Part shown: positions 1 through 32,508 of the stretch, in pieces
Numbering within the stretch: position 1 is the first letter of the stretch
Layout of the letters: each line of letters opens with the position of its first letter
Assembly (NCBI RefSeq): GCF_002786325.1
Contig: NZ_PGTB01000034.1
Coordinates: forward strand, 1-32,508
Origin: Pseudooceanicola lipolyticus
GTDB taxonomy: Bacteria > Pseudomonadota > Alphaproteobacteria > Rhodobacterales > Rhodobacteraceae
Length of the DNA stretch: 32,508 bases
Reading direction: 5' to 3'
The notes under the pieces: generated by a model
Databases searched by the model: none
What the model was told of the DNA's origin: nothing
Seen by the model: only the letters and a program-made list of their open reading frames with translations
Translations under genes and position numbers: made by a program

Positions 1-469
1 GCGTGCCGACCCAGATCTGGCCCGGCGCGGCCCAGGGAAACCCGGTGAACAGGTAGGCGCGGGCAAATTCCGCCAGTGTCCATGCGCCGGCCAGCAGGGC
101 GATGCGGGCACCGCCGCGCCGGGCCAACCGCGCCGCGCCCCAGAAGGCCGCGCCCCAGAACAGCGCCAGACCGCCCGACATGAACACCAGCGCAAAGGGC
201 GCCATCCAGCCATGCCGCGCCACGTCAACCATGAAAGGTTCGACGATCCAGGCCAGCGCCAGCGCGAAATAGCTGGTGCCGAACAGCCAGCCGGTGACAA
301 ACCCCTGCGCCGGGCGCGGCGCGGCGGCCAGCAGCGCCGGCAGGCAGGCCAGGGCCAACAGGGTAAGCGGCCACAGCCCGAAGGGCGCCAGCCCCAGCGC
401 AGCGGCCAATCCCAGCAAGACCGCCGCGCCAAGCCGCGCGGGCCGGCCCTGCAACAGGCCTGCGATCAT
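1..469 (-). CDS. lnt: Apolipoprotein N-acyltransferase, N-terminal part (runs off the window)
   Basis: Lnt transfers a third acyl chain from phospholipid to the N-terminal cysteine of lipoproteins in the inner membrane. Only the first 156 residues are inside the window. The visible part is almost entirely hydrophobic helices, with the family-typical early motif LAPFGLWPL near residue 28, a membrane segment around GWLFGTSYFALALAW and another around PFALVFMSGGLALFWG. A later EFARAYLFTGFPW stretch is typical of Lnt just before its periplasmic nitrilase-like catalytic domain, which lies beyond base 1. The ATG overlaps the corC stop codon as ATGA, so the two genes are translationally coupled. The corC-lnt order is common in proteobacteria. 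The identification rests on N-terminal motifs and gene order. The catalytic Glu-Lys-Cys cannot be checked here. Confidence 0.88.
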   Translation of the reverse strand, partial: MIAGLLQGRPARLGAAVLLGLAAALGLAPFGLWPLTLLALACLPALLAAAPRPAQGFVTGWLFGTSYFALALAWIVEPFMVDVARHGWMAPFALVFMSGGLALFWGAAFWGAARLARRGGARIALLAGAWTLAEFARAYLFTGFPWAAPGQIWVGT

Positions 470-1368
470 CCCGCCGCTTCCGGCAGCCTCACGCGCAGGC
501 GTTTGATTCGCCGCGGGTCGGCGTCGATCACCTCGAATTCCGGACCGTCCGGATGGGCGACGACCTCGCCCCGGGTCGGCACCCGGCCCGACAGCATGAA
601 GACCAGCCCGCCCAGCGTGTCGATCTCTTCCTCGTCAACCTCGTCATGTTCGGTCAGCGAGCGGCCGATCTCGGCCTCGAACTCTTCCAGCGGGGTCTTG
701 GCCAAGGCGACATATTGGCCGGGCTTTTCCTTGATCCAGGTCTTGTCCTCGTCGATGTCGTGTTCGTCCTCGATCTCGCCCACGACCTGTTCGATCAGAT
801 CCTCGATGGTGACCAGACCGTCGACGCCGCCATATTCATCGATCACCAGCGCCATGTGCCGCCGTTCGGTCTGCATCTTGGTCAGCAGCACGCCGATCGG
901 CATCGAGGGCGGCACGAACAGCAGCGGGCGCAGCATCGCGCCCAGGTCGAATTCGGCGGTGCTGCCGTTAAAGCCGTAATTCAGGGCGAAATCCTTCAGG
1001 TGGATAAAGCCCAGCGGCGTGTCCAGGGTGCCCTCGTAGGCAGGAATGCGGGTCATCCCGCTTTCGCGGAATACCTTGACCAGATCGTCCTTGGAGATGT
1101 TTACCGGGACCGAGACAATCTCGGCGGTCGGAATCGCCACGTCATCGACGCGCATCCGCCGCAGATTGATCAATCCGCGCGTAGGTTCATACGCCGAAGA
1201 GGCGCCGTTCAGGAACGAGGACGCGTCGGTCTCGTTCGGACTCAGGGCTTCGAGGATGCGTCCGAAGAATCCGGCCTTTTCTTCCGGCCTCTCGTCTGCC
1301 TCATCGCCCGAGTGTGTCTGCGGAAGCGCGCTCTGCGCCGCGCTAGATCCGCTGTCAGTGTCGCCCAT
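466..1368 (-). CDS. corC: CorC/YbeX-type CBS-domain protein (hemolysin-like, cytoplasmic)
   Basis: This is a 300-residue soluble protein of the CorC/YbeX family, linked to magnesium/cobalt efflux and, in other bacteria, to ribosome metabolism. Its exact activity is unsettled. Residues 1-60 are polar and low in complexity. Two CBS motifs follow (about 75-135 and 145-200), including the signature GGVDGLVTIEDLIEQVVGEI and an acidic EDEHDIDED run. A CorC_HlyC transporter-associated domain occupies about 215-295. There is no DUF21 membrane domain. The ATG at 1368 is chosen because AAGGA lies just upstream. An in-frame ATG at 1413 would lengthen the protein by 15 residues and overlap the ybeY end. 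The gene sits 25 nt after ybeY and overlaps lnt by 4 nt, which fits one operon. Confidence 0.92.
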   Translation of the reverse strand: MGDTDSGSSAAQSALPQTHSGDEADERPEEKAGFFGRILEALSPNETDASSFLNGASSAYEPTRGLINLRRMRVDDVAIPTAEIVSVPVNISKDDLVKVFRESGMTRIPAYEGTLDTPLGFIHLKDFALNYGFNGSTAEFDLGAMLRPLLFVPPSMPIGVLLTKMQTERRHMALVIDEYGGVDGLVTIEDLIEQVVGEIEDEHDIDEDKTWIKEKPGQYVALAKTPLEEFEAEIGRSLTEHDEVDEEEIDTLGGLVFMLSGRVPTRGEVVAHPDGPEFEVIDADPRRIKRLRVRLPEAAG

Positions 1369-1393
1369 CGTTCCTTTTTCCAAAGTAAGCCTG

Positions 1394-1906
1394 TCAGGAT
1401 TCGTCCGTGACATCCGTATACGGGTCGGTCAACCCAAGCCGTCCAAGTATAGTGACCTCAAGCCCTTCCATCAACGTGGCATCGGCATCACGAATGTGAT
1501 CATAGCCCAGCAAATGTAACATCCCGTGAACGATCAGGTGGGTCACATGGTCTGAAAACGGCTTGCCGGCGGCCGCGGCCTCGCGCGCGCAGGTGTCATA
1601 GGCGATGGCGATATCGCCCAGTGACAGCGTGCCGGTCACGTCGGGTTCGGGCCGGGCGGGCGGGCGGCCGGGCTGCGGTGCCGCCAGCTCGGCCTCGGGC
1701 CAGCTCAGCACATTGGTCGGCTGCGGCTTGCCGCGGAAATCGGCGTTCAATTCGGCAATCCGGGCATCGTCGCAGGCCAGCAGCGTGACTTCGCAGGCCT
1801 CGGCGTCGATCCCCAGATGCGCCAGCGTTGCGGCCGCCGCGGTGTCGGCCAACTGCTCCAGATCGGCGGCGGCCCAGCGGGGGTCTTCTATAACGGTTTC
1901 AATCAC
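1394..1906 (-). CDS. ybeY: Endoribonuclease YbeY, rRNA maturation factor
   Basis: YbeY is a single-strand-specific metal-dependent RNase for 16S rRNA 3'-end maturation and ribosome quality control. The zinc site is complete: [11 protein letters not shown] supplies His127, His131 and His137. The conserved [14 protein letters not shown] segment lies near residues 57-70. At 170 residues it is slightly longer than E. coli YbeY, mainly because of a Pro/Ala/Arg-rich insertion at about 73-92 between the NVLSWP strand and the LGDIAI strand. The start is GTG at 1906. An in-frame TAA lies immediately upstream, so no longer version is possible. The gene lies between phoH and corC in the usual order. The 150-nt gap after phoH is longer than the other intra-operon gaps. 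Confidence 0.94.
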
Positions 1907-1933
1907 TTAAGCATAAGTCCATTGCGCTGGGTT

Positions 1934-1998
1934 CGGCATTGCTCCGGATCTCGGTCCGGGGCCTGCTGGCTGCCGCCGGACTGCGCACCGCAATGCCG
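1934..1998. repeat. Inverted repeat in the phoH-ybeY spacer
   Basis: CGGCATTGC (1934-1942) and GCAATGCCG (1990-1998) are perfect 9-bp inverted arms. The 47-nt interior contains further short GC-rich complementarity (CCGGA/TCCGG). On the minus-strand transcript this can fold ahead of the ybeY GTG start. No U-run follows, so it does not look like a simple intrinsic terminator. A role in mRNA processing or attenuation between phoH and ybeY is only inferred. Confidence 0.5.
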
Positions 1999-2057
1999 TG
2001 TGCCCGGTGCTGTTCAAGGGCATACCTCGCCGTTGCGTCCCGATGCGCCAAGCCGGA

Positions 2058-3065
2058 TCAGCCCTGCGCATCGGCCTCGTAGGCTTCGATGATCGCCGCG
2101 ACCAGCGGGTGGCGCACCACGTCTTTCGAAGTGAAATAGTTGAAGCCGATCTTGGGGATCGTCGACAGCAGCCGCTCGGCATCGGCCAGCCCCGACTGCA
2201 CCCCGCGCGGCAGATCGACCTGGCTGCGGTCGCCGGTGATCACCATGCGCGAACCTTCGCCGAGGCGGGTCAGAAACATTTTCATCTGCATCGTCGTGGC
2301 ATTCTGCGCCTCGTCCAGCACCACGAAGGCATTGGCCAGCGTGCGCCCGCGCATGAAGGCCAGCGGCGCGATCTCGATGCGCTTTTCCTCCATCATCTTG
2401 GCCAGTTGCTTGCCCGGCAGGAAATCGTTCAGCGCGTCATAAAGCGGCTGCATGTAGGGATCGACCTTGTCCTTCATGTCGCCGGGCAGAAAGCCCAGCC
2501 GCTCGCCGGCCTCGACCGCCGGGCGCGACAAGATGATCTTGTCGACATGGCCACCGATGAACATGGTCACGCCCACCGCCACCGCCAGATAGGTCTTGCC
2601 GGTGCCCGCCGGGCCGATGCCGAAACACAGCTCGTTCTCGAACAGCGACCGCACATAGGCCTTTTGCGCGGCGGTGCGGGGTTCGACCATCTTCTTGCGG
2701 GTCTTGATCTCGAACTGGCCACCGCGGAACATTTCCAGCTGGTCGCCATCCTCGGCCTCGGCCTGGGCGCCGCCCAGCCGCAGCTCGCGGTCGATGTCGC
2801 CGGCTTCCAGCGGACGCCCGGCTTCCAGCCGGGTATAGAGCGAGCGCAGCACCTGTGCGGCCTGGTTGCGCTGGGCCTCTTCGCCCAGGATCGCCAGCTG
2901 GTTGCCGCGGCGCAGGATCTGCACGCCGGTTTTCTGTTCGATATCGGCAAGGTTGCGGTCATATTCGCCGCACAGGTCGATCAACAGGCGATTGTCGGGG
3001 AATTCCAGCTGCACCTCTTGCGGCGCGGTCATGGTCTGCGGTGGGGTAAGGGCGCCAATGGCCAA
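2058..3065 (-). CDS. phoH: PhoH family ATPase (PhoH-like protein)
   Basis: PhoH-like P-loop ATPase of the YbeZ type, which is functionally linked to YbeY and RNA metabolism. Counting from the TTG start, the N-terminal part holds the typical NRLLIDLCGEYDRNL segment, a KH-like region follows, then Walker A GPAGTGKTYLAVAVG (about 151-165, Lys157) and Walker B FVVLDEAQN (about 246-254), with downstream MVITGDRSQVDLP. The length of about 335 residues is normal. The start is TTG at 3065, preceded by AGGAG at good spacing. The first downstream ATG (3032, giving 324 residues) has no clear ribosome binding site and is the alternative. The gene follows a terminator, so it probably has its own promoter, and it precedes ybeY, corC and lnt. 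Confidence 0.93.
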   Translation of the reverse strand: MAIGALTPPQTMTAPQEVQLEFPDNRLLIDLCGEYDRNLADIEQKTGVQILRRGNQLAILGEEAQRNQAAQVLRSLYTRLEAGRPLEAGDIDRELRLGGAQAEAEDGDQLEMFRGGQFEIKTRKKMVEPRTAAQKAYVRSLFENELCFGIGPAGTGKTYLAVAVGVTMFIGGHVDKIILSRPAVEAGERLGFLPGDMKDKVDPYMQPLYDALNDFLPGKQLAKMMEEKRIEIAPLAFMRGRTLANAFVVLDEAQNATTMQMKMFLTRLGEGSRMVITGDRSQVDLPRGVQSGLADAERLLSTIPKIGFNYFTSKDVVRHPLVAAIIEAYEADAQG

Positions 3066-3149
3066 TCCGCTCTCCTGTATTCGCGATCTGAACCAAGGTT
3101 GCCAACTTCGCCCAAGGCGCGCAAGCGGCTGCGATGCGATTTCGCGAAA

Positions 3150-3191
3150 CTGAAACAAAATTTCGGCCGCCCCCGGGCGGGAGCGGCCGAA
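3150..3191 (-). terminator. Intrinsic terminator after the lipoprotein gene
   Basis: On the minus strand a perfect 9-bp stem TTCGGCCGC / GCGGCCGAA (arms at 3183-3191 and 3162-3170) encloses a C/G-rich loop and is followed by a T-rich tract (ATTTTGTTTC). It lies 25 nt past the stop codon at 3217 and upstream of phoH, so it should end the envelope-gene transcript before phoH. Confidence 0.75.
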
Positions 3192-3216
3192 TCCTTTGGC
3201 ATCCTGTGCGGTCCGG

Positions 3217-3516
3217 TCAAATCGTATCCGGCACCTGCGAGCCGTCCTTGAACGGGCCGATGGCGGTGTTGGGCGGGGCGATGCCAGAGCAGACCGGGCG
3301 GCCATAGCTGTCCAGCCGCGCGTCCATATAACCTTCCAGCCCGTCATCGATGATCCAGTGGTCGCAACCGTTCGGATCCACCCAGATGCCGGCGCTGAGC
3401 ACGCCCAGTTCCTTCGAATCGATCCCCCGATCGGCGGTCAGGTCACCGCCATTGATCCCGCAGGCCGACAGGGCCGCCACTGCCGCGATGACCGAAACCG
3501 TTTTCACAACACGCAT
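3217..3516 (-). CDS. Small lipoprotein sharing a Cys/Trp/Asp-rich block with the upstream OmpA-like protein
   Basis: The 99-residue product has an N-terminal lipoprotein signal: two basic residues, a hydrophobic run and a lipobox LSAC with Cys19 as the lipidated residue. The rest should be periplasmic or outer-membrane anchored. Residues 43-76 carry a block WVDPNGCDHW, DDGLEGYM and GRPVC that matches, with a few substitutions, a block in the gene just upstream. The C-terminus (GPFKDGSQVPDTI) has no recognisable domain. ATG at 3516 is preceded by GAGGAA. The gene begins 10 nt after the OmpA-like gene stops and is followed by a strong terminator, so the two form a transcription unit. Function is unknown. 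The shared pair of Cys residues suggests an intramolecular disulfide, which is an inference. Confidence 0.82.
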   Translation of the reverse strand: MRVVKTVSVIAAVAALSACGINGGDLTADRGIDSKELGVLSAGIWVDPNGCDHWIIDDGLEGYMDARLDSYGRPVCSGIAPPNTAIGPFKDGSQVPDTI

Positions 3517-3526
3517 CACTCGTTCC

Positions 3527-4108
3527 TCACTGCAGGCAGATGATTTCGACACGGCGGTTTTCCGCCCGACCGCGCGCGGTGTCGTTGCTGGCGCGCGGCT
3601 GGCGCTCGCCATAGCCGCGCACGTCCAGAACCCGCACGCCGGTCGCTTTGGCGACCAGCGCCACCGAATTGGCGCGGCGTTCGCTGAGCCGCATGTTGTA
3701 CTCGTCCGAGGCGCGGCTATCGGTATGCCCGGTGATGATAAAGCCCGAGGGCGCGGTGGCGCGGGCAAAGAAATCGCGCAGGCGCTGTTGACCGGTGCCG
3801 CTGATCTGCCACTTGTCGGTGTCGAAATACTGGTCGGTGGGCATGATGCCGCACACCTTGCCGCGGCGGCAGACCGGGCGGCCGTCCCGGGTGAGATGCG
3901 GGCTCATGTAACCTTCGGCGCCGTCATCCATGACCCAATGTTCGCAACCATCCGGATCGACCCAGATCGACGGCACATAGCGCTCGGCATAGCGCGGCTG
4001 TTCCGAGCTCTGCGCGCGCACCTCTGCAGGGATCAGCAGCGCGACCGACAGCGCCAGCAGCGCTGCCAGCGAAAGCAGCAGCAGTTTGATCGTGTCATTC
4101 CCGGCCAT
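3527..4108 (-). CDS. OmpA-family peptidoglycan-binding protein with an N-terminal Cys/Trp/Asp-rich block
   Basis: The N-terminus has one long hydrophobic segment (IKLLLLSLAALLALSVALL) ending in VRAQ, a likely signal peptide. Residues 48-80 hold the block WVDPDGCEHW, DDGAEGYM and GRPVC that recurs in the next gene. Residues about 90-193 form an OmpA/MotB C-terminal domain with TGHTDSRASDEYNMRLSERR (peptidoglycan-binding loop), RGYGERQP and NRRVEI. The protein probably ties the envelope to peptidoglycan. It has no beta-barrel, so it is not a classical OmpA porin. ATG 4108 is chosen because it gives a compact signal peptide and has AAGG upstream. An in-frame TTG at 4129 would add seven residues. 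The gene lies between miaB and phoH and is paired with the small lipoprotein. Confidence 0.87.
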   Translation of the reverse strand: MAGNDTIKLLLLSLAALLALSVALLIPAEVRAQSSEQPRYAERYVPSIWVDPDGCEHWVMDDGAEGYMSPHLTRDGRPVCRRGKVCGIMPTDQYFDTDKWQISGTGQQRLRDFFARATAPSGFIITGHTDSRASDEYNMRLSERRANSVALVAKATGVRVLDVRGYGERQPRASNDTARGRAENRRVEIICLQ

Positions 4109-4299
4109 CGTATCGACTACCTTATTCAATTCTGTACCTGAAACCGATGCGAGACCTTAGATCACAAAGCCGGGCGGGGAATAAGATAATTGCGATCTCG
4201 CGGAGAAATAGCGGCATTTTCATGGCATTTCCCGGCGATTTTGCTTGCGGGCTGTCAACACTGGCGCCTGTGTGCGGGCACTGTTCGCGGTGTGGCAAC

Positions 4300-5652
4300 T
4301 CAGGCCGGGGCCGAATCGACCGGCGCGGAGGTGTCGATCACCTCGCCACCCAGCGAGTTGGCGCCCGAGGAAGTGATGCGCACCGAGGCGATATCGCCCG
4401 CCGCCAGGCCGCCGCCCTGGACATGCACCGCATGCAGATAGTCAGACTTGCCCACCATCTGCCCCGGCAGGCGTCCGGGCTTTTCGAACAGAACTTTCAC
4501 CGTGCGGCCAACCATCGCGTCTTGCGCCGCGCGCTGCTGGCGGGTGATCAACGCCTGCAGCCGCTGCAGGCGGTCGTCCTTGACCTCCTCGGCCACCTGC
4601 GGGCGTTCCGCCGCCGGGGTGCCCGGGCGGGTGGAATATTTGAACGAATAGGCATAGCCATAGCCAACCGCGTCGATCAGATCGAGCGTGGCCTGGAAAT
4701 CCTCTTCGGTCTCTTCCGGGAACCCGACGATGAAATCCCCCGACATCAGGATATCGGGCCGCGCGGCGCGGATGCGCTCGACCAGGCGCAGATAGCTTTC
4801 AGCAGTGTGGCTGCGGTTCATCCGTTTCAGGATCTTGTCCGACCCGGCCTGCACCGGCAGATGCAGATAGGGCATCAGCTTGGCACATTGGCCATGCGCC
4901 TCGATCAGGTCGTCGGTCATGTCATTGGGGTGCGAGGTGGTGAAGCGGATGCGCTCCAGCCCGTCGATGCCGTCCAGCGCCCAGATCAGCCGCGCCAGCG
5001 ACCAGTCGCCGCCGTCGCCGGCGCCGTGATAGGCATTGACGTTCTGGCCCAGCAGGGTGATCTCGCGCACGCCGCGTTCCACCAGGTCGCGCGCCTCGGA
5101 CAGGATCCGCTCGGCCGGGCGGCTGACTTCGGCGCCGCGGGTATAGGGCACCACGCAGAAGGCGCAGAACTTGTCGCAGCCTTCCTGCACGGTCAGAAAG
5201 GCGGTCGGGCCGCGCTTGGCCCTGGGGCGCGCTTTCAGCCGCTCGAACTTGTCCTCTTCGGGGAAATCAGTGTCGAGCGCCTTTTCCCCCTGCCGCGTCT
5301 TCGCCTCCATCTCGGGCAGGCGGTGATAGCTCTGCGGGCCGACCACCAGGTCGACCAGCGGCTGGCGGCGCATGATCTCTTCGCCCTCGGCCTGGGCGAC
5401 GCAGCCGGCGACGCCGATCTTCAGGTCGGGCTTGTCCGCCTTCAGCCCGCGAAAGCGGCCCAGTTCGGAATAGACCTTTTCCGCCGCCTTCTCGCGGATA
5501 TGGCAGGTGTTCAGCAGGATCATGTCCGCGTCTTCGGGGCGGTCGGTCTGCACATAGCCTTCGCCGCCCAGGGCCTCGGCCATGCGCTCGCTGTCATAGA
5601 CGTTCATCTGACAGCCATAGGTCTTGAGATAGAGCTTTTTCGGAGCGGACAT
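4300..5652 (-). CDS. miaB: tRNA-2-methylthio-N6-dimethylallyladenosine synthase MiaB
   Basis: MiaB is a radical-SAM methylthiotransferase that adds the 2-methylthio group to i6A37 of tRNAs. The 450-residue product has the full architecture. The UPF0004 domain holds three cluster-binding cysteines (Cys14 in TYGCQMN, Cys50 in LLNTCHIRE, Cys84 in VAGCVAQ). The radical-SAM motif CDKFCAFC supplies Cys159, Cys163 and Cys166, followed by LLGQNVNAY, the [13 protein letters not shown] segment and [12 protein letters not shown]-terminal TRAM domain starts near 380. A promoter-like sequence lies just upstream at 5687-5715. The spacing to the downstream OmpA-like gene (191 nt) leaves co-transcription open. 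All catalytic residues are present. Confidence 0.96.
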
Positions 5653-5686
5653 CGGCAGGGCCTGCGGGTTGGCGGTGGAACGCTAT

Positions 5687-5715
5687 GACATAGACCGCGC
5701 GGGCGCGGCTTGCAA
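5687..5715 (-). promoter_or_regulatory. Candidate sigma70-type promoter for miaB
   Basis: On the minus strand TTGCAA (5710-5715) and TATGTC (5687-5692) are separated by exactly 17 nt and lie about 35 nt before the miaB ATG. It also argues that the plus-strand gene opposite begins downstream (5771) and not at the earlier in-frame TTG at 5669. Confidence 0.45.
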
Positions 5716-5770
5716 TCACCGCCCGATTAGCCGACTCTGCGGCGAAATTCCAGAAAGAGGTCCGTACCCC

Positions 5771-6643
5771 TTGGGCGGCAGCCATCCCACGCTCGATGCC
5801 TTCCTGCAGGACCCGCCGCCGGAACTGGCGAAAGGCCCGGTGGCCCTGATCTTTGCCGAGGACGAGGTCGAGATCGATTCGACCCTGCGCCACCACCTGG
5901 AGTGCGGGTTCCGCTGTGTCGTGGCGCTGATGCCCGAGGCGTTCGGCCTGGCCGCCGACGTGGCCGAGCGGGTGTGTCGCGTGGACCTGGATGCCTGCGC
6001 GCCGGGGGCGGTGATCGACGCGGTGAACCAGGTGGCCGGGGCGGTGCCGGGCGCCTGGGTCTATTACTGCTATAACAGCGAATACCTGTTCTATCCCTTC
6101 TGCGAAAGCCGCACGGTGGGCGAGATGCTGGCCTTTCACGCCGAGGAGCGGCGCGAGGCGATGCTGACCTATATCGTCGATCTCTATGCCGGCGACCTGG
6201 AGCGTCACCCCGGCGCGGTGTCGCTGGAGGAAGCCTGCCTGGACCGTTCGGGCTATTACGCGCTGGCGCGGATCGATCCCGAAACCGGCACCCCGCGCGA
6301 GCGTCAGCTGAATTTCTTCGGCGGGCTGCGCTGGCGCTTTGAGGAGCATATTCCCAAGGCGCGCCGCCGGATCGACCGGGTGGCGCTGTTCCAGGCGCAG
6401 CCGGGGGTGCGGCTGTTGCCCGATCACACATTCAGCGCGCCGGAATACAATACCTTTGCCTGCCCCTGGCATCACAACCTGACGGCGGCGATCTGTTCGT
6501 TCCGCACCGCCAAGGCGCTCAAGCGCAACCCGGGCTCGACCTTCGACATCCCGACCTTCCGCTGGCACAACTCGACCCCCTTCGAATGGCATTCGCGGCA
6601 ATTGCTGGACCTCGGCCTGATGGAGCCGGGGCAGTGGTTTTGA
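5771..6643 (+). CDS. Conserved-looking protein of unknown function, possibly glycosyltransferase-like
   Basis: I do not recognise this gene with certainty. It encodes about 290 residues, rich in aromatic residues, with no signal peptide and no obvious membrane helix. An early VALIFAEDEVEIDSTLRHHL segment resembles the opening of family-2-like glycosyltransferases ('EWLAHHLALGF' style). A central WVYYCYNSEYLFYPF segment and a late ACPWHHN plus SFRTAKALKR would suit a nucleotide-sugar enzyme, but no DxD is evident. No ATG is available near the N-terminus. TTG 5771 is preceded by AGAGG (5756-5760). An earlier TTG at 5669 would overlap the miaB promoter. Codon use from 5771 onward matches its neighbours. 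The last 19 codons lie in a 113-bp tandem duplication. It is divergent from miaB. Confidence 0.7.
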   Translation: MGGSHPTLDAFLQDPPPELAKGPVALIFAEDEVEIDSTLRHHLECGFRCVVALMPEAFGLAADVAERVCRVDLDACAPGAVIDAVNQVAGAVPGAWVYYCYNSEYLFYPFCESRTVGEMLAFHAEERREAMLTYIVDLYAGDLERHPGAVSLEEACLDRSGYYALARIDPETGTPRERQLNFFGGLRWRFEEHIPKARRRIDRVALFQAQPGVRLLPDHTFSAPEYNTFACPWHHNLTAAICSFRTAKALKRNPGSTFDIPTFRWHNSTPFEWHSRQLLDLGLMEPGQWF

Positions 6644-6810
6644 GCCTGCCGAGTTGAGGCTGAGCGAATGTGTTAGTTCCGCGGCAGGCTGCGCAAAAAT
6701 GGCATTCGCGGCAATTGCTGGACCTCGGCCTGATGGAGCCGGGGCAGTGGTTTTGAGCCTGCCGAGTTGAGGCTGAGCGAATGTGTTAGTTCCGCGGCAG
6801 GCTGCGCAAA
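6585..6810. repeat. Perfect 113-bp tandem duplication across a gene end
   Basis: Bases 6585-6697 are repeated without change as 6698-6810. Each unit carries the last codons of the upstream gene, its TGA, and a downstream inverted repeat with arms GCCTGCCG and CGGCAGGC, bordered by TTTTG and CAAAA. The first copy keeps the gene intact, so the second is an untranslated repeat of its 3' end. Perfect identity suggests a recent event. Confidence 0.95.
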
Positions 6811-7129
6811 ACACGTGGTCGACCGGTGCGGGCCTTCCCGCTTCATCAACCAAGAGTTGGCCGGGTGGCGGACGACCGCGGGTGGACGCACCCATGATTG
6901 AAAACCGGGCGCTTGATGGCGCCGACACTTCCTTCGGTTGAGCGTGGCGCTGGCTGTGACGAAGCGGCCGCCCGTGCGGGCGGTCGGCCGCTGCCCGGCG
7001 GCGCGCGGTGCGCGCCTTGAATCCGGGCCAAGCGCAAAACTCGGATGTTAGGCTAATCGGCAATACGTACCGACCCAAGTCACCTGAGCCGTCTTCCCGG
7101 GCGCGCCGACGCGAGTCTCAGGATTAATG
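6811..7129. other. Gene-free stretch with stacked inverted repeats, possible element remnant
   Basis: No convincing coding frame is present. The stretch holds a palindromic hairpin with outer arms AGCGGCCG (6963-6970) and CGGCCGCT (6985-6992) around an inner CCGCCCG/CGGGCGG, followed by GCGCGC-GGT-GCGCGC (7001-7015). The string GCGCAAAAC occurs at its left edge and again near 7031. It could be a decayed mobile or REP-like element, but I find no transposase frame and no clear terminal repeats. Confidence 0.4.
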
Positions 7130-7945
7130 TCAGCAAGTGGAAGCGGCATCGCGGCGGAACAGGATCGGAAACCAATCCTCGCGCAGCCGGTCGCCGGGCT
7201 GCATGCCGTGGCCGGGAAAGGGCGGCGAGGTGGGGCCGGGGCGTTCGACATAGCGGGCGTCGTCGCCCACCAGCCGCAGCGAGAAGGCGCGGCGGCGCGC
7301 GGCAGAGCGGTTGCCGCGGGCGCCGTGCAGGATGCGGAAATCGAAGGCCACCGCATCGCCCGGCTCCATCTCGTATTCCAGGATGCGCATGCCACCGGCC
7401 TCGGGATCGGGCACCGGCATGTACTCCTCGGCGTCGGGGAAAAACGCCTGTTCCGAGGCCCAGCGGGTGGGCAGCACCTCTTTCTCCCAGCGATGCGACC
7501 CGGCGACGCAGCGCAGCGTCGCCTCGCGCACCGGGTCGAGCGGCGCCCAGAAACTGACCGTCTGGCGGCCCTGCACGAAATAATAGGGGCTGTCCTGGTG
7601 CCAGGGCGTCGCCATCGAGGTGCCGGGTTCTTTCACCAGGACATGATCGTGAAACAGCTGCACGCGATCCGAGCCCATAAGTTCGGCCGCCACCGCAGCG
7701 GCGGGCGAGTCGGCGATCACCTGCCGGAAGGCCGCGATGCGCGACCAGTTGCAGTAATCGTCGAAGAAGCGGCCGGTTTCGCCGTCGCGCCGGTTTTCCG
7801 AGGCATAGGGGCCGGGCTGGGCCATGTTTTCGGCAATGCCGGCGCGCAACCGCTCGACATGGTCGCGGAACAGTCCGCGCACCAGCACCACGCCGTCGCG
7901 GCGAAAGGTGTCGATATCGGCCGGGGTGAGCAGCGGGTGCATCAT
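7130..7945 (-). CDS. Phytanoyl-CoA dioxygenase (PhyH) family Fe(II)/2-oxoglutarate oxygenase
   Basis: The 271-residue protein has the PhyH double-stranded beta-helix signature. The iron facial triad is readable as His116 and Asp118 in PWHQDSPYY and His207 in ILHGARGN. Arg224 in AFSLRLVGDD is the probable 2-oxoglutarate anchor. It should hydroxylate a small organic substrate using O2 and 2-oxoglutarate, but the substrate cannot be told from sequence. The start is the ATG at 7945; a second ATG follows immediately. It begins only 32 nt after the irr stop in the same direction with no terminator-like U-run, so co-transcription with irr is possible. The C-terminus abuts the gene-free repeat region. 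Substrates such as ectoine or phospholipids would be guesses. Confidence 0.88.
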   Translation of the reverse strand: MMHPLLTPADIDTFRRDGVVLVRGLFRDHVERLRAGIAENMAQPGPYASENRRDGETGRFFDDYCNWSRIAAFRQVIADSPAAAVAAELMGSDRVQLFHDHVLVKEPGTSMATPWHQDSPYYFVQGRQTVSFWAPLDPVREATLRCVAGSHRWEKEVLPTRWASEQAFFPDAEEYMPVPDPEAGGMRILEYEMEPGDAVAFDFRILHGARGNRSAARRRAFSLRLVGDDARYVERPGPTSPPFPGHGMQPGDRLREDWFPILFRRDAASTC

Positions 7946-7977
7946 GGCGGTTCCGGCCTCAGGCCCGCGCCGCGGCG

Positions 7978-8406
7978 CTAAAGTTTGCGCAGCCGGATCA
8001 CCACATCGACGGCGGCAATCTCATAGCCCTCTGGCGCATCGGGTACTCGGGTGATCACCAGCTGGTCAGAAGGGGCATCGGACAGACCGGCCTCGTCCTC
8101 CCAGAAGAAATGCGGGTGGTCATGCGTATTGGTGTCGAAATAGCTTTTCGAGCCGTCCACGGTGACTTCCTGCACCAGCCCGGCATCGCAGAAGGCGCGC
8201 AGGGTGTTGTAGACGGTGGCCAGCGATACCGGCGCGCCGGCGGATTTCGCCGAGTCGAACAGGCTTTCGGCGGTGACATGGCGGTGCTGACCGTCGCCGA
8301 CCAGAAGCTCGGCCAACGCGACACGCTGCCGTGTCGGGCGCAGCCCGGCCGTGTTCAGCCAGCTGGTGGCGATCTCTGTCGGTTTGCGTGTCATTGCGGG
8401 ACTCAT
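7978..8406 (-). CDS. irr: Irr-type Fur family transcriptional regulator (iron response)
   Basis: Irr represses or activates iron and heme genes in alphaproteobacteria in response to heme. The 142-residue product has a Fur winged helix with recognition helix SLATVYNTLRAF (about 61-72) after RPTRQRVALAELL, and the dimerisation-side histidine cluster HDHPH (95-99). It lacks the C-terminal CxxC zinc site of true Fur, and lacks the N-terminal GCPWHD heme motif of Bradyrhizobium Irr. The position divergent from fabA is the arrangement I associate with Rhodobacterales irr. The start is not fully decided: GGAGG lies one base before ATG 8406 and 13 bases before ATG 8394. The product could be read as a generic Fur/PerR-like protein, but the Irr features fit better. 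Confidence 0.86.
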   Translation of the reverse strand: MSPAMTRKPTEIATSWLNTAGLRPTRQRVALAELLVGDGQHRHVTAESLFDSAKSAGAPVSLATVYNTLRAFCDAGLVQEVTVDGSKSYFDTNTHDHPHFFWEDEAGLSDAPSDQLVITRVPDAPEGYEIAAVDVVIRLRKL

Positions 8407-8423
8407 CCCTCCGATCGGGAGCG

Positions 8424-8453
8424 ACTATAAGGCGTTTTGTCAACCGGTTTCAA
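8424..8453 (-). promoter_or_regulatory. Candidate promoter of irr
   Basis: On the minus strand TTGAAA (8448-8453) and TATAGT (8424-8429) are 18 nt apart. The -10 box lies about 18 nt before the irr ATG, leaving a short leader with a GGAGG. The -35 box is part of one TTTCAAAC repeat copy. Confidence 0.5.
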
Positions 8454-8472
8454 ACGGAAATCATTTTCAAAC
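8448..8472. repeat. TTTCAAAC direct repeat in the irr-fabA intergenic region
   Basis: Two identical octamers TTTCAAAC lie at 8448-8455 and 8465-8472, starts 17 bp apart (just over one and a half helical turns). One overlaps the irr -35 box. They could be an operator, but they do not match the published Irr (ICE) consensus closely. Confidence 0.4.
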
Positions 8473-8509
8473 AGGTTCGTACCTGCGAGGTTGGTCGCAT
8501 GACGCGCCC

Positions 8510-8539
8510 TTGCGGGACCGGCGAGCCCGGTGCTAGAGG
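8510..8539 (+). promoter_or_regulatory. Weak candidate promoter for fabA
   Basis: TTGCGG (8510-8515) and TAGAGG (8534-8539) are 18 nt apart and about 40 nt before the fabA ATG. The -10 element matches consensus poorly, so this is tentative. Confidence 0.25.
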
Positions 8540-8580
8540 ATGCAGAATGCAGAAACGACCGAGGCAGGAGACGCGCGGGC

Positions 8581-9093
8581 ATGGCCGATTACCCGAGCAG
8601 TTTTGATAAGGACGAGTTACTGAAATGCGCGCGGGGCGAATTGTTCGGCCCCGGCAACGCGCAATTGCCGGAACCGCCGATGCTGATGATGGACCGCATC
8701 ACCGAGATCAGCGCCGATGGCGGGGCCCATGGCAAAGGCCATGTGGTCGCCGAGTTCGACATCACCCCGGATCTCTGGTTCTTCAAATGCCATTTTCCGG
8801 GCAACCCGATCATGCCCGGCTGTCTGGGTCTGGACGGGCTGTGGCAGTTGACCGGGTTCAACCTGGGCTGGCGCGGCATGAAGGGGCTGGGCATGGCGCT
8901 GGGCGTTGGCGAGGTCAAGCTGAGCGGCATGGTCACGCCAGAGCGCAAGATGATCACGTATTTTGTCGATTTCACCCGCATCATTGATCGCAAGCTGAAA
9001 CTTGGTGTCGCCGATGGCCGGGTTGTCGCCGATGGCGAAGAGATTTATGCGGTGAAGGGAATGAAGGTGGGCCTGTCGGACGGCGGCGTCTGA
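8581..9093 (+). CDS. fabA: 3-hydroxydecanoyl-ACP dehydratase/isomerase FabA
   Basis: FabA dehydrates 3-hydroxydecanoyl-ACP and isomerises the trans-2 to the cis-3 decenoyl-ACP, the branch point for unsaturated fatty acids. The 170-residue product has the hot-dog fold signature [20 protein letters not shown] with catalytic His71 and Asp85, at nearly the same numbers as E. coli FabA. ATG 8581 is preceded by GGAG at 9-nt spacing. In-frame starts further upstream (from 8530) have no support. It is followed after 39 nt by fabB and then fabI, all on the same strand, forming a fatty-acid operon divergent from irr. All active-site residues are present. Confidence 0.96.
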
Positions 9094-9132
9094 ACGGCTG
9101 TCCACGCGCCACCACCAACAAGGAGTATGCCG

Positions 9133-10362
9133 ATGCGTCGCGTCGTCGTTACCGGGCTGGGGATCGTCTCGTCCATCGGGACCAACCGCGACGAGGTGAT
9201 CGCCTCGCTGAAGGCCGGGACCAGCGGAATTGCCGCCAGCCCCGAGATGGAGGAACACGGGTTCCGCAGCCGGGTGGCGGGCACCATCGATCTGGATGTC
9301 AGCGCCCATGTCGACAAGCGCAGCCTGCGCTTCATGGGGCCGGGCGCCGCCTATGCCCATATCGCCATGGCCGAGGCGATTGCCGATGCCGGCCTGGAAG
9401 AGGGCGACATCGTCAACCCGCGCACCGGGCTGATCGCCGGCTCGGGCGGGCCGTCGACCAGCGCCATGTTGACCGCGCATCAATCGGTGCTGAAGACCGG
9501 CGCGACCAAGCGCATCGGGCCCTTCGCGGTGCCCAAATGCATGTCCTCGACGATCTCGGCCAACCTGTCGACCGCCTATAAGATCAAGGGCATCAACTAT
9601 TCGATCACCTCGGCCTGCTCGACCTCGCTGCATTGCATCGGCAATGCCGCCGAGCAGATCATGCTGGGCAAGCAGGACGTGATGTTCGCCGGTGGCGGCG
9701 AGGAGCTTGACTGGACCCTGTCCTGCCTGTTCGACGCGATGGGCGCGATGTCGTCGAAATACAATGACACGCCGGAACGCGCCTCGCGCGCCTTCGACGC
9801 CGACCGCGACGGCTTTGTAATTTCCGGCGGCGGCGGCATCGTGGTGCTGGAAGAGCTGGAACATGCGCTGGCGCGCGGCGCCCGGATCTATGCCGAGGTG
9901 ACGGGCTATGCCGCCACCTCGGACGGGCATGACATGGTGGCGCCGTCGGGCGAGGGCGGCGAGCGGGCGATGCGGCTGGCGCTGGCGACGCTGCCCGAAG
10001 ACCGCAAGATCAGCTATATCAACGCCCATGGCACTTCGACCCCGGTGGGCGATGTCGGCGAGGTCGAGGCGGTGCGCCGCATCTTCGGCCAGGGCAGCAC
10101 CCCGCCGATCAGTTCGACCAAGTCGATGACCGGCCATGCCCAGGGCGCCGCCGGTGCGCTGGAGGCGATCTTCTGCCTGCTGATGCTGGACGGGGATTTC
10201 ATTGCGCCGTCGATCAATGTCGAGACGCTGGACCCGGCGCTGACGCCGGCCGAGATCGCGACCGCGCCGGTGACGGATGCCGGGTTGGACAGCGTGATGA
10301 CCAATTCCTTCGGCTTCGGCGGCACCAACGGATCGATGATCCTGTCCAGATATCGCGGGTAA
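9133..10362 (+). CDS. fabB: 3-oxoacyl-ACP synthase I FabB
   Basis: FabB (beta-ketoacyl-ACP synthase I) elongates the cis-3-decenoyl-ACP made by FabA, completing the oxygen-independent unsaturated fatty acid route. The 409-residue protein carries the Cys-His-His triad: Cys162 in [10 protein letters not shown], His299 in [11 protein letters not shown] and His335 in [11 protein letters not shown], with Lys330 nearby and a glycine-rich GFGGTNGS C-terminus. ATG 9133 is chosen because AGGAG lies 7 nt upstream. The ATG at 9127 follows AGGAG by a single base and is too close. It lies between fabA and fabI, and the FabA pairing makes FabB more likely than FabF. Confidence 0.95.
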
Positions 10363-10370
10363 CAACCACC

Positions 10371-11162
10371 ATGTCCGATCTATTGAAGGGAAAGCGCGGC
10401 CTGATCATGGGCGTGGCCAATGACCGGTCGATCGCCTGGGGCATCGCCAAGGCGATGCACGAGGCCGGGGCCGAGCTGGCCTTCACCTACCAGGGCGAGG
10501 CCTTTGGCAAGCGGCTGGAACCGCTGGCGCACAGCGTCGGGTCGGATTTCATGGTCGATGCCGATGTGACCGACGATGCCACGTTGGACACCGCGTTCGA
10601 GCAGTTGGCGGGGCGCTGGTCCAGCATCGATTTCCTGGTCCATGCCATCGCTTATTCGGACAAGTCCGAACTGACCGGCCGGTTCCTGAATACCAGCCGC
10701 GCCAATTTCAAACATTCGATGGATATCTCGGCCTATTCCTTTATCGAGGTGGCGCGGCGCGCCTATCCGCTGATGAAGGACAACGGCGGCACCCTGCTGA
10801 CGCTGACCTATCAGGGGTCCACCCGGGTGGTCCCGAATTACAACGTGATGGGCGTGGCCAAGGCGGCGCTGGAGGCGGCGACCCGCTATCTGGCCAATGA
10901 CCTGGGGCCGGACGGCATCCGGGTGAACGCGATTTCTCCCGGCCCGATGAAAACGCTGGCCGGCGCCGCCATCGGCGGCGCGCGCAAGACCTACAAGTTC
11001 ACCGATCAGAACGCGCCCCTGCGCAGCAACGCGACGCTGGAGGCGGTGGGCGGCACTGCGGTCTATCTGGCCTCGGATGCCGGACGGTTCACCACCGGCG
11101 AGGTCATCCGCGTCGATGGCGGCTATCACGTTCTGGGCATGCCGCAGCCGGACTTCCTCTAG
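10371..11162 (+). CDS. fabI: Enoyl-ACP reductase FabI
   Basis: FabI is the NADH-dependent reductase that closes each fatty-acid elongation cycle and is the target of triclosan and isoniazid-type inhibitors. The 263-residue short-chain-dehydrogenase-type protein has the altered nucleotide motif GVANDRSIAWGIA (about 14-26), Tyr147 in LTYQGS, and the catalytic Tyr157-x6-Lys164 in NYNVMGVAK, followed by ISPGPMKTLA. The start is ATG 10371, 8 nt after fabB, with only a weak ribosome binding site, which fits translational coupling. Standard FabI length. The following hairpin at 11163-11198 could end the operon. Confidence 0.96.
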   Translation: MSDLLKGKRGLIMGVANDRSIAWGIAKAMHEAGAELAFTYQGEAFGKRLEPLAHSVGSDFMVDADVTDDATLDTAFEQLAGRWSSIDFLVHAIAYSDKSELTGRFLNTSRANFKHSMDISAYSFIEVARRAYPLMKDNGGTLLTLTYQGSTRVVPNYNVMGVAKAALEAATRYLANDLGPDGIRVNAISPGPMKTLAGAAIGGARKTYKFTDQNAPLRSNATLEAVGGTAVYLASDAGRFTTGEVIRVDGGYHVLGMPQPDFL

Positions 11163-11202
11163 GCCGCCGCAGCCCGGTCCTGACAAAACCCCGGCGGCGC
11201 CT
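11163..11202 (+). terminator. Weak candidate terminator after fabI
   Basis: GCCGCCG (11163-11169) and CGGCGGC (11192-11198) form a 7-bp stem with a 22-nt loop, followed by only CTTT. The short U-run makes strong termination uncertain. Confidence 0.3.
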
Positions 11203-11236
11203 TTCACCTGCCACAGTTACCGGTCACATCGGCGGC

Positions 11237-11518
11237 ATGACGCTGATCGACGAAAATCCCCAGGACCGCCTGCGGTCCGGACTCGGTGGCCTGCTGCTGC
11301 GCCTGCTGGTCCGGCTGGTTTACACCTTTTGCCTGTGCCTGATGGCCGCGGTCCTTTTGTCCGAGCCGCGCATCGCGGCGCGGGTCGGTCCGGTGATTGA
11401 CGGCTGGGCCGAACGGTTGTCGTCTGATGCGCCCGCCGCGCCGGGCGCCGCCGAGGCGACGCCCGTGGTCCGGACGATGCCGACCGACCGGGTGCCGGTG
11501 CGGCGCCTGATCGACTGA
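11237..11518 (+). CDS. Small predicted single-pass membrane protein
   Basis: This 93-residue frame has one hydrophobic segment (about 18-42, containing LLLRLLVRLVYTFCLCLMAA) and a soluble Ala/Pro/Arg-rich tail (about 60-93). Codon use has the same high third-position G+C as neighbouring real genes, which supports coding, but the upstream ribosome binding site is poor. It is on the fabI strand, 74 nt after fabI, and converges on the FKBP gene. I recognise no family. Alternatively the frame is a chance ORF of this GC-rich DNA. Confidence 0.5.
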   Translation: MTLIDENPQDRLRSGLGGLLLRLLVRLVYTFCLCLMAAVLLSEPRIAARVGPVIDGWAERLSSDAPAAPGAAEATPVVRTMPTDRVPVRRLID

Positions 11519-11536
11519 CCCACGCCCGGGGGCGGT

Positions 11537-11974
11537 TCAGGCCGCCTCGGCGATATGCACCAGTTCGATGGCGAAGGTCAGGTCCTGGCCAGCCAGCGGG
11601 TGGTTGGCATCCAGCGTCACCTGCTCATCGGTCACCTCGACCACGGTGACCGGGGTCACCTGGCCCTGCTGGGTCTGCATCTGCAGCCGCGTGCCCAGGT
11701 CCAGCGGGATGTCATCGGGAATACCCTCGCGCGGGACCGCCTGGCGCATCTGCGGATCGACCGGGCCATAAGCCTCGTCGCAGGGCACGTTCACGGTTTT
11801 CTTGTCGCCGACTTCCATGCCGGGAATCGCCTTGTCGAGGCCGGGAATGATCTGGCCCGAGCCGACCTCGAACTGCAACGGATCGCGCCCTTCGGAACTG
11901 TCGAAGGTGGTGCCGTCGCGCAGCGTGCCGGTATAGTGAATATGGACGGTGTCGCCGGGTTTGACCTGGGTCAT
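11537..11974 (-). CDS. FKBP-type peptidyl-prolyl cis-trans isomerase (SlyD-like)
   Basis: This is a 145-residue cytoplasmic foldase/chaperone. The N-terminal FKBP domain shows VHIHYTGTLRDGTTFDSS and FEVGSGQIIPGLDKAIPGM, which line the prolyl isomerase pocket. Residues 70-120 form the insert-in-flap chaperone domain typical of SlyD/FKBP-type proteins. The C-terminus (QDLTFAIELVHI) closes the fold. There is no His-rich metal-binding tail, unlike E. coli SlyD. ATG 11974 gives the normal family length. An in-frame ATG at 12082 would add 36 residues with no homology. No neighbour suggests a special client. Confidence 0.9.
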   Translation of the reverse strand: MTQVKPGDTVHIHYTGTLRDGTTFDSSEGRDPLQFEVGSGQIIPGLDKAIPGMEVGDKKTVNVPCDEAYGPVDPQMRQAVPREGIPDDIPLDLGTRLQMQTQQGQVTPVTVVEVTDEQVTLDANHPLAGQDLTFAIELVHIAEAA

Positions 11975-12270
11975 GGGATATCCAATCTGTCGGGGGTGAA
12001 TGGCAAAGGCCGCGTCGCTCGCGCGGGTGCTTCGATGGTCCCAGCCTAATGATTCACCGGCTGATGTAAACCATGCGGGCACCGGGCCGGTGCGGCGAGA
12101 TGTTTCGGGATGGCGAGAGGCATGCCCGGGCCGGGCCTTTTCGGAACGCGGGAAGGGACAGTGGAATGACTCCGGGCGTCACGCCAAGCGCGTGAACAAC
12201 GGCGCAGCCACCGCGGCTTCCCCTTTCACTGTCGCCATGTCACTGTGGAGAAACGGGAACGGGAGAAGAC
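11975..12270. other. Intergenic region between the FKBP and dehalogenase genes
   Basis: This 296-bp divergent spacer holds no coding frame I trust. I see no convincing promoter. ACAGTG near 12160 and two CACTGT copies near 12230-12245 are inverted to each other and could pair, but the significance is unclear. Confidence 0.4.
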
Positions 12271-12960
12271 ATGATGCCGATCACCACCTGCATATTCGAC
12301 GCCTATGGCACGCTGTTCGATGTTGCCGCCGCCGCGCGCCAGGCGGCGCAGGAACCCGCCCATGCAAAGCTGCGCGAGACCTGGGCCGAGGTGGCGGCGC
12401 ATTGGCGGCTGAAACAGCTGCAATATACCTGGCTGCGCGCGGTCATGGACCAGCACGCCGATTTCTGGGGGGTGACGCAGAACGGGCTGGACTGGGCGCT
12501 GGAGGCGGCGGGTCTTCAGGGAGACGCGGCGCTGCGCCAGCGCCTGTTGGACCTGTATTGGGAACTGCAATGCTATCCCGAGGTGCCCGAGATGTTGGCG
12601 GCGTTGCGTACCGGCGGCCGACAGACAGCGATCCTGTCCAATGGCTCGCCCGCAATGCTGGACGGGGCGGTGCGCTCGGCCGGGATCGCCCATGTGCTGG
12701 ACGATATCCTGTCGGTCGAATCCGTCGGCGTGTTCAAGCCCGACAGCCGGGTTTATGACCTGGTCGGCGCGCGATTCGGCTGTGCGCCGGAGGAGGTGCT
12801 GTTCGTCTCCTCCAATGGTTGGGACGCGGCGGCGGCGTCCTGCTATGGCTTTCGCACCGCCTGGGTGAATCGCGCGGGCGAGCCGGTGGACCGGCTGCCC
12901 TGGACGCCCGACACCATTCTTTCCGACCTCACCACCATCCCGGCCGAAGCCGGGCTGTAG
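12271..12960 (+). CDS. Haloacid dehalogenase, type II (L-2-haloacid dehalogenase)
   Basis: The 229-residue HAD enzyme hydrolyses L-2-haloacids to D-2-hydroxyacids. Every residue of the L-DEX active site can be read: nucleophile Asp10 in FDAYGTLFD, Arg46 in HWRLKQLQYTWLR, Ser123-Asn124 in LSNGSP, Lys156 in VFKPDSRVY, and Asn182 and Asp185 in SSNGWDAA. Conservation of WRLKQLQYTWLR argues for a true type II dehalogenase instead of a generic HAD phosphatase. The ribosome binding site GGGAGAAG precedes ATG 12271; a second ATG follows at once. It is followed by the dehydratase on the same strand after 53 nt. Confidence 0.9.
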   Translation: MMPITTCIFDAYGTLFDVAAAARQAAQEPAHAKLRETWAEVAAHWRLKQLQYTWLRAVMDQHADFWGVTQNGLDWALEAAGLQGDAALRQRLLDLYWELQCYPEVPEMLAALRTGGRQTAILSNGSPAMLDGAVRSAGIAHVLDDILSVESVGVFKPDSRVYDLVGARFGCAPEEVLFVSSNGWDAAAASCYGFRTAWVNRAGEPVDRLPWTPDTILSDLTTIPAEAGL

Positions 12961-13013
12961 GCCGGGCCGCATCGGGGACTTCCGAATTTCACCGCAGCAG
13001 GGTACGGGACAAT

Positions 13014-13991
13014 ATGAGCACGCTTGAGATGATCGAAGCCGCGGCAAAGCGGCTGGCGGGACACGCGCGGCGCACGCCGCTGTTGTCCTCGCCGTTTCTG
13101 GATGAAATTGCCGGGCGGCGGGTGCTGGTGAAACCCGAATGCCTGCAGCAGACCGGCAGTTTCAAGTTTCGCGGCGGCTGGTCGGCGCTTTCGGCCTTGG
13201 CACCGGAGGTGCGTGCGCGCGGTGTGATCGCCTTTTCCAGCGGCAACCATGCCCAGGGCGTGGCGGCGGCGGCGCGCGGGCACGGGGTGCCGGCGGTGAT
13301 CGTCATGCCCGAAGATGCGCCCCGGCTGAAGATCGCCAATACCAGGGCGCTGGGCGCCGAGGTGGTGCTGTATGACCGTGCCACCGGCGACCGCGACGCC
13401 ATTGGCGCGCAGCTGGCGAAAGAACGCGGCCTGACGCTGATCAAACCGTTTGACGAGCCGCAGGTGATTGCCGGGCAGGGCACCTGCGGGCTGGAAATTG
13501 CCGCCCAGGCGGCCGAGCAAGGGGTGACCGAGGCCGATGTGCTGGTCTGTTGCGGCGGTGGCGGGCTGACCTCGGGCGTCGCGCTGGCGCTGGAAGGCCA
13601 TGCGCCGGGGCTGCGCGCCCGCCCGGTCGAGCCCGATGGTTTCGACGATGTGGCCCGCTCGCTGACCACGGGCCGGATCGAGCGCAATGAAAAGCTGACG
13701 GGTTCGCTCTGCGATGCGATCATCTCGCCGCAGCCCGGCGAGCTTACCTTTCCGATCATGCATCGGCTGTGCGGGCCGGGCTTGACGGTCAGCGAGGACG
13801 AGGCGCTGCGGGCCATGGCGCTGGCCTTCACCCGGTTGAAGATCGTGCTGGAACCGGGCGGGGCGGTGTCGCTGGCCGCGGCGTTGTTCCATCCCGGTGC
13901 GGTATCGGGCGACGCGGTGATCGCGGTGGCCTCGGGCGGCAATGTCGATGCCGAGGTGTTCGGCATGGCGCTGGAAAAACACGCCGATTAG
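13014..13991 (+). CDS. PLP-dependent threonine/serine dehydratase (fold type II)
   Basis: The 325-residue product belongs to the threonine dehydratase / serine racemase family, which deaminates hydroxyamino acids to 2-oxo acids. The PLP Schiff-base lysine is Lys51 in TGSFKFRGG. The Asn loop is SSGNHAQG, the phosphate cup is CGGGGLTSG, and the C-terminal ASGGN motif is present. It has no C-terminal ACT domain, so it is unlikely to be the isoleucine-feedback-regulated IlvA. It could be catabolic threonine dehydratase, serine racemase or an EutB-like dehydratase; no ectoine genes are nearby to support EutB. ATG 13014 gives the normal family N-terminus; longer frames upstream lack homology. Confidence 0.88.
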   Translation: MSTLEMIEAAAKRLAGHARRTPLLSSPFLDEIAGRRVLVKPECLQQTGSFKFRGGWSALSALAPEVRARGVIAFSSGNHAQGVAAAARGHGVPAVIVMPEDAPRLKIANTRALGAEVVLYDRATGDRDAIGAQLAKERGLTLIKPFDEPQVIAGQGTCGLEIAAQAAEQGVTEADVLVCCGGGGLTSGVALALEGHAPGLRARPVEPDGFDDVARSLTTGRIERNEKLTGSLCDAIISPQPGELTFPIMHRLCGPGLTVSEDEALRAMALAFTRLKIVLEPGGAVSLAAALFHPGAVSGDAVIAVASGGNVDAEVFGMALEKHAD

Positions 13992-14001
13992 GGCGCGCCC
14001 T

Positions 14002-14022
14002 GTCCCGGACATGGTCCGGGAC
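14002..14022. terminator. Hairpin between convergent genes
   Basis: GTCCCGGAC (14002-14010) and GTCCGGGAC (14014-14022) make a perfect 9-bp stem with a 3-nt ATG loop, just past the dehydratase stop and before the convergent fucosyltransferase stop. No U-run follows on either strand, so it may act as a rho-independent-like or mRNA-protecting structure. Confidence 0.35.
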
Positions 14023-14090
14023 CTCCCGGCCTTTGGTTAAATCCCGGATCCCGGACAGGCCTGGGACGGCATCGGCCCCAGGGGCGCCGC

Positions 14091-14933
14091 TCACTCGATC
14101 CGCATCCAGCCCTCGGGCAGGATGTCGGGATTGTGCATCCCCGGCTCGCCGAACCACCGCGCCGGCGCGGCGACGCGTTTCTGTGGCGACGGGTTCAGCC
14201 AGGCCGCCCACCAGGAAAACGACGAATTGGCGATCACGTGGTGATTGCACAGCGACATCAGGCGCATATCCTCGAAATCGCGCTCGGGCCCGTTGTGATC
14301 GACAATCACCTTGTCGCAGGGCAGTTGCAGGTTGTCCCGCGCCCAGCCGGGATCGTCGGAAAACACGAAGACGGTGGGGGTGCCTGAAACGCCCTCCAGT
14401 ATCCGGGCCAGCGCGGTGTCGTAATAGCTCTGGTCGCATAGCACATGCGCCTTCAGCGCCACGTAATCGCCGCGCCGCACATGCAGCGAGATCGCCGTTG
14501 CCGCGCCGATCCGCGCCGCCATCTCGGCATTTTGCGCGTCTGAGAACGCCGGAAAGGTGAAATCGGCGCGCAGTGCCGCGCGGGAATCGTGGAAATAACG
14601 CTCGGACTGCCAATAGCCGTGCAGATAGCTGCCATCGCCCCAGTTCTCGATCTCCGGGTTATAGCCCAGCCCGCGCTCGCGCCGCAGAACCGGGGGGCGC
14701 CGCAGATAGCGCCACATCGCATAGCGCAGCGGCGCCGCCTCGCGCGCTGGTGGTAGCTCCTCGGGCTCGGCCAGCGGCAGGTCGAACACCCGGGTCAGCA
14801 CCCCTTCGCCACGATGCAGGGCGGTGCGCGCATCGATTGCCACCGGCAGATCCCGCCGCAATGCCAGGGCCCGGGCCGTGGCATATTGGAACATCTGGTT
14901 GCCAAGGCGGCCATGCAAGCGGGCGATGATCAT
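14091..14933 (-). CDS. GT11-like alpha-1,2-fucosyltransferase family protein
   Basis: The 280-residue protein matches glycosyltransferase family 11. The N-terminal motif HGRLGNQMFQYATARALA (7-24) and HVRRGDY (151-157, the HxRRxDY GDP-fucose motif) are both present, along with the late ANSSFSWWAAWL segment. It would transfer fucose (or a related sugar) to a surface polysaccharide such as LPS or capsule. It has no signal peptide and is probably cytoplasmic. No other glycan genes surround it, so the acceptor is unknown. ATG 14933 places the motif at the usual distance from the N-terminus; longer frames lack homology. Single glycosyltransferases of this kind are often horizontally gained, but codon use here is not visibly different. 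Confidence 0.88.
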   Translation of the reverse strand: MIIARLHGRLGNQMFQYATARALALRRDLPVAIDARTALHRGEGVLTRVFDLPLAEPEELPPAREAAPLRYAMWRYLRRPPVLRRERGLGYNPEIENWGDGSYLHGYWQSERYFHDSRAALRADFTFPAFSDAQNAEMAARIGAATAISLHVRRGDYVALKAHVLCDQSYYDTALARILEGVSGTPTVFVFSDDPGWARDNLQLPCDKVIVDHNGPERDFEDMRLMSLCNHHVIANSSFSWWAAWLNPSPQKRVAAPARWFGEPGMHNPDILPEGWMRIE

Positions 14934-14976
14934 GGCACCGGATATAGGATCAATCCCGCGCCCGCGCCAGCCGCAC

Positions 14977-15005
14977 TTGACGCAGGCGCTTCCGGCTCCT
15001 ATCTG
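14977..15005 (+). promoter_or_regulatory. Candidate promoter upstream of the glyoxalase-like gene
   Basis: TTGACG (14977-14982) and TATCTG (15000-15005) are separated by 17 nt. The leader to the ATG at 15158 would be about 145 nt, long for this class of gene, so confidence is limited. Confidence 0.3.
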
Positions 15006-15157
15006 GGCGTCGGGTTCGGGTTCCCCGCCGCTCGCAAGCCTCGGCTCTGGTGAAACCCGCGACAGCACATCTTTTGCCCTTTCCGGCATGTGCGATGGCA
15101 GGCAATGCGGGCCCCTCCGAGTGAAGTCGCCATGCCTTGTGAAAAGGAGGCAAGAGG

Positions 15158-15607
15158 ATGCGCAAACCCTCTTCCAACACCCGTATCGACCGGTTCAAGG
15201 CGCAGGCCCGGCAGCTGCGTACCGAGCTGGCCGGCAAAGGCCGCGCGATCGGCCATGGCGAAGCGCTGGAGATCATTGCGCGGCAAAACGGTGCGCGCGA
15301 CTGGAACACGCTCAGGGCGCTGGCCGCCCGGCCCGGCAACAACCGGCCGCTGTCGGTGGGCGACCGGGTCACCGGCCGCTATCTGGGCCAGCCCTTTACC
15401 GGCTATGTCCATGGTCTCAGCCATAGCGCGCAGTCCGATTATCAGCGTATCACGCTGCAATTCGACACGCCGGTCGACGTGGTCAGCTTTGACAGCTTCT
15501 CGTCCTTCCGGCAGCGGGTCAGCGGCGTGATCGATGCCACCGGTCAGTCGCTCTATCGCACTTCGAACGGCGAGCCGCAGATCGTGGTGGAACACGCGGG
15601 ACTGTAA
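15158..15607 (+). CDS. Glyoxalase-superfamily-like small protein
   Basis: The 149-residue soluble protein has an N-terminal segment AIGHGEALEIIARQNGARDW followed by NTL that matches what I know of the 'glyoxalase superfamily protein' domain (Glyoxalase_8 type, with the QALE...A...G.RDWNTL pattern). Residues about 65-149 form a second segment with GRYLGQPFTGYV and VDVVSFDSFSSFRQRV, which I do not recognise. The usual glyoxalase metal ligands are not obvious, so enzymatic activity is doubtful. AAGGAGG precedes ATG 15158 at 8-nt spacing, a strong start. A strong terminator follows at 15632, so the gene is probably monocistronic. Function remains unknown. Confidence 0.75.
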   Translation: MRKPSSNTRIDRFKAQARQLRTELAGKGRAIGHGEALEIIARQNGARDWNTLRALAARPGNNRPLSVGDRVTGRYLGQPFTGYVHGLSHSAQSDYQRITLQFDTPVDVVSFDSFSSFRQRVSGVIDATGQSLYRTSNGEPQIVVEHAGL

Positions 15608-15631
15608 CCCGCCGTTGCCCGGCGCGTTCCC

Positions 15632-15667
15632 AAACCCGGCCAACCTGGTTGCAGGCTGGCCGGGTTT
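15632..15667 (+). terminator. Strong intrinsic terminator after the glyoxalase-like gene
   Basis: AAACCCGGCCA (15632-15642) and TGGCCGGGTTT (15657-15667) make a perfect 11-bp stem with a 14-nt loop. The A/T ends let it work on either strand, but only the plus-strand gene reads into it. Confidence 0.75.
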
Positions 15668-15936
15668 GCGGCGTTTGCCGCCGCGCCAGCGCCAGAGATG
15701 GGCTTTGAAAAGCCATAGATCCCCTCTGCCCCTATGTGGCTGCCGGGCAGTGTAACCCAATCTTCAAGAATCCGACATCCAGCCGTGATCCGGGCGGCTT
15801 TAGTCTCCCCGCCCGTGGGGGAGCCTCTGCTCCGCAAAATTGACCGATTCCATCTCGATCCCGGCCGTTTGGGCCGCGGGGCGATGGTGCTGCTTGGTGC
15901 CGCGGATTTGCGGCGGTTTGACAAAGGATGACTATT
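15668..15936. other. Upstream region of the giant secreted protein gene
   Basis: This 269-bp stretch holds no coding frame. I see no convincing -35/-10 pair and no match to the PhoB-box pattern (two direct CTGTCAT-like repeats). AAAGGA at 15922-15927 is the ribosome binding site of the next gene. Confidence 0.4.
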
Positions 15937-18900
15937 ATGGCTTTCAAATTGCAGGTTCTTCATGCCTCGGATCTCGAAGGCGGACTGGACGCCATCGAGA
16001 ATGCGCCGAATTTCGCGGCGATCGTCGACGCGCTGGAAGCCGATTCCGCCACCGGCGGTTTTGCCTCGGTCCTGCTGTCCTCGGGCGACAATTACATTCC
16101 CGGCCCCTTCTTCAATGCCGGCGGTGATTTCGGCTTGGCCAATACCTATGAAGGATTTTATAACCAGCTGTTCGGCCTGATCGACGTGTCGGGCCTGGAC
16201 GCCGCCGCCGATCTGAACGGAGATGGCTTTTTCGACAATGACGAAATCGAGGCCCAGATCACCGCGGGCTCGTTGACCTTCGACGCGGTCTATACCACCG
16301 ATGTCAACGGCGACGGCCAAAAGGACTATTTCGAAGAGATCGATACCGAATCCGGCCGCCTGGACATTGCCATCATGAATGCGCTGGGCTTCGATGCCAG
16401 CGCGCTGGGCAATCACGAATTCGACGCCGGCACCGACATCCTAGAAAACATCATCAATTACGACAGCGAAGAGGGCAACGCGCTGTCGACCGGCCGCTAT
16501 GGCAATGTCAACTACCTGCAGGAAGTCGACACGCCCGGCGTGCAATTTCCCTATCTCTCGGCCAATCTCGATTTTTCGATGGATTTCGACGTCGGCGCGT
16601 TGTTCACCGATGCGATCCTGGGCAATGAAAGCTTTGCCTCGGACCTGCTGAGCGCCCGCGAGAACCCGGCCGATCCGTCCGCTACCGCCCCCGATTCCAA
16701 TGATGCTAAGGTCGCGCCCGCCACCGTCCTCACCCGCGATGGCGAACAGATCGGCGTCGTTGGCGCCACCACCCAGCTGGTGTCGCAAATCTCTTCCACC
16801 GGCACCATCCAGGATCAGACCAGCCCGAATGTCGCGGATATGGCAGCGCTGGCGGCGCTGTTGCAGCCAATCATCGACGACGTGCTGGACGGTGCAGACA
16901 ATGTTGCCGGCACCGGCGATGACGTGAACAAGGTGATCATCGTCAGCCATCTGCAGCAATTCGCGCTGGAACAGGAACTGGCCGGGCTGCTGCGCGGCGT
17001 CGATATCATCCTGGCCGGCGGGTCCGACACCATCTCGGCCGATGACCAGGACAGGCTGCGCGCGGGCGATACCGCCGAACAACCCTATCCCGCGATCGTC
17101 AATGATCTGGACGGCAACCCCACCGCGATTGTTTCGACGGATGGAGAATATTCCTATGTCGGCCGCCTGGTGGTGGAATTCGACGACAGCGGCGTAATTG
17201 ACCCGGCTTCGATCGACGCGGCGGTTTCCGGCGCCTATGCAACCGATGACGCCGGTGTTCTGGCCGTGACCGGTGCGGCGACCCTGGACGCGGCCATCGC
17301 CGCCTCGGACAAGGCCGCGACGGTCGCCGGGCTGACCGGTGAAGTCACCGCCGTGGTCACCGCGCTGGACGGCGATATCGCCGGCGAGGCCAGCGTCTAT
17401 CTGAACGGCGACCGCGACTCGGTCCGCACCGAAGAGACCAATTTCGGCAACCTGACCGCCGATGCCAACCTGGTCGCGGCGCAGGCCGTCGACTCGGCGG
17501 TCGTGGTGTCGATCAAGAATGGCGGCGGCATCCGCGCCGGGATCGGCCAGGTGATCGACAATGGCGATGGCACGGTGACCTCGCTGCCGACCGCCGCCAA
17601 TGACCTGTCGGGCAAGGAAGCCGGCGAGATTTCCGAGCTCGATATCGACAACGCGCTGCGCTTCGACAACCAGTTGACCATCGTCGAACTGTCCACTGCC
17701 GATCTGCTGGCAGTGCTGGAACATGGCGTCGCTGCCACCGAAGCGGGCGCAACCCCGGGCCAGTTCCCGCAGGTGGGCGGCCTGCGCTTTTCCTTCGATC
17801 CCGACCAGCCCGCCGGATCGCGGGTGCAAAGCGTTGCGCTGATCGACGAGAACGGCATACAGACCGAGCTGCTGGTCAATAACGGCATGGTTGTTGCCGG
17901 CGCGCCGGACGTGATCAAGGTGGTCACGCTGAACTTCCTGGCCGATGGCGGCGACGGCTATCCCTTCGCGGCATTGGCCGAGAACCGTGTCGACACCGGA
18001 CTGGGCGAGCAGGCGGCGCTGTCGGACTACCTGTCCGCCAATTTCCCCAAGGACGGCACCGCCGCCTTCGACATTGCCGATACCTCGGCGGCCGCCGATA
18101 CCCGCATCCAGAACCTGTCGCTGCGCGCCGATACCATCGGTGCCCCCGAAGCGACCGAGGACCTGGCCGTCACGGTCTATGCCGAATTTGTCGGTGAGGG
18201 CGGCGAGGCGGCGTCGGAAGTGGTGGCGCATGAAAACGGCGAGCTGTTCGTCACCAATGGCGAACTGGGGCGCATCGATGTCTTCGACATTCCTGCCCCC
18301 GACGCCACCGTCAATCCGGACGCGGTGCGCAGCATCGACCTGACCGGGCTGGACGGGTACGACGGTGTGCAATCTGTCGCGGTCAAGAATGGTGTGGTCG
18401 CCGCCGCCATCGCGCGCAGCTCGATGACAACCGAGGTGTTCGGCACCGAGGTCGAACTGTCGCAGCCCGGCTTCGTCGCCTTCTTCGATGCCGCCACCGG
18501 CGACCTGCTCAGCCGGGTCGATGTTGGCAACCTGCCCGACCAGATGACCTTCAGCGATGACGGCACCACATTGCTGGTGGCCGGCGAGGGCGAAAAGAAC
18601 GCCGACAGCGATCATGGCAATGACCCGCTGGGCACCGTGGCGATCATCGATGTGACCGATGCAACCGCGCCGGTGGTGAACCTGATCGACTTTACCGCGC
18701 TGAATGGCCTGGAAGATGCCGCGCGTGCGGCGGGTATCCGCATCGCGCCGGGCGCCAGCCTGGCCGCGGATCTCGAGCCGGAATACACCGCGATCAGCCC
18801 CGACGGCACCACCGCCTTCGTTTCGCTGCAGGAAAACAACGCGATCGCCAAGATTGACCTGGCCACGCAGACGGTGAGCGACATCTTCTCGCTCGGCACC

Positions 18901-21867
18901 GTCGACTTTTCCAGCGAAAGCGCGCTGGATGCCGATGACAACGGCCTGATCGACATCCGCAATTTCGACAACTTGGCCGGTCTGCGGATGGCCGATGCGA
19001 TCGCCAGTTTCGAAGTTGGCGGCAAAACCTATGTCGCCACTGCCAACGAGGGCGACAGCCGCGATTTCGACACCGATCGCGTCGAGGACCTGTACGAAGA
19101 CGGCCTGCTGGACCCGTCCATCGACATCACCGGCCTGGAGCGGCTGGAAGTCTCGACCGTCGATGGCGATATTGATGGCGACGGCGATATCGACGTGCTG
19201 CACACGCTGTCGTCGCGGTCGTTCTCGATCTACGATGCGGATGGAACCCTGGTGTTCGACTCCGGTGCCCAGTTTGAACAGATCATCGCCAATATCGCGC
19301 CCGACCGCTTCAACGATGACGACGGTGGCGACAGCGAGAACCGGTCGGATGCCAAGGGCCCCGAGCCCGAGGCGATTGCCGTGGGCGAGGTCGGTGGCTC
19401 GACCTATGCCTTTGTCGGGCTGGAGCGCGACAGCGGCATCATGGTCTATGACGTGACCTATCCGGCCGCAGCCGAGTTCGTGACCTATATCGCGCCGGCC
19501 TTCGTCGACAGCACGCCCGAGGGCGAGGTGGCGCGCCATGGACCCGAGGTGATCAGCTTTATCGCTCCCGAAGCCAGCCAGTCGGGCAAGGCGCAAATCG
19601 CCGTGTCTTACGAAATTTCCGGTACCACGGTGGTGTATGATCTGGAGGCCTTGACGCCGCGCGTCACCATCCCGGAAATCCAGGGGGCGGGGCATGTCTC
19701 GGCCTTCGACGGGCAAGAGGTGCGCACCAGCGGCATCGTCACCGCCGTGTCGTCGACCGGCTATTACCTGCAGGACGCGCTGGGCGATGGCGATGACGCC
19801 ACCTCGGACGGCATTTTTGTCTACACCGGCTTTGGCAATACCGGCGCCATTGCGGTGGGCGACGAAGTGGCGCTGCGTGGCACGGTATCGGAATATATCC
19901 CGGGCGGTGCCGCGACGGGCAACCTGTCGACCACGCAAATTTCACCCAGCGAACCGGGCACGATCCTGTCCAGCGGCAATGCGCTGCCGGCGGCCACCGT
20001 GCTGAGCGCGGCCGGGCGGCAGGCGCCGGACGATATCGTGATCTCGGAGGATGAACTGCCGGTGAACCTGCAGGAGGAACCTGGCACCTTCGACCCCGCG
20101 CAGGACGGCATCGATTTCTACGAAAGCCTGGAAGGCATGCGCGTTACCGTCGATGCGCCGGTGGCGATTTCGGCCACCAACCGCTTTGACGAAACCTGGG
20201 TGCTGCCCGATGCCGGGGCCGGGTTCGACCTGAACGGCCGCGGCGGGCTGAACATCAATGCTGATGCCGATGGGTATGGCGACCTGAACCCGGAACGCAT
20301 CCAACTGCAGTATTCCAACCTGCTGCCCGATGCCTTCACCGCGCCGGCGCTGGTGCTGGGCGATCAGCTTTCGGATGTGACCGGGGTGGTCGACTATGCA
20401 TTTGGCAACTTCGAAATCCGGGTGACCGACAGCTTTGCCGTCGAAACCGCCAGCCCGCTGACCGCGGAAACCACCACCATCCGCAACGGCGTGAACGACC
20501 TGACCGTCGCCACCTATAACGTGCTGAACGTCACCTCGGCCCCGGCCGATGGCGATGCGGCGCAGATCGCGGCGCTGGGCGCGCAGATTGCCGTCAATCT
20601 CGGGGCGCCGGATATCCTGTCGCTGCAGGAAATCCAGGACAATTCCGGTGTTGCCGATGATGGCACGCTGTCGGCCGACGAAACGCTGCAGGCAATTGTC
20701 GATGCGGTCATCGCGGCAGGCGGCCCGGCCTATTCCTTTGCCAGCGCGGTGGTCGATGTGGATGGCGAAAACGGCGGTGTGCCGGGGGGCAATATCCGCA
20801 ATGCCTTCCTGTATCGCAGCGACCGTGTCGATCTGAAAGAGACCGTCACGCTGGAAAGCGATGTGCTGGCAGATATGGGTGTCACCGATCCCGACGCCTT
20901 CGACGGCACCCGCGATCCGCTGCTGGGCGTGTTCGAATTCAACGGCCAGGAGGTCACCCTGATCAACAACCATCTCAGCTCGCGCTTTGGTTCCACGCCG
21001 ATTTTCGGAGGGCCGCAGCCCTTCGTTCAGGCCGGCGAGGACCTGCGCGAGGCGCAGACCAAGGCGCTGAACGAGGTGGTCGACGCGTTGCTGGCAACCG
21101 ACCCGGATGCCCGGATTGCGGTGATGGGGGACCTCAACACCTTTGAATTCACCGACGAACTGACCGAGGATCTGCCGGGCACCGGAAGCGAGAAGGTGCT
21201 GACCAACCTGATCGGGCTGGTGGATCAGGATGACGCCTATAGCTATGTCTTCGACGGCAACGCGCAGGCGCTGGACCACATCTTTGTCTCTGACGAATTG
21301 CTGGATATGGCGCAGGTCGATTACGTCCACGTCAACAACGACTTCCCCAGCTTTGTGTCCGATCACGAGCCGATTGTCGCCCGCTTTGTCATCAAGCCGA
21401 ACGGCCTGGACCTGACCGGCACGACCGGGCGCGACGTCCTGCAGGGGATGAGCGGTGACGACCAGCTTGCCGGTAAGGGCGGCCGGGACAAGCTGATCGG
21501 CTATATGGGCGACGACGAACTGTTCGGGGGCGCGGGTCGCGACCGCCTGATCGGCGGCAAGGACGACGATCTGCTGGTCGGCGGCAAAGGTCGGGACGTG
21601 CTGAAAGGCGGCCAGGGGGATGACAAGATGTGGGGCGGTCAAGGGCTCGATACCTTCATCTTCAAGGGCGAGTTCGGCAGTGACAGGCTGCTGGATTTCG
21701 ACGTCGAGAAGGACCTGATCCTGTTTGTCGACGCATCCGCTTCGGATGTGACCCTGCGCGAAAACGTACTGGGCACCCGGGTTGTGGTCGATGGAGGCCA
21801 GACCGAGGGCAAATTGTTCCTGGTCGGGCAGTTTGACCTCCACGCCGATGACTTCATCTTTGTCTGA
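15937..21867 (+). CDS. Giant RTX-secreted metallophosphatase / nucleotidase / EEP-nuclease fusion
   Basis: The 1976-residue protein has no N-terminal signal peptide and ends in RTX repeats, pointing to type I secretion. In order: metallophosphatase (1-380) with ASDLEGG, SSGDN (Asp51, Asn52), LGNHE (Asn159, His160), VSHLQQ (His338) and LAGGSD (359-364); within it two EF-hand-like loops DLNGDG (91) and DVNGDG (122). A 5'-nucleotidase C-terminal domain (about 480-700) shows NFGNL and IKNGGGIR. A propeller-like choice-of-anchor I segment spans about 745-1240 and an OB-like segment 1245-1420. The EEP nuclease/phosphatase domain (1520-1820) keeps Glu1565, His1679, Asp1732, Asn1734, Asp1780-His1781 and Asp1809-His1810. 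Nine or so GGxGxD repeats span 1827-1905. ATG 15937 has AAAGGA at 8 nt. It likely releases phosphate from organic phosphates or DNA outside the cell. Confidence 0.9.
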   Translation: MAFKLQVLHASDLEGGLDAIENAPNFAAIVDALEADSATGGFASVLLSSGDNYIPGPFFNAGGDFGLANTYEGFYNQLFGLIDVSGLDAAADLNGDGFFDNDEIEAQITAGSLTFDAVYTTDVNGDGQKDYFEEIDTESGRLDIAIMNALGFDASALGNHEFDAGTDILENIINYDSEEGNALSTGRYGNVNYLQEVDTPGVQFPYLSANLDFSMDFDVGALFTDAILGNESFASDLLSARENPADPSATAPDSNDAKVAPATVLTRDGEQIGVVGATTQLVSQISSTGTIQDQTSPNVADMAALAALLQPIIDDVLDGADNVAGTGDDVNKVIIVSHLQQFALEQELAGLLRGVDIILAGGSDTISADDQDRLRAGDTAEQPYPAIVNDLDGNPTAIVSTDGEYSYVGRLVVEFDDSGVIDPASIDAAVSGAYATDDAGVLAVTGAATLDAAIAASDKAATVAGLTGEVTAVVTALDGDIAGEASVYLNGDRDSVRTEETNFGNLTADANLVAAQAVDSAVVVSIKNGGGIRAGIGQVIDNGDGTVTSLPTAANDLSGKEAGEISELDIDNALRFDNQLTIVELSTADLLAVLEHGVAATEAGATPGQFPQVGGLRFSFDPDQPAGSRVQSVALIDENGIQTELLVNNGMVVAGAPDVIKVVTLNFLADGGDGYPFAALAENRVDTGLGEQAALSDYLSANFPKDGTAAFDIADTSAAADTRIQNLSLRADTIGAPEATEDLAVTVYAEFVGEGGEAASEVVAHENGELFVTNGELGRIDVFDIPAPDATVNPDAVRSIDLTGLDGYDGVQSVAVKNGVVAAAIARSSMTTEVFGTEVELSQPGFVAFFDAATGDLLSRVDVGNLPDQMTFSDDGTTLLVAGEGEKNADSDHGNDPLGTVAIIDVTDATAPVVNLIDFTALNGLEDAARAAGIRIAPGASLAADLEPEYTAISPDGTTAFVSLQENNAIAKIDLATQTVSDIFSLGTVDFSSESALDADDNGLIDIRNFDNLAGLRMADAIASFEVGGKTYVATANEGDSRDFDTDRVEDLYEDGLLDPSIDITGLERLEVSTVDGDIDGDGDIDVLHTLSSRSFSIYDADGTLVFDSGAQFEQIIANIAPDRFNDDDGGDSENRSDAKGPEPEAIAVGEVGGSTYAFVGLERDSGIMVYDVTYPAAAEFVTYIAPAFVDSTPEGEVARHGPEVISFIAPEASQSGKAQIAVSYEISGTTVVYDLEALTPRVTIPEIQGAGHVSAFDGQEVRTSGIVTAVSSTGYYLQDALGDGDDATSDGIFVYTGFGNTGAIAVGDEVALRGTVSEYIPGGAATGNLSTTQISPSEPGTILSSGNALPAATVLSAAGRQAPDDIVISEDELPVNLQEEPGTFDPAQDGIDFYESLEGMRVTVDAPVAISATNRFDETWVLPDAGAGFDLNGRGGLNINADADGYGDLNPERIQLQYSNLLPDAFTAPALVLGDQLSDVTGVVDYAFGNFEIRVTDSFAVETASPLTAETTTIRNGVNDLTVATYNVLNVTSAPADGDAAQIAALGAQIAVNLGAPDILSLQEIQDNSGVADDGTLSADETLQAIVDAVIAAGGPAYSFASAVVDVDGENGGVPGGNIRNAFLYRSDRVDLKETVTLESDVLADMGVTDPDAFDGTRDPLLGVFEFNGQEVTLINNHLSSRFGSTPIFGGPQPFVQAGEDLREAQTKALNEVVDALLATDPDARIAVMGDLNTFEFTDELTEDLPGTGSEKVLTNLIGLVDQDDAYSYVFDGNAQALDHIFVSDELLDMAQVDYVHVNNDFPSFVSDHEPIVARFVIKPNGLDLTGTTGRDVLQGMSGDDQLAGKGGRDKLIGYMGDDELFGGAGRDRLIGGKDDDLLVGGKGRDVLKGGQGDDKMWGGQGLDTFIFKGEFGSDRLLDFDVEKDLILFVDASASDVTLRENVLGTRVVVDGGQTEGKLFLVGQFDLHADDFIFV

Positions 21868-21889
21868 GCACTGACAACAATTCCAAGAC

Positions 21890-21926
21890 GCGGGGGCGCC
21901 GGGTACCGGCGCCCCCGCTTTGTTGG
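21890..21926 (+). terminator. Strong intrinsic terminator after the giant gene
   Basis: GCGGGGGCGCCGG (21890-21902) and CCGGCGCCCCCGC (21906-21918) form a perfect 13-bp stem with a 3-nt loop followed by TTTGTTGGG. Confidence 0.85.
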
Positions 21927-21975
21927 GCTCGGCCTTGCGGGATATCACGGTTGCTTTGGCCGGAAGCGGACCGAT

Positions 21976-22776
21976 ATGTCTGAGCAATCACATCGCCACC
22001 GGACTGCCCGCATGTACCGACTCCCGCGCCTCTGCCTGGCGTTGATCACCGCTTTTGCCGCCACATCGGCAGCCTGGGCCGGTGAGATCACGGTCTTTGC
22101 CGCCGCCAGCCTGAAAGACGCGCTGGACGACATTGCCGCCACCTATCAGGCGCAGACCGGCGACACCGTGCGCGTCTCGCTGGCCGGCTCCTCGACCCTG
22201 GCGCGGCAGATCGAGCAGGGCGCGCCGGCGGATATCTTCATCTCGGCCCATCCCGGCTGGATGGACCGGCTGGAGCAGGCCGGGCTGATCGCGCCGGACA
22301 GCCGGGTGGACCTGCTGGGCAATGCGCTGGTGCTGATCGCCCATGGGCACAGGGCGCCGCCGCTGCGGATCGGTCCGGACATGGCGCTGGCCATGCGGCT
22401 GGGCGAGGGACGGCTGGCGATGGCGCTGGTCGATGCGGTGCCGGCGGGCATCTACGGCAAGGCGGCGCTGGAGCATCTGGGCCAGTGGCCGGCGGTGGCG
22501 GATCGGGTGGTGCAGGCCGAGAACGTGCGCGCGGCGCTGGCGCTGGTTTCGCTGGGCGAGGCGCCGTTTGGCATCGTCTATCGCAGCGATGCGGTGGCCG
22601 ATGCGGCGGTGACGGTGGTGGGCACCTTCCCGGCAGAGAGCCACCCGCCGATCATCTATCCCGCCGCCGCAGTCGCAGACAGGGACAATCCGCTGAACCG
22701 CGCCTTCCTCGCCTATCTGCGCGGCGACGCGGCGGGCGCGGCGTTTCAGCGGCACGGCTTCGACCTGCTGGACTAG
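21976..22776 (+). CDS. modA: Molybdate ABC transporter substrate-binding protein ModA (orphan)
   Basis: ModA binds molybdate or tungstate in the periplasm. Signal peptide YRLPRLCLALITAFAATSA with a cut after SAAWA, then the ModA N-terminus EITVFAAASLKDALDDIA, SLAGSSTLARQIEQGAPADI and ISAHPGWMDRL. The oxyanion-binding serines in AAASLKDA and GSSTLA are present, and DAVPAGIYGKAALE plus YPAAAVAD are typical. ATG 21976 gives 266 residues; an in-frame ATG at 22012 would give a shorter, more usual signal peptide. No modB or modC follows, so this copy is isolated here; a transporter elsewhere or a different binding role is possible. The next gene on the strand is an aminotransferase. Confidence 0.92.
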   Translation: MSEQSHRHRTARMYRLPRLCLALITAFAATSAAWAGEITVFAAASLKDALDDIAATYQAQTGDTVRVSLAGSSTLARQIEQGAPADIFISAHPGWMDRLEQAGLIAPDSRVDLLGNALVLIAHGHRAPPLRIGPDMALAMRLGEGRLAMALVDAVPAGIYGKAALEHLGQWPAVADRVVQAENVRAALALVSLGEAPFGIVYRSDAVADAAVTVVGTFPAESHPPIIYPAAAVADRDNPLNRAFLAYLRGDAAGAAFQRHGFDLLD

Positions 22777-22895
22777 CGGCCGGGCGACAGGATCGCTCCG
22801 GGCAGAGAGCTGCGGCCACGGCACGGGGCCCGTTCCGGTGATTGACTTTCACTCGCCCTGAACAGAGCATCGACACAGAACCACGAGGCCCTGCA

Positions 22896-24014
22896 ATGAC
22901 GCGCTCCCCCGAAAGCCCGCTGCGCCCGACGTCCTATATCCGCGCGCTGCCGCTGCGCGGGCGCGTCGCCCGGCCTCAGCCCAAGGGGCTGCCGGTGATC
23001 AACCTCGGCTTTAACGAGCTGCCCTTTGGCCCGTCGCCGAAAGTGGCCGCCGCCATCGCCGATGCAGGCAATTCTGCCAACCGCTATGGCGCACCCGGCT
23101 GCGATGCCCTGCGCGAGGCGCTGGGCGCCGCCAACGGGCTGGATCCCGACACGCTGATCTGCGGCAACGGCTCGGAGGAACTTCTGGATGTGATCGGCCG
23201 CAATTTCGCCCGGCCGGGGGACGAGATCCTGATTTCTCAATTCGGCTATATCCAGTTCGTGCTGGCCGCGCATCGCCTGGGCGCGACGCTGGTCAAGGCA
23301 CCCGAGCGGGCTTTCACCACCGATATCGACGCGCTGCTGGCGGCGATCACCCCACGCACGCGGCTGATCTTCCTGGCCAATCCCAACAACCCGACCGGAA
23401 CGGTTCTGCCGGTGGACGAACTGGCGCGGCTGGCCCGGGGTGTCCCCGGCGACGTGGTTCTGGTGCTGGACCTGGCCTATGGCGAATTCACCGGGTTCGA
23501 CTATGTCGCGGCGGTGCATGATCTGGCCAGGGGCTTTGAAAACGTCATCGTCACCCGCACCTTTTCCAAGGCCTATGGGCTGGCCGGGCTGCGCGCAGGC
23601 TGGGCCCAGGTGCCGGCCTGGATGCTGCCCGGATTTTACATCGCGCGCGGCATGGGCAGCGTGAACCATATGGCCCAGGCCGCGGCGCTGGCGGCGCTGG
23701 AGGATATCGAGGTGGTGCGCGAACGGGTGGCCGTGATCCTGTCCGAGCGCCGGCGCGTGGCAGAGCGGCTGGCGGCGCTGGGCCTGTCCTGCTGCCCCAG
23801 CGGCACCAATTTTCTGATGGCGCGCATCGACGGCGCCGGGCCCGAGGTGACCGAGGCGCTGGTGGAATACCTGTTCGATGCCGGTGGATTGGTGGTCAAC
23901 CGCACCCGCGAGGCCGGGCTGGAACAGTTTTTCCGGTTCTCGCTGGGCCTGCCCGCGCAGAATGATCTGCTGCTGGACTGCACCGCCCGGTTTCAGCAGG
24001 CGCGGCCGGTGTGA
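22896..24014 (+). CDS. HisC-like PLP aminotransferase (class I/II)
   Basis: The 372-residue fold-type-I aminotransferase resembles histidinol-phosphate aminotransferase. Motifs seen: INLGFNELPFGPSP at the N-terminus (the LNxNExPxGPSP pattern), NRYGAPGCDALREAL, CGNGSEELLD, ANPNNPTGT with the PLP-contact Asn, VLDLAYGEF and TFSKAYGLAGLRAGW with Schiff-base Lys225, and a late FFRFSLGLP bearing the substrate-carboxylate Arg. The true HisC role is unproven because no his genes are near; it may be an aromatic or other aminotransferase. ATG 22896 has GAGG upstream. It is 119 nt after modA and converges on the isochorismatase-fold gene. Confidence 0.86.
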   Translation: MTRSPESPLRPTSYIRALPLRGRVARPQPKGLPVINLGFNELPFGPSPKVAAAIADAGNSANRYGAPGCDALREALGAANGLDPDTLICGNGSEELLDVIGRNFARPGDEILISQFGYIQFVLAAHRLGATLVKAPERAFTTDIDALLAAITPRTRLIFLANPNNPTGTVLPVDELARLARGVPGDVVLVLDLAYGEFTGFDYVAAVHDLARGFENVIVTRTFSKAYGLAGLRAGWAQVPAWMLPGFYIARGMGSVNHMAQAAALAALEDIEVVRERVAVILSERRRVAERLAALGLSCCPSGTNFLMARIDGAGPEVTEALVEYLFDAGGLVVNRTREAGLEQFFRFSLGLPAQNDLLLDCTARFQQARPV

Positions 24015-24024
24015 CGCGGCGCGG

Positions 24025-24633
24025 TTACGCCGCCTCCAGCATCCCGATCGCTTCGGCGCAGGTCATCTGGTAGGTCACCCCGCTGAGCGAGGTCAGCGTC
24101 GCCTCATGCACCGCCTGCAAGAAGGCGGCGCTGCCATCGCTCAGCAAGGCGGTTTCGAAATTGCGCAGATGCGCATCGCGCAGGGTGGTGGCCACCGCGC
24201 CATTGGTGACGAGCCCGGCCAGGATCAGATGGCTGATCCCCAGCGCGTTCAACAAATATTCCAGCCGGGTCTGGTAAAAGGCCGAATAGGTCACCCGTTC
24301 GATGGTGTAATCCGCCGGTGGCAGCGCGTCGACCAGCGCATGGCCAAAGCTTCCGGGGGCAAAATCGCCCCGCGCCAGGAACGGCCGGAGATTGCGTAGA
24401 AACGGGCTGATCAATGGCTCGCCATCCGGGCGCGGCACCAGGGTAAACTGGACTGAGATATGGGTGCCGCCCTTCTGCCGCAGGGCGTCGATCACCGGCC
24501 GGATCCGTTCCGGCAGCGCGGTGAAGGCATCGATCGCATACCCGGCCCTGCGATAGGCCCCATCGGGGTGAAGATAATCGTTTTGCAGATCGATGGTAAG
24601 GATCGCGGTGCGCTCCGGATCTATACCTGCCAT
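24025..24633 (-). CDS. Isochorismatase-fold cysteine-hydrolase-like protein lacking catalytic Lys and Cys
   Basis: The 202-residue alpha/beta protein has the family N-terminus ILTIDLQNDY with catalytic Asp15, the conserved TYSAFYQTRLEYLLNALG and LILAGLVTN, and LRDAHLRNFETALLSDG. The Lys that normally precedes the YSAF motif is Arg113, and the Cys of the usual GVxTNxC motif is Ala146 (TNGAVATTLRDA). Cys is also absent from EntB/PhzD isochorismatases, but those keep the Lys. It may be a pseudoenzyme or use another mechanism. The ribosome binding site GAGGGG precedes ATG 24633. A 12-bp palindrome (24701-24712) lies about 70 bp upstream. It ends 11 nt from the convergent aminotransferase. Confidence 0.82.
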   Translation of the reverse strand: MAGIDPERTAILTIDLQNDYLHPDGAYRRAGYAIDAFTALPERIRPVIDALRQKGGTHISVQFTLVPRPDGEPLISPFLRNLRPFLARGDFAPGSFGHALVDALPPADYTIERVTYSAFYQTRLEYLLNALGISHLILAGLVTNGAVATTLRDAHLRNFETALLSDGSAAFLQAVHEATLTSLSGVTYQMTCAEAIGMLEAA

Positions 24634-24741
24634 GCATCGGCCCCTCGAAAAATAAATAAACTATTCCCGAAATGGTCTATCCGGCCCGACCCGCCCGGTT
24701 CAATCCGGATTGTTGCCCAGGCGGGCTCAATAAATAAAGAA
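24634..24741. other. AT-rich upstream region of the isochorismatase-fold gene
   Basis: Locally AT-rich for this genome, with AATAAATAAA-type strings at about 24650-24660 and 24729-24739 and the palindrome at 24701-24712 between them. No coding frame. It probably contains the promoter of the minus-strand gene, though no clean -35/-10 pair stands out. Confidence 0.4.
24701..24712. promoter_or_regulatory. Perfect 12-bp palindrome, candidate operator
   Basis: CAATCCGGATTG is its own reverse complement. It lies 68 bp upstream of the isochorismatase-fold start in a non-coding, AT-rich stretch. No regulator is adjacent. A regulatory role is inferred from position and symmetry only. Confidence 0.4.
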
Positions 24742-25020
24742 TCAGGCAAATGTGCTTCGGGTTGCAACAATTATATCGGATTCGCGCCTCACCCCTGCGA
24801 TCTGACCTCGGCAATAGACCACCGCGTTCGCGCCATCAGACATCGCGACATGGCCTTTATCGGATTTCTTGACAAAGCCATAGCGCGGCCGGGTCCCAGG
24901 AAAAACCACTGCAAAGCCCTACCCCAGCAGGCGGCGCGCGGCGTCGAGATCGCGCGCCTCCATCGCGGCCAGGAAGGTCAGCAGGTTGTCCTTCGGGTAG
25001 GGCCGGGCCGGGGCGGGCGC
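24742..25020 (-). pseudogene. Decayed SnoaL/NTF2-like family gene
   Basis: Read on the minus strand, one frame gives NLLTFLAAMEARDLDAARRL followed by LG, a TAG at 24919-24921, then in the same frame GFAVVFPGTRPRYGFV and NAVVYCRGQIAGV. This matches the order of a SnoaL-like (NTF2-fold) protein, where the LL..GF..FPG strand is continuous and a longer stretch separates FPG from RY. The in-frame stop and the apparent missing piece after FPGT, plus loss of the C-terminal half, mark it as a pseudogene. No start codon was found for it. The region lies between the isochorismatase-fold gene and the glutathione transferase gene. Confidence 0.6.
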
Positions 25021-25088
25021 CTGGGGCTGACTGCCACGCCGGGACCGCCACGCCCGGCAAGATCCGCGCTTGAATGCTGGTGCGGGGG

Positions 25089-25787
25089 TCAGTCCCGCGG
25101 CGGCGTCACCAGGCCGGTCTGCACCGCCGGCCGCGCGGTGAAGCGTTCCAGCCAGGCCAGCGTGTTGGGGCTGTTGGTCAGGCCGACCACCTCGGTCGCG
25201 CCGTAGAAGTTCAGCGCCCGGATCCAGGGGGCCAGCGCCATGTCGGCAATCGAATAGGGGCCGGCAATCCAGTCCTGTCCGTCCAGCTGTTTCTCCACCA
25301 CCGCCAGCAGCCGCTTGGCCTCGTTGATATAGCGTTCGCGCGGGCGCGGATCCTCGATCTCGCTGCCGGCAAATTTATAGAAATAGCCCAACTGGCCAAA
25401 CATCGGGCCGACACCGCCCATCTGGAACATCAGCCACTGGATAATATGGGCGCGTTGGCGGGCGGAATCGCCGAGGAACTTGCCGGATTTCTCCGCCAGG
25501 TAGATCAGGATCGCACCGCTTTCGAACAGGCCCAGCGGTTCGCCCTCCGGGCCGTCGGGATCGATGATCGCCGGGATCTTGTTATTGGGGTTCAGCGACA
25601 GGAATTCCGGGCTTTTGACATCGGCATCGGCCAGCGTCACCTTATGCGCCTCATAAGGCAGGCCCATTTCCTCCAGCGCGATGGAAACTTTTACTCCATT
25701 CGGCGTGGGAAACGAATAGAGTTGGATCAGCCCGGGATGTTTCGCGGGCCATTTCTGAGCGATGGGGAACTGGCTGAGATCGGTCAT
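25089..25787 (-). CDS. Nu-class-type glutathione S-transferase (YghU/YfcG-like)
   Basis: The 232-residue GST has the N-terminal thioredoxin fold with YSFPTPNGVKVSIALEEMGL (Thr28-Pro29-Asn30, the TPN motif of nu-class/YfcG/YghU enzymes that replaces catalytic Tyr/Ser/Cys), NPNNKIPAIID for the cis-proline, and FESGAILIYLAEK for gamma-glutamyl binding. The helical C-terminal domain ends with YSIADMALAPW, the hydrophobic staple and N-capping box. Such enzymes often have disulfide-reductase and peroxidase activity on glutathione adducts. GGAG precedes ATG 25787. It may be part of a detoxification set but no partner is obvious; the pseudogene lies just downstream on the same strand. Confidence 0.92.
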   Translation of the reverse strand: MTDLSQFPIAQKWPAKHPGLIQLYSFPTPNGVKVSIALEEMGLPYEAHKVTLADADVKSPEFLSLNPNNKIPAIIDPDGPEGEPLGLFESGAILIYLAEKSGKFLGDSARQRAHIIQWLMFQMGGVGPMFGQLGYFYKFAGSEIEDPRPRERYINEAKRLLAVVEKQLDGQDWIAGPYSIADMALAPWIRALNFYGATEVVGLTNSPNTLAWLERFTARPAVQTGLVTPPRD

Positions 25788-25927
25788 CTGGGGCTCCGTC
25801 GATATGGTTGGGGGAAAAGGTAAGAAGTTTTCCCCTGGGATACAGGTGCGGTTAGGTGCGGAGTCGCAGCCATCCCTGTGGAGCTGCGAACAGAGATCAG
25901 GGGCCGGGCCGGAACGAGGAAGTTAGA

Positions 25928-26359
25928 ATGATTCAGGAATTCAAGGACTTTATCGCCAAGGGCAATGTCATGGACATGGCCGTCGGCATTATCATCGGTG
26001 CGGCCTTTACTGCCATCGTGTCGTCGCTGGTGGACGACCTGATCAACCCGATCATCGGGCTGTTCACGGGCGGCGTCGATTTCACCAACAATTATGTCGT
26101 CCTCTCTGGCGAGGTGCCCGCCGGTGCCAGCCTCGAGGCGGCGCGGGAAGCCGGCGCCTCGGTCTTTGCCTATGGTGCCTTCCTGATGGCGGTGATCAAT
26201 TTCCTGATCATCGCCTGGGTGGTGTTCCTGCTGGTCAAGATGGTCAACCGGGTGAAGGCGGCAGCGGAAAAACCGCAGGAAGTGGCGCCTGAGGTCGACA
26301 CTGGCCCCTCGGAAAAGGACATCCTGATCGAAATCCGCGATGCGCTGAAGCAATCCTAG
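25928..26359 (+). CDS. mscL: Large-conductance mechanosensitive channel MscL
   Basis: MscL opens on membrane tension to release solutes on hypo-osmotic shock. The 143-residue protein has the signature [22 protein letters not shown]1 with [16 protein letters not shown], a periplasmic loop with [10 protein letters not shown], and TM2 with [20 protein letters not shown], then the cytoplasmic helix ending in [13 protein letters not shown]. The homopentamer would sit in the inner membrane. ATG 25928 is supported by GAGGAA 7 nt upstream; an earlier in-frame ATG (25856) lacks homology. It is divergent from the GST gene and followed by a strong terminator. Confidence 0.96.
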
Positions 26360-26390
26360 TCGCGGGGCCTCGCCCTGCGGAGGCCCTGCG

Positions 26391-26423
26391 CGGGCCCGCC
26401 CCACCGGGGCGGGCCCGTTGTTT
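26391..26423 (+). terminator. Intrinsic terminator after mscL
   Basis: CGGGCCCGCCCC (26391-26402) and GGGGCGGGCCCG (26406-26417) form a perfect 12-bp stem with a 3-nt loop followed by TTGTTT. It ends at the convergent aldehyde dehydrogenase gene's stop. Confidence 0.8.
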
Positions 26424-28759
26424 CATTCCCCGTAGGGCACCCAGATCGTCTTGATCTCGGTGGCCTGGGCCAGCCATTCGCCGCTGTCATTGACCGCCCA
26501 GTCGCGGGCGCGGCGGTAATTCACCCAGGTGCGTTTGAGATTGCCGGCCGAGGCGCCTTCGATCTCGGCCGAGAGGTCGGTCGAGGAAAACGACCAGACC
26601 GCGTCCACATCCAGATGCGCCGCCAGCACCGGGGCCAGTTCGGCATGGCTGCCGGTTAGGATATTGACCACGCCACCGGGCAGGTCCGAGGTGTCGAGCA
26701 CCTGGTAGAAATCGGTGGCCGCCAGCGGGAACGGCTCGGAGGCCACGGCAACCACCCGGTTGCCCATGGCGATCGCCGGCGCGATCACCGAAACCAGCCC
26801 CAGCAGCGGCGCCTCGTCGGGGCAGAGCGCGCCGATCACCCCCACCGGTTCCTTCATCGCCAGGGCGACGCCGCGCAGCGGCACGCCCTTGACCTGGCCA
26901 TCATATTTATCGGCCCAGGCCGCATAGGTGAACAGCCGCTGGATCGCCGCCGCGACCTCCTTGTCGCCCTGCCTGCCGCCCTGCATCGCGTCGAGCCGCC
27001 GGGCGAATTCCGGCGCACGGGCCGACAGGTTCTCGGCGATGTAATAGAGGATCTGTGCCCGCATGTGGCCGGTTGTCTTGGCCCAGCCCGCCGCCGCCTG
27101 CGCCGCCTCGACCGCGTTGCGGATATCCTTGCGGTTGCCCACCCCGACCTGGCCCAGCAGGGCACCGGATTTGCCCCAGACCGGGCGGGAATAGCCGCCA
27201 TCGGGCCGCGCCTGCTTGCCGCCGATATACAGCTTGGCGGTGCGGTCGAGGGGATCGGCGGGGCCACCGCTGCCGCTCAGCGGCGCGATCGGCGGTAGCG
27301 GCCGGGTCTTCGTCACCGGCCGCGTATAGGCGGCCAGCCCCTCCCAGCCGCCTTCGCGGCCGAATCCGGACTCGCGCACCCCGCCAAACCCGGCGGCGGC
27401 GTCGAACAGGTTGGTGGCATTGACCCAGACCACGCCGGCGGCCAGTTTCGGTGCGATGTCCAGCGCCAGGTTGACATTCTCGGTCCAGACCGTCGCCGCC
27501 AGCCCATAGCGGCTGTTATTGGCCAGCTGCACCGCCTCGGCCGGGGTGCGGAAGGTGCAGGACACCAGAACCGGGCCGAAGATCTCTTCCTGCATCAGCC
27601 GGTCCGACGGCGCCATGCCGGTGATCAGCGTTGGGGGATAGAAACAGCCGGTCTCGGGCAGGCCGACCTCGGCGCGATAGGTTTCGCCGGCGGAATTTTC
27701 CGCAACCATCGCGCCAATCGCCTGCAGCTGAACCGGATCCACCACCGCGCCGATATCGATACATTTGTCCAGCGGATCGCCAACCCTGAGCTTGTCCATG
27801 CGGGCGCGCAGGCGGCTATAGAAGGTTTCGGCAATCCCCTCCTGCACCAGCAGCCGCGAGCCGGCGCAGCAGACCTGCCCCTGGTTGAACCAGATCGCGT
27901 CCACCAGCCCCTCGATGGCGCTGTCCAGGTCAGCATCGTCGAAGACGATATAGGGCGACTTGCCACCCAGCTCCAACGTCAGCGCCTTGCCGGTTCCCGC
28001 CGTCGCCGCGCGGATCCGGCGCCCCACCTCGGTGGAGCCGGTAAAGGCGATCTTGTCGACTTCGGCGCCGACGATCATCTCGCCCACCGCGCCATCGCCG
28101 GTGACGATGTTCACCACGCCCTTCGGCAGCCCGGCCTGGCGGCAGAGATCGGCAAACAGCAGCGCCGTGAGCGAGGTATATTCGGCCGGTTTCAGCACCA
28201 CGGTGTTGCCCATGGCCAGGGCCGGGGCGATTTTCCAGGCCAGCATCAGCAGCGGGAAATTCCACGGGATGATCTGCCCGCAGACCCCCAGCGCCGCACG
28301 GCCCGGCAGCGCCTCCTCCATCAGCTGCGCCATGCCGGCATGGTAATAGAAATGCCGCTGCGCCAGCGGCACGTCGATATCCCGGCTTTCGCGGATCGGC
28401 TTGCCGTTATCGAGCGTTTCCAGCACCGCCAGCAGCCGCGCATGTTTCTGCAGCAGCCGCGCGATGGCATAGAGATGGCGCGCGCGCCCCGGTCCACCCA
28501 GCCGGGCCCAGGCCGGCTGTGCCTTGCGGGCGGCGGCGACCGCGGCGTCGACATCGGCCTGCGTCGCCTGGCTCACGGTTGCCAGCACCTCGCCGGTGGC
28601 CGGGTTGCGGCTGTCGAAGCCTTTGCCGGGCGCGGTGAAGGCGCCATCGATGAACTGGCCGAACCTGCTGCCCTGGTCCACCAACCAGGCCAGCGCCTCG
28701 GCCGCGCTTTCCGGCGCCGGGCCATAGTCCATGCTGTCGAAAATCTCTTTCACGTTCAT
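26423..28759 (-). CDS. ALDH16-type double-domain aldehyde dehydrogenase
   Basis: The 778-residue protein has two aldehyde dehydrogenase domains in tandem. The first (about 30-505) is complete: Asn167 in PWNFPL, Lys190 in VVLKPAEY, FTGSTEVG, Glu263 in LELGGKSP and the nucleophile Cys297 in NQGQVCCAG, with EEIFGPVL and RESGFGREGG. The second (about 515-778) keeps ALDH-like stretches (GVIGALCPDEAPLLG, VVNILTGS) but has no nucleophilic Cys and no LELGGK. This is the ALDH16 architecture, where in bacteria the first domain is active. It starts about 110 nt downstream of deoC on the same strand and may oxidise the acetaldehyde deoC releases. ATG 28759 with upstream AGAAG is chosen; an in-frame TTG at 28786 is possible. 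Confidence 0.9.
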   Translation of the reverse strand: MNVKEIFDSMDYGPAPESAAEALAWLVDQGSRFGQFIDGAFTAPGKGFDSRNPATGEVLATVSQATQADVDAAVAAARKAQPAWARLGGPGRARHLYAIARLLQKHARLLAVLETLDNGKPIRESRDIDVPLAQRHFYYHAGMAQLMEEALPGRAALGVCGQIIPWNFPLLMLAWKIAPALAMGNTVVLKPAEYTSLTALLFADLCRQAGLPKGVVNIVTGDGAVGEMIVGAEVDKIAFTGSTEVGRRIRAATAGTGKALTLELGGKSPYIVFDDADLDSAIEGLVDAIWFNQGQVCCAGSRLLVQEGIAETFYSRLRARMDKLRVGDPLDKCIDIGAVVDPVQLQAIGAMVAENSAGETYRAEVGLPETGCFYPPTLITGMAPSDRLMQEEIFGPVLVSCTFRTPAEAVQLANNSRYGLAATVWTENVNLALDIAPKLAAGVVWVNATNLFDAAAGFGGVRESGFGREGGWEGLAAYTRPVTKTRPLPPIAPLSGSGGPADPLDRTAKLYIGGKQARPDGGYSRPVWGKSGALLGQVGVGNRKDIRNAVEAAQAAAGWAKTTGHMRAQILYYIAENLSARAPEFARRLDAMQGGRQGDKEVAAAIQRLFTYAAWADKYDGQVKGVPLRGVALAMKEPVGVIGALCPDEAPLLGLVSVIAPAIAMGNRVVAVASEPFPLAATDFYQVLDTSDLPGGVVNILTGSHAELAPVLAAHLDVDAVWSFSSTDLSAEIEGASAGNLKRTWVNYRRARDWAVNDSGEWLAQATEIKTIWVPYGE

Positions 28760-28870
28760 GGCTTCTTCTCTTGTCGAATGCTTCAACTGCCGGCTCGCCC
28801 CGCCGGCGCCGGCTCGGAAGGTCGCCGCGCGCTTATGCCCGCCGCTGCGGGATTTTTCGAAAACTCCGGC

Positions 28871-29860
28871 TCATCCCAGCGCATGGCGGTATCCGGCCGA
28901 ATAGGCACCGGTTACGTGGTGCTCCAGCTGCCGTTCGATATCGCCCAGCAGCGACGAGGCGCCAAAGCGGAACAGGTCGGGCCTGAGCCAGCGATCGCCC
29001 AGTTCGTCCTTGATCAGTGCCAGATAGGTGAGCGCATCCTTGGCCTTGGAAATCCCGCCCGCCGGCTTGTAGCCGACGCGATAGCCGCTGCGCGCGTGAT
29101 AGGCGCGGATCGCCCGCAGCATCACCAAGGTAACGGGCAGGGTGGCGTTGACGCTTTCCTTGCCGGTCGAGGTCTTGATGAAATCGGCCCCCGCCATCAT
29201 GCAGACCAGCGAGGCGCGGGCGACATTGCGCAGGGTGCCCAGCTCGCCAGTGGCCAGGATCGCTTTGACATGGGCGTCGCCGCAGGCCTCGCGAAAGGCG
29301 CGCATCTCGTCATAAAGCGCCTGCCAGTCGCCCGACAGCACGTGCCGGCGCGAGATCACGATGTCGATCTCGGCCGCCCCCGCCTTGACGCTTTCGCCGA
29401 TCTCGGCCACCCGCAGGCGGAACGGCGACAGTCCGGCGGGAAACCCGGTGGAGACCGCGGCCACCGGGATGCCCGAGCCCTGCAGCGCCGCCACTGCCGG
29501 TGCCACCATGTCGTGATAGACGCAGACGGCGCCGACGGTCAAACCCGGCAGCCCCAGCGCTTCCAGCAGGTCGGCGCGCACCGGCTGGCGCGCCTTGGCG
29601 CACAGCCGCTGCACCCGCGCGACGGTGTCGTCGCCGGCCAGCGTGGTCAGGTCGATGCAGGACACGGCGCGGCACAGCCAGGCCGCCTGATAGGCTTTCT
29701 TGACCGAGCGTCGCCCCGGCAGGGTAGCGGCGCGGCGTTCGATGGCGGATGTATTGGCCTGAACCGCCCGCACCCAGTCCAGGTCCAGCGCCATGCCCGG
29801 ATTGCGCGCCTCGGTGACCTGCGGCAGATGGGCCAGGCGTTCGGCAGTCCCGGTTTCCAT
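28871..29860 (-). CDS. deoC: Deoxyribose-phosphate aldolase
   Basis: DeoC cleaves 2-deoxyribose-5-phosphate to acetaldehyde and glyceraldehyde-3-phosphate, in deoxynucleoside breakdown. The 329-residue protein has the class I aldolase Lys residues: Lys199 in DAHVKAILATGEL, Lys229 in ADFIKTSTGK (Schiff base candidate) and Lys265 in VGYKPAGGI; Asp166 in EIDIVI is also conserved. It is longer than E. coli DeoC (about 259 residues) owing to an N-terminal extension before the DLTTLAGDDT region. GGAGG at 7 nt supports ATG 29860. The ALDH16-type gene follows on the same strand. A divergent aminotransferase begins 191 nt away. Confidence 0.94.
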   Translation of the reverse strand: METGTAERLAHLPQVTEARNPGMALDLDWVRAVQANTSAIERRAATLPGRRSVKKAYQAAWLCRAVSCIDLTTLAGDDTVARVQRLCAKARQPVRADLLEALGLPGLTVGAVCVYHDMVAPAVAALQGSGIPVAAVSTGFPAGLSPFRLRVAEIGESVKAGAAEIDIVISRRHVLSGDWQALYDEMRAFREACGDAHVKAILATGELGTLRNVARASLVCMMAGADFIKTSTGKESVNATLPVTLVMLRAIRAYHARSGYRVGYKPAGGISKAKDALTYLALIKDELGDRWLRPDLFRFGASSLLGDIERQLEHHVTGAYSAGYRHALG

Positions 29861-30051
29861 GATCGCTCCTCCGCGTGATCAGGGCGGCAGGGTGGCATGT
29901 GCCCACCCGCTTGGCAAGACGCGGACCGCCCGATCTTTCGCCATGCATCGCCGCCATCTGTCGATCTGCGGCCAAAGCGTCGCGGCAGGCCTTGCGGCGG
30001 CGGCAAATTCATGGCCAACCTCCGCGCAATTGAAATGCCAGGGAGCGCCCG

Positions 30052-31401
30052 ATGAAAGACGACAATTTCCTCAAGGAGAACAATGCCCGCCAGCTCTGGC
30101 ATCCGATGGGGCATCCGGGGCAGCTGCAGGCCAATACACCGGTGATCGTCACCAAGGCCGAGGGGTCCACCCTCGAGGATATCGACGGCACCCGCCGCAT
30201 CGACGCGGCCGGCGGGTTGTGGTGCGCCAATCTCGGCTATTCGAATGACGTGGTGAAAGAGGCGATCGCCAAGCAGCTTTACGACCTGCCCTATTATTCC
30301 GCCTTCGCCGGCACCACCAACCCGATGGCGATCGAGGCTGCCTATATGGTGCGCGACTTCTTCGCCGAAGACGGCATCGGCCGGGTGTTCTTTACCTCCG
30401 GCGGTTCGGATTCGGTGGAAACCTGCCTGCGGCTGGCGCGGCAATATCACCGCATCAAGGGCGCCCCGGCCCGCACCAAGTTCCTCAGCCTGAAAAAGGG
30501 CTATCACGGCACCCATTTCGGCGGCGCCTCGGTCAATGGCAACAACCGCTTTCGCATCGGCTACGAGCCGTTGCTGGCCGGCTGTTTCCACCTGCCCAGC
30601 CCTTATTCCTATCGCAACCCCTTCGACGAGAGCGATCCCGAGAAGCTGGCGCAGAAGATCGCCGCCGTCATGGAGGACGAAATCGCCTTCCAGGGCGCCG
30701 AGACCATCGCTGCCTTCATCATGGAACCGATCCTGGGCGCGGGTGGCGTGATCGTCCCGCACGAGACCTTCATGCCGCTGATGCGCGAGATCTGTGACCG
30801 CCACGGCATCCTGATGATCGCCGACGAGGTGATCTGCGGCTTTGGCCGCACCGGCGCCTGGAGCGGCTCGCGCCTGTGGGGGGTTAAGCCCGACCTGATG
30901 AGCGTGGCCAAGGGCATCACCTCGGCCTATTTCCCGGTCGGCGCCGCGCTGATCAGCGAGGCGGTGGCCGAAGTGTTCGAAACCGCGGGCCCCGACGGCA
31001 ATATCTTCCACGGCTATACCTATTCGGCCCACCCGGTCGGCGCGGCGGCAGTGGCGGCCTGCCTGTCCGAAACGCTGCGGCTGGACACCAAGACCAATGC
31101 CGCGGCGCGCGGTACCCAGATGTTCGAAGGGGTGCAGGCGCTGGCAGCGAAATACGACATCATCGGCGATGTGCGCGGCGGCCACGGGCTGATGACCGGG
31201 GTCGAGCTGGTGTCGGACCGGGCTACCAAGACGCCGCTGGATGCCGAAACCATGGGCCGGATCAACGCGGCGATCCTGGACAGCGGCACCATGGTGCGGA
31301 TGCTGGGCAACACCGTTGCGATGTCGCCGCCGCTGGTGATCACCGAGGCCGAAGTGAACACCATTCTGGCTTCGCTGGATACCGCCCTCGCCTCGGTCTA
31401 G
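30052..31401 (+). CDS. Class III aminotransferase (aspartate aminotransferase family)
   Basis: The 449-residue PLP enzyme is a class III omega-transaminase-type protein. Motifs: [69 protein letters not shown] with the PLP-nitrogen Asp258, [14 protein letters not shown] with Schiff-base Lys287, and [13 protein letters not shown]. Such enzymes act on beta-alanine, taurine, putrescine or similar omega-amino compounds with pyruvate or 2-oxoglutarate; the substrate cannot be told here. GGGAG at 6-nt spacing supports ATG 30052. It is divergent from deoC, and mutL begins 65 nt downstream on the same strand. Confidence 0.92.
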
Positions 31402-31466
31402 CGCCCAGCCGGGGTGGCGCATCATCCGGGTGGCAGAATCGCGTTGCCAATGCTAGGTCTTGGGGT

Positions 31467-32508
31467 ATGTCTTACCCAAGCCCCAATATCAGCGATTCTC
31501 GCCCGGTCATTCGGCAGCTTGACGATGCCGCGATCAACCGGATCGCGGCTGGTGAAGTGGTGGAGCGCCCGGCCTCGGCGGTCAAGGAACTGGTGGAAAA
31601 CGCCATCGACGCGGGCGCGGCGCGGATCACGGTGGAAATCGCCGATGGCGGCAAGACCTTGATCCGGGTCACCGATGATGGCTGCGGCATCGCGGCCGAA
31701 GATCTGCCGCTGGCGCTGGCCCGGCACGCGACCTCCAAGATCGACGGCTCGGACCTGCTGAACATCCACACCTTCGGCTTTCGCGGCGAAGCGCTGCCCT
31801 CGCTGGGCGCGGTAGGGCGGCTGACGCTGATCTCGCGGGTGCCGGGGGCCGAGGCGGCGCGCATCCGCGTCGCCGGCGGCCGGATCGAGCCGGTGAAACC
31901 CGCCGCCCTGCGCGCGGGCACGGTGGTGGAGCTGCGCGACATCTTCTTCGCCACGCCGGCGCGGCTGAAATTCATGCGCTCGGACCGCGCCGAGACGCAG
32001 GCGGTCACCGATGTGGTGAAACGGCTGGCCATGGCCGAGCCCGCGGTGGCCTTCACCCTGCGCGATGTCTCGGGCGGCGGCGAAGGCCGGGTGGTGTTCC
32101 GCGCCGATGCGGAAACCGGCGACCTGTTCGATGCGCTGCATGGCCGGCTGGGCGGCGTCCTGGGCCGCGACTTTGCCGAAAACGCCCTCAGGATCGATGC
32201 CAGCCGCGACGGTCTACGGCTGTTCGGCTATGCGGCGCTGCCGACCTTTTCGCGCGGGGCGACGGTGGCGCAGTATCTCTTTGTCAACGGCAGGCCGGTG
32301 CGCGACCGCACCCTGACCGGCGCGTTGCGGGCGGCCTATTTCGACCTGCTCAGCCGTGACCGGCACCCGGCGGCGGCACTGTTCATCGATTGCGACCCGC
32401 AGCTGGTCGACGTCAACGTGCACCCGGCCAAGTCCGAGGTGCGGTTCCGCGAGCCGGGCACCGCCCGCGGGCTGATCGTGTCGGCGCTGCGCCACGCGCT
32501 GGCCGAGG
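31467..32508 (+). CDS. mutL: DNA mismatch repair protein MutL, N-terminal part (runs off the window)
   Basis: MutL is the ATP-dependent matchmaker of mismatch repair. The visible 347 residues contain the GHKL ATPase domain: [20 protein letters not shown] with the general-base Glu, [20 protein letters not shown], and [16 protein letters not shown]. The transducer domain follows with [11 protein letters not shown] and [14 protein letters not shown], whose Lys contacts ATP. The MutS-interacting/dimerisation C-terminal region is outside the window. ATG 31467 with AGG-rich leader fits the family N-terminus, and there is no closer start. The frame is intact. Confidence 0.97.

Follow-up and report, generated by a model that had tools for sequence, protein, structure and literature searches.

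The 5'-nucleotidases UshA and CD73, whose family canonically uses Zn, Mn or Co, stand alone, that is, they are not fused to other enzymes. ExeM of Shewanella oneidensis and the ExeM_NucH group combine an OB-like segment with an EEP nuclease, and ExeM is the closest described nuclease to the one reported here. The nuclease of Bacillus subtilis YhcR is presumably of the staphylococcal nuclease type rather than EEP, and we know of no propeller or RTX part in that protein. YhcR resembles our protein in joining a nuclease and a nucleotidase in one exported chain but differs in carrying a sortase motif that directs it to the cell wall (PMC3222306). A precedent for several phosphorus-releasing domains in one protein is nsp6490 of Nodularia spumigena, a GDPD-phytase fusion; the accessible part of its description mentions no nucleotidase, EEP or RTX part (PMC3610870). 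No paper on the fusion described below was found among the matches listed in a literature search that mostly excluded subscription journals.

The window analyzed here is a stretch of 32,508 nucleotides from Pseudooceanicola lipolyticus, which is the entire contig of a 439-contig genome with an estimated contamination of 5.68%. It carries a gene on the forward strand (15937..21867, stop at 21865-21867; an alternative in-frame ATG lies at 15928), and all features given below with coordinates lie on the same strand. The original prediction described a single 1976-residue gene joining a 5'-nucleotidase to an EEP nuclease ahead of an RTX tail, and named a frameshift between the halves, or domain searches that miss the EEP or 5'-nucleotidase part, as what would speak against it. 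This frame is unbroken over 1976 codons, no frameshift lies between the halves, and relatives align through the gene in single frames. The fragmented assembly and its contamination estimate could make one suspect an assembly or reading-frame artefact. We rejected this explanation as highly improbable because the protein is encoded in one open frame and the three domains also share a frame in other genomes, for example in L039 and L163, where the order is that of the window. The order is metallophosphatase/5'-nucleotidase (residues 1-730), choice-of-anchor I propeller (759-1235), OB/EEP nuclease (1264-1810) and RTX tail. Pfam finds all four kinds of domain over cut-off, including the EEP and 5'-nucleotidase domains, and the original prediction was right about the domain order, the RTX tail and the catalytic residues of the EEP part. 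Among NCBIfam models, choice-of-anchor I alone scores over its cut-off for the protein.

The metallophosphatase/5'-nucleotidase half (15937..18126) is supported by Pfam, PDB alignment, AlphaFold2 and Foldseek. Pfam 5_nucleotid_C (PF02872) matches residues 483-677 (17383-17967) with 83.8 bits against a cut-off of 23.6, and Metallophos gave no match in the N-terminal half at E 0.1. This half aligns with PDB chains of 5'-nucleotidases. The AlphaFold2 model of residues 1-730, built from 58 aligned sequences excluding a divergent 12-row subclade, has a mean pLDDT of 92.0 and a pTM of 0.90. Its best Foldseek match in the PDB is the Thermus 5'-nucleotidase 2z1a (E 1.9e-41; TM 0.55 on query and 0.76 on target), followed by CD73 chains and then NadN and UshA. 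The structure prediction, carried out for this half as the original prediction had proposed for the protein, thus recovered the two-domain UshA/CD73 fold with 5_nucleotid_C, so a 5'-nucleotidase fold is predicted despite a changed metal site. The sequence profile of the clade matched 37 PDB sequences, which are 5'-nucleotidases and relatives such as SoxB. No solved structure from the clade was seen among these 37, as judged from a best score of just 203 bits (2z1a).

The loss of two metal-binding histidines goes beyond the original prediction. Compared with L043, a canonical 5'-nucleotidase of the same genome, D-x-H is replaced by D12-L-E14 (15970..15978) and GHSHT by G361-G-S-D-T365 (17017..17031), so that one metal-site histidine becomes Glu and the other, the first His of the GHxH/GHxN motif, becomes Gly362. 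The canonical ligand motifs D-x-H and GHxH/N/Q are absent from the window protein, which has D12-L-E14 and G362-S-D364 instead. In contrast, G158-N-H-E-F-D163 (16408..16425) is unchanged and, by comparison with UshA, presumably supplies the metal ligand Asn and the catalytic His/Asp. The window protein therefore resembles UshA/CD73 in its predicted two-domain fold, the GNHEFD motif, the substrate-side Arg/Asn/Phe/Asp and 5_nucleotid_C, and differs in D-x-E for D-x-H, GGSD for GHxH/N, TDGE for AYAY and its fusion to other enzymes.

Over 126 aligned rows, the first motif is D-x-E in 78, D-x-D in 5, D-x-H in 22 and neither in 21. The second place is Gly in 83/83 D-x-E/D rows and His in 22/22 D-x-H rows, and this coupling of the two changes is the mark of one clade rather than of 83 independent events. 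The D-x-E/D rows include the outlying L137, near-identical sequences (e.g., L075 and L134) and rows of a tandem gene that is listed at two loci (L052 and L063), and the D-x-H rows contain one gene twice (L003 and L043). D51, N159, H160 and H338 are kept in both groups. The place aligned with D364 is not diagnostic because it is mixed in the 83 rows (N 38, D 28, H 15, G 2) and in the 22 rows (H 11, N 11). Asp stands in the place of the first AYAY tyrosine in 67 D-x-E/D rows out of 83. The 21 remaining rows are the 12 of the subclade, a single fragment and 8 that are distant or partial. The subclade has the motifs HYGE, DQ and GGGHE, lacks D12 and has Gln for H338; it accounts for 7/85 of the complete proteins surveyed below, including L126 (PhoD and phytase-like).

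Nucleotidase activity cannot be assumed, since two canonical metal-binding histidines are lost, and judging by these motifs the half could be inactive. In an extreme case, it would be a catalytically dead scaffold and the EEP nuclease alone would work, as a DNase. The replacement of both His ligands throughout the clade fits this alternative, as does the 12-row subclade without D12 and with Gln for H338. Outside that subclade, however, the other catalytic and substrate-side residues are invariant in 58 sequences from several phyla, namely D12, D51, N159, H160, D163 and H338, together with R497, N528, R533, F576 and D673, to which we assign roles by comparison with UshA/CD73. This alignment excludes 12 of 69 references, the HYGE subclade, and the 69-reference set was already free of merged tandem, fragment and distant rows. 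Moreover, the lost histidines have given way to a narrow set of residues (E in 78 rows, D in 5; Gly in 83/83), unlike what random decay would leave. We therefore regard a dead scaffold as unlikely. Because the binuclear site appears rebuilt, with D-x-H changed to D-x-E/D and the second-site His to Gly, the clade probably prefers metals other than those of canonical enzymes, e.g., Ca or Mg.

A broader reading, which we offer only tentatively, is that the clade is both a distinct metal class of 5'-nucleotidase and the core of widespread, unnamed secreted multi-phosphohydrolase chains, repeatedly fused in several phyla to EEP, PhoD, PhoX, PhoA, phytase and GDPD domains. The first site would be richer in carboxylates (D, E, D and, as a rule, N or D), the second would be without its His, and the enzyme would work with a metal that is plentiful in the extracellular medium, such as Ca or Mg. 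In the proteins examined, one chain carries as many as five phosphohydrolase domains. If true, complex organic phosphorus could be converted to phosphate on one exported molecule.

The choice-of-anchor I beta-propeller (residues 759-1235; 18211..19641) scores 256.5 bits with Pfam choice_anch_I (PF22494; cut-off 32) and 424 bits with NCBIfam NF038117 (cut-off 300), and its AlphaFold2 model has a pLDDT of 87.4 and a pTM of 0.90. An alignment of 32 propellers (31 of 33 propellers plus that of the window) has 21 invariant columns, of which 12 are charged and 9 of these acidic. Since D/E/R/K make up about 24% of the whole window propeller, this leans against a pure scaffold role, and the charged invariant columns hint at a functional site. 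The propeller profile matched 4 PDB sequences, the best being the surface-layer propeller 1l0q. Most Foldseek matches of the model were generic propellers that scored low over the whole chain, for which reason we draw no functional claim from these matches; the Sphingobium phosphotriesterase 5hrm is among them at ranks 45 and 48 (TM 0.45 and 0.51 on query). A phosphatase activity of the propeller itself is possible, and we treat it as a lead. Its possible counterparts are the atypical alkaline phosphatases (PhoA-aty) found in cyanobacteria and algae. The Msp130/choice-of-anchor I family spans algae, marine animals and bacteria. Database matches of dinoflagellate atypical alkaline phosphatases reportedly have the same span (PMC4548154). 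Synechococcus elongatus matches the NF038117, 5_nucleotid_C and ExeM/NucH models, with a score over cut-off established for 5_nucleotid_C. The PhoA and 5'-nucleotidase groups have already been confused in the literature, as a Crocosphaera watsonii gene annotated phoA was reportedly re-read as a 5'-nucleotidase (PMC12260270).

The third part consists of an OB-like segment (about residues 1264-1515; 19726..20481), covered by the NF033681 match and the 9sf8 alignment and named OB by analogy with ExeM, and an EEP (DNase I-like) catalytic domain (residues 1525-1810; 20509..21366). Pfam Exo_endo_phos (PF03372) matches 1525-1810 with 45.2 bits (cut-off 24.5) and Exo_endo_phos_3 (PF19580) matches 1655-1802 with 47.6 bits (cut-off 27). 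The catalytic set N1528, E1565, H1679, D1732-x-N1734 and D1809-H1810, whose roles we take from the family, is kept in all relatives whose alignment reaches these residues. PDB 9sf8/9sf9, named by its depositors an endonuclease/exonuclease/phosphatase domain-containing protein, aligns with the OB segment and the EEP part over their whole length (E 1.4e-71). The ExeM/NucH model NF033681 matches 1264-1805 with 158.9 bits, below its cut-off of 300. The EEP subtypes differ among relatives: L039 (505.6 bits) and L163 (484.3 bits) pass this cut-off, whereas L066 (185.6 bits) and L076 (186.2 bits) fall under it, like the window. ExeM shares the OB-like segment and EEP nuclease with identical catalytic motifs, but it has a membrane anchor where the window protein has an RTX tail, and in the window protein the nuclease shares its chain with a nucleotidase and a propeller. 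Unlike ExeM, the window protein has no lamin-tail match in Pfam. ExeM reportedly requires Ca2+ and shows full activity with Mg2+ or Mn2+ (PMC6085458).

RTX calcium-binding nonapeptide repeats (about residues 1826-1906; 21412..21654) follow, and the best stretch of HemolysinCabind (PF00353), 1872-1906, reaches 64.4 bits against a cut-off of 23. The C-terminal segment (21655..21864) ends in DDFIFV, as read from the sequence, and is likely a type I secretion signal; kindred endings are DDFIF in L040 and L041 and DFV in L039. No obvious N-terminal signal sequence was seen in the window protein by eye, and no T1SS genes were found among the neighbors scanned. Elsewhere in the genome, a PrtD-type type I ABC exporter scores 678.3 bits (cut-off 510.15), a cut-off passed in 0/14 control genomes. 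The window protein is probably exported, via type I secretion.

The fusion recurs among relatives. Within the taxonomic family of the window, 19 of the 395 genomes sampled, its own included, contain a match at E 1e-60 or better; the variant is uncommon near the window, which we count against the main explanation given below. Complete genes are present at 18 family loci, including the window and excluding L155, whose frame runs off the contig end. EEP was detected in 10/18 of them by our own profile and likewise in 10/18 by PF03372, which gives at least 11/18 because L159 was detected by Pfam only. Nucleotidase, propeller and EEP occur together in 7/18. A profile scan of genome contigs gave at least 387 relatives. 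The best 80 of these belong, by record title, to cyanobacteria, alphaproteobacteria, planctomycetes, Bacteroidetes, Verrucomicrobia, Chloroflexi and others. After 13 of the 80 loci were dropped (7 cut frames and 6 distant rows), the remaining 67 and the 18 family genes made up 85 complete proteins.

Pfam searches of these 85 proteins at E 1e-5 (complete lists of 12, 17, 23 and 20 families) found 5_nucleotid_C in 85, choice_anch_I in 55, RTX in 29, PF03372 in 19 and PF19580 in 7, the window having both EEP families. Other enzyme domains were phytase-like (16), PhoD (4), PhoX (2), and phytase, GDPD, PhoA and Metallophos (1 each). A Metalloenzyme match in L136 overlaps the alkaline phosphatase (PhoA). 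No enzyme family outside the phosphoester kind was seen among the Pfam matches of the 85 proteins, sorted by judgement; the other families are, by name, of repeat, adhesion, Ig-like, propeller, secretion or unknown kinds. L159, with 2365 residues, combines EEP, phytase-like, GDPD, phytase and a variant nucleotidase, i.e., five phosphohydrolase domains. L136 contains Metallophos, a propeller with a phytase-like insert, a nucleotidase and PhoA, and L077 joins a nucleotidase to PhoX.

A survey of how often the domains co-occur in one gene, also proposed originally, found nucleotidase, propeller and EEP together in 17/85 complete proteins, in 5 of the 6 possible orders. The order nucleotidase-propeller-EEP is found in the window, L039, L163 and L164; propeller-nucleotidase-EEP in L065 and L161; propeller-EEP-nucleotidase in L066, L076, L103 and L115; EEP-propeller-nucleotidase in L082, L107, L130, L156 and L160; and EEP-nucleotidase-propeller in L067 and L104. 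Our own EEP profile missed the EEP domains of L104 and L159, and its counts are lower bounds. In a FastTree tree of 114 nucleotidase domains (12 of 126 rows are off the tree), the EEP label by this profile (19 with, 80 without, 15 undecided and excluded) takes no fewer than 10 changes. Even so, the domains with EEP are more clustered than in 500 shuffles. Neither propeller nor EEP was detected by our own profiles in the frames of the 22 D-x-H rows (0/22), of which L003, L022 and L043 run off the locus. Fusion with phosphorus-releasing enzymes recurs repeatedly and widely, and in terms of domain content this suggests a modular means of obtaining phosphorus from organic material.

We consider it likely that the gene encodes a type I-secreted multi-enzyme phosphohydrolase with a role in phosphorus supply. 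After export, the RTX repeats would fold in external calcium. The EEP nuclease would cut extracellular nucleic acid (DNA or RNA), and the 5'-nucleotidase half of the same chain would remove phosphate from the nucleotide products, with the propeller serving as a third phosphoester-hydrolysing site or else as a spacer. Modular chains carrying EEP, PhoD, PhoX, PhoA, phytase, phytase-like or GDPD domains in varying order could in this way strip phosphate from mixed organic phosphorus. Judged from the relatives' domains, phosphorus scavenging appears to be a well-supported theme. The scavenging role put forward in the original prediction stood in part: the recognizable extra enzyme domains of the relatives all act on phosphoesters, but the window shows neither a Pho box nor, among the genes scanned, a phosphate-uptake neighbor. 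No match with up to three mismatches to the Pho-box consensus TGTCATNNNNNTGTCAT, which we take to be the enterobacterial one, lies in 15608-15936 before the gene. The whole window contains 15 such matches against 11.4 expected by chance, i.e., no enrichment.

Extracellular DNA might instead be degraded for carbon, nitrogen or nucleoside supply, biofilm turnover or defence, and not for phosphorus, which we judge improbable. The absent Pho box would fit such a purpose, as would a deoxyribose-phosphate aldolase gene (deoC) about 7 kb downstream, although deoC sits on the opposite strand. ExeM is also reportedly implicated in biofilm formation (PMC6085458). However, the partner enzymes of relatives include phytase, PhoD, PhoX, PhoA and GDPD, whose known substrates are not DNA. 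Nothing speaks more strongly for phosphorus, and against DNA as the sole target, than the action of the recognizable partner domains on phosphoesters. Secretion of a nucleotidase, abundant in co-culture and rising as PhoX falls, is reported for Ruegeria pomeroyi (PMC5839243).

If the chains are active, several hydrolytic steps would be encoded per gene, and surveys of single families would miscount them. In phosphorus-limited waters, dissolved organic phosphorus is a source of the element, and surveys of its hydrolysis generally tally one enzyme at a time (PhoA, PhoD and PhoX). The changed metal site makes a testable question of the metals used by marine microbial phosphatases, which are unconfirmed for several of these enzymes, as reported for the PhoX and PhoA proteins of Trichodesmium (PMC12206446).

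In the neighborhood of the gene, no phosphate-transport family was found among the genes scanned. The adjacent downstream gene encodes a ModA-like, molybdate-binding protein, and this solute-binding protein was rejected as a phosphate binder since 15/15 of its PDB matches are named for molybdate or molybdenum. A PhoH-like gene in the window was likewise rejected as a link to phosphorus because it sits in a MiaB-PhoH-CorC group, which is presumably housekeeping. Between 15500 and 22100, there were 0 matches to a sigma-70-type promoter against 1.4 expected, and 6 terminator-like sites against 4.6 expected. The longest stem among the latter is a hairpin just past the stop codon (21890..21918), with 13 G-C pairs followed by TTTGTT.

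The fusion protein of locus L159, which comes from Rhodobacteraceae, the family of the window, has 2365 residues (7706-14800, minus strand) and carries five phosphohydrolase domains: the variant 5'-nucleotidase together with EEP, phytase-like, GDPD, and phytase domains. The 3779-residue fusion protein of locus L136 (2546-13882, plus strand), from a Chlorobiaceae MAG, combines the variant nucleotidase with a Metallophos domain, the alkaline phosphatase PhoA, and a propeller into which a phytase-like segment is inserted. A distant Arthrobacter protein (L143) has an EEP domain fused to a more distant nucleotidase, and may be another case in which these two activities are joined.

The nucleotidase site is altered further in a subclade comprising 12 rows of the 126-row alignment (L114 and L117-L127, loci of relatives). 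In this subclade, D12 (window-protein numbering) is also lost and H338 is replaced by Gln, the motifs being HYGE, DQ, and GGGHE. These proteins are candidates for pseudoenzymes or for a second remodeling of the metal site.

Directly downstream of the fusion gene lies a gene for a ModA-like molybdate-binding protein (21976-22776, plus strand), and a terminator-like hairpin stands between the two. Also downstream, on the minus strand (26423-29860), are an aldehyde dehydrogenase-like gene and deoC, whose match to deoxyribose-phosphate aldolase is over the cut-off; the two genes have a possible tie to nucleoside use. The FabA-like, β-ketoacyl synthase, and enoyl reductase-like genes are consecutive (8530-11162, plus strand), arranged as in unsaturated fatty acid synthesis. 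The name PhoH points to phosphate starvation; nevertheless, the group of CorC-like, PhoH-like, and MiaB genes (466-5652, minus strand) looks like housekeeping.

In a whole-genome search of G000, the window's own genome, the full fusion protein gave 74 matches. The majority were to the RTX tail alone, and the genome is therefore rich in RTX-like repeats.
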